Shown here: piece by piece, positions 1 through 64,000 of the stretch
Position numbering within the stretch: position 1 is the first letter of the stretch
Layout: each line of letters starts with the position of its first letter
From: Pseudomonas vanderleydeniana
Lineage (GTDB): Bacteria; Pseudomonadota; Gammaproteobacteria; Pseudomonadales; Pseudomonadaceae
Direction of reading: 5' to 3'
Assembly: GCF_014268755.2 (NCBI RefSeq)
Contig: NZ_CP077093.1
Coordinates: 4,142,001 to 4,206,000, forward strand
DNA: 64,000 nt
Notes under the pieces: model-generated
Told to the model about the DNA's origin: nothing
The model's database searches: none
Seen by the model: only the letters and a program-made list of their open reading frames with translations
Program-made: the position numbers and the translations under genes

Positions 1-149
1 CCGATGACCCGCGCCCGGTCACGCTGCTCGGGTGGCAGCTTGTCTGCCAGGATCGCAATGAACACCAGGTTATCGATGCCCAGCACCAGTTCCAGGAAAA
101 TCAGGGTCGCCAGGCCAAGCCAGGCCGTCGGATCAGCCAACCATTCCAT
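1..149 (-). CDS. TerC family integral membrane protein (N-terminal part only)
   Basis: The reverse strand from 149 reads ATG and runs open to the window edge, giving about 50 residues starting [18 protein letters not shown]. The first membrane helix carries the acidic [13 protein letters not shown] motif typical of TerC/YoaE/Alx membrane proteins, which are linked to metal ion (Mn2+) export or tellurite resistance. The C-terminal three quarters lie outside the window. TerC genes are often preceded by a yybP-ykoY manganese riboswitch; I could not recognise one in the roughly 290 bases upstream. The family call rests on a short but characteristic segment. Confidence 0.8.
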
Positions 150-443
150 TTAAAATGCTCTCCCTGGGTCAGTCAGGACATACGCGCACGACAAAGCCAG
201 GCCCGTGAATGGCCAGGAAACGACGTTGCAGGTGTGGGAAAAACGCTCGACAGGGGAATTGCCGGGCTTGGGGCACGACAGGAAGACGTGCGTGAAGAAG
301 AAGAACGGGAGGGGGCGACCGGGAGGCTCCGTGAGGGTGTTCATGTACAACCTGAGTGGCTAATAGGGAAATAAATCCTACATGACCAATGAACCGAACC
401 TGACAGACAAACTATTTCAAATCATGAAAGCACGCACCTGGCC
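150..443. other. Intergenic region upstream of terC
   Basis: This gap separates the start of terC (reverse strand) from the end of the LysR gene (reverse strand). It should hold the terC promoter and leader. A 66-codon frame (350 to 150, reverse) stops directly before the terC ATG, but its pyrimidine-rich composition and lack of a clear ribosome binding site make it a weak leader-peptide candidate. I see no riboswitch, terminator or repeat that I can defend. Confidence 0.4.
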
Positions 444-1337
444 TCATCGCGCAGCGCCCTGCTCCCGCCGATAACCCTGCCTGACCCGCTCGATGTAACG
501 GGCCACGGCTGGCGCCTTTTCGAAACGTCGGTGGATCAGCGACAGCCAGGAGGTGGCCTGGCAGCCGACGATCGGTCGATAGACCACATTCGGCAGGTTG
601 ACGTGACCGATCACCGACTCGGGCACCACGGCCACGCCCTGCCCCAGGGAAACCGCGGCGATCACCGCCACCAGCCCACCCGGCTGCGGCCCCAGGTTGG
701 GCGCGTAACCGCCCTCGGCGGCAACCTGCAAGGTACCGTTGATCTGTTCCGGCAGGATGAACGTCTCGTTCTGCAGGTGTTCGGCACCGATACCCGGCAG
801 CCGACACAACCAACTGTCGTCGGCCAGCGCCAGCACGAAGCCCTCGGCGTTCAGACGCACCGCTTCCACACCTTCCGGCAGCGACATCGGCGAGCGTACG
901 TAGCCGATATCGAAGCGGCCTTCGGCGATCAGCCCGGGCAACGCCGCCATGGGACTCTCGCGTACGTTGAGGCTGACATCGGTAAAGTCGTGGACATACG
1001 CCTTGACCTGCTGCTGCAGCACCCCTGAATACACCGCCGAGGCGACGTAACCGATCTCGATATGCCCGATCTCCCCTCGCCCGGCGCGCTGGGCATTGCG
1101 CTGAGCGAACTCGAACTGACGCACCGTTGCCTCGGCTTCGGGCAACAACGCCGCCCCGGCCTCCGTCAGGCTGACCTCGCGCTGCCCACGCAGGAACAGG
1201 CGGGTCCCGAGGGCGTTTTCCATGTCCTGGATCTGCCGTGTGAGGGTCGGCGGCGCGATGTCCAACTGCTCGGCGGCACGGGTGAAATTGCGCTGGCGGG
1301 CCACCGCGAGAAAATAGCGGAAATGACGGATTTCCAT
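444..1337 (-). CDS. LysR family transcriptional regulator
   Basis: The protein has about 297 residues and the LysR layout: an N-terminal winged helix-turn-helix (FRYFLAVARQRNFTRAAEQL, with the PTLTRQIQDME recognition helix) and a C-terminal periplasmic-binding-like effector domain. The start at MEIRHF (1337) is preferred; an in-frame ATG lies two codons upstream at 1343. It is divergent from the MFS exporter at 1561 and probably controls it, and the intergenic region holds an inverted repeat with TAAC...GTTA ends (1377-1403) suitable as its operator. The N-terminus resembles BenM/CatR-type regulators, but the effector cannot be deduced. Confidence 0.9.
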   Translation of the reverse strand: MEIRHFRYFLAVARQRNFTRAAEQLDIAPPTLTRQIQDMENALGTRLFLRGQREVSLTEAGAALLPEAEATVRQFEFAQRNAQRAGRGEIGHIEIGYVASAVYSGVLQQQVKAYVHDFTDVSLNVRESPMAALPGLIAEGRFDIGYVRSPMSLPEGVEAVRLNAEGFVLALADDSWLCRLPGIGAEHLQNETFILPEQINGTLQVAAEGGYAPNLGPQPGGLVAVIAAVSLGQGVAVVPESVIGHVNLPNVVYRPIVGCQATSWLSLIHRRFEKAPAVARYIERVRQGYRREQGAAR

Positions 1338-1376
1338 GGGCATTAGCTCAAAGGTAATGAAGTGCCAGGAACGGTC

Positions 1377-1403
1377 TAACGCAGGCGCTCAAAGCCAGCG
1401 TTA
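1377..1403. promoter_or_regulatory. Inverted repeat between divergent lysR and MFS genes
   Basis: Two 10-base arms, TAACGCAGGC (1377-1386) and GCCAGCGTTA (1394-1403), are complementary except at one position and are separated by 7 bases. The site is 40 bases upstream of the lysR start and about 160 upstream of the MFS start. This is where a LysR regulator would bind to repress itself and activate the divergent gene. Its role is inferred from position and symmetry only. Confidence 0.45.
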
Positions 1404-1560
1404 AGCTGATCTGACCGCAACAGTAGAGAGCCTTGCCCATGTCCGTCAAATGCCTTTTCCCCTTGCCTTCCCTCACCCATTCAGAGCGAGCCGGACTTGC
1501 CGCGGGCACCTCGCCTGCATTCATTGCCTGCCAGGCAACCATACCCATGCAGGCCCGACC

Positions 1561-3099
1561 ATGAACCGGATCAACCCGAGATTGACGCTGCTCACGGCCT
1601 CCGGCGTCTGCTCGCTGATTGTGCTGGACACCAATATCGTCGCCGTCACCCTGCCGAGCATCGCCCGCGACCTGGGCGCCAATTTCACCGACATCGAGTG
1701 GGTGGTCAGCGCCTACATGCTGGCTTTTGCCGCCCTGCTGCTGCCCGCCGGCAGCATTGCCGACCGTTTCGGGCGCAAGAAGACCCTGCTTTGCGGCCTG
1801 ACCCTGTTCATCCTCGCCTCCCTGGGGTGCGGCGCCGCCCCCGACAGCCTGTTCCTGGATATCGCCCGGGCGATCAAGGGCGTGGGCGCCGCGCTGCTGC
1901 TGACGTCGGCCCTGGCGACCATCGGCCATACCTTCCATGACGAGACCGAGCGGGCCCGGGCCTGGGCCTTCTGGGGCGCCTGCATGGGCGTGGCCATGAC
2001 CGCCGCGCCGACCGTGGGTGGGCTGATCACCCAATACCTGGGTTGGCGCTGGATCTTCTTCATCAACCTGCCCATCGGCCTGCTGCTGATGGCGCTGGTC
2101 CGCCACGCGGTACCGGAGTCACGCGACAGCCAGTCGGCCCGTCTCGATCCCTGGGGCAGCCTGGCGTTCAGCAGCGCCCTGCTGTGCCTGATCTGGGGCT
2201 TGATCGAGGCCAACCAGATTGGCTGGAGCCACCCGTTGACCCTCGCCCGGCTGGTCGCCGCTGCCGTGTTGCTGGGGCTGTTCGTAGTGGTGGAGCGTGT
2301 GCAGAAACGCCCGATGGTCGACTTGCAGCTGTTCCGTCACCCACGCTTCATCGGCGCGCTGCTGGGCATGTTCGCCTATGCCGGCTGTGCCCAGGTGATG
2401 ATGACGCTGCTGCCGTTCTACCTGCAGAACGGCCTGGAGCTGTCGGCGATCGACTCGGGGCTGGGCATGCTGCCGTTTGCCCTGACCATGCTGATCTGCC
2501 CACGGATCGGCGTGCGGCTGGCGTCGCGACTGGAACCGGCAACGCTGATGGCCAGCGGGCTGACCCTGGTCGGTTGCGGCAACCTGCTCAGCGCCTGGGC
2601 GGTATCGAGTGGCGGCTACCTCGGTTTCGGCCTGGCGATTGCCGTGACCGGCGCAGGGGCCGGACTGCTCAACGGCGACACCCAGAAGAACATCATGGCC
2701 TGCGTGCCACGCGATCGAACGGGCATGGCTTCGGGCCTGAGCACCACCATGCGTTTCAGCGCGATCGTGCTGGCCGTCGGGGTGTTCGGTGCGCTGCTGG
2801 CCGGACATACCCGGGAGCTGCTGCAAGCCAGTCTCGCCAGCCAAACCAGCCCCTGGCTCGAACAGGCCCAGGAAATCGCCTCTCGGGTCGTGGCCGGTGA
2901 CATGCCGGCGGCCATGGCAACGCTGCCGGAAGCGGCACGCCCGCTGGTGCAACCGCTGGCGCACCAGGCCTTCGTCGGAGGTTTTGGGACCGTGCTGTGG
3001 GTTGCCGGCCTGCTGGCGCTGCTGGGGGCCCTGGTGGTGGGCACACTGATGCGCAAGCCGCTGCCCGGTGCCCAGGCGTTTTCCCTGGCACGGCAGTAA
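1561..3099 (+). CDS. MFS efflux transporter, DHA2 (EmrB/QacA) type
   Basis: About 512 residues with the hydrophobic pattern of a 14-helix drug:H+ antiporter. TM1 carries an Asp in LIVLDTNIVAVTLP, the DHA2 signature, and motif A (GSIADRFGRKKTL) lies between TM2 and TM3. The start at MNRINPRL was chosen because it directly precedes TM1; the 37 codons upstream are open but Cys/His/Pro-rich and unlike a transporter N-terminus. It is divergent from the LysR gene, suggesting inducible efflux of an organic compound. The substrate cannot be predicted. Confidence 0.9.
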   Translation: MNRINPRLTLLTASGVCSLIVLDTNIVAVTLPSIARDLGANFTDIEWVVSAYMLAFAALLLPAGSIADRFGRKKTLLCGLTLFILASLGCGAAPDSLFLDIARAIKGVGAALLLTSALATIGHTFHDETERARAWAFWGACMGVAMTAAPTVGGLITQYLGWRWIFFINLPIGLLLMALVRHAVPESRDSQSARLDPWGSLAFSSALLCLIWGLIEANQIGWSHPLTLARLVAAAVLLGLFVVVERVQKRPMVDLQLFRHPRFIGALLGMFAYAGCAQVMMTLLPFYLQNGLELSAIDSGLGMLPFALTMLICPRIGVRLASRLEPATLMASGLTLVGCGNLLSAWAVSSGGYLGFGLAIAVTGAGAGLLNGDTQKNIMACVPRDRTGMASGLSTTMRFSAIVLAVGVFGALLAGHTRELLQASLASQTSPWLEQAQEIASRVVAGDMPAAMATLPEAARPLVQPLAHQAFVGGFGTVLWVAGLLALLGALVVGTLMRKPLPGAQAFSLARQ

Positions 3100-3140
3100 C
3101 CGCTGTCACAAGGGGCCGGGACAACCGTGCCCGCCCCTGC

Positions 3141-3557
3141 TCAGTCGTCCAGTGGCCCACCCAGCGAAGCCATCAGGCGCTCGGCGTTCTCCCGGCACGA
3201 GACGTCCGCCGGCTTGTTCCGGATGCTGTTCACCACTCCCAGCAGTTGCAGCTTGCTCTGGGCCAGGCGGGCCTGCATGGACTCGATCTGGCCGATCTTG
3301 CGTTCCAGGCTGCTGATCATCTCGTCGTGATCCCAGTTGCCCGGCTCGCTGGTCGGCACCAGGGCGCGCAGTTCCTCCAGGCTGAAACCCGCCTGCTGGG
3401 CACACTGGATGATCGAGAGCGTCTGCAGCACCTCTGCCGGATATTCGCGGTAGCCATTGGCCTGGCGCCGCACCTTGCGAATCAGCCCCTGGGCCTCGTA
3501 GAACCTGATCTTCGAGGCCGCCAGGCCACTGCGTTGAGCCAGTTCACCGATCTTCAT
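3141..3557 (-). CDS. MerR family transcriptional regulator
   Basis: About 138 residues starting MKIGELAQRSGLAASKIRFY, the canonical MerR helix-turn-helix with wing, then a coiled-coil dimerisation helix around residues 75-110. The short C-terminus has a single Cys (residue 123) in DVSCRENAERL and no metal-site CxC pair, so this is an organic or redox sensor rather than a metal sensor. An ATG 27 bases further upstream is in frame but would extend the protein into the promoter. It is divergent from the Old Yellow Enzyme gene with a long-spacer promoter between them, so it probably regulates that gene. Confidence 0.92.
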   Translation of the reverse strand: MKIGELAQRSGLAASKIRFYEAQGLIRKVRRQANGYREYPAEVLQTLSIIQCAQQAGFSLEELRALVPTSEPGNWDHDEMISSLERKIGQIESMQARLAQSKLQLLGVVNSIRNKPADVSCRENAERLMASLGGPLDD

Positions 3558-3577
3558 GGAAATCCTCGCAGCGGCTA

Positions 3578-3608
3578 TTGACATTAAACCTTACTTTAAA
3601 CTTAGCCT
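3578..3608 (+). promoter_or_regulatory. MerR-type long-spacer promoter of the Old Yellow Enzyme gene
   Basis: A perfect -35 hexamer TTGACA (3578-3583) is followed after 19 bases by TAGCCT (3603-3608). A 19-20 bp spacer is the hallmark of MerR-activated promoters. The spacer contains the dyad TTAAA (3584-3588) and TTTAA (3595-3599), as expected for a regulator that binds between -35 and -10. It drives the gene beginning at 3636. Confidence 0.65.
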
Positions 3609-3635
3609 GAACGCTCCACCACCCCGGAGTCAAGC

Positions 3636-4865
3636 ATGTCACCTTTCCAGGCTTTGTCGTTACCCAACGGCGCACAGATCCCCAATCGCATCGCCAAGGC
3701 TGCCATGGAGGAGAACATGGCTGACCTGGACAATGCCCCCTCCCGACATCTGATGGAGCTCTATCGCGCCTGGTCCGACGGCGAAGCGGGACTGCTGCTG
3801 ACCGGCAACGTGATGATCGATCGTCGGGCCATGACCGGCCCCGGCGGCGTGGTGCTCGAAGATGACCGCCACCTGGGCAAGTTCCGCCAGTGGGCAAGCC
3901 TGGGCCGGGCCAAGGGCGCACAGCTCTGGATGCAGCTCAACCACCCCGGGCGCCAGACGCTCGCCAACCTCGGCCAGGCCAGCCTCGCGCCGTCGGCCGT
4001 GTCCCTGGAGATGGGCGAGTTTTCGAAGATGTTCGCCAAGCCCCAGCCCATGAGTGAAGCCGATATCGCCGAAGTGATCACCCGCTTTGCCCGCAGCGCC
4101 CAACTGGCCGAGCAGGCAGGCTTCACCGGCGTGCAGGTCCATGCGGCCCACGGCTATCTGCTCAGCCAGTTCCTCTCGCCCCTGAGCAATCGGCGCAACG
4201 ACCGCTGGGGCGGCAGCCTGGAAAACCGCGCCCGCCTGCTGCTGGAAGTGGTGAAGGCGATTCGTGCGGTGGTGTCTCCAGGCTTCTGCGTGGCGGTCAA
4301 GCTCAACTCGGCGGACTTCCAGCGCGGCGGCTTCGATGCCGACGACGCCCGCCAGGTGATCGAATGGCTCAACGCGCTGCCGGTGGATTTGGTCGAACTG
4401 TCTGGCGGCAGCTACGAGGCGCCGGCCATGCAGGGCGAAGCGCGTGACGGCCGGACGCTGGCGCGCGAGGCGTACTTCCTGGAAATGGCCGGTGAGCTGG
4501 CGAAAGTCGCGACGATGCCACTGATGGTCACCGGCGGCATCCGCCGCCTGCCCGTGGTCCAACAGGTACTCGACAGCGGCGTCGCCATGGCCGGTATCGG
4601 TACCGCGTTGGCCGTGGAACCCAATCTGCCGCGCTACTGGCGCGAGGGCCGCGACAGCCACCCGCAACTGCCGCCGATCCGCTGGAAGAAAAAGCCGCTG
4701 GCGGCGCTGGCGAACATGGCGGTGGTCAAGTTCCAGTTGAAGCGCCTGAGCCGGGGGCGGCGGACGAAGCCCGAGGTTTCGCCGGCCTGGGCACTGCTGC
4801 TGGATCAGCTGTTTGTCGGACGGCGGACACGGCAGTACCGGGCGGCGATGAAACGCCTGCGGTGA
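3636..4865 (+). CDS. NADH:flavin oxidoreductase, Old Yellow Enzyme family
   Basis: A 409-residue FMN-dependent ene-reductase of the OYE family. Family features include the FMN-binding N-terminal strand region, the active-site pair in GVQVHAAHGYLLSQFLSP (residues 165-182), the RRNDRWGGSLENR segment that follows, and MVTGGIR near residue 300 for phosphate binding. A GGAG ribosome binding site precedes the ATG by about 6 bases. Relatives reduce activated alkenes or nitro compounds. The divergent MerR regulator and promoter suggest induction by an electrophile or redox-active compound. The C-terminal 60 residues are basic (KKKPLAALANMAVVKFQLKR), as in YqjM-like relatives with extended tails. Confidence 0.9.
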   Translation: MSPFQALSLPNGAQIPNRIAKAAMEENMADLDNAPSRHLMELYRAWSDGEAGLLLTGNVMIDRRAMTGPGGVVLEDDRHLGKFRQWASLGRAKGAQLWMQLNHPGRQTLANLGQASLAPSAVSLEMGEFSKMFAKPQPMSEADIAEVITRFARSAQLAEQAGFTGVQVHAAHGYLLSQFLSPLSNRRNDRWGGSLENRARLLLEVVKAIRAVVSPGFCVAVKLNSADFQRGGFDADDARQVIEWLNALPVDLVELSGGSYEAPAMQGEARDGRTLAREAYFLEMAGELAKVATMPLMVTGGIRRLPVVQQVLDSGVAMAGIGTALAVEPNLPRYWREGRDSHPQLPPIRWKKKPLAALANMAVVKFQLKRLSRGRRTKPEVSPAWALLLDQLFVGRRTRQYRAAMKRLR

Positions 4866-4892
4866 GACACGCAGAGGTGTAGGGCCATGAGC

Positions 4893-4991
4893 GCGCTTTC
4901 GCGGGCAAGCCCGGCTCCTACAGATTATGGTCGAGTGACGTTTTTATATACGCCACCACCTTGTAGGAGCCGGGCTTGCCCGCGAAAGCGC
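4893..4991. repeat. REP doublet (30-bp perfect inverted repeat)
   Basis: Positions 4893-4922 and 4962-4991 are exact reverse complements over 30 bases, each built around GGGCAAGCCCGGCTCCTACA. They flank a 39-base spacer containing TTTTTATATA. This is the paired-REP (REPIN) arrangement common in fluorescent pseudomonads, located in the gap between the convergent OYE and phospholipase D genes. Confidence 0.85.
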
Positions 4992-5014
4992 CAGCCAAAC
5001 CACCGCAGCCCCAA

Positions 5015-6661
5015 TCAGCGCCCCGCAAACCGCAATCGCGACACCCTCTTCAGATCACCGTCCTTGTAGTACCCCTCGCTCCAGCTGTCGTCCGGCGACA
5101 GTGGCTGGACCTGCTTGAGGGCCAGTTTCTTGGCGTAATAACGAAACCGGTAGTGCTCATAAAAACGCAGGATCTCCAGGCCGTAGCGATCGGCCAGGTC
5201 GGTATCGCCACGAATGACCAGGAAATTCTCGTCGTTGCCCTCGCTCGCGCCAACGCTGAGGTTATGACTGCCACTGATGATGGTCGGCGCCTCCGTGGTG
5301 AAGTCAGTGACGATGGCCTTGGTGTGCACCAGCAGGTGCCCCTTCTGCCCCTTGAGCCCTTCCTTGATCCAGCCTTCCAGGCCGCTGTCGAGCAGCGCCG
5401 TGGCGACGAAGTCGTCAGTGCGGTCGGCGTGGATGCCGGAGATGCTGCTGGCGGTGTTCTGCAGGCCGAAACGCAGCACATCGTCATGAGGCTTGCCAAG
5501 CAAGGCGTCGAGAATTTCCTTGGGCAAGGCAAAGGCGGTGGCGAACAGCACATCCTTCTGCGCCGCCGTGATGATCTGCACGAATTCCTTGAGGTCAGGC
5601 TGGCCGCTGCGCGGGGAAAACCCGGCAAACAGGGGCTGGGCAGGATCCATAGGATTGTTCTGGGTGATCCATTTGCGGGTGGCGGCGACATCCGCCGGCG
5701 TCGCCCAGACCTGCTCGAAGACCCGGGTGTACTCGAGCGCCAGGCGGCTGTCGTCGAGCACATGAATCACGTTGGCCTGGCGGTAGACGCCATTGGAGGT
5801 GAAGTTGGTGCTGCCGCACAAGACCGCCTCGGGCAGGTATTCACCACCGGCGTCACGCTGGCTGAGCACAATGAACTTGTCGTGGAAGATGTTGCTGGTG
5901 ACCCGGCCGCGCTTGCTCTCGGCGGGAATCGCCGCCAGGCTCTGCTCGTTCAGCGCGGTGTCCTCGTCACCGACCTTGGCGTGGTACAGCACGCGGATGC
6001 GTGCGCCACGGTCCTTGGCCGCGTTCACCGCGTTGACGATCGCCGGCAGCTGGTACTCGTAGATGGCGATATCCAGCCCCCACTGCGCATCCTTGGCCCG
6101 CGCGATGAAACCCAGCAGCTCCTCCAGCAAACCGTTCTCCAGCCACAGGCGCGCCGCATCCGGCCATTGCTCGATCGGCAGGGTTTTCTGCCCGGTCAAT
6201 TGCTTGTCCAGCTCGGGAAACTTGCGCTCGAAGCCCTGGCTCGCCGCCACGGCCCGGTTGAAGATCACCCGCTGGTTCTTCGGCATGCCGTTGTCGGTGG
6301 TCACCGTCACGGCCAGCGACTCGCCCAGTTGCGGCGCATCGGCCGTGCCATAGACCAGGTGCACCCGGTAGTTGCAGGTGGTACCGGGTTCGACGTTGTA
6401 GTCGGCCCAACGGAATTTCTGCAACGGCGCCACGTCGCTGGGGGTGGCGTGATACTGGGGGAAGGTGTGCTCCTTGCCGGGAAAGGTCAGGCTGTTGAAC
6501 AGGAACAGCCAGGGCTTGGTCCCCACCTGGCGCTCGATGGCAAAGCCGAGCAGACCCTTGCGGCGTGATTCGGCCAGGTCGAAGGCCAACAGCACCCCAC
6601 TGGTACCGGCATACGCCTTGACCCGGAAATCGTCCTGGGCATTGCTTTGAAGTACGCGCAT
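5015..6661 (-). CDS. Phospholipase D-like domain protein
   Basis: A 548-residue protein with two HKD half-sites: HDKFIVLSQ with GSTNFTSNG (about residues 260-290) and HTKAIVTDF with SGSHNLSVG (about 446-470). The two PLD motifs form one catalytic centre for phosphodiester hydrolysis or transphosphatidylation. Residues 1-130 form a separate region that may be a Fn3-like beta domain (VGTKPWLFLFNSLTF, NYRVHLVYGT). There is no signal peptide, so it is probably cytoplasmic or exported by a non-Sec route. AAGGA lies 8 bases before the ATG. No immunity or VgrG-type neighbour is present, so a type VI effector role is not supported. Confidence 0.85.
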   Translation of the reverse strand: MRVLQSNAQDDFRVKAYAGTSGVLLAFDLAESRRKGLLGFAIERQVGTKPWLFLFNSLTFPGKEHTFPQYHATPSDVAPLQKFRWADYNVEPGTTCNYRVHLVYGTADAPQLGESLAVTVTTDNGMPKNQRVIFNRAVAASQGFERKFPELDKQLTGQKTLPIEQWPDAARLWLENGLLEELLGFIARAKDAQWGLDIAIYEYQLPAIVNAVNAAKDRGARIRVLYHAKVGDEDTALNEQSLAAIPAESKRGRVTSNIFHDKFIVLSQRDAGGEYLPEAVLCGSTNFTSNGVYRQANVIHVLDDSRLALEYTRVFEQVWATPADVAATRKWITQNNPMDPAQPLFAGFSPRSGQPDLKEFVQIITAAQKDVLFATAFALPKEILDALLGKPHDDVLRFGLQNTASSISGIHADRTDDFVATALLDSGLEGWIKEGLKGQKGHLLVHTKAIVTDFTTEAPTIISGSHNLSVGASEGNDENFLVIRGDTDLADRYGLEILRFYEHYRFRYYAKKLALKQVQPLSPDDSWSEGYYKDGDLKRVSRLRFAGR

Positions 6662-6845
6662 GCATCACATCCTTGAGAAATGGCTGGAACGGACAAGGCT
6701 AGGACAGTACGTCTACCGGCGCCTGGAATGAAACACACAGCACTCAGACACAAGCATCAGGCTGCGTAGGACTCTACCCTGATCGGTGATCCGCGGCGAG
6801 CTGACACCCTCCGTTGTTTTCCAACTGAACCAGAAAGGACATTTC

Positions 6846-7538
6846 ATGGAATCCCCCTTGCACCCCGGCGTGGCTCCGGCCCTGAGCTTCAATGGCGGCT
6901 TCGTCGACACCCTCGGTTTTCTCGCCTTGCAGGGCCTGTTCACCGCCCACGTCACCGGTAACTTCGTGACCCTGGGGGTCAGCATCGTCAACGGCGCCTC
7001 CGGTGCACTGTCCAAGCTGATCGCGCTACCGGTCTTCGTGCTGGTGGTGGGCTTGACGCACCTGGCCGCCGTGGCGATTCACCGCCGTGGCTTGGTACCG
7101 TTGCGCCTGTTGCTGGTGGCGCACACGCTGATGCTCGCCGCCTTTGCCGGGTTGGCGATCTGGTGGGGGCCCTTCACCGACAGCGACAGCACCACCGCGC
7201 TGATCACCGGCATGACCGGGGTGGCCGCCATGGCGATCCAGAATGCGATTTCGCGCCAGCATCTCAAGGGCGCACCGCCCACCACCCTGATGACCGGCAA
7301 CGTCACCCAGTTCGCCATCGATGTCTTCGCCCTGTGGGGCGAGCGCGACCCGGCGCAACGGGCAACGATCCGCCAGCGCCTGAAGCCGATCTGCACCACC
7401 CTGCTGGCCTTTGCCACCGGGTGCATCAGCGCGGCCCTGCTCTACATGGCGACAGGATTGTGGGGTTTGCTGGTACCGGTGGTCATCGCCATCGGGGTAT
7501 GCCTGAATACCCATCGCAAGGACCAGGCGCGGGCTTGA
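6846..7538 (+). CDS. DUF1275 (YoaK-like) membrane protein
   Basis: About 230 residues with six predicted membrane segments. The N-terminal LSFNGGFVDTLGFLAL and AHVTGNFVTLG, and the repeat NAISRQHLKGAPPTTLMTGNVTQ, are diagnostic of the DUF1275/YoaK family, whose function is unknown. The ATG at 6846 has AAAGGAC upstream; an upstream in-frame ATG at 6786 would add an unlikely N-terminus. It stands alone between a divergent phospholipase D gene and a REP doublet. Confidence 0.88.
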   Translation: MESPLHPGVAPALSFNGGFVDTLGFLALQGLFTAHVTGNFVTLGVSIVNGASGALSKLIALPVFVLVVGLTHLAAVAIHRRGLVPLRLLLVAHTLMLAAFAGLAIWWGPFTDSDSTTALITGMTGVAAMAIQNAISRQHLKGAPPTTLMTGNVTQFAIDVFALWGERDPAQRATIRQRLKPICTTLLAFATGCISAALLYMATGLWGLLVPVVIAIGVCLNTHRKDQARA

Positions 7539-7590
7539 GCCATCGCCCTCTGCCTGTGGCGGGCCTGATGCTGCCACGCAGGACTTGACG

Positions 7591-7689
7591 GCCTGTTCGC
7601 GGATGAATCCGTCTCCCACAGTGTTGAGTCGTGTACAAAATGGACTCACGACACAAACCTGTGGGAGCCGGATTCATCCGCGAACAGGC
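7591..7689. repeat. REP doublet (inverted)
   Basis: Positions 7591-7620 and 7660-7689 are reverse complements with one mismatch over 30 bases, containing CGCGGATGAATCCG and GTGGGAGCCGGATTCATC. This is a second REP subtype (the TTCGCGGAT/ATCCGGCTCCCACA family), in the convergent gap between the DUF1275 gene and the Cys-rich protein gene. Confidence 0.82.
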
Positions 7690-7744
7690 TCGCAAACCCT
7701 GCCAAAATCCATAGGACGCCCACGGAGAGAACCGTGCCAGGCAC

Positions 7745-8086
7745 CTACTTGCGCTTGTAGCTCTTGCTACCCCCAGGCGTCAGGCAGTAGATCCCGCCAC
7801 GGGGGCCGGTGCAGTAACTGCCGCTGCCGCACTGGCAGCCTTCGGCGCTTTGCAGGCGCTGCTGCGGGCGGGCACGAACATCGTCGCGCAGCCCCATCAC
7901 CGCCGAGCAGTTTTTCTTCGAGGCGCTGATGGAGCCGTCGTTGCACAGGAAAGTCTCGCCATCACAGCCGGCGATCCCGCCCTTGCTGCCGGAACAGGGG
8001 GTGTTGGCCGCCGACGCCACACCACTGCTTGCCAGCCATGTCGCCAGGACGAGATAACGCAACAGGGAGAGGAACGAACGACTCAT
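7745..8086 (-). CDS. Small secreted cysteine-rich protein, function unknown
   Basis: About 113 residues with a Sec signal peptide (MSRSFLSLLRYLVLATWLAS, cleavage after ASAA). The mature part has eight cysteines and ends in a basic tail (SKSYKRK). Two short stretches resemble each other, CSGSKGGIAGC and CTGPRGGIYC, suggesting an internal duplication of a disulfide-bonded unit. No enzymatic motif is visible. An alternative start three codons upstream (8095) is possible. It is probably periplasmic or secreted. Confidence 0.7.
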   Translation of the reverse strand: MSRSFLSLLRYLVLATWLASSGVASAANTPCSGSKGGIAGCDGETFLCNDGSISASKKNCSAVMGLRDDVRARPQQRLQSAEGCQCGSGSYCTGPRGGIYCLTPGGSKSYKRK

Positions 8087-8181
8087 GGGGTGCATCCTTG
8101 CCAGAGAAAAGATGGCCTCATGATATCAATTTGCCGTAAACCTGCACCCTGGCTGGATAGACGGTCAGCGCCCCTCGCGCA

Positions 8182-8592
8182 TCAACCCGGCATGCATTGG
8201 AAGTCACCGGTGTTGGCGACTTCCTTGCCATGGGAGTCCACCAGCCGCGCGCTGACCTCCTGACCCAGGCTCGACTCCACCAGCTTGTAGTGCTCACCGG
8301 CCTTGAACTGTTTGTAGGAGACCTCTCCCGAACAGTCTTCCTGATTGCCGTCGCCGACCGGGATCTCCACCAGCATCACATCAAGCTTGTGGGCGCCCGG
8401 CGTCACTTCGAAGAAGCGTCCGTCATCGATCGACTTGCCATCGACCTTCTCGGCCAGCAGGTCATTCGGCGCCTCCTCCTGCAACCCGATCCAGGCCTGG
8501 TTCGGATCAGCCTTGGGCATCGGGCCCGCACAGGCCGACAGCAGAACGGCCAGACCCAGGGTGGGAAGCAGCATCAGCGGTTTGAGTGTCAT
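8182..8592 (-). CDS. Putative lipoprotein, copy 2 of a tandem pair
   Basis: A 136-residue protein with a lipoprotein signal peptide ending in LLSAC (Cys about residue 21), followed by AGPMPKADPNQAWIGLQ. Cysteines in the mature domain (EDCSGEV and the C-terminal FQCMPG) may form a disulfide. It is clearly paralogous to the product of 8622-9026: the same N-terminus, then VDGK..DDGR(F/Y)FEV.PG.H.L.V, and a matching C-terminus. No function is known to me. The residue after the lipid Cys is Ala, which points to outer-membrane sorting. Confidence 0.8.
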   Translation of the reverse strand: MTLKPLMLLPTLGLAVLLSACAGPMPKADPNQAWIGLQEEAPNDLLAEKVDGKSIDDGRFFEVTPGAHKLDVMLVEIPVGDGNQEDCSGEVSYKQFKAGEHYKLVESSLGQEVSARLVDSHGKEVANTGDFQCMPG

Positions 8593-8621
8593 GCAGGATT
8601 ACCTCGAAGATGAAGAAGCTG

Positions 8622-9026
8622 TCAGATGCAGGAGAACAGATGGGACTCGGCCACCTGCTTGCCGTGGTCGTTGACCAGCACCGCACCGACGTCACTGCCT
8701 GAGCCGGATTGCACCAGGTGGTATTGCTTGCCGGCCTTGAACTGGTCGTACTCGACATGCCCGGTGCATTCCGGCTGGTCGAGGTCACCGTTGGCGCCCT
8801 GGATCAGGGTCACTTCCAGGTCGTGCTTGCCCGGCTGCACTTCGAAGTAACGACCGTCGTCCACGCGCTTGCCGTCCACACGCTCGGCCATCAGGTTGTC
8901 GCTCGACTGGCCCTGCATGCCGATCCAGGCCTCACTGGGGTCTGCCTTGGGCACGGGGCCGGCACAGGCCGAAAGCAGGCAAACCAGGCCAAGGGTCGGG
9001 ATCAACATCAGCGGTTTCAGGTTCAT
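8622..9026 (-). CDS. Putative lipoprotein, copy 1 of a tandem pair
   Basis: A 134-residue lipoprotein precursor (MNLKPLMLIPTLGLVCLLSAC) with the same architecture as its downstream neighbour 8182-8592, from which it is separated by 29 bases. The two are probably co-transcribed and arose by tandem duplication. Conserved blocks are ADP..AWIG, L.AE.VDGK, DGR.FEV.PG and DHGK.VA...F.C. The start at MNLK was chosen because it begins the signal peptide directly; an in-frame ATG lies eight codons upstream (9050). Confidence 0.8.
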   Translation of the reverse strand: MNLKPLMLIPTLGLVCLLSACAGPVPKADPSEAWIGMQGQSSDNLMAERVDGKRVDDGRYFEVQPGKHDLEVTLIQGANGDLDQPECTGHVEYDQFKAGKQYHLVQSGSGSDVGAVLVNDHGKQVAESHLFSCI

Positions 9027-9246
9027 CGTATGAATTCCTCTCACATTCATCTGTGGTTTCGGCGGTTAGGCTCGCCGTCAAATCGACATCAAGAGTGGCG
9101 AGGCAGAGCGGTTTAGACAAATGAATGGAAATGAAGGGAATTTCAGTTCTTATCTAAAAGATCCTTCATGTTGGTGAAAGCCAAACGTTAAGTTCCAGCG
9201 GCAAGACTGCCGGGGTTTGCAATTCCACTCTCCGGAGGTCCAAGGC

Positions 9247-12200
9247 ATGCTAGGGCTGGTAAAGACCGCACTGCTCAAGCCGTACACGTTCATCGTGTTG
9301 GCGATTTTCATCTGCATCATCGGGCCGCTCGCGGCCCTGCGTACGCCCACTGACGTGTTTCCCGATATCGGCATCCCGGTGGTTGCGGTGGTCTGGCAAT
9401 ACAACGGCCTGTCGCCCGACGACATGGCCGGCCGAGTGATCTACACCTACGAGCGCTCGCTGAGTACCACGGTCAACGACATCGAACACATCGAGTCGCA
9501 ATCGTTGCCCGGCATGGGCATCGTCAAGATCTTCTTCCAGCCGGGCGTCGATATCCGTACCGCCAACGCCCAGGTGACGGCGGTTTCGCAGACCGTACTG
9601 AAACAGATGCCGCCCGGTATCACCCCGCCACTGATCCTCAACTACAACGCCTCGACAGTGCCGATCCTGCAGATGGCGTTCTCCAGTCCCACGCTGTCGG
9701 AAGCCAGGATCCGCGACCTGGTGCAGAACAACATCCGCCTGCCACTGACCGCCGTGCCCGGGCTGGCCCTGCCGACCCCGATGGGTGGCAAGCAGCGCCA
9801 GATCACCCTTGACCTCGATCCCCAGGCACTGGCCGCCAAGGGGCTGTCGGCACAGGACGTGGGTAACGCCCTGGCGGCGCAGAACCAGATCATCCCGGTG
9901 GGTACCGCCAAACTCGGCCCCTACGAATACACCGTGCTGCTCAACAACAGCCCGAAGGTGATCGATGAACTCAACGACCTGCCGATCAAGACCGTCGACG
10001 GTGCGCTGATCACCATCGGCCAGGTGGCCCACGTGCGTGACGGCTCGCCGCCACAGACCAACATCGTGCGGGTCGACGGCCGGCGTGCGGTGCTGATGCC
10101 GGCGATGAAGAACGGCAATATCTCCACCCTGTCGATCGTCGATGGCATCCGCAGCATGCTGCCGCTGATCAACGAGACCCTGCCGCCAGAGCTCAAGACC
10201 TCGCTGCTGGGCGATGCCTCGGTGTTCGTGAAGGAGTCGGTGGGCAGCGTGGCCCGTGAAGGCATCATTGCCGCCCTGTTGACCAGCGCGATGATCCTGC
10301 TGTTCCTCGGCAGCTGGCGCTCGACCCTGATCATCGCCGCGTCGATCCCGCTGGCGGTGCTCTCGGCCATCGCCCTGCTGGCCGCCACCGGCCAGACCCT
10401 CAACGTGATGACCCTTGGCGGGCTGGCGCTGGCGGTGGGGATCCTGGTGGACGATGCGACGGTGACGATCGAGAACATCAACTGGCACCTGGAACAGGGC
10501 AAGGCGGTGAAGACAGCGATTCTCGACGGTGCCAAACAGATCGTCGGCCCGGCCTTCGTCTCGCTGCTGTGCATCTGCATCGTGTTCGTCCCGATGTTCA
10601 TGCTGCAGGGCATCGCCGGCTATCTGTTCCGGCCGATGGCCCTGGCGGTGATCTTCGCCATGGCCAGCTCGTTCATCCTCTCGCGGACCCTGGTGCCGAC
10701 CCTGGCGATGTTCCTGCTCAAGCCGCACGTTCTCGAAGGCGGTGCCGGGCACCATCCCGAAGACGACTTCATCAACCACCACGAAGGCGACCAGCACGGC
10801 CGCCAACGCAATGCGCTGCTACAAGGGCTGCTGAACTTCCAGCAAGGCTTCGAGCGCGGTTTCTCTGCGGTACGCGACACCTACCATGGCCTGCTGACCC
10901 TCGCCCTGGGCTGCCGTCGACGCTTCCTGCTCGGTTTCCTTGGCTGCGTGCTGGCGTCCTTCGCCCTGCTGCCAAGCCTGGGCGAGGACTTCTTCCCGGC
11001 CACCGACGCCGGCGCCCTGGCCATGCATGTGCGCCTGCCACTGGGCTCGCGGATCGAGGAAAGCGCCGCGGCCTTCGACCGTATCGAGGCACGCATTCGC
11101 GAGATCATTCCGCCCGAGGAGCTGAACAACATCGTCGACAACATCGGCATCCCGCTGAGCGGTATCGACATGGCCTACAGCGCCAGCGGCACCATCGGAC
11201 CACAGGACGGCGATATCCAGGTAACGCTCAAACCGGGCCACAAGCCAACGGCCGACTACGTGAAGCAACTGCGTAGCGCGCTGCCGGAAAGTTTCCCTGG
11301 CAGCCACTTCGCCTTCCTGCCGGCCGACATCAGCAGCCAGATCCTCAACTTCGGCTCCCCGGCCCCATTGGACGTGAAGATCTCCGGACGCAGTGCCGAG
11401 GAGAACCGCAAGTTCGCCGTGGAGCTGCAGCGTCGCCTGCAGCATGTACCGGGCATCGCCGACCTGCGCATCCAGCAGTCCGAGGGCTATCCGTCGCTGC
11501 AGGTGAACGTCGACCGGATGCGGGCCAAGGGCCTGGGTATCACCGAGCGTGACGTCACCAACAGCATGGTCGCCTCACTGGCCGGCAGCTCGCAGGTGGC
11601 CCCGACCTTCTGGCTCAACCCGGCCAACGGCGTGTCCTATGGCGTGGTCGCGGCGACCCCGCAATACCGCCTCGACAGCCTGCCATCGCTGGAAGCCCTG
11701 CCGGTGACCGGCAGCAATGGCCAGTCGCAGATCCTCGGCGGCCTGGCGACCATCAACCGGGTGCCCAGTCCGGCCGTAGTGACGCACTACAACATCCAGC
11801 CGACCCTGGACATCTATGCCAACGTCCAGGGCCGCGACCTGGGTGCGGTGGCCCATGACGTACAGAAAATCCTCGACGAGGCGGCCTCGCTGCGGCCCAA
11901 GGGTGCGGTGGTCAGCCTGCACGGCCAGATCGACGCCCTGCATGAAGCCTTCAGCGGCCTGAGCTTCGGCCTGCTCGGCGCGGTAGTGCTGATCTATCTG
12001 CTGATCGTGGTCAACTTCCAGTCCTGGATCGACCCGTTCGTGATCATCACCGCCCTGCCCGCGGCCCTGGCCGGGATCGTCTGGATGCTGTTCCTCAGCG
12101 GTACCTCGCTGTCGGTACCGGCCCTGACCGGCGCCATCCTGTGCATGGGCGTGGCCACCGCCAACTCGATCCTGGTGGTGAGCTTCTGCCGCGAACGCCT

Positions 12201-12468
12201 GGCCGAACACGGCGATGCCCTCAAGGCTGCCCTGGAGGCCGGCTACACCCGCTTCCGTCCGGTCTGCATGACCGCCCTGGCGATGATCATCGGCATGCTG
12301 CCGCTGGCCATCTCCCAGGAACAGAACGCCCCCCTCGGACGCGCCGTGATCGGCGGTCTGATCCTGGCGACCACTGCCACCCTGCTGTTCGTCCCCGTGG
12401 TGTTCAGCCTGGTGCATGGTCGTCAACAACCCACTCGCGCCGTAGCTGGAGAAATGACTCATGACTGA
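9247..12468 (+). CDS. RND efflux pump, inner-membrane permease subunit
   Basis: About 1073 residues with the RND layout: TM1 at residues 10-30, a large periplasmic loop, six membrane helices (about 330-540), a second TM/periplasmic half and a final helix bundle to residue 1060. The proton-relay acidic pair is present in GILVDDATVTIENI in TM4. GGAGG lies 8 bases before the ATG at 9247, which supports this start over one ten codons upstream. It is the first gene of a three-gene operon (8-base overlap with the adaptor). A His/Asp-rich insertion near residues 500-525 (GHHPEDDFINHHEGDQHG) sits just after TM6, on the cytoplasmic side, and could bind metal. Confidence 0.93.
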   Translation: MLGLVKTALLKPYTFIVLAIFICIIGPLAALRTPTDVFPDIGIPVVAVVWQYNGLSPDDMAGRVIYTYERSLSTTVNDIEHIESQSLPGMGIVKIFFQPGVDIRTANAQVTAVSQTVLKQMPPGITPPLILNYNASTVPILQMAFSSPTLSEARIRDLVQNNIRLPLTAVPGLALPTPMGGKQRQITLDLDPQALAAKGLSAQDVGNALAAQNQIIPVGTAKLGPYEYTVLLNNSPKVIDELNDLPIKTVDGALITIGQVAHVRDGSPPQTNIVRVDGRRAVLMPAMKNGNISTLSIVDGIRSMLPLINETLPPELKTSLLGDASVFVKESVGSVAREGIIAALLTSAMILLFLGSWRSTLIIAASIPLAVLSAIALLAATGQTLNVMTLGGLALAVGILVDDATVTIENINWHLEQGKAVKTAILDGAKQIVGPAFVSLLCICIVFVPMFMLQGIAGYLFRPMALAVIFAMASSFILSRTLVPTLAMFLLKPHVLEGGAGHHPEDDFINHHEGDQHGRQRNALLQGLLNFQQGFERGFSAVRDTYHGLLTLALGCRRRFLLGFLGCVLASFALLPSLGEDFFPATDAGALAMHVRLPLGSRIEESAAAFDRIEARIREIIPPEELNNIVDNIGIPLSGIDMAYSASGTIGPQDGDIQVTLKPGHKPTADYVKQLRSALPESFPGSHFAFLPADISSQILNFGSPAPLDVKISGRSAEENRKFAVELQRRLQHVPGIADLRIQQSEGYPSLQVNVDRMRAKGLGITERDVTNSMVASLAGSSQVAPTFWLNPANGVSYGVVAATPQYRLDSLPSLEALPVTGSNGQSQILGGLATINRVPSPAVVTHYNIQPTLDIYANVQGRDLGAVAHDVQKILDEAASLRPKGAVVSLHGQIDALHEAFSGLSFGLLGAVVLIYLLIVVNFQSWIDPFVIITALPAALAGIVWMLFLSGTSLSVPALTGAILCMGVATANSILVVSFCRERLAEHGDALKAALEAGYTRFRPVCMTALAMIIGMLPLAISQEQNAPLGRAVIGGLILATTATLLFVPVVFSLVHGRQQPTRAVAGEMTHD

Positions 12469-13624
12469 TCGCAAACCCTCGGGCAAACGCCTGCTCTACA
12501 TGGGCGTCGGCGGCCTGACCCTGGCAGCGCTGCTGGTGGCCAACGGGATTGCCGCGCGAACCCGCCACGAACGCGACGTCACCGCCTGGACCGAAGCCGC
12601 CGCGGTGCCGATGGTCAGCGTGTTCCAACCGACGCAGAACGCCGCCGGCGACACCCTGCGCCTGCCCGCTCGCCTCGAAGCCTGGAGCAAGGCACCGATC
12701 CATGCGCGGGTCAGTGGCTACCTCAAGGACTGGAAAAGCGATATCGGCAGCCAGGTCCAGGCCGGCCAGGTGCTGGCGCAGATCGACAGCCCGGACCTCG
12801 ACCAGCAGGTCGCCCAGGCCCACGCCCACATGCTGCAGGAGCAGGCCAACGCGCGCCTGGCGCAGACCACCGCGACCCGCTGGAAGAACCTGGTGAACAC
12901 CCATTCGGTCTCACAGCAGGAGGCCGATGAAAAGAGCTCCAACGCGGCGGCGGCGCAAGCCAATGCCCAGGCGGCCGAGGCCGACTTCGCGCGGCTGTCG
13001 GCGCTGGAAGCCTACAAGACCATCCGTGCGCCGTTCAGCGGCACCATCACTGCCCGCAATACCGACATCGGCCAGTTGGTCAAGGCCGACAGTGACAGCG
13101 ATCCGGAACTGTTCGATATCGCCGATACCCATCAGCTGCGCCTCTATGTGCCGGTCCCGCAGAACTACGCCAGCGTCATCCGGCCGGGCCTTCAGGTGCA
13201 GTTGAGCGTACCGGAACACCCCGGCAAGACCTTCAGTGCCCGCCTGGTGGGCAACTCCACCGCGGTCGACGCACGCTCTGGCACCCTGCTGGCGCAGTTC
13301 GTCGCCGACAACCCGGACAACGCGCTGCTGCCCGGCGACTACGCCGAAGCGACGATCCCGGTACCGGCCGATACCCATGGTGTGAGCATTCCCGCCAGCG
13401 CGCTGATCTTCCGGGCCAAGGGTACCCAGGTGGCGGTGCTGGACGCGCAGAAACATGTACACCTGCGTGATATCCATATCGGGCTGGACCTGGGTGAACG
13501 CCTGGTCATCGACCAGGGTCTGAAGCCTGCCGACACCGTGATCGACAACCCGCCGGACGCCCTGCGCGAAGGTGACCTGGTGAAACTCGCCGATGCCGGA
13601 GAACAGCATGCCCGCAAAGCTTAA
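12461..13624 (+). CDS. RND efflux periplasmic adaptor (membrane fusion protein)
   Basis: A 387-residue adaptor with an N-terminal anchor helix (LLYMGVGGLTLAALLVANGI) and no lipobox. It has a split biotinyl-lipoyl domain (ARVSGYLKDWKSDIGSQVQAGQVLAQID and IRAPFSGTITARNTDIGQLV), a long alpha-helical hairpin rich in Ala/Gln, and beta-barrel and membrane-proximal domains. It bridges the pump encoded upstream to the channel encoded downstream. Its start overlaps the pump stop by 8 bases, indicating translational coupling. Confidence 0.93.
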   Translation: MTDRKPSGKRLLYMGVGGLTLAALLVANGIAARTRHERDVTAWTEAAAVPMVSVFQPTQNAAGDTLRLPARLEAWSKAPIHARVSGYLKDWKSDIGSQVQAGQVLAQIDSPDLDQQVAQAHAHMLQEQANARLAQTTATRWKNLVNTHSVSQQEADEKSSNAAAAQANAQAAEADFARLSALEAYKTIRAPFSGTITARNTDIGQLVKADSDSDPELFDIADTHQLRLYVPVPQNYASVIRPGLQVQLSVPEHPGKTFSARLVGNSTAVDARSGTLLAQFVADNPDNALLPGDYAEATIPVPADTHGVSIPASALIFRAKGTQVAVLDAQKHVHLRDIHIGLDLGERLVIDQGLKPADTVIDNPPDALREGDLVKLADAGEQHARKA

Positions 13625-15035
13625 ACTCGCTGCCTGCCTGCTCCTGGTCGCCGGGCTGCAGGGCTGCTCGCTGGCCCCGACCTACAAGGTCCCGCAGATC
13701 GACCTGCCGGCCCGGTATCGCGAACAGACCAGCGATGGCCCCTGGCACCTGGCCAACCCGGGCAACGCGTTGTCCACCCAGTGGTGGCTGCTGTTCCAGG
13801 ACGAGCACCTGAACGACCTGCAGCAACGCCTGCTCAAGGCCAACCCGGATCTCGCCGCGGCGCTGGCCCACTATGATGGTGCCCAGGCCTACGCCAGCCA
13901 ACTGCATGCCGGACTGTTCCCGCAGATCACAGCCAGCGCGCAGCCCGAACGCCAGCGCCAATCGGACAACCGCCCGCTGCGCGGCAGCACCCAGCCTTCG
14001 GCGTACAACAGCAACACTGCCGGTTTCGCGCTGAACTTCGACCTCGACCTGTGGGGCCGCATCCGCAACCAGGTCGCGGCCGGCGACGCCCAGGTCCAGG
14101 CCTCGGGCGACGACCTGGCGGTGGCCCGGCTGAGCCTGCAACAGCAACTGGCAAGCCTGTACATCCAGCTCAACGGCCTGGATGCCCAGAGCAGGATCCT
14201 CTCCAGCTCGCTGGACGACTACAGCCAGGCGCTGCAACTGACCCGTGACCGCTACGAAGGCAAGATCGCCTCGGAACTCGACCTGACCCGTGCCCAGAGC
14301 CAGTTGGCCGAAGCCGAAGCGCAACTGGACGAAGTGCGTGGCCAACGCAACCTCGCCGAACATGCGATCGCCGAACTGATTGGTGAACCGGCGAGCGACT
14401 TCCAGCTGGCACCGACGCCCCAGATCCTGTCGATCCCGCCGGTACCAGGCGCCTTGCCGAGCAACCTGCTGCAACGCCGGGCGGACATCGCTGCTGCCGA
14501 ACGGCGGGTATTTGCCGCCAATGCCGGGATCGGCGTGGCCAAGGCCGCGTGGTACCCCGACTTCAGCCTGACCGGCCTGGTCGGTGGCCAGACCCAGGGC
14601 GTCGGCAACCTGCTGTCGGCGGGTAACCGCTACTGGGCGCTGGGGCCGCTGGTCAACCTGCCGATCTTCGATGGCGGTCGCATCAGCGCTCAGGAGAAAC
14701 AGGCCAAGGCCGAGTTCGAGCAAGCCTCTGCCCAATACCGCAGTCACGTGTTGCGGGCGGTGCGGGAGGTCGAGGACAACCTGGCGCAACTGCGTGACCT
14801 GCAACAGGAGGCCCGTGATGAGCAGGCTGCGGTCAATGCCGCACAGCACACCCAGACCCTGGCGATGAACAGCTACCAGGCTGGTGCCGTGAACTACCTG
14901 GATGTGGTGACCGCACAGACCGCCGCCCTGCAGGCGCAACGCCAGTTGCAGGCGCTGCAGACCCGGCAGTTGCAGGCCAGTGTCGGCTTGATGGTGGCGT
15001 TGGGGGGTGGCTGGAGTCCGCAGGGCCAGGGCTGA
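13608..15035 (+). CDS. Outer-membrane efflux channel lipoprotein (NodT/OprM family)
   Basis: About 475 residues. The N-terminus MPAKLKLAACLLLVAGLQGC is a lipoprotein signal with lipobox LQGC, followed by SLAPTYKVP as in OprM-like proteins. Two repeated alpha-helical coiled-coil halves (OEP domains) follow. The start at 13608 was preferred over 13593 because GGAG lies 8 bases before it and the signal peptide begins there. It overlaps the adaptor gene by 17 bases and completes the tripartite pump. The gene order pump-adaptor-channel differs from the more usual adaptor-pump-channel. Confidence 0.92.
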   Translation: MPAKLKLAACLLLVAGLQGCSLAPTYKVPQIDLPARYREQTSDGPWHLANPGNALSTQWWLLFQDEHLNDLQQRLLKANPDLAAALAHYDGAQAYASQLHAGLFPQITASAQPERQRQSDNRPLRGSTQPSAYNSNTAGFALNFDLDLWGRIRNQVAAGDAQVQASGDDLAVARLSLQQQLASLYIQLNGLDAQSRILSSSLDDYSQALQLTRDRYEGKIASELDLTRAQSQLAEAEAQLDEVRGQRNLAEHAIAELIGEPASDFQLAPTPQILSIPPVPGALPSNLLQRRADIAAAERRVFAANAGIGVAKAAWYPDFSLTGLVGGQTQGVGNLLSAGNRYWALGPLVNLPIFDGGRISAQEKQAKAEFEQASAQYRSHVLRAVREVEDNLAQLRDLQQEARDEQAAVNAAQHTQTLAMNSYQAGAVNYLDVVTAQTAALQAQRQLQALQTRQLQASVGLMVALGGGWSPQGQG

Positions 15036-15047
15036 TATCGAAGCGAC

Positions 15048-15172
15048 CGATCGTTCCCCGGAGCTATGCGTCCGCCCTGGCGACGCAGAGCGTCACAGGC
15101 TGCGTTCCCACGCAGAGCGTGGGAACGATCGGGGAGGATGTACCTGTGGGAGCTGGCTTGCCGGCTCTCACA
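15048..15172. repeat. Cluster of short inverted repeats (GTTCCCACGC type) plus a REP hairpin
   Basis: Downstream of the efflux operon there are: CGATCGTTCCCC (15048-15059) matched in inverse by GGGAACGATCGGGG (15121-15134); a hairpin GACGCAGAGCGTC (15082-15094); a hairpin with 11-base arms CGTTCCCACGC/GCGTGGGAACG (15103-15127); and a separate REP-like hairpin GTGGGAGC...GGCTCTCAC (15145-15172). The GTTCCCACGC repeat recurs in many Pseudomonas genomes. It lies between convergent genes and may also act as a transcription barrier. Confidence 0.75.
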
Positions 15173-15194
15173 AGGGACAGGCCGCGTTGTGCCT

Positions 15195-16478
15195 TCAGGC
15201 CGCCAGCCTGCGCTTGGCTACCGCTTCGGAAGCCGCCAGCATCGCCCGCAGCAGTACCGCACAGCCGGCCGCCAAGTCCTTGGGATCGGCGTTTTCGATT
15301 TCGTTGTGGCTGATGCCACCTTCGCAGGGCACGAAGATCATCCCGGCCGGACCCAGTTCGGCGAGGAAGATCGCGTCATGCCCCGCGCCGCTGACGATGT
15401 CCATGTGGGACAGGCCCAACCCCGCCGCAGCGTCACGCACCGCCTCGACGCACCCCTGGTCGAAGTACAGCGGCGGAAAGTCCGCAGTCGGGGTCAGCTC
15501 GAAACTCAGGCCGTGTTCTTCGCAAGTGCTGTCGATCACCTGCTTCACTTCGGCAATCATCGAATCCAGGCGCGCAGGCTCCAGGTGCCGGAAATCCAGG
15601 GTCATGCGCACCTCGCCAGGGATCACGTTGCGCGACCCCGGATAGGCCTGCAGGCAACCGACCGTGCCGCAGGCATGCGGCTGGTGACCAAGGGCTGCAC
15701 GGTTGACCGCCGCCACCACCGCCGCTGCGCCGACCAGGGCGTCCTTGCGCAGGTGCATCGGCGTCGGGCCGGCGTGGGCCTCGACGCCCTTGAGCTTGAG
15801 GTCGAACCACTTCTGCCCCAGTGCCCCGAGCACGACGCCAATGGTCTTGCGCTCGTCCTCGAGGATCGGCCCCTGTTCGATGTGCGCCTCGAAATAGGCA
15901 CCCACCGCATGACCGCTGACCGGGCGCGGGCCGGCGTAGCCGATGGCATTGAGTGCATGGCCGACAGTGATGCCCTCGGCATCGGTCTTGGCCAGGGTGT
16001 CCTCCAGCGTGAATTTTTCCGCGAACACGCCAGAGCCCATCATGCAGGGGGGAAAACGCGAGCCCTCTTCGTTGGTCCAGACCACCACTTCCAGCGGCGC
16101 CTCGGTTTCGATACCCAGGTCATTGAGGGTACGCAGCACCTCGACACCAGCCAGCACGCCGAAACAGCCATCGAACTTGCCGCCAGTGGGCTGGGTGTCG
16201 ATATGGCTGCCGGTCATCACCGGCGGTAAGTCGGGATTGCGGCCGGGACGGCGGGCGAAGATGTTGCCGATGGCGTCGATGCTCACGCTGCAACCGGCCT
16301 CCTCGCACCAGCGTACGAAGGTGTCGCGGGCCTGGCGGTCGAGGTCGGTCAGGGCCAGGCGACAGACGCCGCCCTTGACCGTGGCTCCCAGCCTGGCCAA
16401 CTCCATGAGTGACTGCCATAGCCGCTCGCTGTTGACGTGCTGATGGTCGGACTGCAGAACATTGCTCAATGCGTTCAT
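15195..16478 (-). CDS. Zn-dependent hydantoinase/carbamoylase amidase (probable N-carbamoyl-beta-alanine amidohydrolase)
   Basis: A 427-residue M20-family amidase. Metal-binding elements are visible: TGSHIDTQPTGGKFDGCFG near residue 90, the acidic TNEEGSRFPP near 135, and the dimerisation-domain HAGPTPM around 235. Enzymes of this class hydrolyse N-carbamoyl-beta-alanine, allantoate or N-carbamoyl amino acids. The neighbouring permease, dihydropyrimidinase and PreTA point to the last step of reductive pyrimidine degradation (beta-alanine or beta-aminoisobutyrate plus CO2 and ammonia). It follows the NCS1 gene on the same strand after 155 bases. Confidence 0.88.
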   Translation of the reverse strand: MNALSNVLQSDHQHVNSERLWQSLMELARLGATVKGGVCRLALTDLDRQARDTFVRWCEEAGCSVSIDAIGNIFARRPGRNPDLPPVMTGSHIDTQPTGGKFDGCFGVLAGVEVLRTLNDLGIETEAPLEVVVWTNEEGSRFPPCMMGSGVFAEKFTLEDTLAKTDAEGITVGHALNAIGYAGPRPVSGHAVGAYFEAHIEQGPILEDERKTIGVVLGALGQKWFDLKLKGVEAHAGPTPMHLRKDALVGAAAVVAAVNRAALGHQPHACGTVGCLQAYPGSRNVIPGEVRMTLDFRHLEPARLDSMIAEVKQVIDSTCEEHGLSFELTPTADFPPLYFDQGCVEAVRDAAAGLGLSHMDIVSGAGHDAIFLAELGPAGMIFVPCEGGISHNEIENADPKDLAAGCAVLLRAMLAASEAVAKRRLAA

Positions 16479-16633
16479 GATGATCTCCTCAGTCAGTTCC
16501 TTGTTGTTCGCTCAGCTCGCCATGACGGACCGCGCGCTGCCCCGGTGGCGAGGGCGCTCGCCCCCGCTCGACCGCAAAGCGGTCGCAAAACCCGCACAGA
16601 CGCTCGGCCTGACACAGCGCGGCCACTGCCCCC

Positions 16634-18124
16634 TCATACCGAAGGCTTGGCCGCCACCACCGTCTTGCCACTGCCCAGTCGGCACAATCCGTAATACAGC
16701 ACGCCACCCAGCGCCGAGCCGGTGAACCAGCCATAGTCGTAGAACCAGCTGAAAGCGCTGCTGCCCAGGGACATCAGGGTCAGCACCACCGGCAGGCCGA
16801 AGGCGATGAAGCCGTTCCAGTTCCAGGCCGGGTACACGTCGTCGCGGTACAGCCCGGGCAGGTCCAGGCGCTGCTGGCGGATCACGAAGTAGTCCACCAC
16901 CATGATCCCGGCGATCGGTCCGAGCAGGCTGGAGTAGCCCAGCAGCCAGTTGGAGTACACGGTTTCCAGGCTCACGTCCGAGACCAGCCAGCCGAGTTTC
17001 TTGAGCAACTCATGGCCCATCAGCAACAGCCCCACTACACCGGTCAGCAGCACGGCGGTGGTGCGATCGATCAGCTTGGGCGCGATGTTCTGGAAGTCGT
17101 TGGTCGGCGAGACGATGTTCGCAGCCGTGTTGGTCGACAGCGTGGCGATGATGATCAGCGCCATGGCAAGGGCGACCCACACCGGGCTTTGGATATGCCC
17201 GATCAGGCTGACCGGGTCGGACACCGTCTGCCCCACCAGCGACGCCGAGGCGGCGGTCATCACCACGCCCAGGGAGGCAAACAGGAACATGGTCAGCGGA
17301 AGGCCGAAGATCTGCCCGAGAATCTGGTCCTTCTGGCTGCGGGCGTAACGGCTGAAGTCGGGAATGTTCAGCGACAAGGTGGCCCAGAACCCGACCATCG
17401 CGGTCAGCCCGGCGAAGAAGTAGCCGTAGACACTTGCCCCTTCGGGTCGCTTGGGCGGCTGGGCCAGCAGTTCAGTCAGCGAGATGTGTGGCAAGGCCCA
17501 GGTCAGCAGACCCAGGCCAACCAGCACCAGCAACGGCGCCGAGAGGGTTTCCAGGCGCTTGATCGACTCTGCCCCGCGCAGCACCACCCACAGGTTCAGC
17601 GACCAGAAGATCAGGAAGCCGATCACCTCGCCGGTCCCCCCGAGGGCCTTCCAGCCGGAGAAGATCGAACCGAGGAACAGGTGGATCGCCAGTCCGCCGA
17701 ACAGCGTCTGGATACCGAACCAGCCACAGGCTACCAGGGCCCGGATCAGGCACGGCACGTTGGAGCCGAGGATGCCGAAGGACGGTCGCAGCAGCACCGG
17801 GAATGGAATGCCGTATTTCGTGCCGGCGAAGGCGTTGAGGGTCAGAGGGATCAATACCACGATGTTGGCCAACAGGATCGCCAGCAGCGCTTCGCCCACC
17901 GTCAAGCCGAAGTAGGCAGTGAGCACGCCGCCCAGGGTGTAGGTCGGCACGCAGATGGACATGCCGACCCACAGCGCAGTGATGTGCCACTTGTTCCAGG
18001 TGCGCTCGCGAACCTGGGTCGGTGCGATATCGTGGTTGTAACGGGGACTGTCGAGGACATCGTTGCCGGCTTGCAGCTCGTACAAGCCATCACGCTCGGT
18101 CACTTGCGATCTGTTCTGTTGCAT
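16634..18124 (-). CDS. NCS1 family nucleobase/allantoin:cation symporter
   Basis: About 496 residues and 12 hydrophobic segments. NCS1 features are the N-terminal DVLDSPRYNHDIAPTQVRERTWNKWH before TM1, GLTVGEALLAILLANIVVLI in TM2 and the FAGTKYGIPFPVLLRPSFGI loop. The start at MQQNRS (18124) has GGAG about 7 bases upstream; the long open extension upstream is Cys-rich and rejected. It likely imports uracil, thymine, dihydropyrimidine or a hydantoin for the cluster, and it is divergent from the dihydropyrimidinase gene. Confidence 0.9.
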   Translation of the reverse strand: MQQNRSQVTERDGLYELQAGNDVLDSPRYNHDIAPTQVRERTWNKWHITALWVGMSICVPTYTLGGVLTAYFGLTVGEALLAILLANIVVLIPLTLNAFAGTKYGIPFPVLLRPSFGILGSNVPCLIRALVACGWFGIQTLFGGLAIHLFLGSIFSGWKALGGTGEVIGFLIFWSLNLWVVLRGAESIKRLETLSAPLLVLVGLGLLTWALPHISLTELLAQPPKRPEGASVYGYFFAGLTAMVGFWATLSLNIPDFSRYARSQKDQILGQIFGLPLTMFLFASLGVVMTAASASLVGQTVSDPVSLIGHIQSPVWVALAMALIIIATLSTNTAANIVSPTNDFQNIAPKLIDRTTAVLLTGVVGLLLMGHELLKKLGWLVSDVSLETVYSNWLLGYSSLLGPIAGIMVVDYFVIRQQRLDLPGLYRDDVYPAWNWNGFIAFGLPVVLTLMSLGSSAFSWFYDYGWFTGSALGGVLYYGLCRLGSGKTVVAAKPSV

Positions 18125-20215
<2,091 letters not shown>

Positions 20216-20241
20216 GTGCAGCGGAGTCAGTAAGGGCCTCT

Positions 20242-20335
20242 TCGCGGGCAAGCCCTGCTCCTACAGATTTGTGTCGTTCACATGACCCGAATTCGACACG
20301 GCCTTTGTCGGAGCAGGGCTTGGTGGGACGCCGCG
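20242..20335. repeat. REP doublet (imperfect) between hydA and preT
   Basis: CGCGGGCAAGCCCTGCTCCTACA (20243-20265) is answered in inverse orientation by GTCGGAGCAGGGCTTGGTGGG and CCGCG (20307-20335). The arms match imperfectly, so this is a decayed copy of the REP type at 4893-4991. It interrupts an otherwise co-oriented gene set and may dampen read-through or stabilise the hydA transcript. Confidence 0.7.
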
Positions 20336-20413
20336 AACAGAGCCCGTATGACCAACCCGAGAATAAAACCAATGCCCACAGAGGCAGCCCATAAAAATCG
20401 TGAGGCCTTCACC

Positions 20414-21781
20414 GTGATCAAGACCCTGAGCCACCTCCCCCGTCCCAGTGAATCCCCGGCCGCCCTCGCCGCCCATTTCAGCGACCTGGCCCCACCTCTC
20501 AACGCACGCCAGGCCCACCTGGAGGCCTCGCGTTGCCTGTACTGCTACGATGCGCCGTGCGTCAACGCCTGTCCCAGCGATATCGACATCCCGTCGTTCA
20601 TCCGCAACATCCACCAGGACAACGTACAGGGTGCCGCCCAGAAGATCCTGTCGGCCAATATCCTGGGCGGCAGTTGCGCGCGGGTCTGCCCCACCGAGAT
20701 TCTCTGCCAGCAGGCCTGCGTGCGGAACAACAGCCACGAATGCGCGCCGGTGCTGATCGGCCTGCTGCAACGCTTTGCCATCGACAACGCGCACTTCAGC
20801 AGCCACCCATTCCAGCGCGCAGCCAGCACCGGCAAACGCATCGCCGTGGTCGGCGCAGGTCCTGCGGGACTGTCCTGTGCCCACCGGTTGGCGATGCACG
20901 GCCATGACGTGGTGATTTTCGAGGCCCGGGAAAAAGCCGGCGGCCTCAATGAATACGGGATCGCCAAGTACAAGCTGGTGGACGACTTCGCCCAGCACGA
21001 ACTGGAGTTCCTGCTGCAGATCGGCGGCATCGATATCCGCCACGGGCAGAAACTGGGCAGCAACCTGACATTGAGCGAGCTGCACCAACAGTTCGATGCG
21101 GTGTTCCTCGGCCTGGGGCTGGCCGCCAGCCGTCGGTTGGGCCTGGCTGACGAAGAGGCACCGGGACTGCTGTCGGCCACCGAGTACATCAGCGAGCTGC
21201 GCCAGGCCGAAGACCTCAGCCAACTGCCGCTGGCCAACCGCTGCATCGTCCTCGGCGCCGGCAATACCGCCATCGACATGGCGGTGCAGATGGCCCGCCT
21301 CGGTGCCCAGGACGTCAACCTGGTGTACCGCCGGGGCCTGGAGGACATGGGCGCCACCGTCCATGAGCAGGAAATCGCCAAGGCCAACCAGGTCCGCCTG
21401 CTGACCTGGGCCCAACCGGACACGGTACTGCTCGATGAGCAAGGCCAGGTTCGCGGCATGCGCTTCGCCCGCACCCACCTGGAAAACGGACGGCTGCAGC
21501 GCACCGGGGAAACCTTCGAACTGGCAGCCGATGCCATCTTCAAGGCGATCGGGCAGACCTTCGATGACAGCGCCCTGGACGACCCGCTGGCCCGCCAACT
21601 GCAACGCCAGGGCGATCGCCTCCTGGTTGACGAGCAACTGCGCACCAGCGTGCCCGGCGTGTACGCCGGCGGCGATTGCACCAGCCTGGGCCAGGACCTG
21701 ACGGTGCAGGCCGTGCAGCACGGCAAGCTGGCCGCCGAGGCCATTCACACCCAACTCATGCTCAATGTGGAGGCTGCATAA
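20414..21781 (+). CDS. preT: NAD-dependent dihydropyrimidine dehydrogenase, FAD/NADH subunit PreT
   Basis: About 455 residues. The N-terminal Fe-S region has the spaced cysteines CLYCYDAPCVNACP and CARVCPTEILCQQACVRN, followed by a FAD-binding GxGxxG (IAVVGAGPAGLSCAHRL) and an NAD(H)-binding site (CIVLGAGNTAIDMAV). With PreA it reduces uracil and thymine to the dihydro forms. The GTG at 20414 gives the N-terminus IKTLSHLPRP after fMet and has GAGG upstream; an ATG at 20372 is possible but lacks a ribosome binding site, and longer frames run into the REP. The stop TAA abuts the preA ATG. Confidence 0.92.
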   Translation: MIKTLSHLPRPSESPAALAAHFSDLAPPLNARQAHLEASRCLYCYDAPCVNACPSDIDIPSFIRNIHQDNVQGAAQKILSANILGGSCARVCPTEILCQQACVRNNSHECAPVLIGLLQRFAIDNAHFSSHPFQRAASTGKRIAVVGAGPAGLSCAHRLAMHGHDVVIFEAREKAGGLNEYGIAKYKLVDDFAQHELEFLLQIGGIDIRHGQKLGSNLTLSELHQQFDAVFLGLGLAASRRLGLADEEAPGLLSATEYISELRQAEDLSQLPLANRCIVLGAGNTAIDMAVQMARLGAQDVNLVYRRGLEDMGATVHEQEIAKANQVRLLTWAQPDTVLLDEQGQVRGMRFARTHLENGRLQRTGETFELAADAIFKAIGQTFDDSALDDPLARQLQRQGDRLLVDEQLRTSVPGVYAGGDCTSLGQDLTVQAVQHGKLAAEAIHTQLMLNVEAA

Positions 21782-23056
21782 ATGGCCGATCTTTCGATTG
21801 TCTTCGCCGGTATCAAGGCCCCCAACCCGTTCTGGCTGGCCTCCGCACCGCCTACCGACAAGGCCTACAACGTGGTCCGGGCCTTCGAGGCCGGCTGGGG
21901 TGGCGTGGTCTGGAAAACCCTCGGCGAGGATCCGGCGGCGGTCAACGTGTCGTCGCGCTACTCGGCGCACTTCGGGCCCAACCGCGAGGTCATGGGCATC
22001 AACAACATCGAACTGATCACCGACCGCTCGCTGGAGATCAACCTGCGCGAGATCACCCAGGTCAAGAAGGACTGGCCGGACCGGGCGCTGATCGTCTCGC
22101 TGATGGTGCCCTGCGAGGAGCAATCGTGGAAACGCATCCTGCCGCTGGTGGAGGCCACCGGGGCCGATGGCATCGAGCTGAACTTCGGCTGCCCGCATGG
22201 CATGCCGGAGCGTGGCATGGGGGCGGCGGTGGGCCAGGTGCCGGAGTATGTGGAAATGGTCACCCGCTGGTGCAAGACCTATTGCTCGCTGCCGGTGATC
22301 GTCAAGCTGACGCCGAACATCACCGATATCCGCCTGTCCGCCCGTGCCGCCCATCGTGGTGGCGCCGATGCGGTGTCGCTGATCAACACCATCAACTCCA
22401 TCACCAGCATCGACCTGGAACGCATGGTCGCCCTGCCCATGGTCGGCAGCCAGAGCACCCACGGTGGTTACTGTGGTTCGGCGGTCAAGCCGATTGCCCT
22501 GAACATGGTCGCCGAAATCGCCCGCGACCCGCAGACCCGAGGCCTGCCAATCTGCGGCATCGGCGGTATCGGCAGCTGGCGTGACGCCGCCGAATTCGTC
22601 GCGCTCGGCTGTGGCGCGGTGCAGGTGTGCACGGCGGCGATGCTGCACGGTTTTCGGATCGTCGACGAGATGAAGGACGGTTTGTCACGCTGGATGGACA
22701 GTCACGGCTACACCAGCCTGCAGGATTTCTCCGGCAAGGCGGTGGGCAACACCACGGACTGGAAGTACCTGGACATCAACTATCAGGTGATCGCCCGGAT
22801 CGATCAGGACGCCTGTATCGGCTGCGGTCGCTGCCATATCGCCTGCGAGGACACCTCGCACCAGGCCATCGCCAGTCTGCGCAAGGCCGATGGCACCCAT
22901 GGCTATGAGGTGATCGACGCGGAATGCGTGGGCTGCAACCTGTGCCAGATCACCTGCCCGGTGGAGAACTGCATCGAGATGGTGCCCCAGGCGACCGGCA
23001 AGCCGTTCCTGGACTGGAACCACGATCCGCGCAACCCCTATCGAGTGGCCTCCTGA
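21782..23056 (+). CDS. preA: NAD-dependent dihydropyrimidine dehydrogenase, catalytic subunit PreA
   Basis: A 424-residue protein with an N-terminal FMN TIM barrel of the dihydroorotate dehydrogenase class (residues 1-300, GIELNFGCPHGMPERGMG, and GGIGSWRDAAEF for phosphate binding) and a C-terminal two-[4Fe-4S] ferredoxin domain (CIGCGRCHIAC and CVGCNLCQITCPVENC). It starts directly after the preT stop. Reduction of uracil or thymine is the first step of the pathway completed by the dihydropyrimidinase and the amidohydrolase in this cluster. Confidence 0.95.
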   Translation: MADLSIVFAGIKAPNPFWLASAPPTDKAYNVVRAFEAGWGGVVWKTLGEDPAAVNVSSRYSAHFGPNREVMGINNIELITDRSLEINLREITQVKKDWPDRALIVSLMVPCEEQSWKRILPLVEATGADGIELNFGCPHGMPERGMGAAVGQVPEYVEMVTRWCKTYCSLPVIVKLTPNITDIRLSARAAHRGGADAVSLINTINSITSIDLERMVALPMVGSQSTHGGYCGSAVKPIALNMVAEIARDPQTRGLPICGIGGIGSWRDAAEFVALGCGAVQVCTAAMLHGFRIVDEMKDGLSRWMDSHGYTSLQDFSGKAVGNTTDWKYLDINYQVIARIDQDACIGCGRCHIACEDTSHQAIASLRKADGTHGYEVIDAECVGCNLCQITCPVENCIEMVPQATGKPFLDWNHDPRNPYRVAS

Positions 23057-23078
23057 CCAGCAAACACCGCCTCGCCCT

Positions 23079-23168
23079 GTAGGCGCCGGCATGCTGGCGA
23101 TAGCAATCTGCCGGCCGCCCCCGTGCTGGCTGATAGTCCGCTATCGCCAGCAAGCCGGCTCCCACGGG
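23079..23168. repeat. REP doublet (inverted)
   Basis: TGTAGGCGCCGGCATGCTGGCGATAG (23079-23104) is answered by CTATCGCCAGCAAGCCGGCT and CCCACGGG (23141-23168) in inverse orientation, with several mismatches. This is the TGCTGGCGATAG REP subtype. It lies between the convergent preA and tetR genes. Confidence 0.75.
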
Positions 23169-23207
23169 ACGGGGCAGTGTCTCGATATCTTGTGGAAATC
23201 GCAGGAA

Positions 23208-23828
23208 TCAGGGCTCCAGCCCGATTCCTCGCAGGATCACCTGGGTCACTGTCTGTACGGCCCTTTCGAACTGCATGTCCGACAGCGGCTGGTGTTCGTT
23301 GAGAATCGTCACCTGGTGGCTGAAGTCGGCATAGTGCTGGGTCGAGGCCCAGATCATGTAGAGCAGGCTCGACGGCTCTACCGGCAGGATGCGGCCATCC
23401 TCGACCCACTGGCGAATCTTGGCCTCCTTCATCTTGGCCCAGTCATAGAGGCTCAGGTCCAGGGTCTCGCCCAGGGTCGGCGCACCGTGGATGATTTCAT
23501 TGGCCCAGACCTTGGAGCCGTAGGGCCGGCTACGCGAATGATTCATCTTGGCGCGGATATAGCTGCTCAATACCACGCGCGGATCGTCGAACATCTCGAA
23601 GCACAGCGCATCCTGCTTCCACACCTCCAGCAGGTCGAGCAACACCGCGCTGTACAGTTCGCTCTTGGTGCTGAAGTAATAGTGCAGGTTGGAACGCGGC
23701 AGTTGCACTTCTTCGGCAATATCGGCCATGGCCGTGCCACCAAAGCCCTTCTCGGCAAAGACCTTCTCCGCTGCGAGGAGAATCTTCTCGACGTTACTGC
23801 GACGAATCCCACTCTTGTGATTGCCCAT
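23208..23828 (-). CDS. TetR family regulator, RutR-like, probable regulator of pyrimidine catabolism
   Basis: A 206-residue TetR protein. The N-terminal HTH reads KILLAAEKVFAEKGFGGTAMADIAEE with the recognition segment PRSNLHYYFSTKSELYSAVL. The C-terminal domain, with SYIRAKMNHSRSRPYGSKVWANEIIHGAP and MIWASTQHYADF, belongs to the YcdC/RutR class, whose E. coli member binds uracil. It is the last gene of the cluster and convergent with preA. By context it should sense uracil or thymine and act on the divergent hydA/permease region. Confidence 0.88.
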   Translation of the reverse strand: MGNHKSGIRRSNVEKILLAAEKVFAEKGFGGTAMADIAEEVQLPRSNLHYYFSTKSELYSAVLLDLLEVWKQDALCFEMFDDPRVVLSSYIRAKMNHSRSRPYGSKVWANEIIHGAPTLGETLDLSLYDWAKMKEAKIRQWVEDGRILPVEPSSLLYMIWASTQHYADFSHQVTILNEHQPLSDMQFERAVQTVTQVILRGIGLEP

Positions 23829-23957
23829 GTGGGCTCCCTGAAAACGACTTGTCCCAAGACTAACACCCGTTCAGGGCCCGCGGTATAGCGCGGTTGGGGG
23901 ACAAACCGGTCCTGCCATGCCAGCGGCAGGACCGGCCGTGCTCAGCAGTCGCAGCGG

Positions 23958-24194
23958 ATGGCCGAGTGCTGTTCAACCGGCAGCCCGGTCGGCACCACGC
24001 CCAAGGCCTGGCTGCAGCACGAACGCCTGGCCAGGGCGCGCGAGTTGCTGGAGAGTGGCCACGAAAGCAGCGAGCGTATTGCCGAACAATGCGGCTACCG
24101 CTGCGTCGAGACGTTCCGGGTCGCCTTTCGCAACCGGGTGGGCTTGCCCCCGTCGGTGTATCGCGAACGTTTCGGCCAGGCACAAAGACCTTGA
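23958..24194 (+). pseudogene. Remnant of an AraC/FtrA-like regulator (C-terminal HTH only)
   Basis: About 78 codons encode the last part of an AraC DNA-binding domain: GTTPKAWLQHERLARARELL, then RIAEQCGYRCVETFRVAFR and VGLPPSVYRERF. These are the second helix-turn-helix and C-terminal helices of GlxA/FtrA-type regulators. The amidase-like sensor half and the first helix-turn-helix are absent; upstream sequence runs straight into the tetR promoter region. It is read as the leftover of a deleted gene. Confidence 0.7.
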
Positions 24195-24221
24195 ACCACG
24201 CAGGCCACTAGCGGCGCTGAT

Positions 24222-24821
24222 TCACAGCTGCAGCACCTGCCCGTCCACGGCGTCGCCGATCGTGAGGAAATGCCCACCGGCGACGTGGTGCAAGGTGCGC
24301 AGGCTGTCATGCCCCTCGAAATGCCAACGCCCGTCACTGAACACCCGTGAGTCGGCCTGGGCGGCAATCACCTCGCCAAGGAACAGGTCGTACTGCTCCT
24401 GGTTGTGCGGCTCGGGCAACAGGCGGCATTCGAGCCAGGCGACACAGCCCTCCACCAACGGCGCATCGAGTCGCTCGCCCTTGAAGGTTTCCAGGCCGTA
24501 GGCGTCGAACTTGTCACGGCCGTGGCTCTTGCTCAGCTCCAGGCCGGAGGTGGTGCCGACGGTTTGCGCGACATTAGCCTGGGCGACGCAGGGCACGTTC
24601 AGCACGAAGGTGCCCGAGGCCTCGAGCAGGCGTCGGGTCCAGGTCGACTTGTCGAGCACCACCGCCACCTTCGGCGGCTCGAAGTCCAGCGGCATGGCCC
24701 AGGCGGCGGCCATGATATTGCGCTGCCCGTCGTGTGCCGCGCTGACCAGCACGGTCGGGCCGTGGTTGAGCAGACGATAGGCTTTGGACAACGGCACGGC
24801 AAGGCGGTGGACAGCGGACAT
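24222..24821 (-). CDS. Flavin reductase family protein
   Basis: About 199 residues with the flavin-reductase-like split-barrel fold: NHGPTVLVSAAHDGQRNIMAAAW at the N-terminus, a Pro-Pro-Lys-Val-Ala strand (FEPPKVAVVLDKSTWT), then SGTFVLNVPC and a C-terminal GGHFLTIGDAVDG. Such proteins bind FMN and either supply reduced flavin to a monooxygenase or act as oxidoreductases. The start MSAVHRLAVPL was chosen because a further 46 open codons upstream are atypical and overlap the divergent promoter of the oxygenase gene. No partner oxygenase that uses reduced flavin is adjacent. Confidence 0.85.
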   Translation of the reverse strand: MSAVHRLAVPLSKAYRLLNHGPTVLVSAAHDGQRNIMAAAWAMPLDFEPPKVAVVLDKSTWTRRLLEASGTFVLNVPCVAQANVAQTVGTTSGLELSKSHGRDKFDAYGLETFKGERLDAPLVEGCVAWLECRLLPEPHNQEQYDLFLGEVIAAQADSRVFSDGRWHFEGHDSLRTLHHVAGGHFLTIGDAVDGQVLQL

Positions 24822-24894
24822 GGACGAGAAATCCTGACAGGGTAAAGCCAGCATCCTAGGGGAGCGCGCAGAAGAAACACAGCCCCGCCAAGGT

Positions 24895-24917
24895 AATTCA
24901 AGCGCAAGAGTCGGAGT
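24895..24917 (+). promoter_or_regulatory. Ada-box-like element upstream of the 2OG oxygenase gene
   Basis: A 23-base element begins AATTCAAGCGCAAGA and ends TCGGAGT. It matches the element at 25702-25724 at 21 of 23 positions and lies at the same distance (84 versus 83 bases) from its gene start. The AAGCGCAA core resembles the E. coli Ada box (AAAGCGCAA preceded by AATT). It is therefore a candidate Ada binding site. Confidence 0.65.
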
Positions 24918-24978
24918 GTCGCGAGTGAGGGGGGCGACGCAGACTGCAGGCCTGGACACTCTTCAAGGCCCTCACACC

Positions 24979-25680
24979 ATGCACACCCTAACACACGCAC
25001 TCGACTGGCAAGCGATCAGCCATGACCTCGACCGGCAAGGCAATGCCCTGCTCCCCGGCCTGCTCAATCCCGAGCAATGCCACGAGCTGGCCACCCTGTA
25101 CTCGCAGAAAGCCCCCTTTCGCTCACGGGTGGTCATGGCCCGGCACGGTTTCGGCCAGGGTGAATACCAGTATTTCAGCTATCCGCTGCCGCCTCTGGTC
25201 CAGCAACTGCGTACGGCGCTCTATCCGCCCCTGGCGTTGATCGCCAACGACTGGAACCGCCGCCTGCAACGCGACGATGTCTATCCGATCACCCACCAGG
25301 GACTGCTGCAGCGCTGTCATGCCGCCGGTCAACAGCGACCGACACCCTTGCTGCTGCAGTACGGCGCCGGCGACTACAACTGCCTGCATCAGGATCTGTA
25401 CGGCGAACAGGTGTTTCCCCTGCAGGTCGCCATTCTGCTGTCCAGGCCGGGGCAAGACTTCACCGGCGGTGAATTCGTCCTGACCGAGCAGCGCCCGCGC
25501 ATGCAGAGTCGCCCCCAGGTGGCCGCCCTTCGACAGGGCGACGCACTGATCTTCGCGGTGTCCCAAAGGCCGGTGGAAGGCGCCCGCGGCTGCTACCGGG
25601 TCAACATGCGCCATGGTGTCAGCCGCGTGCACACGGGGCGCCGGCACACCCTGGGCATCATCTTTCACGACGCGACCTGA
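24979..25680 (+). CDS. 2OG-Fe(II) dioxygenase, probable alkylation-damage oxygenase
   Basis: About 233 residues. The Fe(II) facial triad is visible as His137-x-Asp139 in YNCLHQDLYGEQ and the distal His212 in VNMRHGVSRVH; the C-terminal Arg-rich strand RRHTLGIIFHDA would hold 2-oxoglutarate. The family (Oxygenase-NA type) is annotated as acting on damaged DNA, analogous to AlkB. Linkage to ada and a shared promoter element support an adaptive-response role. The start at MHTLTH was chosen because the Ada-box-like element lies just upstream of it. Confidence 0.85.
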   Translation: MHTLTHALDWQAISHDLDRQGNALLPGLLNPEQCHELATLYSQKAPFRSRVVMARHGFGQGEYQYFSYPLPPLVQQLRTALYPPLALIANDWNRRLQRDDVYPITHQGLLQRCHAAGQQRPTPLLLQYGAGDYNCLHQDLYGEQVFPLQVAILLSRPGQDFTGGEFVLTEQRPRMQSRPQVAALRQGDALIFAVSQRPVEGARGCYRVNMRHGVSRVHTGRRHTLGIIFHDAT

Positions 25681-25701
25681 CAAGCCGCCGGCAAACGGTA
25701 G

Positions 25702-25724
25702 AATTCAACCGCAAGACTCGGAGT
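25702..25724 (+). promoter_or_regulatory. Ada-box-like element upstream of ada
   Basis: This second copy of the 23-base element (AATTCAACCGCAAGA, then TCGGAGT) lies 83 bases before the ada start. It differs from the copy at 24895-24917 at two positions. It implies autoregulation of ada together with the oxygenase gene. Confidence 0.65.
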
Positions 25725-25784
25725 TTGCCGTTTTCGCCACGGCCGCAGACTGAGCGAAACCGGCTAGTCCGACAGGAGAACAGC

Positions 25785-26864
25785 ATGAACACTTCGACCC
25801 AGGCCACTTCCCGCCAGGCCAGCAGCGTGGAAAACGATCCACGCTGGCAGGCGGTGCTGAACCGCGATGCCAGCGCCGACGGCGACTTCGTCTATGGCGT
25901 CAGGACCACCGGCGTGTACTGCCGTCCCAGCAGCAGTGCCCGCCGGCCACGCCCGGAGAATGTCGAGTTCTTCGACAACGCCGAACTGGCCGAGGCCGCC
26001 GGTTATCGACCCAGTCGTCGAGCCGCGGCCGACCAGACCAGCACTCACCAGCAGCAGGTGGCGCTGGTGACCCGTGCCTGCCAGTTGATCGAGGCGTCGG
26101 ACAGCACACCCTCACTCAACCCCCTGGCCGAACAACTGGGGCTGAGCCCGTTTCACTTCCACCGGGTATTCAAGGCCCACACCGGCCTGACACCCAAGGC
26201 CTATGCCGCCGCCCACCGTGCCGGCAAGCTGCGCACGCAACTGGCCCGCGCCGGCTCGGTCACGCAGGCACTGTACGATGCCGGCTTCAACGCCAGCAGT
26301 CGTTTCTACGAGGCCAGCGATGCGGTACTGGGCATGAAGCCCTCCGACTACCGTGCCGGCGGCAGCAACAGCGAAATCCGCTTTGCCATCGCCCAGTGCT
26401 CCCTCGGGGCGATCCTGGTGGCGCAGAGTACGCGCGGCGTCTGCGCGATCCTGCTGGGCGATGATCCGCAGGTGTTGGCCAGGGACCTGCAGGACAAGTT
26501 CCCCAAGGCCGAATTCATCGGTGGCGATGCCGGGTTCGAACAATTGGTGGCCAAGGTGGTGGGGTTCGTCGAGGCGCCGGCGATCGGCCTCGACCTGCCC
26601 CTGGACCTGCGCGGAACGGCCTTCCAGGAGCGGGTCTGGCAGGCCTTGCGCACGATCCCGGTGGGCAGCACGGCCAGTTATGCCGAGATCGCGAAAATGA
26701 TCGGCGCGCCGAAGTCATTCCGTGCCGTGGCCCAGGCCTGCGGGGCGAACAGCCTGGCGGTGGCGATTCCCTGCCATCGCGTGGTGCGCAGCGATGGTGA
26801 CCTGTCCGGCTATCGCTGGGGCGTGGAACGCAAGCGGCAGTTGCTCGACCGCGAGGCCCAATGA
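25785..26864 (+). CDS. ada: Ada regulator and O6-methylguanine-DNA methyltransferase with degenerate zinc site
   Basis: A 359-residue, full-length Ada: N-terminal Ada Zn-type domain, AraC-type HTH (about 95-190) and C-terminal MGMT domain with the acceptor Cys330 in AVAIPCHRVV. The expected Cys4 zinc site is mostly lost. Cys46 (E. coli Cys38 equivalent, GVYCRPSS) remains, but the equivalents of Cys42, Cys69 and Cys72 are Ser50, Ser77 and Ala80 (YRPSRRAA). Guanine-methyl repair should be intact; phosphotriester repair and methylation-switched activation are doubtful. AGGAG precedes the ATG at 25785. Confidence 0.93.
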   Translation: MNTSTQATSRQASSVENDPRWQAVLNRDASADGDFVYGVRTTGVYCRPSSSARRPRPENVEFFDNAELAEAAGYRPSRRAAADQTSTHQQQVALVTRACQLIEASDSTPSLNPLAEQLGLSPFHFHRVFKAHTGLTPKAYAAAHRAGKLRTQLARAGSVTQALYDAGFNASSRFYEASDAVLGMKPSDYRAGGSNSEIRFAIAQCSLGAILVAQSTRGVCAILLGDDPQVLARDLQDKFPKAEFIGGDAGFEQLVAKVVGFVEAPAIGLDLPLDLRGTAFQERVWQALRTIPVGSTASYAEIAKMIGAPKSFRAVAQACGANSLAVAIPCHRVVRSDGDLSGYRWGVERKRQLLDREAQ

Positions 26865-27006
26865 AACCCAACGGGCGTGCCGGAACAACCGGTGCGCCCT
26901 GGCAGGGCTTTCCTGAGCCACCGCGGCAAAGAAAGATTGCAAGCTAACGATCTCCCCCCTTACCCTTCCCCACCCCCACCTGCGCATGCCCAAGGCTTGA
27001 GCTTCG

Positions 27007-27936
27007 ATGTCTTCCGTATTAAGTGTCCTGCTGCCCATCTTCGCCCTGATCCTGGTCGGCTTCATCTGCCGTCGCACCCACCGCCTGGGCCCCAACGCGG
27101 CCTCGGAGATCAACCGCATGGTGGTCTGGCTGTGCCTGCCGGCACTGCTGTTCAAGGCCACGGCGACGGCCACCTGGGAGCAGATCTGGCATCCGGGATT
27201 CGTGCTGGCCTTCACCCTGAGCACCCTGGCGATCTTCGTCCTGACCTTGCTACTGCGCTGGCGCAAGGCCGGGCATTTCGCCGATGCCAGTATCGATGCC
27301 CTAAGCGCTTCCTATGCCAATACCGGCTACATCGGCATCCCGCTGTGCGTGATGGTGCTCGGCCAGAATGGCCTTGAACCGGCGCTGATCGCCTCGTTGC
27401 TGGTGGTCTGCGTGTTGTTCGGCCTGGCGCTGGTGTGCATCGAGATCGGCCTGCAGGCCGAGCGCCAGGTGCACCGCATCGTGTTCAAGGTGCTGCTGGC
27501 GCTGGCGAAGAACCCGCTGGTGGTGTCGCCACTGCTCGGTGCGCTCTGGGCCTGGGGCGGCGCCCCCTTGCCGGCACCGTTCGAGAAATTCCTCAGTCTG
27601 CTGGGCGCAGCGACCATTCCCTGTGCGCTGATTTCCCTCGGGCTGTTCCTGGCGCACAAGCAACAGGGGCCTCGCCAGGGCGTGAGCCTGCTGGTGCTGC
27701 TCAAGTTGGTGGCGCATCCCCTGCTGACCTGGTTCCTGGCGTTCAAGGTGTTTGACCTGCCGCCGCTGTGGGCCCATTCGGCACTGCTGCTCAGCGCCCT
27801 GCCCACCGGCACCGGTCCGTTCATGCTCGCCGAATACTACAAGCGTGAAGCCTCGCTGGTCTCGAGCACGATCCTGATCTCCACCCTGGGCTCACTGCTG
27901 ACCCTGTCGATCTGCCTGTACCTGATCGGCAACTGA
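27007..27936 (+). CDS. AEC family transporter
   Basis: A 309-residue, ten-helix membrane protein of the auxin efflux carrier family. It shows the NRMVVWLCLPALLF segment of the first half, SYANTGYIGIPLCVMVLG with the central TM discontinuity, and ALPTGTGPFMLAEYY with STILISTLGSLLTLS in the second half. Bacterial members carry malate, malonate or other small organic anions. It is convergent with the LysR gene at 27944, with 7 bases between them. No specific substrate can be read from the sequence. Confidence 0.9.
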   Translation: MSSVLSVLLPIFALILVGFICRRTHRLGPNAASEINRMVVWLCLPALLFKATATATWEQIWHPGFVLAFTLSTLAIFVLTLLLRWRKAGHFADASIDALSASYANTGYIGIPLCVMVLGQNGLEPALIASLLVVCVLFGLALVCIEIGLQAERQVHRIVFKVLLALAKNPLVVSPLLGALWAWGGAPLPAPFEKFLSLLGAATIPCALISLGLFLAHKQQGPRQGVSLLVLLKLVAHPLLTWFLAFKVFDLPPLWAHSALLLSALPTGTGPFMLAEYYKREASLVSSTILISTLGSLLTLSICLYLIGN

Positions 27937-27943
27937 GGCGCGC

Positions 27944-28855
27944 TCAGGCAGGCCGGCGCTCGGCCTCCAGCGACTTCCACAACTCGCGCATGGTCGGGTT
28001 GGCATTGGCCACCGAGCAATAGGAACGGATTTCCAGCCCGGCGCTCCAGTCCGGGCCACCGGCGCGAACCAGGGTGCCCTTGTGCAACTCATCCTGCACC
28101 GCACTTTCGGGCAGCCAGGTCACGCCATATCCCTCCTGGGCCATCTTCATCAGCAGCATGGCCATGTCGGCCTCATAGCAGCGATCCAGCAGGCAGGGCG
28201 TTTCGGCATTCTTCAGGATCACGTCCACCACCCGCCCCAGGAAGGTGGTCGCGGTGTAGGCCAGGTATGGCAGCGGCGCCTGCTTCTTCCCGGGCAAGGC
28301 ATGCAGCGGCTTGCCGCGCTTGTCCGGTGCCGAAACCGGGATCAGCGAATCATGCCCCAGGGTCAGGCTGATGAACTTCTCGGGATCGAGCAGGATCGGT
28401 GCCTGAGGATGATGGTAGCCGATCATCAGGTCGCAGCCGCCTTCGGCCAGGGCGATGACCGCGTCATGAATGTTGGCGGCCACGACCCGCGCATTGAAAC
28501 CGGCGTTCCCCCGCTGGAAACGCATCAGCCATTTGGGCAGGAAGGTCATCGACAGGCTGTGCCCGGCGGTCACCTGGATCGAACGCCCGGGCATCCGGTC
28601 GCCACGGCGCAGGGTCGCGCGCAACTCCTGCAGGTCGGCGAGGGTTTCCCGCCCCTGCTCGCAGAAAGTCCGGCCGGCGGCCGTCAGTTGCACCGGGTAG
28701 GTGCCGCGATCCACCAGCTCCACCCCGACCCACTCCTCCAGCGAACGGATCCGTCGCGACAGCGCCGACTGGGTGATGCAGCGCACCTCGGCGGCACGGG
28801 AGAAGTTCTTCAGTTCGGCAACCGCCAGGATGTCGTCTATCCACTTGATCTGCAT
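27944..28855 (-). CDS. LysR family transcriptional regulator
   Basis: A 303-residue LysR protein: an N-terminal HTH (WIDDILAVAELKNFSRAAEV with CITQSALSRRIRSLE) and a C-terminal effector domain with FLPKWLMRFQRGNAGFNARVV and EGGCDLMIGYHHP. It is divergent from the DAACS transporter-racemase operon starting at 29037 with a 181-base shared gap. By the usual LysR rule it should control that operon, perhaps in response to aspartate or glutamate; this is inference. Confidence 0.9.
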   Translation of the reverse strand: MQIKWIDDILAVAELKNFSRAAEVRCITQSALSRRIRSLEEWVGVELVDRGTYPVQLTAAGRTFCEQGRETLADLQELRATLRRGDRMPGRSIQVTAGHSLSMTFLPKWLMRFQRGNAGFNARVVAANIHDAVIALAEGGCDLMIGYHHPQAPILLDPEKFISLTLGHDSLIPVSAPDKRGKPLHALPGKKQAPLPYLAYTATTFLGRVVDVILKNAETPCLLDRCYEADMAMLLMKMAQEGYGVTWLPESAVQDELHKGTLVRAGGPDWSAGLEIRSYCSVANANPTMRELWKSLEAERRPA

Positions 28856-29036
28856 GGTGATTCCCGCTGCTGAGGAAAGGTGGGCATAAGCAGCCGCCAG
28901 TGTCAGGCAATCACCGTCGGCAAACTATTCCGATTACGCATCAGTGTATGGCATTTACTCATCATCGAGCCCTTCCCCCCGCCATAGACTGGCCCCGTGA
29001 CAAAAAAAACAACGAACTGTCATTGAGGGTGCTCCT

Positions 29037-30335
29037 GTGAACAGCAAACGACTTCCCAAGCAAATCGCCCTGGCGATTGTCCTCGGTATCCTGGTGGGCT
29101 GGGCCTGCCATCATTACTCCAGCGATGCCAAGGCGGCCAAGGAGCTGGCCGGTTACTTCAGCCTGGTGACGGATATTTTCCTGCGCATGATCAAGATGAT
29201 CATCGCCCCATTGGTCTTCGCCACCCTGGTCGGCGGCATCGCCAGCCTCGGCAGCTCGCATTCCGTTGGCCGCATCGGCCTGCGGGCGATGCTCTGGTTC
29301 GTCAGCGCCTCGCTGCTGTCGCTGCTGATCGGCATGCTGCTGGTCAACCTGTTCCAGCCCGGTGCCGGACTGAACCTTGCGCTGCCGACTGCCAGCACTA
29401 CGGCGGCACCGGTAAACGTCGGCGACTTCAGCCTCAAGGCCTTCATCAGCCATGTATTCCCGCGCAGCATCGCCGAGGCCATGGCGAACAACGAGATCCT
29501 GCAGATCGTGGTGTTCTCGCTGTTCTTCGGTTTTGCCTTGTCCTTCCTGAAAAGGCAGGGCTATGCCGGCATCAGCAACCTGGTGGATGAGCTGGCGAAG
29601 ATCATGTTCCGCATCACCGACTGTGTCATGTGCTTCGCCCCGGTCGGTGTGTTCTGCGCCATCGCTGCGGCGATCACCACCGAAGGCCTGGGGCTGTTGC
29701 TCGACTACGGCAAGCTGATCGGTGAGTTCTATGCGGGCATCCTGGTGTTGTGGGCCATCCTGTTCGGTGTCGGCCGCCTGTTTCTCGGTCGTTCGGTGTG
29801 GCGCCTGGGCAAGCTGATCCGCGAACCGGTGCTGCTGGCGTTCTCCACGGCCAGCAGCGAGTCGGCCTACCCCAAGACCATCGAGGCGCTGGAGAAATTC
29901 GGCACCTCGAAACGGATCTCCAGCTTCGTGCTGCCGCTGGGCTACTCGTTCAACCTGGACGGCTCGATGATGTACCAGGCCTTCGCCGTGATGTTCATCG
30001 CCCAGGCCTACAACATCGACCTGAGCTTCACCCAGCAGGTGCTGATCCTGCTGACCCTGATGGTCACCAGCAAGGGCATGGCCGGGGTGGCCAGGGCTTC
30101 GGTGGTCGTGGTCGCGGCAACCCTGCCGATGTTCAACCTGCCCGAGGCCGGCCTGCTGCTGATCCTCGGCATCGACCAGTTCCTCGACATGGCTCGCACC
30201 GCCACCAATATCGTCGGCAACAGCATTGCCACCGCCGTGGTGGCGAAGCTGGAGGACGACAAACAGCCCACCGTGGCCGCCGTTGAGCCGGCTACTACCG
30301 TGCCAAGCGCACCCACCGCACAATCCCTGGCCTGA
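29037..30335 (+). CDS. Dicarboxylate/amino acid:cation symporter (DAACS family)
   Basis: A 432-residue transporter with the glutamate-transporter-homologue fold. The Ser-rich hairpin (FSTASSESAYPKTIEALEKFG), the NxDG motif in LGYSFNLDGSMMYQ and the final helix-hairpin GIDQFLDMARTATNIVGNSIAT are all visible. It starts with GTG, preceded by GAGGG at 8-12 bases. The downstream racemase gene starts 9 bases after its stop, so transport and racemisation of an acidic amino acid are probably coupled. The second DAACS gene at 38612 is a separate paralogue. Confidence 0.92.
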   Translation: MNSKRLPKQIALAIVLGILVGWACHHYSSDAKAAKELAGYFSLVTDIFLRMIKMIIAPLVFATLVGGIASLGSSHSVGRIGLRAMLWFVSASLLSLLIGMLLVNLFQPGAGLNLALPTASTTAAPVNVGDFSLKAFISHVFPRSIAEAMANNEILQIVVFSLFFGFALSFLKRQGYAGISNLVDELAKIMFRITDCVMCFAPVGVFCAIAAAITTEGLGLLLDYGKLIGEFYAGILVLWAILFGVGRLFLGRSVWRLGKLIREPVLLAFSTASSESAYPKTIEALEKFGTSKRISSFVLPLGYSFNLDGSMMYQAFAVMFIAQAYNIDLSFTQQVLILLTLMVTSKGMAGVARASVVVVAATLPMFNLPEAGLLLILGIDQFLDMARTATNIVGNSIATAVVAKLEDDKQPTVAAVEPATTVPSAPTAQSLA

Positions 30336-30343
30336 GCAGGGCC

Positions 30344-31891
30344 ATGAAGAGCATTGCCATGAAGAACCGCGTCATGAACACGAAAAAACTCTCGTCTCCC
30401 GGCAAGACCTTCGGCATCGTCGGGGGGCTTGGCTCACTGGCCGGCGCCGACCTGTTCAACAAGCTGGTCAGCAGCCGCGCGGTGCTCGCCGACCAGGGAC
30501 GCTATCACTTTCTGTTCGAGCAGCACCCGTTCAAGGACGTGCTGCTGCCGCTGGACCGCGACGCCAGCATGCACTCGCGCAAGTTCTACGCCTTCCAGAT
30601 GTGCCAGTCCCTGGAAGCGGGTGGAGCCGACGCGATCCTGCTGCCGTGTATTGCCAGCCATACCTTTCTCCAGGAGATCCAGGCCGAGCTGGGTATAGCG
30701 GTGTTCGACCTGTTGCACGCCCTGCGCCAACAGGTCGAGCGCAGCCTGCCCCACGGTGGCCGGCTGGGCGTGTTGACCTCGGACTATGTACGCCATAGCG
30801 GGCTGTTCGAACGCTACTTCGGCGACCGCCACGAACTGGTCTATCCCGATGCGCAGAACCAGGCACGACTGATGGAGGCCATGTACGGCGTCGATGGGGT
30901 CAAGGACGGCCAGTTCGAGGGTGCCCCGCTGGAGCATCTGCACCAGGTCTGTCAGGAACTGCAGGAGCAGGACGTCGCGCTGATCCTGCCAGGCCTGACC
31001 GAGCTGTCGTTGGTCAGCCAGGACCTGCAACGGCGTGGCATCGCACTGCTTGATGCCAACCGGGTCTACGCCGACTACGCGACCCGGGCCAGCGACCCGG
31101 TGCCCGAGCCGCGCTTCAAACTGGGTATCGTCGGCGGCGTCGGCCCGGCGGCCACGGTCGACTTCATGGCCAAGGTGATCAGGCACACACCGGCGGACAA
31201 GGATCAGGATCATATCCGCATGGTGGTCGAACAGAACCCGCAGATCCCCGACCGCACCGCCAACCTGCTACACCAGACCACCGATCCGAGCATGGCGCTG
31301 TATGCCACCTGCAAGCGCCTGGAACAGGAAGGCGCGCATGCCATCGCCATCCCGTGCAATACCGCCCACGCCTTCGTCGAGCGTATCCAGCCGTACCTGA
31401 AGACGCCGATCATCAACATGCTCAGCGAGACCGTCAGGCATATCGCCGAGCAACAGGGTGCCGGCAAGACCATCGGCCTGCTGGCGACCTCGGGAACGGT
31501 GCAGAGCCGCGTGTACCATGACGTCGCCGAGCGACTGGGGCTACGACTGATCGTGCCGGCCCCGGACAAGCAGGCGCTGGTGATGGCGGCGATCTACGGT
31601 GAGCACGGTGTCAAGGCCGGGCACACCGAGGGCCTGTGCCGCGAGCAGTTGCTCGACGCCGCCAACCACCTGTGCCAGGCCGGCGCCTCGGTGTTGATCC
31701 TGGGCTGCACCGAACTGCCGCTGATCCTGCCGCATGCCGAATGCTTCGTGCTGGACAGCGGCGTGGTCAGCCTGGTCGATCCCACCGCCCTGCTCGCCCT
31801 GCGCTGCGTGCAGCAGGCGCTCGAAACCGGGCCGCAGCGGTCAGCCGAGCCGGTTTTTCTCCAGCAGCCAGTCGCGGCTGTCATCGAGTAG
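30344..31891 (+). CDS. Fused two-domain aspartate/glutamate racemase family protein
   Basis: 515 residues, about twice the usual 230-250 of Asp/Glu racemases, made of two homologous domains. Both begin with the same strand-loop (FGIVGGLGSLAGADLF near 23, LGIVGGVGPAATVDFM near 260). The second domain has both catalytic cysteines, Cys338 (IPCNTAHAF) and Cys455 (ILGCTELPL). The first keeps only Cys102 (LLPCIASHTF); the other position is Leu218 (GLTEL), so it is probably inactive or altered. ATG codons at 30344, 30359 and 30374 are all possible. The last 51 bases overlap the convergent tetR gene. Confidence 0.88.
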   Translation: MKSIAMKNRVMNTKKLSSPGKTFGIVGGLGSLAGADLFNKLVSSRAVLADQGRYHFLFEQHPFKDVLLPLDRDASMHSRKFYAFQMCQSLEAGGADAILLPCIASHTFLQEIQAELGIAVFDLLHALRQQVERSLPHGGRLGVLTSDYVRHSGLFERYFGDRHELVYPDAQNQARLMEAMYGVDGVKDGQFEGAPLEHLHQVCQELQEQDVALILPGLTELSLVSQDLQRRGIALLDANRVYADYATRASDPVPEPRFKLGIVGGVGPAATVDFMAKVIRHTPADKDQDHIRMVVEQNPQIPDRTANLLHQTTDPSMALYATCKRLEQEGAHAIAIPCNTAHAFVERIQPYLKTPIINMLSETVRHIAEQQGAGKTIGLLATSGTVQSRVYHDVAERLGLRLIVPAPDKQALVMAAIYGEHGVKAGHTEGLCREQLLDAANHLCQAGASVLILGCTELPLILPHAECFVLDSGVVSLVDPTALLALRCVQQALETGPQRSAEPVFLQQPVAAVIE

Positions 31892-32395
31892 CTGTGCGGC
31901 CAGTTGCGGGTTGTCACACACCCGCGCCAGGACCAGGGCACCGACCATCGTCGCCAGGCTGCCGGTAGCGGCGCGACGAACGGCCTCGGCGGAATCTCCC
32001 GGCATGTCCTGCGCCAGGCGTTCGAGTTGCCCGGCAATGCTACGGGTCATCTGCGCCCTGGCCTCATCGGACTGGCGCCGGGTTTCCGCGGCAAGCCCGG
32101 CCAGCGGGCAGCCACCGGCGCAGTCGTCACGGTGAGGGCCGCTGAGATAGCGTTCGATATAGCCCGCCAGGTCGCCGCCCACCGCCGGTGAGGTTGTAGC
32201 CACATAGGCCAGAGCCTCGACCACCAGCTCATCCTTCGAGGCGAAGTAGCCATAGAAACCGCCATGGGTCATCCCGGCGGCCTTCATCACCTGGGCAACG
32301 CTGACCGACTCGTAGCCATGCTCGCGAAACAGCCGGCCAGCGGCTTCAAGGATCTTCAGGCGGTTTTGCGCAACCTGCTCACGACTGACTTTCAT
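31841..32395 (-). CDS. TetR family transcriptional regulator
   Basis: A 184-residue TetR regulator: HTH in KILEAAGRLFREHGYESVSVAQVMKAAGMTHGGFYGYFASKDEL, then a ligand domain with GCPLAGLAAE, a form seen in regulators of stress and short-chain dehydrogenase genes. Two Cys (DDCAGGCP) lie close together. It is divergent from the SDR gene at 32497, with paired palindromic operators between them, and its 3' end overlaps the racemase gene by 51 bases tail to tail. Confidence 0.9.
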   Translation of the reverse strand: MKVSREQVAQNRLKILEAAGRLFREHGYESVSVAQVMKAAGMTHGGFYGYFASKDELVVEALAYVATTSPAVGGDLAGYIERYLSGPHRDDCAGGCPLAGLAAETRRQSDEARAQMTRSIAGQLERLAQDMPGDSAEAVRRAATGSLATMVGALVLARVCDNPQLAAQLLDDSRDWLLEKNRLG

Positions 32396-32415
32396 CAGAA
32401 CCTCCGTTGATAGGC

Positions 32416-32467
32416 TTGACAGTATACATGACGAACATCATATTTAATAAACATGATGACCATCATG
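32416..32467. promoter_or_regulatory. SDR promoter with two TetR-type operators
   Basis: Two 16-base palindromic sites, CATGACGAACATCATA (32427-32442) and CATGATGACCATCATG (32452-32467), share the pattern CATGAYG-AN-CATCATR and start 25 bases apart. A rightward promoter with TTGACA (32416-32421), a 17-base spacer and CATATT (32439-32444) overlaps the first site. Binding of the TetR protein here would block both divergent genes. Confidence 0.65.
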
Positions 32468-32496
32468 ATTAAATCGAGCCAACGAGGATTACTGCG

Positions 32497-33279
32497 ATGA
32501 CCGTCAAACCCACTGTTCTGATCACGGGTGCATCCACTGGTATCGGCGCCGTTTATGCCGACCGTTTCGCCAAGCGTGGACACGACCTGGTGCTGGTCGC
32601 CCGGGACAAGTCGCGCCTGCAGGCCTTGGCCGAGCGCCTGCAGGCAGAAACTGGCGCAAAGGTTGAAGTGCTGCAGGCCGACCTGACCGATGCCGCTGAC
32701 CTGGCAGGGATCGAGGCGCGGGTCAGGGACGATGCCAATATCGGCATCCTGGTCAACAATGCCGGGATGAGCGGCGCCGGCAGCTTCATCGAACAGACAC
32801 CGGATGCGGTCAGCCAGGTGATCGACCTGAACATCACCGCCCTCGCCCGCCTGAGCAATGCCATCGCGCCACGTCTGGTCCGCAGTGGTGGCGGCTCGAT
32901 CATCAACCTCGCCTCGGTGGTCGGCCTGGCGCCGGAGCTGCAGATGAGCGTGTACGGTGCAACCAAGGCCTTCGTGTTGTTCCTGAGCCAGGGCTTGAAT
33001 ATCGAACTGGGTACCAAGGGGCTGTATGTCCAGGCCGTGCTGCCAGCGGCCACCCGCACCGAAATCTGGGAACGCTCCGGCAAGCGGATCGAGGACCTGT
33101 CAGCGGTGATGGAGGTCGACGACCTGGTGGATGCGGCACTGGTGGGCTTCGATCGTCGCGAGACCGTGACCATTCCACCGCTGCCGGACGAAGGCCAGTG
33201 GCAGGCCCTGGAGGCTGCGCGCCTGGCGATGTTGCCCAACTACCTGCAGGTGCTGCCGGCAGCGCGCTACCGCGCCTGA
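32497..33279 (+). CDS. Short-chain dehydrogenase/reductase (SDR)
   Basis: A 260-residue classical SDR: NAD(P)-binding GASTGIG at residues 11-17, NNAG near 88, catalytic Ser in INLASVVG and the YxxxK pair in SVYGATKAF. The Arg in LVARDKSRL after the second strand favours NADP(H). The C-terminus (IPPLPDEGQWQALEAARLAMLPNYL) is typical of the YqjQ/DltE-like group. Expression is probably repressed by the adjacent TetR. The substrate is unknown. Confidence 0.9.
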   Translation: MTVKPTVLITGASTGIGAVYADRFAKRGHDLVLVARDKSRLQALAERLQAETGAKVEVLQADLTDAADLAGIEARVRDDANIGILVNNAGMSGAGSFIEQTPDAVSQVIDLNITALARLSNAIAPRLVRSGGGSIINLASVVGLAPELQMSVYGATKAFVLFLSQGLNIELGTKGLYVQAVLPAATRTEIWERSGKRIEDLSAVMEVDDLVDAALVGFDRRETVTIPPLPDEGQWQALEAARLAMLPNYLQVLPAARYRA

Positions 33280-33304
33280 CCCACTGCCTCGCTGACTCAC
33301 CGTC

Positions 33305-33405
33305 CCTGTAGGAGCCAGCTTGCTGGCGATAGCGGCCTCACTGGCGCCAAGGAACTCAATGGATGGACGCCTTCAGCGGATCGCCAGCAAGCTGGCTCCT
33401 ACAGG
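33305..33405. repeat. REP doublet (26-bp perfect inverted repeat)
   Basis: CCTGTAGGAGCCAGCTTGCT plus GGCGAT (33305-33330) and its exact reverse complement (33380-33405) flank a 49-base spacer. It lies between the convergent SDR and EamA genes. Confidence 0.85.
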
Positions 33406-33413
33406 TACAGCGG

Positions 33414-34310
33414 TCAGCTGCGGGCAGCAACCCGGCGGCTCCAGGGTGTCCAGCCTTGCTGCATACCCGCTGCGGCCAGCAGGATCGCGATCACGCCCAG
33501 CCACTGCAGCGGCTGCAAGTGGTGGCCGAAGGCGAACCAGTCGACGAAAATCGCTGCGATCGGGTAGATGAACGACAGCGCACCGGTCAAGGCCGTCGGC
33601 AGTTTCTGGATCGCACCGTACAGCAGCACATACATCACACCGGTATGGACGATGCCCAGGGTCACCAGGCTCCCCCAGGCGCTGGCCTCGACCGGCAGCC
33701 CCGAGAGGTTCGCCCAGGGTGCCAGCAGCAAGGTCCCGGTGGTGACCTGGATCAGCGCGATCAGGTGCGGTGGCGTGCCGACCAGGCGCTTGATGATCAA
33801 CGCGGCAAAGGCATACAACAGCGCCGCCCCCAGGGCCAGGGCGATGCCCAGCAGATAGTCGCCACCACTCTCCCCCTGCTGGCCGTGGGCACTGACGATT
33901 GCCAACATTCCGGCAAAGGCCAGGCTCAGCCAGAACAGCTTCTGCACGGTGATCCTCTCGCCGAGAAACAGCGCCGCCAACCCCACCAGCATGAATGGCT
34001 GGACGTTGTACACCGCCGTACCGATGGCGATCGAGGCGCGCGAATAGGAGGCGAACAGCAGGACCCAGTTGCCGACGATTGCCACCCCGCTGAGGACCGC
34101 CAGCACAAACGTGGTGCGACTCAGCAGACCGGGGCGCAGAAAACCCATGGCGGCGCAGATCGCCAGCAGGGTCAGCGCGCCGAACAGGCAACGCCAGAAC
34201 ACCACGTCCAGTACCGGCTGGCCCGACACCAGCACGAACCAGCCGATGGTTCCCGAGATCAGCATGGCCGCGATCATTTCCAGCGACCCGCGATGCAGTG
34301 ATTGAGACAT
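33414..34310 (-). CDS. EamA/DMT family transporter
   Basis: About 298 residues and ten hydrophobic helices in two EamA repeats: VFWRCLFGALTLLAI in the first and LSFIYPIAAIFVDWFAFGHHL in the second. Members export amino acids or metabolites. The start MSQSLHRGSLEM has upstream AAGGAG. It is divergent from the Lrp-type regulator at 34443, and a palindrome lies in between, so it is probably an Lrp-controlled amino-acid or metabolite exporter. Confidence 0.9.
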   Translation of the reverse strand: MSQSLHRGSLEMIAAMLISGTIGWFVLVSGQPVLDVVFWRCLFGALTLLAICAAMGFLRPGLLSRTTFVLAVLSGVAIVGNWVLLFASYSRASIAIGTAVYNVQPFMLVGLAALFLGERITVQKLFWLSLAFAGMLAIVSAHGQQGESGGDYLLGIALALGAALLYAFAALIIKRLVGTPPHLIALIQVTTGTLLLAPWANLSGLPVEASAWGSLVTLGIVHTGVMYVLLYGAIQKLPTALTGALSFIYPIAAIFVDWFAFGHHLQPLQWLGVIAILLAAAGMQQGWTPWSRRVAARS

Positions 34311-34392
34311 GATTGGACTCCTTGGCAGATGGCAACAGTATGCCAAGCACCTGCGCAGGCTCTCCAGCGACTATAAAAGGCTAAACTTCGAT

Positions 34393-34415
34393 TTTGCCTT
34401 TATGATCAAGGCAAA
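34393..34415. promoter_or_regulatory. Inverted repeat, candidate Lrp/AsnC operator
   Basis: TTTGCCTT (34393-34400) and AAGGCAAA (34408-34415) are exact reverse complements with 7 bases between. The site lies 27 bases upstream of the Lrp-type gene and 83 upstream of the divergent EamA gene. Its AT-rich flanks and symmetry fit an Lrp/AsnC dimer site. Confidence 0.5.
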
Positions 34416-34442
34416 TTCTCCTGATCACCTTACGAGACCATA

Positions 34443-34880
34443 ATGACTGACGCCATCGACCAACTCCTGCTCGCGGCCCTGATGGAAGACTCCCGGCGTT
34501 CGCTCAAGGCCCTGGCACAGATCAGCGGGCTCTCTGCCCCCAGCGTCGCCGAGCGCTTGCGCCGCCTGGAGGAGCGTGGGGTGATCAAGGGCTACACGCT
34601 CGAAGTCGAGCCGCGCTCCTTTGGCTACCAGTTGCAAGCCATCGTACGGATCCGCCCGCTGCCCGGTCAGTTGCACGAGGTGGAACGGCAGATTCAGGCG
34701 ATTCCCGAGTTCACCGAGTGTGACAAGGTCACTGGCGACGACTGCTTCATCGCCCGCCTGCACGTACGCGACATGGAACAGCTGGATACCCTGCTCGACC
34801 GATTGAACGGCCATGCCGAGACCAATACCGCGATCGTCAAGAAAACCCCGGTGAAGCGGCGGTTGCCACCGATGGCGTGA
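34443..34880 (+). CDS. Lrp/AsnC family transcriptional regulator
   Basis: 145 residues: an N-terminal winged HTH (IDQLLLAALMEDSRRSLKALAQISGLSAPSVAERLRRLEE), then an effector RAM domain (VIKGYTLEVEPRSFGYQLQAIVRI and CDKVTGDDCFIARLHV). It probably regulates the divergent EamA transporter in response to an amino acid. The gene is full length for the family. Confidence 0.93.
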   Translation: MTDAIDQLLLAALMEDSRRSLKALAQISGLSAPSVAERLRRLEERGVIKGYTLEVEPRSFGYQLQAIVRIRPLPGQLHEVERQIQAIPEFTECDKVTGDDCFIARLHVRDMEQLDTLLDRLNGHAETNTAIVKKTPVKRRLPPMA

Positions 34881-34913
34881 AATGAATGCGCCACCTGCAT
34901 CGTGGCCGGCAAA

Positions 34914-34941
34914 TGTGGGAGTCGGCTCGCTGGCGATAGCG
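34914..34941. repeat. Single REP element
   Basis: TGTGGGAGTCGGCTCGCTGG followed by CGATAGCG matches the REP subtype at 23079-23168 and 33305-33405, but without an inverted partner within 150 bases. It lies between the Lrp-type and YraQ-like genes. Confidence 0.6.
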
Positions 34942-35054
34942 ACAGATCGGACGACAGAGGAACGTCAGATCCCACCCGGATCGCATGGCGAAGTGCAGCC
35001 CCTGGGTTATCATTCACTCGATATCTCTCACTCTCTTTTCAGAGCCCGTACGTC

Positions 35055-36110
35055 ATGACCTCACTCTCCTCCACCGCCCCTGCCCGGGGTTGGTCGCTGT
35101 GGTGGAAACCGCTGCTGTTTCTCGCCATCGCCGCTATCGGCCTGTACTACGTCAAGTGGTCGCCCTACTACGCCAAGGCCTTCGTCGCCGCCGACAGCCA
35201 CAGCATCGGCGGCTCGATCATCAACGACAACCCGGCCTCGCCGGTGGCAGCCGCGCTGGCCTATGCCCAGGTGTACTTCCTGGCGATCTGGAAGGCCGCC
35301 GTACTGGCGGTGATCCTCGGCTCGCTGCTGCAGGTGCTGATTCCCCGTGACTGGCTGCTGCGCCTGTTCGGCCGGGCCGGTTTCGGCTCGACCCTGCGCG
35401 GCGGGCTGTTCGCCCTGCCCGGCATGATGTGCTCCTGCTGCGCGGCGCCAGTGGCCGCCGGCATGCGCCGACAGAATGTCTCGGTGGGCGCGGCACTGGC
35501 GTTCTGGATCGCCAACCCGGTGCTCAACCCGGCCACCCTGGTGTTCATGGGCTTTGTGCTCGGCTGGGGCTTCAGTGCGATCCGCCTGGTGGCGGGCCTG
35601 GTGCTGGTACTGGGTGTGTCGATGATTGCCCAGCGGGTCGCTCGCCCCGACACCCTGCCGGAGCCGGCCGTGGAGGCAGTGGTCGAGGCCAGCACGGCCA
35701 GCGACCAGAGCTTCTTCGTGCGCTGGGGCAAGACCCTCTGGCAACTGTTCTGGAGCACCATTCCGATCTACATCGTGGCGGTACTGCTGCTCGGTGCGGC
35801 ACGGGTCTGGCTGTTTCCCCATGTCGACGGCGCGATGAGCAACAGCCTGCTGTGGCTGGTACCGCTGGCGATCGTCGGCACGCTGTTCGTGATCCCGACA
35901 GCGGCGGAAATCCCGATCGTGCAGACCATGATGACCCTGGGCCTGGGCACCGCACCGGCCGTGGCGCTGCTGATGACCCTGCCCAGCATCAGCCTGCCGT
36001 CGCTGCTGATGCTGCGCAAGGAATTCGATGCCCGGGTACTGGTGACCGTGGCGGCGCTGACCATGCTGGTGGGGATCGTCAGCGGTTTGGTGGCGGTGGT
36101 GGTGCTCTAG
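35055..36110 (+). CDS. YraQ/ArsP-type permease
   Basis: About 351 residues with eight predicted helices. The twin NP motif in ANPVLNPATL and the cysteine cluster PGMMCSCCAAPVAAGMRR in a membrane-associated segment are characteristic of the DUF318/ArsP-YraQ permease family. Some members export organoarsenicals; most are unassigned. The ATG at 35055 follows CCCGTACGTC without a strong ribosome binding site, but further upstream codons overlap a REP. No arsenic genes are adjacent. Confidence 0.8.
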   Translation: MTSLSSTAPARGWSLWWKPLLFLAIAAIGLYYVKWSPYYAKAFVAADSHSIGGSIINDNPASPVAAALAYAQVYFLAIWKAAVLAVILGSLLQVLIPRDWLLRLFGRAGFGSTLRGGLFALPGMMCSCCAAPVAAGMRRQNVSVGAALAFWIANPVLNPATLVFMGFVLGWGFSAIRLVAGLVLVLGVSMIAQRVARPDTLPEPAVEAVVEASTASDQSFFVRWGKTLWQLFWSTIPIYIVAVLLLGAARVWLFPHVDGAMSNSLLWLVPLAIVGTLFVIPTAAEIPIVQTMMTLGLGTAPAVALLMTLPSISLPSLLMLRKEFDARVLVTVAALTMLVGIVSGLVAVVVL

Positions 36111-36135
36111 GCACCGCTTCTGCCTATGGAACCGG

Positions 36136-36230
36136 ACCTGTGGGAGCCGGATTTATCCGCGAATTAGGCGACGCGGTCATACTTGGCAACTGCATTGCCT
36201 GGTTCGCGGATAAATCCGGCTCCCACAGGT
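36136..36230. repeat. REP doublet (28-bp perfect inverted repeat)
   Basis: Positions 36136-36163 and 36203-36230 are exact reverse complements built on GTGGGAGCCGGATTTATCCG. They flank a 39-base spacer, the same spacer length as the doublets at 4893 and 7591. It is located between the convergent permease and mnmH genes. Confidence 0.87.
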
Positions 36231-36255
36231 CAGCATCGCCGCCCGACCAGCTCTC

Positions 36256-37353
36256 TCAGCGTCGTGTTCGGTTCCTGAGATATTCCAGCACCGCTGACTG
36301 ATCGCCCGCGAACTCGATCCGCGCACCCTTGCTCTCGCGCTGGAACACGTACATCGGATCGTAGTACTCCTTGAGCAGTCCCAGGATCCAGGCCCGGTGC
36401 AGGTCGACGCTGCCACTGCACGCCTGCTCCACCAGGGCATCGGACATCAGTTCGCGCATCCGCCGATGACACTCGCCGCCCAGGCGCTTGTGGATGTTGT
36501 CCAGGCTGCCCAGCAGGCGTTCGCTGAACAGCTTGAAGCCATGTTCACCGTGAACGGCGATGAACTCCGCGCAAAGCTGCACCACGTAATCGCGCAGGAT
36601 GCGTTCGACCCGGCTTTCCAGGCTGTCCTCGAGCCAGACCATCGAGAAACGTTGCATGCCCTGGTACAGCGGCAGCGGCAAGGCACAACGCCCGACCATG
36701 CGGCTCTCGTCCTCGACCACGAACTGCCCGATGCCACGGGCGCGTTTCTTCAGCAGGTCCACCGCCAGGCGGTTTTCGAAGTCGATGTTCGACGGCTGCC
36801 CCGTGGCCCGCTTGCCGAAGCTGGAACCGCGATGGTTGGCGTGCCCTTCCAGGTCGAGGCTGTTGTCCAGCTGGATGATGACGTCGGTCTTGCCCGTGCC
36901 GGTCATACCCCCCAGCAGTACGAAGTCAGCCTGTTCCACCGCCTGCTCGACGGTCTGCATGAGGAAGGTCCGCATCGCCTTGTAGCCACCGCCGACCCGC
37001 GGGTAGTCGATGCCGGCATCGTGCTTGAGCCATTGCTGGACGATCTGCGAACGCAGGCCGCCGCGAAAACAGTACAGCACGCCCTCCGGGTGCGCCCGGG
37101 TGAAATCGACCCAGGCCTGCAGACGGGCAGCCTTGACCTCGCCGGACACCAACTGGTGGCCCAGGGTAATCGCCGCCTGCTGGCCGTGCTGCTTGTAGCA
37201 GGTTCCCACCCGCTGACGCTCCAGGTCGTTCATCAGCGGCAGGTTGACCACGCCGGGAAAGGAGCCCTTGGCAAACTCGACCGGTGCCCGGGCATCCATC
37301 ATCGGTACATCATCGAGAAACAGTGTGCGGTAGTCGGTGATATCGCCTGGCAT
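36256..37353 (-). CDS. mnmH: tRNA 2-selenouridine synthase
   Basis: 365 residues. The N-terminal rhodanese domain holds the catalytic Cys95 in [19 protein letters not shown], and the C-terminal P-loop domain begins with [11 protein letters not shown] (about 148-157). The enzyme replaces sulfur by selenium in 2-thiouridine at the wobble base of tRNAs for Lys, Glu and Gln, through a geranylated intermediate, using selenophosphate from SelD. The start codon overlaps the selD stop by one base (TGATG), so the two form an operon. Confidence 0.95.
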
Positions 37354-38387
37354 CAGGACACCTCTACCGCATGGCTCTGTCGCTCCACCAACTGGCCGAT
37401 CGGCTCCAGGCTCAAGCCCAGCTCGGCGGCGACGGCGAGAAACTCCGCCTGCCCCTCGGGGGTGACGGCTACCAGCAGGCCGCCACTGGTCTGTGGGTCG
37501 CACAGCACGCGCTTGTGTAGTTCACGCAGCGGGCCGATCTTGCTCGCATAGCTGTCGAAGTTACGCAGCGTGCCGCCCGGAATGCAGCCCTGCTCCAGGT
37601 AATACTCGACTGCGGCCAGGCGCGGCACCTGCTCGTAGACGATACGGGCGGTCAGGCCACTGCCGTCGGCCATTTCCACCAGGTGCCCCAACAGGCCGAA
37701 ACCGGTGACATCGGTCATCGCGCTGACCCCGGCCAATTTGCCGAAACGGCTGCCGGGCTTGTTCAGAGTGCACATCCAGTCACGGGCGACGCCGACGTCT
37801 TCGCTGCGCAGCTTGCCTTTCTTTTCCGCAGTGGTGAGCACGCCAATGCCCAGCGGCTTGGTCAGGTAGAGGATGCTGCCGGCGGTGGCGGTGTCGTTAC
37901 GCTTCATGTTGCGTTTGTCCACCAGCCCGGTGACGGCCAGGCCGAAAATCGGCTCGGGCGCATCGATCGAGTGCCCACCGGCGAGCGGGATGCCCGCGGC
38001 GTCGCACACCGAGCGGCCGCCACGAATCACTTCACGGGCGACCTCCGGCTGCAACACGTTCACCGGCCAACCGAGGATCGCGATGGCCATCAACGGGTCA
38101 CCGCCCATGGCGTAGATGTCACTGATCGCGTTGGTGGCAGCAATTCGGCCGAAATCGAAGGGATCGTCGACGATCGGCATGAAAAAGTCGGTGGTCGAAA
38201 CCACCCCGCGCTCTTCATCGATGGCGTACACCGCCGCGTCGTCGCGCGAGGCGTTGCCGACCCAGAGTTTCGGGTCGAGGTTCTGGGCACCGCTGCCCGC
38301 CAGGATCACTTCCAGCACCTGGGGCGAAATCTTGCAGCCGCAGCCGGCGCCGTGGCTGTACTGGGTCAGGCGAATCGGTTCGCTCAT
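37353..38387 (-). CDS. selD: Selenophosphate synthetase
   Basis: 344 residues. The N-terminal glycine-rich [11 protein letters not shown] carries the catalytic Cys16 (E. coli Cys17 equivalent) with Lys19 next to it. ATP-binding acidic loops include [13 protein letters not shown] and [14 protein letters not shown]. It makes selenophosphate from selenide and ATP. The catalytic position is Cys, not selenocysteine. It is the first gene of the selD-mnmH operon. No selA or selB is in the window. Confidence 0.96.
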
Positions 38388-38611
38388 CGGTCAACCTCAC
38401 AGTATGAAATGCCTCGATTCTAACAGACCCGCCGCCACTCGCTCGCCCCGCGCATGGCCCAATCGTGGGCATGGTCGGCCCGATCCGCGCTACCGAGGGC
38501 CGTCTGACAGCCCAAGATCAGGCTGCACTGCCGTTCAAGGCCCCCTTGGCAGTCGCAACACCCGCACTGGCGCCCCGCATCGACCTCCAACAACATGGGA
38601 ACCCACCTATT

Positions 38612-39937
38612 ATGACCAAGGCAAAACCGAGCCTCGCCTGGCAGATCCTCATCGGTCTGATCCTGGGCATCGCCGTTGGCGCGCTCCTCAACCATTTCAG
38701 CACCGACAGGACCTGGTGGATCGCCACCTTCCTGCAGCCGGCGGGCGACCTGTTCATCCGCCTGATCAAGATGATTGTCATCCCGATCGTCATCGCCTCG
38801 CTGATCGTCGGTATCGCCGGCGTCGGCGACGGCCGCAAGCTGGGTCGTATCGGCTTCAAGACCCTGCTCTACTTCGAGCTCATCACCACCCTGGCAATCG
38901 TCGTCGGCCTGGTGTTGGCCAATCTGTTCCAGCCCGGCCACGGTATCGACATGAGCCAGCTGGGCACCACCGACATCTCGCAGTACGAAAAGACCACTCA
39001 CGAAGTGGAGGCCAACCACGCCTTCATCACCACGCTGCTGAACCTGGTGCCCTCGAACGTGTTCGCCGCCATCGCACGGGGCGACATGCTGGCAATCATC
39101 TTCTTCTCGGTGATGTTCGGTCTGGGCCTGTCGAGTCTGCGGGACGAGCTGCGCCTGCCCCTGGTGCAGGTACTGGAAGGGGTTTCGCAGAGCATGTTCA
39201 AGGTCACGCACATGATCATGCGCTACGCCCCGCTAGGGGTGTTCGCGCTGATTTCGGTGACCGTCGCCAACTTCGGTTTCGCCTCGCTGCTGCCACTGGC
39301 CCGGCTGGTGGGCCTGGTGTACGTGGCCATCGCCTTCTTCGGGCTGGTGGTACTCGGACTGGTGGCCCGCTTCTGCGGCTTTTCGGTACTCAGGCTGATG
39401 CGCATCCTCAAGGCCGAACTGATCCTGGGCTATTCCACCGCCAGTTCGGAAACCGTGCTGCCACGCATCATCGAGAAAATGGAAGCCTACGGTGCCCCTC
39501 GGGCGATCAGCCGCTTCGTGGTACCGACCGGCTACTCGTTCAACCTTGACGGTTCGACCCTGTACCAGAGCATCGCCGCCCTATTCATCGCGCAGTTGTA
39601 TGGTATCGACCTGTCCCTGGGACAGCAGATCACCCTGGTCCTGACATTGATGGTCACCTCCAAGGGTATCGCCGGGATCCCGGGCGTGTCCTTCGTGGTG
39701 CTGCTGGCGACCCTGGGCAGCGTCGGCATTCCACTGGAGGGCCTGGCCTTCATCGCCGGGGTGGATCGGATCATGGACATGGGACGTACCGTTCTCAATA
39801 TCATCGGCAATGCCCTCGCGGTGCTGGTCGTGGCACGCTGGGAAGGCATGTACGACGATGCGGCCGGCGAGCGCTACTGGAAATCCCTGGAACAGCCACA
39901 CTCAACCGATGGACAGGTATTGGCTGCCGAGCGTTAA
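38612..39937 (+). CDS. gltP: Glutamate/aspartate:proton symporter, DAACS family
   Basis: 441 residues with DAACS features: YSTASSETVLPRIIEKMEAYG hairpin, TGYSFNLDGSTLYQ, a GIPGVSFVVLLATLGSVGIP loop and IAGVDRIMDMGRTVLNIIGNA. It is closer to E. coli GltP than the paralogue at 29037 in the N-terminal sequence (SLAWQILIGLILGIAVGALL). The 49 open codons upstream of ATG 38612 are not transporter-like. Uptake of glutamate and aspartate is the likely role. It precedes the AraC-PhzF-RidA group on the same strand. Confidence 0.88.
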   Translation: MTKAKPSLAWQILIGLILGIAVGALLNHFSTDRTWWIATFLQPAGDLFIRLIKMIVIPIVIASLIVGIAGVGDGRKLGRIGFKTLLYFELITTLAIVVGLVLANLFQPGHGIDMSQLGTTDISQYEKTTHEVEANHAFITTLLNLVPSNVFAAIARGDMLAIIFFSVMFGLGLSSLRDELRLPLVQVLEGVSQSMFKVTHMIMRYAPLGVFALISVTVANFGFASLLPLARLVGLVYVAIAFFGLVVLGLVARFCGFSVLRLMRILKAELILGYSTASSETVLPRIIEKMEAYGAPRAISRFVVPTGYSFNLDGSTLYQSIAALFIAQLYGIDLSLGQQITLVLTLMVTSKGIAGIPGVSFVVLLATLGSVGIPLEGLAFIAGVDRIMDMGRTVLNIIGNALAVLVVARWEGMYDDAAGERYWKSLEQPHSTDGQVLAAER

Positions 39938-40037
39938 GGGATAGACTGGGGCCACCTGCGGGATCCGTGTCGATCTCCAGGGCCCCTTCGCGACGCTGCG
40001 GCGAAGAACGATCACACGAAGCACCGGGAGTCAGCCC

Positions 40038-40877
40038 ATGGCCCACCTATCGCCCAAACTCGGCGGCATGCTGCCCGAAGTGTTCCGCCTGGAGCTCAGC
40101 GAAAGCACCGGCTATGCCCAGGACTGGCATGCCCACGACTGTCACATGCTGCTATTGCCGCGCCAGGGCGGGCTGCTGCTGTCGACCGAAAGCAACGCCA
40201 ACACCCTGCACGTCTCGCGCCAGGGCTTTTCCCTGGTGCCGGCAGACTTCGCCCACTCGACCCAGGCTGCGCCCGGACGGGAAAAACACCTGGCGCTGTA
40301 CATCGACCCGCGCTACATCGAGCATCACGCCAGGGCCGCCGGCTACGCCGAACTGCTCGGCCGCACCCGTCTCTGCGGGCTCTGGCAAGGCAGCGAAGCC
40401 CTGGAAAGCATCCTGCACCTGCATGACCAACTGGCGCGCACCCATGGCACCGAAGCCTTCCAGCGTCAGTTGCCACACCTCAACCACCTGCTGTTCGAGG
40501 AGTGCGCCCGACTGATCGCCTGCCAGCAGCCCCTGCCACAGGTGGGTGAAAGCCTGGACAACGCCCGACTGGTGCGGGATATCCAGACCTATGTGCGCGA
40601 ACACCTGCTCGATGAACTCGATGTCGACAGCATCGGCTATCAGTTCCACCTGTCACGGCGCCACCTGACCCGCCTGTTCAAGTCCTTCGCCGGGGAGACC
40701 CTGGTGGACTTCACCAACCGTACCCGGGTCGAGACCGCCGCCCGGCTGATTTCCAGCACGTCACTGTCGATTCTCGAGGTCAGCCTGGCCGTCGGCCTCG
40801 ACTCCCCCTCCTATCTGGCGCGGCTGTTCAAGCGCTACCTGGGCCTGGCACCACGAGACTTGCGCAAACCCCACTGA
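40038..40877 (+). CDS. AraC family transcriptional regulator
   Basis: 279 residues with an N-terminal cupin-like sensing domain (WHAHDCHMLLLPRQGG) and a C-terminal double HTH (DELDVDSIGYQFHLSRRHLTRLFKSFAGETLVDF and SILEVSLAVGLDSPSYLARLFKRY). It begins 100 bases after gltP and ends 100 bases before phzF on the same strand, so it may regulate either. Confidence 0.92.
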   Translation: MAHLSPKLGGMLPEVFRLELSESTGYAQDWHAHDCHMLLLPRQGGLLLSTESNANTLHVSRQGFSLVPADFAHSTQAAPGREKHLALYIDPRYIEHHARAAGYAELLGRTRLCGLWQGSEALESILHLHDQLARTHGTEAFQRQLPHLNHLLFEECARLIACQQPLPQVGESLDNARLVRDIQTYVREHLLDELDVDSIGYQFHLSRRHLTRLFKSFAGETLVDFTNRTRVETAARLISSTSLSILEVSLAVGLDSPSYLARLFKRYLGLAPRDLRKPH

Positions 40878-40977
40878 GGCGCTGGCCCAAACGTCCGCAT
40901 CGGCGACCCGATCGTCGCGGCAAGCCTTCTCCCCCGACGCGACAATCGACCTCCTCCCATCCCTTTCGAGGTCTGCC

Positions 40978-41883
40978 ATGCGTGATGTACAGGTTGTAGA
41001 AGTGTTCAAGTCCGCGAGCGGAGGCGGCAATCCTGCCCCCATCGCCGTCGATGCCGAAGGCCTGACGGCTGAGCAGATGACGGCCATCGCCCGTCGCTAC
41101 GGGCATGAAAGCGGTTTTGCGTTTCATCCCGAACAGGCCGCCGACAACGACTACCGCTTCCGCTTTTTCGTCCCGCTGCACGAGATGAGCATGTGCGGCC
41201 ACGCGACCATCGGCACCGTGTGGCTGCTGCACAAGCTCGGCCGACTGCAGCGGGAGCGATTGTCCATCGAGACCCTGAGCGGCACCGTCACCGCCCATGT
41301 CCAGGGCCTGGAGTCGCAAGACCCGTTCATCGAGATATCCCAGCCGGTCGGCACCGTGGAGCCGCTCAGCCGCCCCGAACTGCGCGAGGAAATCATCGAG
41401 GCGATCGGTCTCAGGGCCGAAGACATCCTCGACCTGCCGCTGCTCAACGCGGCCACCAGTCGGGTCAAGACGTTGATTCCGGTACGCAACCCGGCGCTGC
41501 TCGATGCCGCCCGCCCGGATTCAGCACGCATCGAGGCACTGTGCGAGCTGATCGACTCCACCGGTTTCTACCTGTTCTGTCCGCGCCCTGGCATCGAACG
41601 ACAATTCGACAGCCGACAGTTCCCCAAGGCCTCCGGCTACCCCGAGGACGCCGCCACCGGTATCGCCGCCACAGCCCTGGCTTTCGGCCTGCTGCAATAC
41701 GGTCTGATCGAAAATGGCGAGCGATCGATTCTGGTCCATCAGGGCCGTGCCATGGGCCGGCCTTCGGATATCCATGTGCGCTTCGAACTGGACGGACAAG
41801 GCCAGCCGAACGGCTGTTTTGTCGGTGGCTACAGTGCCTTCGCCACCTGGCAGCAGCCGGAGGCAGATCATCATGGCGCCTGA
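40978..41883 (+). CDS. PhzF family isomerase-like protein
   Basis: 301 residues with the two-fold PhzF/diaminopimelate-epimerase-like layout: VFKSASGGGNPAPIAVDA at the N-terminus, catalytic Glu in RYGHESGFAF (Glu45 in PhzF), MCGHATIGTVWLL, and SGYPEDAATGIAATALAFGLLQ in the second half. Family members isomerise or process small amino or hydroxy acids; phenazine genes are absent, so this is not a phenazine gene. It overlaps the RidA-like gene by 11 bases, implying co-translation. Confidence 0.9.
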   Translation: MRDVQVVEVFKSASGGGNPAPIAVDAEGLTAEQMTAIARRYGHESGFAFHPEQAADNDYRFRFFVPLHEMSMCGHATIGTVWLLHKLGRLQRERLSIETLSGTVTAHVQGLESQDPFIEISQPVGTVEPLSRPELREEIIEAIGLRAEDILDLPLLNAATSRVKTLIPVRNPALLDAARPDSARIEALCELIDSTGFYLFCPRPGIERQFDSRQFPKASGYPEDAATGIAATALAFGLLQYGLIENGERSILVHQGRAMGRPSDIHVRFELDGQGQPNGCFVGGYSAFATWQQPEADHHGA

Positions 41884-42379
41884 TCCGCAGTGGCTGCCCT
41901 TGCCCCAGGTACTGCCACCCTTTCGGGAGACGTTGCTCGCGCTCTACCCGGACGCTGCGCAACGCTTTGTCGCGCCGCGCCATTTCCGTCTGAGCCAGCG
42001 TGACGGCAACCTGCTATGGGTGTCCGGCCAGGTACCGCGCTACAACGAGGAGATCCGCTACACCGGTCGCGTCGGCGAACAGTTGTCCCTCGACCAGGCC
42101 CGGCAGGCCGCCCGCCTGTGCATGGCGAACTTCCTGTCGATCGTCGCGGCCGCCTGCGACGGCGACCTGCAACGGGTCGAGCAGGTGATCCGGATCACCG
42201 GCTACGTGCGTGCCACGGCCGATTTCGGCGCACAGTCGGAGGTGATCAACGCCGCATCCGAGGTACTGGTGCAACTGTTCGGCGAGCGTGGCGAACATGC
42301 CCGATCGGCCATCGGTGTGCACTCCCTGCCCGGCGCTGCCGGTGTCGAGATCGAAGGCGTGGTCCGGCTCAGGTCCTGA
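41873..42379 (+). CDS. RidA family protein
   Basis: About 168 residues of the YjgF/RidA (Rid) fold: FRLSQRDGNLLWVSGQVPRY, then QARLCMANFLSIVAAACDGDLQRVEQVIRITGYV and the C-terminal HSLPGAAGVEIEGVVRL. Rid proteins hydrolyse reactive enamine/imine intermediates from PLP enzymes or act in degradation pathways. The Arg of the canonical active site (R105 in RidA) has no clear match here (HARSAIGVHSLP), so it belongs to a divergent Rid subgroup. Translational coupling to PhzF suggests both act on the same metabolite. Confidence 0.87.
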   Translation: MAPDPQWLPLPQVLPPFRETLLALYPDAAQRFVAPRHFRLSQRDGNLLWVSGQVPRYNEEIRYTGRVGEQLSLDQARQAARLCMANFLSIVAAACDGDLQRVEQVIRITGYVRATADFGAQSEVINAASEVLVQLFGERGEHARSAIGVHSLPGAAGVEIEGVVRLRS

Positions 42380-42474
42380 GCAGCGGCGCCCGGCGTTTTC
42401 CTTTACCATGGTGTCTGATCGCGCTTCGGCCAGTCCGGGGCGCTCCCTCGATCAGCAGTGGAACGGGCCAGGCC

Positions 42475-43290
42475 ATGGGTAGAGACACGTCGAGCGCCGA
42501 CTGGGTGCAACGCGCACCGCAGACCAGCCATATGGAGCGTTTCGAAGCGTTCTTCCATGGCCATCGATTCAGCCCCCACCGCCATGACACCTATGCCATT
42601 GGCCGTACGTTATCCGGGGTACAGAGCTTCAAGTACCGTGGCAGCCAACGCCACAGCCTGCCCGGCGGGACCATGGTGCTGCACCCGGATGAGGTCCACG
42701 ATGGCCGGGCCGGCACCCACGATGGCTTCCAGTACCGGATGATCTACCTCCAGCCTTCACTGATCCAGGCAGCCCTGGGCGGCCAGCCGCTGCCTTTCGT
42801 GCCCGGTGGGATCAGTGGCGATCCACGCCTGCGGATCGCCACCGAAACCCTGCTGCAGAGCATGGACCGCGCACTCGATCCGCTGGAGGAACAGGATGCG
42901 ATCTTCGAGCTGGCCCACGCGCTGAATGCGGTGTGCGGCGCGCCGGTCAAGCGGCGCAGTTTCGACTACCAGGCGGCCGAGCGTGCCCGGGAGTTCATTC
43001 ACAGCGCCCTGGACCGTACCGTGACCCTCGATGAACTGGCCGAACACAGTGGGCGTGACCGCTGGGCGCTGAGCCGTGATTTTCGCCTGCTGTTCGGGAC
43101 CAGCCCGTATCGCTACCTGAGCATGCGTCGGCTGGATCTGGTGCGCTCGCTGCTCGCCCAGGGCCATTCGCTGGGTGAGGCGGCGTTGATGGCCGGGTTC
43201 GCCGACCAGAGCCACATGAACCGTCAGTTCCGCTCTACCTTCGGCCTGGCGCCAGGGCACTGGGCGAAGATACAACGACTGGCGGGCTGA
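42475..43290 (+). CDS. AraC family transcriptional regulator
   Basis: 271 residues: an N-terminal AraC-binding cupin domain (FSPHRHDTYAIGRTLSGVQSF, LHPDEVHDGRAGTHDGFQYRMIYL) and a C-terminal HTH pair (TVTLDELAEHSGRDRWALSRDFRLLFGTSPYRYLSMRRL and LGEAALMAGFADQSHMNRQFRSTFG). It follows the PhzF-RidA pair on the same strand after 95 bases and may regulate it. Histidines in the sensor domain could bind a ligand or metal. Confidence 0.92.
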   Translation: MGRDTSSADWVQRAPQTSHMERFEAFFHGHRFSPHRHDTYAIGRTLSGVQSFKYRGSQRHSLPGGTMVLHPDEVHDGRAGTHDGFQYRMIYLQPSLIQAALGGQPLPFVPGGISGDPRLRIATETLLQSMDRALDPLEEQDAIFELAHALNAVCGAPVKRRSFDYQAAERAREFIHSALDRTVTLDELAEHSGRDRWALSRDFRLLFGTSPYRYLSMRRLDLVRSLLAQGHSLGEAALMAGFADQSHMNRQFRSTFGLAPGHWAKIQRLAG

Positions 43291-43346
43291 CTGGCCGGGA
43301 AACGGGGCGCAAGATACAGCGGCGGGCGAACGCCCGTGGGAAGGGA

Positions 43347-43418
43347 GTATTGCCGGCGCCACGATTGGCGCCGGCAATACGCCTGGGGCAACGAACCGAG
43401 CGGGTCGTTGCCCCAGGC
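43347..43418. terminator. Two back-to-back perfect hairpins between convergent genes
   Basis: Hairpin A has GTATTGCCGGCGCC (43347-43360) and its exact complement (43367-43380) with a 6-base loop. Hairpin B has GCCTGGGGCAACGA (43381-43394) and its exact complement (43405-43418) with a 10-base loop. They abut with no spacer. A small hairpin CGGGCG/CGCCCG lies upstream (43323-43336). Hairpin B starts 6 bases after the fabV stop on the reverse strand. No U-runs follow, so factor-assisted termination or mRNA end protection is likely. Confidence 0.6.
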
Positions 43419-43423
43419 GCGAC

Positions 43424-44620
43424 TCAAGCCTGGATCAGGTTGGCGATCGCCACGTCCGGGCTGACGTCGGCGTCGTAGTCCACACCTTCGACACCGAAGC
43501 CGAACAGGCGCAGGAACTCGGCCTTGTAGCCAGCGAAGTCGGTCAGTTCGTTTAGGTTCTCGGTGGTCACTTCGTTCCACAGCTTGGCGACCAGGTCCTG
43601 CACTTGCGGAGCCAGTTCCTTGTAGTCGGCGCGCAGGCGGCCGTCCTCGTCGAGGATTGGAGTCGGCGAGTACAGGCTGTCCTTGTACAGGCCGTAGACC
43701 TGCTCGATGCAGCCTTCGTGAACGCCCTGCTCCTTCATCACCTTGAACAGCAGCGACAGGTACAGCGGCATGATCGGGATGGCCGAGCTGGCCTGGGTGA
43801 CCACGGCCTTGAGGACCGACACACGGGCGTCGCCGCCCTTGGCTGCCAGGCGCTCACGGATGCTCAGGACCTTCTGGTCCAGGTCTTTCTTGGCGGCGCC
43901 AATCGAACCGTTCCAGTAGATGTCGTGGGTGACCTTCTCGCCCAGGTAGGTGAAGGCGGTGGTCTTGGCGCCGTCGGCCAGCACGCCGGCTTCGTCCAGC
44001 GCGTCGATCCACAGCTGCCAGTCTTCGCCACCCATGACCTTGACGGTACCGGCGATTTCTTCCTCGCTCGCCTGCTCCAGGGTGGTTTCGGCAACCACTT
44101 CCTTGTCGGTGTTCAGGCCGCGCTGGGTGATCGACTTGCCGATCGGCTTGAGCGTCGAGCTGTAGACCTCACCGGTTTTCGGGTCGGTACGGCGTGGCGC
44201 CGCCAGGCTGTAGACCACCAGGTCGATCTTGCCCAGGTCGCGCTTGATGGTCTCGATGGTCAGGCGCTTGACTTCGTCGGAGAAGGCGTCGCCGTTGATG
44301 CTCTTGGCGTACAGGCCTTCAGCCTCGGCGAACTTGTGGAACGCGGCGCTGTTGTACCAGCCGGCGGTGCCCAGCTTGCCTTCGTCACCTTCGCGCTCGA
44401 AGAACACGCCCAGGGTCTTGGCGCCGCAACCGAATGCGGCGGTGATGCGTGCAGCCAGGCCATAGCCGGTAGAGGCGCCGAGCACCAGGACGTTCTTCGG
44501 TCCGTCAGTGACCGGGCCTTGCTGGGTGACATAGTCAATCTGTTGCTTGACGTTGGCTTCGCAGCCCACCGGATGAGTGGTCACACAGATAAAGCCACGA
44601 ACGCGTGGTTTGATGATCAT
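43424..44620 (-). CDS. fabV: Enoyl-[acyl-carrier-protein] reductase FabV
   Basis: 398 residues, the length of FabV/trans-2-enoyl-CoA reductases. The NADH-binding loop [21 protein letters not shown] and the FabV catalytic Tyr-x8-Lys (Tyr235, Lys244 in [10 protein letters not shown]) are present. It catalyses the last reduction of fatty-acid elongation; FabV enzymes resist triclosan. It is monocistronic, with AAGGGGAC about 5 bases before the ATG and a double hairpin at its end. Confidence 0.97.
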
Positions 44621-44836
44621 AAGGTCCCCTTTTCTCTTAGGCCTGTATCGACGCTGATGATGATAACGTCGCGGATTCTAGTCGTAGACGCTCAAAAAGC
44701 CCATGCGTCACTGCTTTTACAACATCGCTTGTCACGGCAGACGGCAAAATAGCCTGCCTTGCATCGCCTGGGCCTTGATTCCCCGCCCGGCGGACAACAT
44801 TCTAGCCAGCCCCTCCACTGCGAACCCTTATCGACC

Positions 44837-45781
44837 ATGAGTAGCCCGACTCCCGCGGAAACCGATAGTGACGTCTACAAGACCCTGCTCGAATCGACCC
44901 GGGCCATTCCCTGGCGGATCGACTGGAAGACCCTGACCTTCAGCTACATCGGCCCGCAGATCGAGAGCCTGCTCGGCTGGGCGCAGGACAGTTGGGTCGG
45001 CATCGATGACTGGGTCTCGCGCATGCACCCGGACGATCGCGAGTACGTGGTGAACTTCTGCGTCTCGCAGTCCAAGGCCGGTGTCGACCATGAGGCCGAC
45101 TACCGCGCGCTGACCCGCGACGGCGAGTACGTGTGGATCCGCGACGTGGTGCATGTGGTGCGCAAGGACGGGGAAGTCGAGGCGCTGATCGGTTTCATGT
45201 TCGACATCAGCGAGCGCAAGAAAACCGAGGAACACCTGGTGCGCCTGCAGAAGCAACTGGAGGAATACTCTTTCCAGGACGGCCTGACCGGCATCGCCAA
45301 CCGCCGCATGTTCGACACCGTGCTCGCCCGCGAGTGGGAGCAGGCCCAGCGCAGCCAGCTGCCGCTGTCGTTGATCATCATCGATATCGACTTCTTCAAG
45401 CAGTACAACGACCACTACGGTCACATCAAGGGCGACGAGGCCCTGCGCCAGGTCGCACAGACCCTGGCTCGCGCAGCCAACCGCCCACGGGATTTCATCG
45501 CCCGGATCGGCGGCGAGGAGTTCGTCTGGCTGTTGCCGGAAACACCGGCGGACAAGGCCCGGCAGATTGCACAGAACTGCCTGCAACTGGTGCGCCAGCA
45601 GCAGATTCCCCATGAGAAATCGGCGGTGTCCGAATCGCTGAGTATCAGCCTCGGGGTCGGTACCACCCGCGCCACTCCTGAAGAACCGGCACTGGGCTTT
45701 GTCGAGAAGGTCGACGAGTTGCTGTACCGGATCAAGCGCAATGGGCGCATGGGCGCCGAGTACGCCGACTTCAGCGAGTAA
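44837..45781 (+). CDS. PAS-GGDEF diguanylate cyclase
   Basis: 314 residues: an N-terminal PAS domain (about 20-125: FSYIGPQIESLLGW, YVWIRDVVHVVRKDGEVEALIGFMFDISERK), a coiled linker, then a GGDEF domain. The active-site motif is GGEEF (225-229) and the inhibitory I-site RPRD (216-219) lies five residues before it, so an active, product-inhibited c-di-GMP synthase is expected. It has no membrane segments. The start at MSSPTPAE follows a short gap from the divergent fabV gene. Confidence 0.93.
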   Translation: MSSPTPAETDSDVYKTLLESTRAIPWRIDWKTLTFSYIGPQIESLLGWAQDSWVGIDDWVSRMHPDDREYVVNFCVSQSKAGVDHEADYRALTRDGEYVWIRDVVHVVRKDGEVEALIGFMFDISERKKTEEHLVRLQKQLEEYSFQDGLTGIANRRMFDTVLAREWEQAQRSQLPLSLIIIDIDFFKQYNDHYGHIKGDEALRQVAQTLARAANRPRDFIARIGGEEFVWLLPETPADKARQIAQNCLQLVRQQQIPHEKSAVSESLSISLGVGTTRATPEEPALGFVEKVDELLYRIKRNGRMGAEYADFSE

Positions 45782-45879
45782 CCGCCCCGCTCCACGGTTT
45801 TGTGCAAAACCACAGAATCTCCCACAAGGTGGAGAAACTGCTACGGAACCGCTCTAGCACGGGACTCGATACAATCGGG

Positions 45880-46078
45880 CGGGTTTGTATCAATAATGAC
45901 TATTGATGCGACTGATAAGCGATAAGCCGGCAGCGATGGTACTGTGCTCCCCGATGGCAAAGTTATGCCTCAATCGGTTTCCAGCAGGCTGCTGGAACAG
46001 TCATTGGGCCGTACTCTTCTTCATCATCCTTTGGTTAAGACTTCAGCTACTGTACTCCCCGTGCAGTAGCTTTTTTTT
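45880..46078 (+). ncRNA. Candidate small RNA with C-rich repeats and intrinsic terminator
   Basis: A roughly 500-base gene-free region after the GGDEF gene contains a strong terminator (46045-46078) and, upstream of it, a stem with 9-base arms TTCCAGCAG/CTGCTGGAA (45979-45997). The motif ACTGTRCTCCCCG occurs twice, at 45941-45953 and in the terminator loop (46049-46061), giving two exposed CUCCCC seeds. A -10-like TACAAT (45870-45875) and a 19-base palindrome starting ATCAATA (45887-45905) lie at the 5' side. The 5' end is uncertain. I could not match it to a named sRNA. Confidence 0.55.
46045..46078 (+). terminator. Rho-independent terminator
   Basis: AGCTACTGTAC (46045-46055), loop TCCCC, then GTGCAGTAGCT (46061-46071) form an 11-bp stem with a single G-U wobble, followed by a run of eight T (46071-46078). 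This is the clearest intrinsic terminator in the window and lies about 265 bases after the nearest upstream coding region, which supports an independent short transcript. Confidence 0.85.
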
Positions 46079-46239
46079 AACCGGGCTGCCCGCCGCCTAC
46101 CTCCCCCGCTACCGAACACCTCGCACAATCATCCCCTCGCCCAACTCGAACGGCGCCCGAACGCCCCGCACATTGGCAGGGAACCGGGCAGTCGGATATT
46201 GGGAGTTGCTCGTTATCTTTTGTCCGTTAGGGTTTGCCC

Positions 46240-46273
46240 GCCGCCACTTGTCCGGTCTGGCGCAAGTGGCGGC
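46240..46273. terminator. Perfect 11-bp hairpin downstream of the small secreted protein gene
   Basis: GCCGCCACTTG (46240-46250) and CAAGTGGCGGC (46263-46273) pair exactly around a 12-base loop. It lies 11 bases past the stop of the reverse-strand gene ending at 46285 and could end that transcript, but no U-run follows in either direction. The rest of 46079-46239 shows nothing I can support. Confidence 0.4.
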
Positions 46274-46284
46274 ACGGGATTGGA

Positions 46285-46497
46285 TCAGGCCTGCATGTCT
46301 TCCAGGTAACGGCCCTGCGGCGTGTGGCTGGAGCCGTTCTCGACCAGCAGCGGCGTCTTCTGCTGCTCGCCGACCGGCGTCAACTGGAAGCAGTGTCCAT
46401 CCGGGCATTGGCGTTTTTCGGTCGCGGCGTCAGCGTGTACCGCGGCACCGGCCAGGGAGAAAGCGATCGCACTCAGGTAGGTTTTGACGTGGTTCAT
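46285..46497 (-). CDS. Small exported protein, function unknown
   Basis: 70 residues with a Sec signal (MNHVKTYLSAIAFSLAGAAVHA). The short mature part contains CPDGHCFQLTPVG and ends TPQGRYLEDMQA. The CxxxxC spacing could form a disulfide loop. It lies 62 bases downstream of the DUF2790 gene on the same strand and may be co-transcribed with it. No homologue comes to mind. The start was chosen at the signal peptide. Confidence 0.6.
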   Translation of the reverse strand: MNHVKTYLSAIAFSLAGAAVHADAATEKRQCPDGHCFQLTPVGEQQKTPLLVENGSSHTPQGRYLEDMQA

Positions 46498-46559
46498 GGC
46501 ATGCACTCTCGTATCAGAAATAGAAAACCCAACAGGGCAAGGGCGAAACGTTCCAAGGC

Positions 46560-46829
46560 TCAATTCCCCTCGTGGCAGACGTCGGAGAACTTGCGGTAGG
46601 CGAGGATGTGCTGCTCGCCCTGGGAGTCGAGATAGGTCATCCGTGCGTTGACCACGCTGCATTCCGGCCCTTCGTCCTGGCTCAGGGACAGCACCTTGCG
46701 CACGTCCAGGTGGCTGCCGTAGCTGTAGGTCTCCGGCTGGGGCTGCGCCTGGGATTCGGCCCGGGCCGACAGGGTGCAGACGTTCAGGGCAGCGAAGAGG
46801 CAGGCGGCGAAAAGGGCTTTGCTGTTCAT
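46560..46829 (-). CDS. DUF2790 family periplasmic protein
   Basis: 89 residues: a signal peptide (MNSKALFAACLFAALNVCTLSARA) and a mature domain with YSYGSHLDVRKVLSLSQDEGPECSVVNARMTYLDSQG and a final Cys (SDVCHEG), the DUF2790 pattern found mostly in Pseudomonas. Two conserved Cys probably form a disulfide. AAGGA lies 7 bases before the ATG at 46829. The function is unknown; family members are often stress or copper responsive, but nothing here shows that. Confidence 0.8.
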   Translation of the reverse strand: MNSKALFAACLFAALNVCTLSARAESQAQPQPETYSYGSHLDVRKVLSLSQDEGPECSVVNARMTYLDSQGEQHILAYRKFSDVCHEGN

Positions 46830-47068
46830 GGTCATTTCCTTTTGGTGGGTTTCAGTGAGGTCGAGTACCGTTGTCTCGTTGGAGCTCATTGAATGCCCGC
46901 CAGGTATCCCGGGTGTGTCGCGAACAGGCCGCAGTTAAAGCGCAAGTGTCTGGCACGCCTTCGGATACAGAGCGATACACATCGAGGCAGCACACCGCCC
47001 TGAAATATCCCGCATACATGGCTGCGGTGAACTGCACGACAGAAACGATCGATGCGAGGAGTCACTGG

Positions 47069-48049
47069 ATGTTGTGGTCGAAATACACGCGACGGCTCGG
47101 AGCCGCCCTGCTCAGCCTGCTGCTGGGCAGCGGCCCGGCCCTGGCCGCACAGGACACGGCGGTGGCCGCACCGCTGGAAATGGTGGTGCTCGGTTCCGGC
47201 GGCCCGGGAGCCACCGGCCGGGCAGGCGCCGGTTATGCACTGCTGCTGGATGGTACGCCGCGTATCCTGGTGGATGCCGGCCCCGGTACATTCGCCCGTA
47301 TCGGCGAAGCCCGGCTCGACCTGCGCAAGCTGGACATCGTGCTGCTGACCCACCTGCACGTGGACCACGTCGCCGAACTGCCCGGCATCATCAAGGCGCG
47401 GGCCGTCAGTGCCCGCAGCGATATCGACTTCCGGATCTTCGGCCCCAGCGCCAGCACCCCAGCCACTGCGGGCAACGGCAAGCCCGGCGCGCGCTTTCCC
47501 GCCACCAGCCAGTTCGTCGACCTGCTGTTCGGCACCTTCGGTGCCTTCAGCTACCTGCAGGACTTTGCCGGGCATATCGACTTCAATGTCACCGACCTGT
47601 TCGGCCCGGCCAGCAGCGTCGGGGACAAGACCCAACCCCAGGTCATCCTCGAACAGGACGGCCTGCGCATCAGCGCAGTGGGGGGGCACCATGGCGACTC
47701 ACCGGCGGTGATCTACCGGGTCGACTACAAGGGTAAAAGCATCACCTTCAGTGGCGACATCGATGCCCAGGCCCACGCTGCCCTGACCCGCATCGCCAAG
47801 GGCTCGCAATGGCTGGTGTTCAACGATCCGGTGCTGGACCCGCCCAATGCCCGGCCGATCCTCTATACCCTGCACACCGCACCCGCCGATATCGGCAGGA
47901 TCAGCAACAGCGCCGGCGTATCACACCTGCTGCTCAGCCACCTTCCCGGTGAAATCGACTCGTTCCGTGATGCAGCCGGCAAATCCATCCGCCAGCACTA
48001 TCGCGGTCCGCTGGATTTTGCCGAGGATGGCCAGCGCATTCGCCCATGA
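47069..48049 (+). CDS. Exported metallo-beta-lactamase-fold hydrolase
   Basis: About 326 residues: a signal peptide (RRLGAALLSLLLGSGPALA) followed by an MBL domain with VVLGSGGPGATGRAGAGY, the zinc motif LLTHLHVDHVAEL (HxHxDH), GGHHGDSPAVIYRV and TFSGDIDA. This form resembles RNase Z/arylsulfatase-type small-molecule MBL hydrolases placed in the periplasm. GAGGA precedes the ATG by 8 bases. It is divergent from the DUF2790 gene and stands alone before a two-component pair. Confidence 0.87.
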   Translation: MLWSKYTRRLGAALLSLLLGSGPALAAQDTAVAAPLEMVVLGSGGPGATGRAGAGYALLLDGTPRILVDAGPGTFARIGEARLDLRKLDIVLLTHLHVDHVAELPGIIKARAVSARSDIDFRIFGPSASTPATAGNGKPGARFPATSQFVDLLFGTFGAFSYLQDFAGHIDFNVTDLFGPASSVGDKTQPQVILEQDGLRISAVGGHHGDSPAVIYRVDYKGKSITFSGDIDAQAHAALTRIAKGSQWLVFNDPVLDPPNARPILYTLHTAPADIGRISNSAGVSHLLLSHLPGEIDSFRDAAGKSIRQHYRGPLDFAEDGQRIRP

Positions 48050-48175
48050 GCCGTTTTTTTTGCATATCCATGTATCCGTCGCCCGCCAGATACACTGCAA
48101 TACAAACCGTGGCAGGCAAGCGCGGCGCTTGTCGCTAGACTGCGCCAAAACCCATTTTTGACAGAGGTTGAACCG

Positions 48176-48916
48176 ATGGAACATGTCGATCACATCTTGA
48201 TCGTGGATGATGACCGGGAAATCAGGGAGCTGGTTGGCAACTACCTGAAGAAGAACGGCCTGCGCACCACCGTAGTCGCCGATGGCCGGCAGATGCGCGC
48301 CTTCCTGGAAACCACCCCGGTGGACCTGATCGTGCTCGACATCATGATGCCCGGTGACGATGGCCTGCTGCTGTGCCGCGAGCTGCGCGCCGGCAAGCAC
48401 AAGAACACCCCCGTGCTGATGCTGACTGCCCGCAACGACGAAACCGACCGCATCATCGGCCTGGAAATGGGCGCCGACGACTACCTGGTCAAGCCCTTCG
48501 CCGCCCGCGAGCTGCTGGCGCGTATCAATGCCGTGCTGCGTCGCACGCGGATGCTGCCACCGAACCTGGTGGTGACCGAAAGCGGCCGCCTGCTGGGCTT
48601 CGGCCGCTGGAAACTGGACACCACCGCGCGCCACCTGCTCGATCAGGACGGCACCATGGTCGCCCTCAGCGGCGCCGAATACCGCCTGCTGCGGGTATTC
48701 CTCGACCATCCGCAACGGGTACTCAACCGCGACCAACTGCTCAACCTCACCCAGGGCCGCGACGCCGACCTGTTCGACCGCTCCATCGACCTGCTGGTCA
48801 GCCGCCTGCGCCAGCGCCTGCTCGATGACGCCCGCGAGCCGGCCTACATCAAGACCGTGCGCAGTGAAGGCTATGTGTTCTCGCTGCCGGTCGAGCTGCT
48901 CGGAGCCCAAGCATGA
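48176..48916 (+). CDS. OmpR-family response regulator
   Basis: 246 residues: a receiver domain with acidic pocket DDD (11-13), phospho-acceptor Asp55 (VLDIMMPGDDG), Thr in LTAR and Lys106 (VKPF), then a winged-helix output domain (GAEYRLLRVFLDHPQRVLNRDQLL, VRSEGYVFSLP). It shares a 4-base ATGA overlap with the downstream kinase. The signal and regulon are unknown. GAGG precedes the chosen ATG; an in-frame start six codons upstream is possible. Confidence 0.94.
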   Translation: MEHVDHILIVDDDREIRELVGNYLKKNGLRTTVVADGRQMRAFLETTPVDLIVLDIMMPGDDGLLLCRELRAGKHKNTPVLMLTARNDETDRIIGLEMGADDYLVKPFAARELLARINAVLRRTRMLPPNLVVTESGRLLGFGRWKLDTTARHLLDQDGTMVALSGAEYRLLRVFLDHPQRVLNRDQLLNLTQGRDADLFDRSIDLLVSRLRQRLLDDAREPAYIKTVRSEGYVFSLPVELLGAQA

Positions 48917-50226
48917 GACGCGTGCTGCACTGGCCGCGCACCTTGGCCTCGCGGCTGTCGCTGATTTTCCTGGTGTGCCTGATCCTGGCCCAGGCGTTGT
49001 CGTTCGGCGCGCAATCCTACGAGCGCTACGAAAGTGCCAAGAATGCCATGCTGGGCAACCTGGAGACCGACGTCTCGACCTCGATCGCCATTCTCGAGCG
49101 CCTGCCGGCGGTGGAGCGCGAGAGCTGGCTGCCGCGCCTGGCGCGAAAGAACTATGGCTACCTGCTCAACGAGGGTGAACAGGGCATGCCCATGAGTCCG
49201 GGCGATCTGCCCATCGCCGTCCCCTCGATCGAAGAAGCCCTGGGACCGGATTACCCGGTAACTTTCAGCGACATCCCCGGACCGAAGAAGCACTTCCAGG
49301 CACACCTGACCCTCAAGGACGGCAGCCCGGTGACCATCGACGTGCGCCCCTCCCTGGCGCCCATGTCGCCCTGGCTGCCGGCCGTGCTGCTCGGGCAGTT
49401 GCTGCTGATGCTCGGCTGCACCTGGCTGGCGGTGCGGATCGCCGTGCGCCCGCTGACCCGCCTGGCCCAGGCGGTGGAGAACCTCGACCCCAACGCCCAC
49501 GCCGTGCAGTTGGACGAAAGCGGGCCCTCGGAAGTCGCCCACGCCGCCACTGCGTTCAACGCCATGCAAAAACGCATCGCCGACTACCTCAAGGAGCGCA
49601 TGCAGCTGCTGGCAGCCATTTCCCATGACCTGCAAACGCCCATCACCCGGATGAAGCTGCGCGCCGAATTCATGGACGAGTCGCCGGAGAAGGACAAGCT
49701 CTGGCAGGACCTGGGCGAGATCGAGCACCTGGTCCGCGAGGGCGTCGCCTATGCCCGCAGCGTGCATGGCGCAACCGAGCTCAGTTGCCGCATCGACCTG
49801 GACTCGTTCCTCGACAGCCTGGTGTTCGACTACCAGGATACTGGCCAGGCAGTCGAGCTGACGGGCAAGAACGGCGCACTGATCGAAGTCCGCCCCCATG
49901 CCCTGCGCCGGGTGCTGGTCAACCTGGTGGACAACGCCCTGAAGTTCGCCGGTGCCGCGCAACTGGAAGTGCGTTCGAAGACCAACCAGGGCATCTCGAT
50001 CCTGATTCTCGACCGTGGCCCCGGGATCGCCGAGGCGGAGCTGCAGGAAGTGCTCAAGCCGTTCTACCGCGTGGAAAGCTCACGCAACCGCAGCACCGGC
50101 GGCACCGGCCTGGGCCTGGCGATCGCGCAGCAACTGGCCGTGGCCCTGGGCGGTTCGCTGACCCTGAGCAACCGTGAAGGTGGCGGGCTTTGCGCCGAAC
50201 TGCAGCTGGGTGTCGTACGCCCCTGA
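48913..50226 (+). CDS. Membrane sensor histidine kinase (EnvZ-like layout)
   Basis: 437 residues: TM1 (about 13-33), a periplasmic domain of about 110 residues, TM2 (about 152-176), HAMP, phospho-acceptor His238 in AAISHDLQTPITRMKLR and a HATPase domain (NLVDNALKFAG, DRGPGIAEAEL, GTGLGLAIAQQLA). It is the cognate kinase of the regulator it overlaps. The sensed signal is unknown. Confidence 0.95.
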   Translation: MRRVLHWPRTLASRLSLIFLVCLILAQALSFGAQSYERYESAKNAMLGNLETDVSTSIAILERLPAVERESWLPRLARKNYGYLLNEGEQGMPMSPGDLPIAVPSIEEALGPDYPVTFSDIPGPKKHFQAHLTLKDGSPVTIDVRPSLAPMSPWLPAVLLGQLLLMLGCTWLAVRIAVRPLTRLAQAVENLDPNAHAVQLDESGPSEVAHAATAFNAMQKRIADYLKERMQLLAAISHDLQTPITRMKLRAEFMDESPEKDKLWQDLGEIEHLVREGVAYARSVHGATELSCRIDLDSFLDSLVFDYQDTGQAVELTGKNGALIEVRPHALRRVLVNLVDNALKFAGAAQLEVRSKTNQGISILILDRGPGIAEAELQEVLKPFYRVESSRNRSTGGTGLGLAIAQQLAVALGGSLTLSNREGGGLCAELQLGVVRP

Positions 50227-50335
50227 TCGGTGGCTCTCGCCTGCCCCGGCAACGGGGCATACCTGGGCGCGCGATTTAGCTATGCTAGGGCACTTTTTCC
50301 AGTGCCCGCTTTCAGAGCTACCAGGAACACCACCC

Positions 50336-50731
50336 ATGGCAGACCGCGAAATCATCGTTCCAGCCTCCATGCAGAACATCGTCGAACGAGCGGGCTACGC
50401 GCCAGCTGTCAAGGTCGGGACGACACTGTATTGCGCAGGACAGGTCGGCCGCACAGCGGCCCTGGAAGTGATCCAGGATCCCGAGGCCCAGTTCCTCGCC
50501 TGCTGGGAAAACCTGCGCCTGGTTCTGGAAGCCGGTGGCTGCCGCTTTGACGACGTGGTCGACATGACCACCTATCATGTCAATATGAGCCAACACATGG
50601 CAGTCTTTCGAGAGGTCAAGAATCGTGTTTTTCCGCGCGGGCACTGTGCCTGGACGTCGATCGGCGTCTCGGAACTGGCGCACCCCGGCCTGCTGGTGGA
50701 GATCAAGTGCGTGGCGGTACAGCGCAGTTGA
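50336..50731 (+). CDS. RidA family protein
   Basis: 131 residues of the Rid fold: KVGTTLYCAGQVGR, then CWENLRLVLEAGGCRFDDVVDMTTYHVNM and the C-terminal ELAHPGLLVEIKCVAV. The Arg-containing segment before the last strand is replaced (RGHCAWTSIGVSELAHPG), so it is a divergent Rid protein rather than canonical RidA. It follows the kinase gene on the same strand after 109 bases with its own ATG at MADREI. The substrate is unknown. Confidence 0.85.
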   Translation: MADREIIVPASMQNIVERAGYAPAVKVGTTLYCAGQVGRTAALEVIQDPEAQFLACWENLRLVLEAGGCRFDDVVDMTTYHVNMSQHMAVFREVKNRVFPRGHCAWTSIGVSELAHPGLLVEIKCVAVQRS

Positions 50732-50751
50732 ATCGTCCCTGCCTCATCCCT

Positions 50752-50774
50752 GGCACCCGACTTCGGTCGGTGCC
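50752..50774 (+). terminator. Hairpin with TTCG loop between ridA-like and ppnN genes
   Basis: GGCACCCGAC (50752-50761), loop TTCG and GTCGGTGCC (50766-50774) form a 9-bp stem with one bulged C and the stable UUCG tetraloop. It lies 20 bases after the RidA-like stop and 60 before ppnN. No U-run follows, so it may be an attenuator or mRNA end structure. Confidence 0.4.
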
Positions 50775-50834
50775 GGCCGTTCTGACGCTACCGGTGCATT
50801 AACCTCCGGCCGCGTTGCTTTCATGGAATAGAGA

Positions 50835-52208
50835 ATGACCCAACGATCCGTAATCAATGCCTCGGTCAGCCCCAAGGGCAGCCTTGAAACCCTTTCCCAG
50901 CGTGAAGTGCAGCAACTGAGCGAAGCCGGCTCCGGCAGCATCTACACGCTCTTTCGCCAGTGCGCCCTGGCCATCCTCAACACCGGCGCCCATGTCGACA
51001 ATGCCAAGACCATCCTCGAAGCCTACAAGGACTTCGAGATCCGTATTCACCAGCAGGATCGCGGCGTACGCCTGGAACTGCTCAATGCCCCGGCGGACGC
51101 CTTCGTCGACGGCGAGATGATCGCCAGCACCCGGGAAATGCTCTTCAGCGCCCTGCGCGACATCGTCTACACCGAAAACGAACTGGGCAGCCAGCGCATC
51201 GACCTGGACAGCTCCCAGGGCATCACCGACTACGTCTTCCACCTGCTGCGCAACGCGCGCACCCTGCGCCCGGGCCTGGAGCCGAAGATGGTGGTGTGCT
51301 GGGGTGGCCACTCGATCAGCAGCGAGGAATACCAGTACACCAAGAAGGTCGGCCACGAACTGGGCCTGCGCAGCCTGGACATCTGCACCGGCTGCGGCCC
51401 GGGGGTAATGAAAGGCCCGATGAAGGGCGCAACCATCTCCCACGCCAAGCAACGCATCACCACCGGCCGTTACCTGGGCCTGACCGAGCCGGGCATCATC
51501 GCCGCCGAGGCGCCGAACCCGATCGTCAACGAACTGGTGATCATGCCCGACATCGAGAAGCGCCTGGAGGCCTTCGTGCGGGTCGGCCACGGCATCATCA
51601 TCTTTCCGGGCGGTGCCGGTACGGCGGAGGAATTCCTCTACCTGCTGGGCATCCTGATGCACCCGGAAAACCGCGACCTGCCCTTCCCGGTGATCCTCAC
51701 CGGCCCGCGCAGCGCCGAGGCCTACCTGCAGCAGCTGCATGCCTTCGTCGGCGCGACGCTGGGTGAAGAGGCGCACAAGCACTACCAGATCATCATCGAC
51801 AACCCGGCGCAGGTCGCCCGGGAAATGGCCCAGGGCCTCAAGGCGGTCAAGCAGTTCCGCCGCGAGCGCAACGACGCCTTCCACTTCAACTGGCTGCTGA
51901 AGATCGACGAAGGCTTCCAGCACCCGTTCGACCCGACCCACGCCAACATGTCCAGCCTCAAGCTGCATCGCAACCAACCGCCCCACGAACTGGCGGCCAA
52001 CCTGCGCCGGGCGTTCTCCGGCATCGTCGCCGGCAACGTCAAGGACAAGGGTATCCGCCTGATCGAAGAGCATGGCCCGTACGAGATTCACGGTGATGCC
52101 GAGGTCATGCAGCCGCTGGACAAACTGCTCCAGGCCTTCGTGGCCCAGCACCGGATGAAACTGCCGGGTGGCGCGGCCTACGAGCCTTGCTACCGAGTGG
52201 TCAGCTGA
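50835..52208 (+). CDS. ppnN: Pyrimidine/purine-5'-nucleotide nucleosidase PpnN
   Basis: 457 residues, matching E. coli YgdH/PpnN in length and layout: an N-terminal DUF4478-like domain, a central LOG/lysine-decarboxylase-like Rossmann domain with VVCWGGHSISSEEY, CTGCGPGVMKGPMKGA and the catalytic PGGAGTAEEFLYLLG, and a C-terminal DUF3412-like domain (DEGFQHPFDPTHANM). The enzyme cleaves nucleoside monophosphates to base and ribose-5-phosphate and in E. coli is stimulated by (p)ppGpp. It is followed by a long hairpin. Confidence 0.95.
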   Translation: MTQRSVINASVSPKGSLETLSQREVQQLSEAGSGSIYTLFRQCALAILNTGAHVDNAKTILEAYKDFEIRIHQQDRGVRLELLNAPADAFVDGEMIASTREMLFSALRDIVYTENELGSQRIDLDSSQGITDYVFHLLRNARTLRPGLEPKMVVCWGGHSISSEEYQYTKKVGHELGLRSLDICTGCGPGVMKGPMKGATISHAKQRITTGRYLGLTEPGIIAAEAPNPIVNELVIMPDIEKRLEAFVRVGHGIIIFPGGAGTAEEFLYLLGILMHPENRDLPFPVILTGPRSAEAYLQQLHAFVGATLGEEAHKHYQIIIDNPAQVAREMAQGLKAVKQFRRERNDAFHFNWLLKIDEGFQHPFDPTHANMSSLKLHRNQPPHELAANLRRAFSGIVAGNVKDKGIRLIEEHGPYEIHGDAEVMQPLDKLLQAFVAQHRMKLPGGAAYEPCYRVVS

Positions 52209-52218
52209 CCGATCAGCG

Positions 52219-52262
52219 TTGAAGTCCTTGCTCATCGAGTTCTCCGATGAGCAAGACTTCAA
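52219..52262. terminator. Long bulged hairpin after ppnN
   Basis: TTGAAGTCCTTGCTCATCG (52219-52237) pairs with CGATGAGCAAGACTTCAA (52245-52262) over 18 bp with one bulged C and a 7-base loop. It is a likely transcription end for ppnN, although the U-run is poor. It abuts the Fur-box-like site of the next operon. Confidence 0.55.
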
Positions 52263-52264
52263 TT

Positions 52265-52283
52265 GATAATACTTCTCAATACT
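52265..52283 (+). promoter_or_regulatory. Fur-box-like site upstream of the ECF sigma gene
   Basis: The 19 bases beginning GATAATACTT agree with the Fur consensus GATAATGATAATCATTATC at about 12 positions, including the full left GATAAT. It lies about 20-70 bases before the possible sigma-factor starts. Iron-repressed expression of a FecI-type sigma factor is the usual arrangement, so the site is plausible on position as well as sequence. Confidence 0.5.
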
Positions 52284-52338
52284 AGTAGAGTCGCGCCCGC
52301 TGTTCATGACTCACTTTCAGGGCGTCTCTACTCTTCAC

Positions 52339-52845
52339 ATGGCCGAGCCAGACTCCAAGCTCGATATCTACCTCGCCAATCGCCAGGCCCTGGTCGACTA
52401 TGTCGCGCCTATCGTCGGCGGCCAGGCCCAGGCTGAAGACGTGGTACAGGATGCCTGGCTGCGTTTCGATGCGCGTGACACCCGCCCCGTGCAACGGCCG
52501 GTAGCCTACCTCTACCGCATCGTGCGCAACCTGGCCCTGGACCTGACTCGGCGCCTGCACAGCGACAAGTACCAGCCCGGCGGCGCCGAACTGCTGGAGA
52601 CCCTGGTCGCAGCCACGCCATCGCCCGAACACCAGCTGTATCACCAGGACGAACTGAGCCAACTGGAAGACGCCCTGGCCGAGTTGCCCGAACGCACCCG
52701 CATCGCCTTCGAAATGCATCGACTGGGCGGCTGCACCCTCCAGCAGGTCGCCAACCACCTGGGCATCTCCGTCGGCCTGGCCCACTCGCTGGTACGCACC
52801 GCCCTCACCCATTGTGCCGAGCGACTGGGAGAAGGCGATGAGTAA
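52339..52845 (+). CDS. FecI-type ECF sigma factor
   Basis: 168 residues from MAEPDSKLDIYL; an ATG 33 bases upstream (52306) is an alternative start. Region 2 is visible as ALVDYVAPIVGGQAQAEDVVQDAWLRF and RPVAYLYRIVRNLALDLTRR, region 4 as LAELPERTRIAFEMHRLGGCTLQQVANHLGISVGLAHSLVRTAL. It belongs to the iron-starvation ECF group. Its stop overlaps the FecR-like gene by 8 bases, and it should transcribe the receptor operon downstream. Confidence 0.93.
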   Translation: MAEPDSKLDIYLANRQALVDYVAPIVGGQAQAEDVVQDAWLRFDARDTRPVQRPVAYLYRIVRNLALDLTRRLHSDKYQPGGAELLETLVAATPSPEHQLYHQDELSQLEDALAELPERTRIAFEMHRLGGCTLQQVANHLGISVGLAHSLVRTALTHCAERLGEGDE

Positions 52846-53884
52846 TGCGACAATGAGCCTCCATCAAGCCAGCAAGGACCGTGTGCCAATGAAGGCCTCC
52901 CTCACCGACGACCCGGTCTGGAACACCGCCCTGGACTGGCTCGAACGCGTCCAGCAAGCCCCGCAAGACACGGCCCTGCAAGCGGCCTGCGCCGCCTGGC
53001 AGGCCGCCGCGCCCGAGCATGCCGCCGCCTGGCGCAAGGCCGAGCGCGTCTGGCGTTTGAGCGGTGGTCTGTCCGCCCGCCATGCCGAGCACTGGAGCTC
53101 CGCCCCGGCGGTGACCAGCCAACAGCCGACGGCTGTACTGCCCATGCGGCGCATACCGCGTCCCCGGCGTCGGGCCTGGATCGGCACGGCGGTCGCCGCC
53201 GCCCTAGTGCTCGCCCTCCTGCCTGCGCTGCCCCACCGGCACGCCGACTACGCCAGCGGTGTGGGCGAGATGCGCCTGGTACAACTCAGTGACGGGACGC
53301 GGGTCACCCTCGGCAGCGACAGCGCCCTGGTCGATCACTTCAACGATGGCCAGCGCAATGTTGAACTGCTGCACGGCGAAGCCTTCTTCGATGTCACCCC
53401 GGACCCGCAACGCCCTTTCACCGTGACCGCCGGCAGTGGTGCGGTGCGCGTGACCGGCACCGCCTTCGAGGTACGTCTTGCGCCCGAGCGCCTGAACGTC
53501 GCCGTCACCCACGGTGCGGTCAAGGTCAGCGACGGGCGTCTGCATTCCGATGCGTTGGACACCGCTCTGACCGCCGGCGACCAGATACAGTTGGATTACG
53601 ACGCCAAGCGCCTGCAGCGCAATCACCTGCAACCGACCCAGATCGCCAGTTGGCGGCAAGGACAACTGGTCGCCGATGACCAGAGCATCGGTGAACTGGT
53701 GAGTGAACTGCGCCGCTACCATCGCGGGCTCATCCTGCTGCCCGACGATGCCCTGGCCGCCGAGAAGGTCACCGGCGTCTACGACCTGCGCAATCCGCAG
53801 GCCGCACTGCGCGCCCTGGTCCAGGCCCATGGTGGCCAACTGCGGACTTGGTCCGACTATCTCTGGGTCATTTCGCGCTCCTGA
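52838..53884 (+). CDS. FecR-like anti-sigma regulator
   Basis: About 348 residues: an N-terminal DUF4880/anti-sigma domain (DDPVWNTALDWLERVQQAP, ALQAACAAWQAAAPEHAAAWRKAERVW), one membrane helix (AWIGTAVAAALVLALLPAL) and a periplasmic FecR domain (GEMRLVQLSDGTRVTLGSDSAL, GEAFFDVTPDPQRPFTVTAGSGAVRVTGTAFEVR). The C-terminal DUF4974 region ends LWVISRS and would contact the receptor signalling domain. GGAG precedes ATG 52838, which overlaps the sigma gene. Confidence 0.93.
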   Translation: MSNATMSLHQASKDRVPMKASLTDDPVWNTALDWLERVQQAPQDTALQAACAAWQAAAPEHAAAWRKAERVWRLSGGLSARHAEHWSSAPAVTSQQPTAVLPMRRIPRPRRRAWIGTAVAAALVLALLPALPHRHADYASGVGEMRLVQLSDGTRVTLGSDSALVDHFNDGQRNVELLHGEAFFDVTPDPQRPFTVTAGSGAVRVTGTAFEVRLAPERLNVAVTHGAVKVSDGRLHSDALDTALTAGDQIQLDYDAKRLQRNHLQPTQIASWRQGQLVADDQSIGELVSELRRYHRGLILLPDDALAAEKVTGVYDLRNPQAALRALVQAHGGQLRTWSDYLWVISRS

Positions 53885-53890
53885 AACCCT

Positions 53891-53919
53891 GGGCAGGCCG
53901 TTTGTTTACCGGCCTGCCC
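53891..53919 (+). terminator. Hairpin after fecR-like gene
   Basis: GGGCAGGCCG (53891-53900) and CGGCCTGCCC (53910-53919) pair exactly around a 9-base loop, 7 bases after the FecR-like stop. It lacks a following U-run. It separates the sigma/anti-sigma transcript from the receptor operon, consistent with a separate sigma-dependent promoter downstream. Confidence 0.55.
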
Positions 53920-53962
53920 ACCCTCCCGTGACACCCGCCTGAAATTATTTTCACTATTTTCT

Positions 53963-53986
53963 GAAAATTTCCCGAAGCACTGCGTC
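53963..53986 (+). promoter_or_regulatory. Candidate FecI-type ECF promoter of the receptor operon
   Basis: GAAAAT (53963-53968) is followed after 14 bases by CGTC (53983-53986). This resembles the GAAAT/CGTC pattern recognised by iron-starvation ECF sigma factors. It lies about 80 bases upstream of the receptor ATG in the AT-rich gap after the hairpin. The match is short and the assignment is inference. Confidence 0.4.
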
Positions 53987-54066
53987 ATTTGCCTGCGACG
54001 CACTTGAGATGCGTTCGCATTTTAGTTCGCGTATGCGTTCAGCAGTGCAACGGGGAGTAGCAACGA

Positions 54067-57006
54067 ATGACGATTTCCAGGACGGCGCCTTTCGAACGAG
54101 CGACCGACAAACGACTGCTCGGCCGCTCCGGCCAGTGGCTGGGCGCCATGGGGCTGGTGGGAGTCCTGGTGAGTGCCAGTGTCTGCGCCGAAGACCTCAA
54201 GCAGCTCGCCGTGAGCCAACGCCTGGAACAACGTTTCGATTTTGACATTCCCGCCCAGTCGCTGGCCGGTGCCCTGATTGCCTTCGGCCAGCAGGCCGGC
54301 ATCCAGATCAGCAGCGACAGCGCCCTGCTGCGCAACCGCGACTCCGTCGGTGCCCATGGCACCCTCTCGGCCCGCGATGCATTGGTCGACCTGCTGCACG
54401 GCAGCGGTGTGCGCTGGCAGCTCAACCCTGCCGCCGACACCCTGGTCCTCGAGGAAATTCCGGTAACCGACGCCTATCGCCAGAGCACCCATGAAGTACT
54501 GGTCACCGAGAACATCGTGGTGCTGGGCACGCCACAGGAAAGCGGTTTCCAGGGTGAAACGGTGATCGACCGCCGGGCCATCGAAGCCTTTCCCGGTGCC
54601 AACGGCGACATCACCACCCTGCTGCAGATGCACCCCAGCGTGAAATTTCGCGCCGACGAAAAGAGCTCCAACACCGCCGGTGAGATCGACCCCGCGGATA
54701 TCAGCATCAACGGCGCCAAGTACTACCAGAACAACTTCATGATCGATGGGATCAGCATCAACAACGACCTGGATCCCGGCAGTCATACCTGGAACGACTA
54801 CAACCGGATCGAGGGCCTGCCTAGCCGCGCCCACGGTATCGCCCTGGACGCCGACCAACTGGAGTCGGTCAAGGTCTACGACAGCAATGTGCCGGCCGAA
54901 TATGGGGGATTCAATGGCGGGGTGGTGGATGCCATCACCCGCCGTCCAACCGAAGACCTGCATGGCAAGGTGTCGATGAACATGACCCGTTCGTCCTGGA
55001 CCCGATTCCATATCGCCGACGACCAGCGCAGTACCTTCGAACAGTCGAGCGATGCACAGAACCAGCCGGAATTCCGCAAGTTCACCTACAAGGCTACCCT
55101 CGAAGGGCATCTCACCGAAAACTTCGGCCTGATGGCGAACTTCTCCCGTAAAACCTCGATCATTCCGCTCAATGCCTACGACAACGGTTACCAGAGCGGC
55201 ACCGATGACGGAAAACACGATCAGCACCGACAGATCGACAACTACATTCTCAAAGGTTTTTGGACCCCCAGCGATCGCCTCGAAACCAAATTCAACATCA
55301 CCCATGCACCGCAGGAAGGTGAATACTTCCGCTCCAACACCCGCGACTCGGCCACAGTGATTCACCAGGGCGGCTACCAGGCATCGCTGCAGGCGATCTG
55401 GCTCGGTGATCAGGCCACCTACACCCACAAGCTCGCGTATACCAACCTGGAAAGCTCGAGGACCTCCGACAGTAGCATCTACAAGTCCTGGCGCTGGTCC
55501 GAGGAGAAGAACTGGGGCAACCCGTATCGCAACGGAGTCCTCAGCACGGCGGCCACCAGTGCCGAAGGTGGCATGGGCGACTTGAACCAGACCCAGGTCG
55601 GTGCCACCTACAGCGTCAAGGCGGAATGGCTGCCGGTGCAGCTTTGGGGCACCAACCACAACTTCCAGACCGGCCTGGAACTGAGCCAGCAGACAGCGAC
55701 CTACGAGCGCCCGAGCGATGTCTGGACCGCCACCACCCTAGGGGTGGGCGCCTCCAACGGCAGCCTGACCTGCAATACCGCCAGCGGAGCTCTCGACAGT
55801 GAATACTGCTCCATCGCCAAGAACCCGCTCGGGGCCTTGACTCGCCAGTACTTCCGCAGCTTGAACTACTATCGTGAAGGCAAGATCGAACTCACCGAAC
55901 GGCGTTACGGTTTGTTTGCCCAGGACAGAATCGAGCTGGGCAAACTGACTCTGCGTCCGGGGCTACGCCTGGACGTCGACGACTACATGGACAAGAAAAC
56001 CCTGGCGCCACGCTTCTCCGCGGAGTACGACGTCTTTGCCGACCGCTCCACTGTACTGACCGGTGGCCTGAACCGCTATTACGGACGCAACCTGTTCATC
56101 TACCGCCTGGCCGATGGACGGGAGGCACTGCGTTGGCGTCGTACCCGCGGCGCAGCCAGCGGCACCACCATTCCGGACTTCGCCGGCTGGGTCAACTATG
56201 GCGTCGACGAAAACTCGTTCCGCAAGCTGGACATTCCCTACGACGACGAGGTCATGCTGGGCATCAGCCAGCGCTGGTTCGATACAACCTTCGACCTCAA
56301 GTACGTGCACCGCCAGGGCAAGGACCAGGTGGTGCGCTCGACCGCAAGAAACCTCGACCTGCCGACCGGCGATGGAGTCAGCACCATCGCCAACTACTAC
56401 ACCTACACCAACAAGGGCAAAAGCGAGAGCGAGAACGTCAGCCTGACCGTCAGCCCGGACTGGCGAATCAAGGGCCTGGGAACATCAACCTCGATGCAAC
56501 TGGCCTTGGACTGGAACCGTACCCGCAGTACCCACACAGACTATCAGCAAGTGCTCTCCGCCTCGGAAGTCGACGATAACGATGTTCTTTACGACGGTAA
56601 GGTGACCGCCTACAGCGAATTGCCTACCAGCGACTTCAACCGACCATGGACGGCCCGCCTGACTGCAATCACCGAGATGCCGGCCCTGCACCTGACCTGG
56701 AGCAACTTCCTGCGCTATCGCGGCCCATACCAGCAGATCGTCAACACCGGCAAGACCGCCAGCCTGCCCAACTCAGAAGGCGGCCTGACGACCTACGACG
56801 TCTACGAGGCCGCCACCGTCAAGGCCGCCCCCACCTGGGACACCCGCCTGTACTGGGAGATACCGACCGCTCACGAACAGGCAGTCTTCGCCGCCGTCGA
56901 CATCACCAACGTCCTGGACAAGGTGTCGCCCATCGTCAGCTATTCCGGCACTACCACCTACGAGATCGGCCGTCAGTACTGGCTGGAAGTCGGCTACCGC
57001 TTCTAG
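54067..57006 (+). CDS. TonB-dependent outer-membrane receptor with STN signalling domain
   Basis: 979 residues. Signal peptide (cleavage near 41), then an STN signalling domain (about 55-130: FDFDIPAQSLAGALIAFGQQAGIQI), a TonB box (EVLVTE, 143-148), plug (GDITTLLQMHPSVKFRAD, GAKYYQNNFMIDGISINNDL, ESVKVYDSNVPAEYGGFNGG) and a 22-strand barrel ending in the terminal Phe (WLEVGYRF). Two Cys in LTCNTASGALDSEYCSI may cross-link an extracellular loop. The STN domain ties it to the FecI/FecR pair; the following protease and ABC genes suggest a peptide or protein ligand rather than a small siderophore. Confidence 0.93.
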   Translation: MTISRTAPFERATDKRLLGRSGQWLGAMGLVGVLVSASVCAEDLKQLAVSQRLEQRFDFDIPAQSLAGALIAFGQQAGIQISSDSALLRNRDSVGAHGTLSARDALVDLLHGSGVRWQLNPAADTLVLEEIPVTDAYRQSTHEVLVTENIVVLGTPQESGFQGETVIDRRAIEAFPGANGDITTLLQMHPSVKFRADEKSSNTAGEIDPADISINGAKYYQNNFMIDGISINNDLDPGSHTWNDYNRIEGLPSRAHGIALDADQLESVKVYDSNVPAEYGGFNGGVVDAITRRPTEDLHGKVSMNMTRSSWTRFHIADDQRSTFEQSSDAQNQPEFRKFTYKATLEGHLTENFGLMANFSRKTSIIPLNAYDNGYQSGTDDGKHDQHRQIDNYILKGFWTPSDRLETKFNITHAPQEGEYFRSNTRDSATVIHQGGYQASLQAIWLGDQATYTHKLAYTNLESSRTSDSSIYKSWRWSEEKNWGNPYRNGVLSTAATSAEGGMGDLNQTQVGATYSVKAEWLPVQLWGTNHNFQTGLELSQQTATYERPSDVWTATTLGVGASNGSLTCNTASGALDSEYCSIAKNPLGALTRQYFRSLNYYREGKIELTERRYGLFAQDRIELGKLTLRPGLRLDVDDYMDKKTLAPRFSAEYDVFADRSTVLTGGLNRYYGRNLFIYRLADGREALRWRRTRGAASGTTIPDFAGWVNYGVDENSFRKLDIPYDDEVMLGISQRWFDTTFDLKYVHRQGKDQVVRSTARNLDLPTGDGVSTIANYYTYTNKGKSESENVSLTVSPDWRIKGLGTSTSMQLALDWNRTRSTHTDYQQVLSASEVDDNDVLYDGKVTAYSELPTSDFNRPWTARLTAITEMPALHLTWSNFLRYRGPYQQIVNTGKTASLPNSEGGLTTYDVYEAATVKAAPTWDTRLYWEIPTAHEQAVFAAVDITNVLDKVSPIVSYSGTTTYEIGRQYWLEVGYRF

Positions 57007-57062
57007 GCGGTAGCCGTTCCCACAAGGCCGACCACCCCAACCGAAAACAGCCCGAGCCCTTC

Positions 57063-59846
57063 ATGATCAAGACATTCTGTACAGGCCTGGCCGGCCTGCT
57101 GCTGTTGACCGCCTGCGCCTCACGGCCAGCCACCACCGAACTGCCCTGGGACGACCGCCTGCACCGCGGTACCCTGAGCAATGGCCTGGAGTACTGGCTG
57201 CTGCCCGACCACAGCCAGCCAGGCCGCGTCGACCTGCGCCTGCTGGTGAAGGCCGGCTCGGTGGACGAAAGCGGCGAACGCACCGGCGTTGCCCACCTGC
57301 TGGAACACCTCTCGTTCTATCAACGCGGCAGTCTGCCCGGTACCGTGCGCCAGAGCCTTTTGGCGGCAGGCTGGAAGCAAGGACAGAACTTCAATGCCGT
57401 TACCAGCAACGACCGTACCCAGTATTTCTTCAGCCCGGCCGCCGGCAAGGCGCAGTTGGAACTGGGCCTGCAAGCACTGGCCACTATCGGTGGCCCGGTG
57501 GACTTCACTGCTGCGGACCTACAGCAGGAGCGTCCGATCGTCCTCGAGGAATGGCGCGGCGGCCTGGGCGTCGCCCAACGTATGAACGAGCAACGCCGTG
57601 ACGCCCAACGGGTCGGTTCGCGCTACGTCAATCACCCACCCATCGGTAGCAAGGAGGGCATCGAAACCGCCCAGTGGGCCGACCTGTCGACCTTTCACCA
57701 GCGTTGGTACGTGCCGGGCAACATGCAGTTGGTGATCACCGGCGATATCGACCCCGCCACCCTGCCAGCGCGCTTGGACCACTGGTTCGGCCAGTTGCCC
57801 ACAGCCGCCACGCCCACCCGTGACTATCTGGAACTGCCCCTGCGCAAGCAATTGAACATCGCCCAGGTGCAGGACAGCCAGAGCGGCGGTAGCAACGTCG
57901 CCTTGATGTTCCGCTTCCACGAAGCCGATGCCCGGGCTGCCACCACCGAAGGCATGCGCCAGCGCCTGATCAACCGTCTGGTACTGTCACTGGCCCAACA
58001 GCAACTGGTTCGCCAGGGCCGCGAGAACGACTCGGGCGTACGCAGCCTGACCCTGCAGAAACACCTGATCGGCCAGGCCTCCACGGTGCTTGCGGTTGGT
58101 GCCGGGGTCAGTGCCAACGGCCATGAGTCTGGCCTGCAGAAAGTCCTTGAAGAGATTGCCCGCCTGCGCCGCAACGGTTTTGACGAGCAGCAGTTTCAGG
58201 AACAGAAGGCGGCGCTACGTGAAGTTGCCCAGAGCATGCTCAAGAAAGGCGACGATCGTGACTTCGTCGAATGGGTACGCCGCCTCAACGATGCCGCCGT
58301 GCAGGACAATCGCGTAGTCCGTCCGAGTACCATCGCCAACCTGACCCTGCACCTGCTCGACGATATCCGGCTCACTGAGCTGAACCAGCGTTGGAACGAC
58401 TGGACCGACCAGCCGGATCGTGTCCTCCAGTACCAGGCACCCGGGCTCACGCCCGTGCAACTGCCCAGCGTCGAGCACGTAGAGTCTACCATTGCCCAGT
58501 GGCGGGCAGCCCCCCTGCCCCCAGCACCGGCCAAGGTCGAAGAGCCGGCCGAACTGCCGAGCCTGCCGATCCCGCAAACAGCGGGACAGGTGGTCAGCAA
58601 ACAACACTTCGACGCCGAACAGGTCGAACACTGGCAACTGAGCAACGGCGATCGCTTGGTCTGGCTCAAGCGTGCCGGTGCTGGCGGCAAGGCACAGTTG
58701 CGCATCGACTCGCCCTCCGGCTACCTGGCCAAGGGACTGGTGCCGTGGCAAGCGCAGACGGCCGCACAACTGCTCTCACAGAGTGCGCCGCAAGGCTGGA
58801 ACGAGGCTCAGTTGAAACGCTGGCGCAGCACCCAGGACGTCAGTCTCGGCCTGAGCAGCGAAGCCCTTCGGCTGACTTTCACCGGCCAGGCTTCGGGAGC
58901 CCGGCTGGAACCCCTGCTGGCTCTCTACAACACCTGGCAAACCCACCCCTGGATCGATCCGCAGGCCATGGACGATAGCCTGGAGCAAATGCGCGACGGC
59001 CTGTCACGCCAAACCGACAGCGTCTCGCTCCAGCAAACCCAAGCCCTGGCGCGGTTGCGCTTCGCGCCGCGATCAACCCTGCAACCCGATGCCGAACAAC
59101 TGGCCACTGTGAGCCAAAAGGACCTGCTCGACCAATGGCAACGCATGAGTCGCAGCCCTGTCACCTACTACCTGATGAGCGATGTCGACGCCCAGCAACT
59201 GGAAGCTGGCGTCACTCGCTACCTGGCCAACATCCCACGCGGCCAGGCACTGTCATCCCGCGATGCTGCACCGCTCGCCGGAGCTCGCCGGAAAACCCTG
59301 GCAGTTGCCCTGGAACCACGGGCCAACCTGCAAGCCTACAGTTTCAGTGAAATGCCCTGGAGCCCGACGCAGGCCGCCGCCATCTCACTGCTTGGGCGCA
59401 TGGCCCAAGAAGATCTCAAGGCCAAGTTACGCGGCGAGGCCGGTGGTGTGTATCGCCTGGCCTTCGACAGTGAGCTGGGTCAGGACACTCAGCGTATCGA
59501 CAGCCGCCTGGCGTTCACCACCGACCCTCAGCGCCTGGATGAGCTTCGGCAAATGGCCGCCGACGTGCTCGCCCAACTGCCGCAACGCATCAACGCCGAG
59601 AGCGTCGCCGCCTTGCGCAAGCAATTGCAGGCCCAGGAACGCGAACGGCTGAACGATCCGCAGACCCAACTCCACCGGCTGATCCTCAGCGAACGAGCCT
59701 ATGGCGATCCACGCTACCTGAGTGAGCAACGGCAACTGGCGCAGAGCCTGCAACCGGCAACCCTCAAGGCCTTGGCCAAACACCTCTGGAACCCGGCCAA
59801 CCTGCGCGAATTGCAAGTACTGCCAGCCACCGGAGCACGTCCATGA
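57063..59846 (+). CDS. M16 zinc metallopeptidase lipoprotein (PqqL/FusC-like)
   Basis: 927 residues with a lipoprotein signal (LLLLTAC, lipid Cys18). The inverted zinc motif HLLEH (78-82) lies in GERTGVAHLLEHLSFY, with the distal Glu in ERPIVLEEWRGG near 162. Two M16 halves of the clam-shell type follow (second half from about 530). Length and context match E. coli PqqL and Pectobacterium FusC, which degrade imported ferredoxin-like proteins in the periplasm. Lipidation is a difference worth noting. Its stop overlaps the ABC gene by 4 bases; the ATG is 57 bases after the receptor stop. Confidence 0.92.
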   Translation: MIKTFCTGLAGLLLLTACASRPATTELPWDDRLHRGTLSNGLEYWLLPDHSQPGRVDLRLLVKAGSVDESGERTGVAHLLEHLSFYQRGSLPGTVRQSLLAAGWKQGQNFNAVTSNDRTQYFFSPAAGKAQLELGLQALATIGGPVDFTAADLQQERPIVLEEWRGGLGVAQRMNEQRRDAQRVGSRYVNHPPIGSKEGIETAQWADLSTFHQRWYVPGNMQLVITGDIDPATLPARLDHWFGQLPTAATPTRDYLELPLRKQLNIAQVQDSQSGGSNVALMFRFHEADARAATTEGMRQRLINRLVLSLAQQQLVRQGRENDSGVRSLTLQKHLIGQASTVLAVGAGVSANGHESGLQKVLEEIARLRRNGFDEQQFQEQKAALREVAQSMLKKGDDRDFVEWVRRLNDAAVQDNRVVRPSTIANLTLHLLDDIRLTELNQRWNDWTDQPDRVLQYQAPGLTPVQLPSVEHVESTIAQWRAAPLPPAPAKVEEPAELPSLPIPQTAGQVVSKQHFDAEQVEHWQLSNGDRLVWLKRAGAGGKAQLRIDSPSGYLAKGLVPWQAQTAAQLLSQSAPQGWNEAQLKRWRSTQDVSLGLSSEALRLTFTGQASGARLEPLLALYNTWQTHPWIDPQAMDDSLEQMRDGLSRQTDSVSLQQTQALARLRFAPRSTLQPDAEQLATVSQKDLLDQWQRMSRSPVTYYLMSDVDAQQLEAGVTRYLANIPRGQALSSRDAAPLAGARRKTLAVALEPRANLQAYSFSEMPWSPTQAAAISLLGRMAQEDLKAKLRGEAGGVYRLAFDSELGQDTQRIDSRLAFTTDPQRLDELRQMAADVLAQLPQRINAESVAALRKQLQAQERERLNDPQTQLHRLILSERAYGDPRYLSEQRQLAQSLQPATLKALAKHLWNPANLRELQVLPATGARP

Positions 59847-61543
59847 ACACCCTGCGCATCTTCTTCCGGCTGGCCTGGCCGTACTGGCGCAGCCGCCAGC
59901 AGTGGGTATCCTGGCTGCTGTTGGGCAGCGTGATCGCCATGGGCCTGCTGATCGTGCAGATCAACGTCTGGATCAACGCCTGGAGCAAGACCTTCTACGA
60001 CACCCTGGGCGCCTTTGACACCTCGGCGCTGTATCGGTTGATGGGTGAATATGTGATCTATCTCGCCGCCTTCGTGCTGATCGCGGTGTACAAGAACTGG
60101 TTGCACAAGGCTCTCCTGCTGCGCTGGCGCCAGAGCATGACCGAGCAGGTCATCGGCCGCTGGCTCGATGATCATGCGTTCTATCGCATAGGTCACCAGG
60201 GCGAGCCGGACAACCCAGACCAGCGTATCGCCGAAGACATCAAGCGCCTGGTCGAGAGCAGTGTCAGCCTGTTGGTGTCGTTCATCACCAACTTCGCCCA
60301 GGCCGGAGCGTTCCTCGGCATTCTCTGGCAACTGTCCGGCACCCAGACCTTCAGCGCCGGCAGCTACAGTGTGACACTGGACGGCTACCTGGTCTGGATC
60401 GCAGCTATTTATACCGTGGTCGGCACGGCGATCACCCACTGGATTGGCCGGCCGTTACATCGCCTGAACTACGAGCAGCAGCACCGCGAGGCCGACCTGC
60501 GTGCCGACCTGCTGCGCAAGCGCGACAATGCTGAGCAGATCGCCCTGTATCGCGGTGAAACGGTGGAGGCGCATCAGCTCAAGGCACGTTTCGCACGAAT
60601 CGCCGACAACTGGCGGGCACTGATGAACCGCGAGCGCGACCTGAACTTTTTCACCGTCAGCTACGACCGGATCAGCCTGATCATCCCGGTGTTCGCCGCC
60701 TTGCCCGCGTTCCTCGCCAAGACCATTACCCTGGGCGGGCTGATGCAGATCCGCAGTGCCTTCGGCGCCGTGCAGAACTCGCTTAGTTGGTTTATCGGCG
60801 CCTACCGGCTGATCATGGACTGGAGCGCCACGGTCGAACGCCTGGGGCAATTCCATAACGCCCTGGAGCAGGCGCACGCCGAACGCCCGCAACCCGCCGT
60901 CGGCAGCCGACTGCAACTGCGCTCGGCAAGCGTGCTGCTGCCCAATGGCAACCCGCTGCTGGAAGACCTGAGCCTGAACTTGCAACCGGGTACCTGGCTG
61001 CGCCTGGCCGGACCGAGCGGCCTGGGCAAATCGACACTGCTGCGTACCCTTGGCGGAGTCTGGCCCTTCCATTGCGGCCACTGGCAACTGCCTCCTGGCC
61101 GTAGCCTGCTGCTACCGCAAAAAGCCTATTTGGCCACTGATCGACTGGACCGACTGCTGGCCTACCCATCCAACGAGGTACCCGAGGAAAGTGAGCTGCG
61201 CGAGATACTGCAGGCAGTCGGCCTTGGCGTCCTGCAGGATCAACTGGAGCGCGAGACCGAATGGCCCCGCGAACTCTCGGGTGGCGAACAACAACGCCTG
61301 GCCTTCGCCCGTGCTCTGCTCTACCGACCTGACACACTCTATCTGGACGAAGCCACCAGCCAGTTGGATGAAGTCTCCGCCCGCTCGCTGTTGCTGCTGC
61401 TCAGAACGCACCTGCCCCAATGCAGCGTGATTGCCGTTAGTCACCAACCGGCAGTGCAGGCGTTGTTCGAACAGACATTGGACCTTCAGTCCCACCAACA
61501 CAAGGCACCGGCCAAATACCTGGAACCGGAAGCGGCGCTCTAA
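59843..61543 (+). CDS. SbmA/BacA-like ABC transporter with fused ATPase (YddA/FusD-like)
   Basis: 566 residues: an N-terminal six-helix membrane domain of the SbmA/BacA type (LIVQINVWINAWSKTFYDTL, RIAEDIKRLVESSVSLL) and a C-terminal ATPase with Walker A GPSGLGKSTLL, signature LSGGEQQRLAFARAL and Walker B TLYLDEATS. E. coli YddA has this layout and sits beside yddB and pqqL. Its role would be to move peptide or degradation product or cofactor across the inner membrane; the direction is not proven. It overlaps the M16 gene by 4 bases (ATGA). Confidence 0.9.
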   Translation: MNTLRIFFRLAWPYWRSRQQWVSWLLLGSVIAMGLLIVQINVWINAWSKTFYDTLGAFDTSALYRLMGEYVIYLAAFVLIAVYKNWLHKALLLRWRQSMTEQVIGRWLDDHAFYRIGHQGEPDNPDQRIAEDIKRLVESSVSLLVSFITNFAQAGAFLGILWQLSGTQTFSAGSYSVTLDGYLVWIAAIYTVVGTAITHWIGRPLHRLNYEQQHREADLRADLLRKRDNAEQIALYRGETVEAHQLKARFARIADNWRALMNRERDLNFFTVSYDRISLIIPVFAALPAFLAKTITLGGLMQIRSAFGAVQNSLSWFIGAYRLIMDWSATVERLGQFHNALEQAHAERPQPAVGSRLQLRSASVLLPNGNPLLEDLSLNLQPGTWLRLAGPSGLGKSTLLRTLGGVWPFHCGHWQLPPGRSLLLPQKAYLATDRLDRLLAYPSNEVPEESELREILQAVGLGVLQDQLERETEWPRELSGGEQQRLAFARALLYRPDTLYLDEATSQLDEVSARSLLLLLRTHLPQCSVIAVSHQPAVQALFEQTLDLQSHQHKAPAKYLEPEAAL

Positions 61544-61552
61544 CTCCCTTGC

Positions 61553-61590
61553 CAGTGTTCTACATCAAGGACACTGGTAATACCCCCTCC
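61553..61590 (+). terminator. Weak hairpin after the ABC transporter gene
   Basis: CCAGTGT (61553-61559) pairs with ACACTGG (61572-61578) over 7 bp around a 12-base loop, about 10 bases past the stop, followed by TAATACCCC. This could end the receptor operon. The remaining bases to 61676 show nothing else I can support. Confidence 0.4.
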
Positions 61591-61676
61591 CAATCGCCTG
61601 TGAGAAACCTCAACGGCTCGACTCTAACAATTGAAGGCCAAGGGAAAGCCCCCATTCTTGGCCCCTTAACATTTAA

Positions 61677-61883
61677 GCCGCTTTCAAAGAGGCCGTGGAC
61701 GACTGCCTCCAGACCTGCCAGCAACTGAAGCAGGCTCCAGAAATACCGTGCAAGGGATCTTTCAACGTGCGAGTCGGGCATGACCTGCACCTGGCGGCAG
61801 CCCTGAGTGCCAATCGGCAGAACATGACACTCAATGACCTGACCCGCCAGGCACTCAGTGAATACCTGCAGCGTCGCGCCTGA
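61677..61883 (+). pseudogene. HicB-like antitoxin remnant (C-terminal part)
   Basis: An open frame after a TAA at 61674 encodes AAFKEAVDDCLQTCQQL, then CKGSFNVRVGHDLHLAAALS and LNDLTRQALSEYLQRRA. This matches the linker and ribbon-helix-helix C-terminus of HicB antitoxins (F.G.F.VR...LH..AA..A). The degenerate substrate-binding half and a start codon in frame are missing; a GTG at 61695 could give 62 residues. No HicA toxin is adjacent. It is best read as a decayed toxin-antitoxin locus. Confidence 0.65.
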
Positions 61884-61895
61884 CCCTATCGCCGA

Positions 61896-62660
61896 TCAGC
61901 GACTCGCCACCACGAACAACCGTGGGAACGGCAGCAGCACGCTGCCATCGGGCAGTGCCGGATAGGCTTCGCTGATCGCCGCCAGGTAGCGCTCCAGGTA
62001 GGCAGCCTTTTCAGCCTCGTCCAGCGGCGCCAGGTAGGGCCGCAATGCAGAGCCCTTGAACCACTCCACCACGGCTGCATGGCCACCCGCCAGCGGATGG
62101 TGGTAGGTGGTGCGCCAGACATCCACACTGGCGCAGTGCGGCTTCAGCAACTCGTAGTAGAAAGCCGCATCATGCCGCGGTGGATGCCGTACCGCGCCGA
62201 TCTTCGCGGCCCAGGGGCCCTCGGCCGCTACCTCGCGCGCCAGCCTGTGGGACGGTTCCTGCATGTTGTCGGGGGTTTGCACCGCCAGGCTGCCGCCACT
62301 TGCCAATCGGCTCACCAGGCGCGGGTACAGGCTGGCGTGATCCGGCAGCCATTGCAGTGAGGCGTTGGCGAGAATCACGTCGAACGCCTGATCCGGATTC
62401 CAGGTGGCGATGTCGGCCAGCTCGAAACTCAAGCCGGGCAGGCGTGCCCGGGCGCTGACGAGCATGTCGTCGGAACTGTCCATGCCGGTGACGCGGGCCT
62501 CGGGAAAACGTTCGGCCAGCACCTCGGTGGAGTTGCCGGGCCCGCATCCCAGGTCCACCGCCACCCGCACGTCGCGGGTTGGAATCGCCGCCACCAGATC
62601 ACGTACCGGGCGGGTGCGTTCGGCTTCGAAGGTTGAATACTGCTTGGCTGACCAGGTCAT
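61896..62660 (-). CDS. tam: Trans-aconitate 2-methyltransferase
   Basis: 254 residues, close to E. coli Tam. The SAM-binding motif I is VAVDLGCGPGNSTEVLAERFP, followed by GMDSSDDML, FDVILANASLQWLPDH and LLPFPRLFVVASR at the C-terminus. The enzyme methylates trans-aconitate, an inhibitor of the TCA cycle formed from cis-aconitate. The start is the ATG at 62660; a GTG one codon upstream is less likely. It is divergent from the broken lysR gene. Confidence 0.9.
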   Translation of the reverse strand: MTWSAKQYSTFEAERTRPVRDLVAAIPTRDVRVAVDLGCGPGNSTEVLAERFPEARVTGMDSSDDMLVSARARLPGLSFELADIATWNPDQAFDVILANASLQWLPDHASLYPRLVSRLASGGSLAVQTPDNMQEPSHRLAREVAAEGPWAAKIGAVRHPPRHDAAFYYELLKPHCASVDVWRTTYHHPLAGGHAAVVEWFKGSALRPYLAPLDEAEKAAYLERYLAAISEAYPALPDGSVLLPFPRLFVVASR

Positions 62661-62763
62661 CACGCTTCCTCTTTGTGTTCAGGGAATGCGCACAGCGTAG
62701 GTTTTGCAAAGCATGATGACAAATGCCAATAATGACGAACTGCCATACCTTCAGGGTATCAAA

Positions 62764-63671
62764 ATGCTTGAACTGCGTCGCCTGCAGGCGTTTGTCGCCA
62801 TCGCCGAAGAAGGCCATATCACCCGGGCGGCCGAACGCCTGAACATGCAACAACCCCCCTGACCCGGCTGCTGCAGAAACTCGAAGCCGAACTGGGGGTG
62901 ACGTTGATGGAGCGCCTGCCGCGCGGTGTGCGCCCGACCACCGCCGGCCTGGCCTTGCTCGAAGAAGCCCGGGACCTGCTGGCACGTGCCAACGCCGTAC
63001 CCGAGATCGTCCGTCGCGCCGCCCGTGGCGAACAGGGCCGTCTCGGTGTCGGCTTTACCAGCTCGGCGGCGCTGCATCCGTTCGTCCCGGGGGTGCTGCG
63101 GCACTTTCGCGAGACCTTTGGCGGCGTCTCGGTCGCCCTGGAGGAAGCCGGCACTGGCGAATTGATGGATGCCCTGGTGCACGAACGCCTGGACGCGGCG
63201 TTCGTCCGCTCCCCCTTGAGCGGTACGCCAACCCTGCAAGCCGAACCGATCCTGACGGAGCCCATGTTGCTGGCGCTACCCATGGACCATCCCCTGGCAC
63301 AGGACTCCGACACGGCGCTGCCCCTGGCCGCCCTGGCTGGTGAGGCTTTTGTCCTGTATCGGCGGCGAGTCGGCCTGGGGCTCTACGATGCCATCCTGGT
63401 GGCCTGTCGCGAGGCGGGGTTCAGCCCCCGGGTGATCCAGGAAGCGCCGCGCATGGCCGCGACCCTGAGCCTGGTCGCTGCGGGGCTCGGGGTCTCCATC
63501 GTCCCGGCGTCGATGCAGCGGCTGCGTGGCGATGGCATCGCCTACCGCCCCTTGAGCGGTTGCCCGGGATTGATGGCGCCGCTGCACCTGGCGACCCGGA
63601 TCGGCGACAGCTCGGCGGTCCTGCGGCGCTTTCGCGAACTGGTTGCCCAGGCGGCCGCTGCCGAACACTGA
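62764..63671 (+). pseudogene. LysR family regulator broken by a frameshift in a poly-C run
   Basis: The first 32 codons from ATG 62764 give a normal LysR helix-turn-helix start (MLELRRLQAFVAIAEEGHIT, RAAERLNMQQPP) and then hit TGA at 62860. The stop follows six C (62854-62859); one more C would join it to the downstream frame, which continues LTRLLQKLEAELGVTLMERL and an intact effector domain to 63671 (ERLDAAFVRSPL, PLAALAGEAFVLYRR). The full protein would be about 302 residues. It may be a true pseudogene, a phase-variable switch, or a sequencing error. Confidence 0.85.
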
Positions 63672-63678
63672 CCTCCCC

Positions 63679-64000
63679 TCAGTTCCCTCGCCCACCGGCA
63701 AACGACCACTCATCCGCCGCGGTGGTGGTGATCACCACCATCACATCCTCCGGATCCAACCCGGGCGCCACGTGCAGGCGTTCCACCAGGGTCCGGTAGA
63801 ACGCCTGTTTCACTGACGTTTCCCGCTGCCGTCCGGCCGTAATCGCAATCAGCACGTAGTCGTGACTGCGTGGGCCGCCGAGGTAATGCGCGTCAAAAAT
63901 CAGTTCGCCCGGTTCATGCTGATGAATGACCTGGAAACGATCCGTAGGCGGCACATCGAAACTCTCCACCAGTGCCTCATGCAGGCTCTGGGACAGCATC
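63679..64000 (-). CDS. Tautomerase family protein (partial, N-terminus outside window)
   Basis: About 106 residues are visible, from MLSQSLHEALVESFDVPPTD to AADEWSFAGGRGN. The pattern DRFQVIHQHEPGEL, HDYVLIAITAGRQRETSVKQAFYRTLVERL and DVMVVITTTAADEWSF is that of the tautomerase/MSAD-like family. The catalytic N-terminal Pro and the first strand should lie beyond the right edge, so the Met at 63999 is probably internal. It is convergent with the broken LysR gene (7 bases apart). Confidence 0.8.
   Translation of the reverse strand, partial: MLSQSLHEALVESFDVPPTDRFQVIHQHEPGELIFDAHYLGGPRSHDYVLIAITAGRQRETSVKQAFYRTLVERLHVAPGLDPEDVMVVITTTAADEWSFAGGRGN

Follow-up and report, generated by a model that had tools for sequence, protein, structure and literature searches.

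Results

Gene organization of the locus

Five genes lie on the forward strand at positions 52339–61543 of the window, the whole 64-kb stretch of Pseudomonas DNA analyzed here. They encode, in order, an ECF sigma factor, a FecR protein, a TonB-dependent receptor with an STN-like signaling region, an M16 protease, and an SbmA/YddA-type ABC transporter that combines its membrane part and ATPase in a single chain (Table 1). The FecR start falls inside the sigma stop (ATGAGTAA), and the protease stop and transporter start share an ATGA overlap. A preliminary description of this DNA had claimed a five-gene operon with overlaps at these two junctions, and the genes and both overlaps are present as it described. 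No tandem repeats were found within 50000–64000, and no Rfam families or tRNAs were found across the whole window.

We compared the locus with a set of 80 related loci, of which 48 carry a FusC-type protease and 31 a peroxidase behind the receptor. All five genes occur in the same order as in the window in 38 of the 80, and with this order kept so widely, the set is not a chance assembly. The five genes are also found in two further loci, L113 and L118, with the receptor and/or the protease split.

Table 1. Features of the locus, with positions given in the window.
Feature	Position	Strand	Remarks
Fur-box-like site before the sigma gene, GATAATACTTCTCAATACT	52265..52283	+	13/19 to consensus
FecI-type ECF sigma factor, 168 aa	52339..52845	+	Pfam Sigma70_r2/r4; possible ORF start 52306
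FecR-type anti-sigma factor/sigma regulator, 348 aa	52838..53884	+	Pfam FecR + DUF4880; start overlaps sigma stop
Predicted sigma-dependent promoter of the receptor-protease-ABC operon, TGAAAA-N15-CGTC	53962..53986	+	conserved fixed-spacing ECF-type motif
FusA-type TonB-dependent receptor, 979 aa	54067..57006	+	FusA 4zgv E 2.4e-98; YddB 6ofr 1.2e-76; Pfam Plug
STN signaling domain of receptor, residues 54-135	54226..54471	+	outside FusA and YddB alignments
TonB box candidate ENIVVLGT	54508..54531	+	aligned to FusA TonB box DTILVRST
FusC-type M16 zinc protease, 927 aa	57063..59846	+	FusC 6b03 E 1.7e-193; PqqL 6ofs 3.6e-52; Pfam Peptidase_M16 + M16_C
Lipobox LTAC with predicted lipid-bearing Cys18	57105..57116	+	lipobox in 46/48 related proteases
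Zinc/catalytic motif HLLEH (HxxEH), residues 78-82	57294..57308	+	48/48 related proteases
SbmA/YddA-type ABC transporter, 566 aa	59843..61543	+	Pfam ABC_membrane_2 / SbmA_BacA + ABC_tran; YddA 37% identity

A FusA-type receptor carrying a signaling domain

Because the best solved relatives of the receptor and the protease are FusA and FusC, ahead of YddB and PqqL, we assign the window system by sequence to the protease-associated import systems (PAIS). This class was described in 2019 by Grinter et al., with a Pseudomonas cluster among the four largest, all with FusC (PMC6793856, section 6). The receptor, protease and transporter had been described beforehand as Fus/PqqL-like, a reading that a distant placement from the fus and ydd loci would have contradicted; FusA and FusC instead proved to be the closest by sequence.

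Pfam makes no STN call on the window receptor. Residues ~54–135 nevertheless match the solved STN domains of HasR (1.1e-6) and PupB (3e-5), and many close relatives have PF07660 among their listed domains. When the best domain is taken, 74 of the 80 receptors have an STN-like stretch (73 by the first domain listed), and FecR adjoins the receptor in 68 of the 80 loci, including 66 of the 74 with an STN-like stretch.

An STN domain resembling those of FpvA, PupB, FecA and HasR, together with the FecIRA layout typical for siderophore uptake, would also suit a conventional siderophore or heme receptor under surface signaling, the protease and transporter being merely co-expressed. We consider this very unlikely. 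Behind the STN domain, the receptor aligns with FusA and YddB through to its end, whereas solved siderophore and heme receptors match only over the STN domain or over STN plus plug. Furthermore, in a survey of 298 Pseudomonas genomes (cut-offs of E 1e-60 for the protease and E 1e-30 for the receptor), the protease was never found without the receptor: all 22 genomes with a FusC-type protease are among the 36 with the receptor. Across the taxonomic class, receptor matches at E 1e-25 occur in at least 4 of 369 genomes, the window's included, a lower bound because the first pass of the search was loose. Alignments of the other three begin at residues 163, 147 and 592, the third being partial, and no STN match was found in them.

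Candidate regulatory signals

The surface signaling previously suggested for this locus is borne out at the sequence level by the STN domain, by the conserved adjacency of FecR and by two candidate control sites. The first is a promoter-like motif at 53962–53986, where position 53963 had been indicated. The pattern TGRAAA-N15-CGTC occurs in 56 of the 80 related loci (base-shuffle mean 0.035); by back end, it occurs in 45 of the 48 FusC-type protease loci, with the exact motif absent from three, and in 11 of the 31 peroxidase loci. The second is a Fur-box-like site preceding the sigma gene, scored against the Fur-box consensus. Of 63 related upstream regions, 61 reach 12/19 or more, compared with 7.8% of dinucleotide shuffles. 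A further Fur-like site, behind the receptor promoter, is not claimed here, as its match in the window is weak.

We also considered a wider regulon defined by the bare motif. With 17 genomic occurrences of TGAAAA-N15-CGTC against 11 of the reversed control, the motif gives no regulon alone. An apparent loss of sigma and FecR in the P. cichorii/viridiflava group was likewise rejected: in the six loci without an adjacent pair, a pair is present elsewhere in each genome (sigma identity 61–66%), and all six retain the promoter motif. In the two genomes checked, the displaced pair shares the contig and sits ~14 and ~16 kb upstream; for L112 it lies on another contig of the draft assembly, and L052–L054 fell outside the linkage check.

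Two alternative back ends

The related loci share a common front end that is followed by one of two back ends, either a FusC-type protease with the ABC transporter or a di-heme peroxidase, and the two split the receptor tree once. Some strains have both an M16-type and a peroxidase-type receptor, namely P. dryadis P26B (locus L070) and Stutzerimonas kirkiae P4C (loci L082 and L096). The ABC gene is retained in 46 of the 48 loci with a FusC-type protease, and no SbmA/YddA-type ABC gene was found on the sequence examined in any of the 31 loci with a peroxidase behind the receptor. Based on these counts, the transporter travels with proteolysis. The protease itself had been described as lipidated at Cys18, in agreement with the predicted lipobox, of which a regular form is missing in two of the 48 related proteases.

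Could the protease serve signaling, cleaving FecR or the receptor and not the cargo? Periplasmic proteolysis does activate FecR-type regulators, although the proteases described as cleaving FecR are Prc and RseP (PMC9249621). Because 21 peroxidase loci keep sigma, FecR and an STN receptor with no FusC-type protease, and 11 of those 21 also keep the exact promoter motif, we reject this role as extremely improbable.

A different possibility is peptide uptake, in which a secreted peptide or peptide-like metallophore would be sensed and imported, trimmed by the protease and carried in by the SbmA-like transporter. The membrane part of the transporter belongs to the SbmA/BacA peptide-transporter family, and M16 enzymes cut peptides, an activity seen for PqqL and FusC in a screen (PMC6793856, section 8). 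The receptor, however, falls in the FusA/YddB group, in which extended loops make a large substrate-binding site (PMC5095587; PMC6793856), and peptide-synthesis genes were not recognized in a by-eye reading of the window translations. On balance, we find peptide uptake unlikely.

Discussion

Proposed mechanism

We propose that this locus encodes a ligand-inducible PAIS, which we consider the probable reading of the genes and sites described above. Iron starvation would release Fur and allow the sigma/FecR pair to be made. A specific ligand from outside the cell, for which a small iron-containing protein is the most likely candidate, would then bind the FusA-type receptor, whose STN domain is expected to signal to FecR and thereby free the sigma factor. 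From the TGAAAA-N15-CGTC promoter, the freed sigma would transcribe the receptor, protease and ABC genes as an operon. A general TonB, acting via the TonB box, would energize the receptor and bring the ligand, presumably as a whole protein, into the periplasm, where it would be cut by the FusC-type protease, itself probably lipid-tethered to the outer membrane. The ABC transporter may carry peptide or cofactor products to the cytoplasm, with iron as the likely prize.

Several observations count against this proposal. Fus-mediated import of ferredoxin in Pectobacterium needs a dedicated TonB, FusB, a TonB homologue marked by an RRxxYP motif (PMC13253070), and we found no FusB-like protein here: the genome has five TonB_C matches, none inside the window and none with RRxxYP. 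The earlier likeness to Fus holds for the receptor and protease. Because none of 23 colicin-M loci (in 22 of the 298 Pseudomonas genomes) carries a ferredoxin cysteine motif, these bacteriocins also give no outside hint of ferredoxin as the ligand. Identity to YddB is 27%, and the three protease loci lacking the exact promoter motif and the two lacking a regular lipobox count on the same side. As to iron, PqqL is iron-regulated (PMC6793856, section 8), which speaks for the proposal; against it, a section of the same paper carries the heading 'PqqL and YddB do not support growth during iron limitation in LB media'.

A bolder version, which we think distinctly unlikely, is a self-sensing importer in which the TonB of Fus has been replaced by the lipid-tethered FusC-type protease at the receptor exit, where it would catch and cut the incoming chain and thereby help to draw it in; in the sister lineage, the di-heme peroxidase would free the iron by redox chemistry rather than by proteolysis.

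If the ligand-inducible reading is correct, the surface sensor may turn the import machine on when its protein is present, which would offer a direct route to that protein. Identifying PAIS protein substrates is named as an open task in the discussion of PMC6793856, and beyond ferredoxin for Fus, we found no PAIS protein substrate named in the literature examined. Since the cargo should switch on the conserved, predicted sigma-dependent promoter, an orphan PAIS here comes with its own reporter for finding the ligand, which could be used in non-pathogenic Pseudomonas species as well, P. putida W15Oct28 (locus L071) being one such carrier. The clean swap of protease and transporter for a di-heme peroxidase behind one sensing receptor also provides a natural comparison between two ways of taking iron from protein.

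Comparison with known systems

Like the PAIS described to date, the window system links a FusA-type receptor genetically to a FusC-type M16 protease (PMC6793856). It differs in its full signaling module, STN domain and protease lipobox; neither FecI nor FecR occurs in the main text of that paper, although its Table S1 or Figure 2 may show sigma/FecR genes. The sigma/FecR pair and STN domain on a FusA-type receptor, together with the predicted promoter and the Fur-like site, form the part for which we found no precedent, there being no account of surface signaling joined to Fus or PAIS among the literature matches listed.

The receptor and protease are closest, among solved structures, to those of Fus (FusABCD), whose cluster also includes an ABC transporter (PMC7593965). 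The STN domain of the window receptor lies outside the FusA alignment. FusC is given a 25-residue signal sequence in a text in which the word 'lipoprotein' is absent (PMC6071955), whereas the protease here has a lipobox. E. coli yddA-yddB-pqqL encodes the same three kinds of protein (identity to PqqL 23%), but in another gene order and with no adjoining sigma/FecR. YddB aligns only behind the STN domain of the window receptor, and no lipobox was seen at the PqqL N-terminus, in contrast to the LTAC found here.

The regulatory half of the locus resembles the FecIRA-type systems (Fec, Pup, Fpv) and HasISR, which likewise have a sigma factor, an anti-sigma factor and an STN receptor downstream, with a Fur-like site on the sigma gene. 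Surface signaling had been put forward as new for this locus. A signaling receptor that engages a protein is already known in HasR, which engages the hemophore HasA (PMC9249621). In Has, the hemophore remains extracellular and its gene is part of the same operon, whereas the predicted cargo here would be imported and cut. The peroxidase variant has its own counterpart in methanobactin mbnIRT with mbnPH, where sigma, FecR and an STN receptor lie near a di-heme peroxidase (PMC3621798); the receptor of the variant described here is, by comparison, FusA-type.

Operon layout and identity of the receptor

The five genes of the putative import operon (7.03-Mb genome, single contig; window 4142001-4206000) share the + strand. 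The sigma and FecR genes overlap by ATGAGTAA and the protease and ABC genes by ATGA, with 56 bases between the receptor and protease genes.

Features of the import operon, and two further stretches, by position in the window
Feature	Position	Strand	Remarks
Fur-like site	52265-52283		upstream of sigma gene; 13/19 consensus matches
ECF sigma gene	52339-52845	+	
FecR gene	52838-53884	+	
Receptor promoter candidate	53962-53986		TGAAAATTTCCCGAAGCACTGCGTC; between FecR and receptor
TonB receptor gene	54067-57006	+	
M16 protease gene	57063-59846	+	
ABC transporter gene	59843-61543	+	
HicB-type-like short fragment	61680-61883		between ABC gene and next gene; by eye only
Three successive genes	9217-15035		resemble an RND efflux pump with membrane-fusion protein and outer-membrane factor; first residues only

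The ferredoxin receptor FusA (4zgv) matches the window receptor from residue 148 to its end (E 2.4e-98) and YddB (6ofr) from residue 161 to its end (E 1.2e-76). The STN domains of HasR, FpvA, PupB and FecA match approximately residues 54-135, outside both alignments. A candidate TonB box at residue 148, ENIVVLGT, is aligned opposite DTILVRST, which is named as the FusA TonB box (PMC7593965). The window receptor is 94% identical both to a receptor annotated as Pseudomonas asplenii and to that of P. fuscovaginae IRRI 6609, which suggests that the source organism is probably closely related to this group. Neither the window receptor nor the protease met the cut-off of any NCBIfam model.

Among 298 genomes sampled evenly across the genus, the receptor was found in 36 (E 1e-30 or better), five of which hold only distant pieces, about 30% identical. 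The FusC-type protease was found in 22 (E 1e-60), all of them (22/22) among the 36 with the receptor. Across the class, a receptor match at E 1e-25 was obtained in at least 4 of 369 genomes, including that of the window.

A putative lipoprotein protease and its transporter

The protease matches FusC (6b03) with E 1.7e-193, far ahead of PqqL (E 3.6e-52), and bears the motif HLLEH at residues 78-82. Its N-terminus, MIKTFCTGLAGLLLLTAC, is a predicted lipoprotein-type signal with Cys18, whereas E. coli PqqL has no visible lipobox at its N-terminus and is described as a soluble periplasmic protein (PMC6793856, section 8). FusC itself is described as having a 25-residue signal sequence (PMC6071955). 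Among the best 80 of 151 related loci, 46 of the 48 FusC-type proteases have a lipobox (45 by pattern and L061, whose anchor differs, by eye); the exceptions are L048, with ASAC, and L078, with none. No Asp was seen after the lipobox cysteine in the sequences listed. Because the usual lipoprotein sorting rule favors the outer membrane where this Asp is missing, the sequences favor an outer-membrane placement of these predicted lipoproteins. The transporter, an SbmA/BacA-like membrane part fused to an ATPase, shares 37% identity with YddA of E. coli.

Predicted surface signaling and the candidate receptor promoter

A window-like STN stretch is present in 74 of the 80 receptors by best domain (73 by first-listed domain; best 80 of 151), and FecR adjoins 66 of these 74. 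Six of the eight STN-bearing receptors lacking an adjacent FecR belong to the P. cichorii/viridiflava group, in which a sigma/FecR pair occurs elsewhere in all six genomes (sigma identity 61-66%). In the two genomes checked, the pair shares a contig with the receptor and sits about 14 and 16 kb upstream of it; the intervening genes include ExbD in L187 and, in L188, a phytase and a further TonB receptor. Distances from FecR to the receptor operon are about 12.6 kb in L187 and 14 kb in L188. Two STN-bearing receptors remain: at L121 a sigma gene was detected but no FecR, and the L119 contig starts at the receptor. No STN was detected in six receptors. FecR is present at two of these loci (L099 and L120), two are split (L116 and L118), upstream sequence is scant at L114, and L115, with 9 kb of upstream sequence, has neither STN nor FecR. 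This largely parallel occurrence of STN and FecR argues for a signaling module that is in use.

Of the best 80 of 151 loci, 56 carry the motif TGRAAA-N15-CGTC in the region preceding the receptor gene, against a mean of 0.035 and a maximum of 1 in 200 base shuffles; other spacings from 9 to 21 gave 0 or 1. Protease loci account for 45 of the 56 (all 48 except L048, L078 and L082) and peroxidase loci for the other 11; several more of the 31 peroxidase loci have near variants such as TGGAAA-N15-AGT. All six P. cichorii/viridiflava loci retain the motif despite their displaced sigma/FecR. A Fur-like site matching at least 12 of the 19 bases of the Fur consensus precedes the sigma gene in 61 of 63 loci, as compared to 7.8% of dinucleotide shuffles.

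Two back ends behind one front end

Among the 80 loci analyzed from our GTDB scan (best 80 of 151), 48 have a FusC-type protease. The order sigma-FecR-receptor-M16-ABC is found in 38; L113 and L118 share this layout with split genes, and the split receptor led the automatic table to score L118 without sigma/FecR. Six loci (L051-L054, L056 and L112) have receptor, M16 and ABC with no sigma/FecR alongside, and the ABC gene is absent from L078 and L082. In 31 loci a gene with two CxxCH motifs instead lies behind the receptor; all were confirmed by similarity to one of them, and all seven tested belong by Pfam to the di-haem cytochrome c peroxidase/MauG family. Loci in which this gene replaces protease and ABC include L089-L098, L101, L102, L104, L105, L107, L108, L110, L111 and L117. 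L119, on a 7-kb contig, shows neither enzyme.

In none of the 80 do a peroxidase and a FusC-type protease stand behind one receptor. Five Azonexaceae loci pair the peroxidase with a distant M16 protein (61-71 bits; Pfam-confirmed in both loci tested). In Pseudomonas dryadis P26B (L070:1040-16183) the two systems stand in tandem, the peroxidase system first and the M16-ABC system second, and each is equipped with a separate sigma, FecR and receptor. Stutzerimonas kirkiae P4C likewise combines the two types, at L082 and L096, which lie on separate contigs. Of the 48 protease loci, 46 have the ABC gene; none of the 31 peroxidase loci, some of them on short contigs, showed it behind the receptor. 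This association fits uptake of proteolysis products.

In a tree of the receptor portion behind the STN (77 rows; quick method, no bootstrap), 47 M16-type rows, the window included, separate from 27 peroxidase-type rows by a single change, from which it appears that one sensing front end was given another back end once. The M16 branch has an SH-aLRT support of 100 and the peroxidase branch (as drawn) one of 97, and the root depends on two long outgroup branches. Four split loci, three without the trimming motif (L114, L115 and L139) and L141 were not entered. Many species of the M16 clade are presumably plant-associated, and many of the peroxidase clade food-spoilage or water species, judging by their names and usual lifestyles; kinship confounds this pattern.

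Proposed mechanism and comparison with known systems

We propose that iron starvation would release Fur control and that a surface ligand would be sensed through STN and FecR, whereupon sigma would drive expression of receptor, protease and transporter. The ligand would then be imported in a TonB-driven manner and cut in the periplasm by the lipid-tethered protease, and the cleavage products would be taken up.

Protease-associated import systems (PAIS) were described in 2019, a Pseudomonas cluster included (PMC6793856, section 6); the main text of that paper names neither FecI nor FecR. It does state that some FusA homologues adjoin peroxidase genes with FusC absent. Among the matches listed in our literature searches, no paper joins surface signaling to Fus or PAIS. 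A P. fragi transcriptome study discusses as FusC protease a FUSC family protein glossed as fusaric acid resistance family (PMC7921472); the P. fragi locus L105 is of the peroxidase variant, with no FusC-type protease alongside. The exchange between peroxidase and protease plus ABC behind one signaling front end, with a single split in the receptor tree, is an observation of the present analysis.

The layout of the peroxidase variant recalls the mbnIRT-mbnPH order of methanobactin operons (PMC3621798). One finding speaks against simply equating the window system with Fus: Pectobacterium requires FusB (PMC7593965), whereas none of the five TonB_C proteins from our genome search, none of them inside the window, has the FusB arginine motif RRxxYP. 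Fus, in which ferredoxin enters intact and its cluster is released via FusC cleavage (PMC7593965), provides the experimental model for ligand import and cutting, and Fec/Has that for signaling (PMC9249621).
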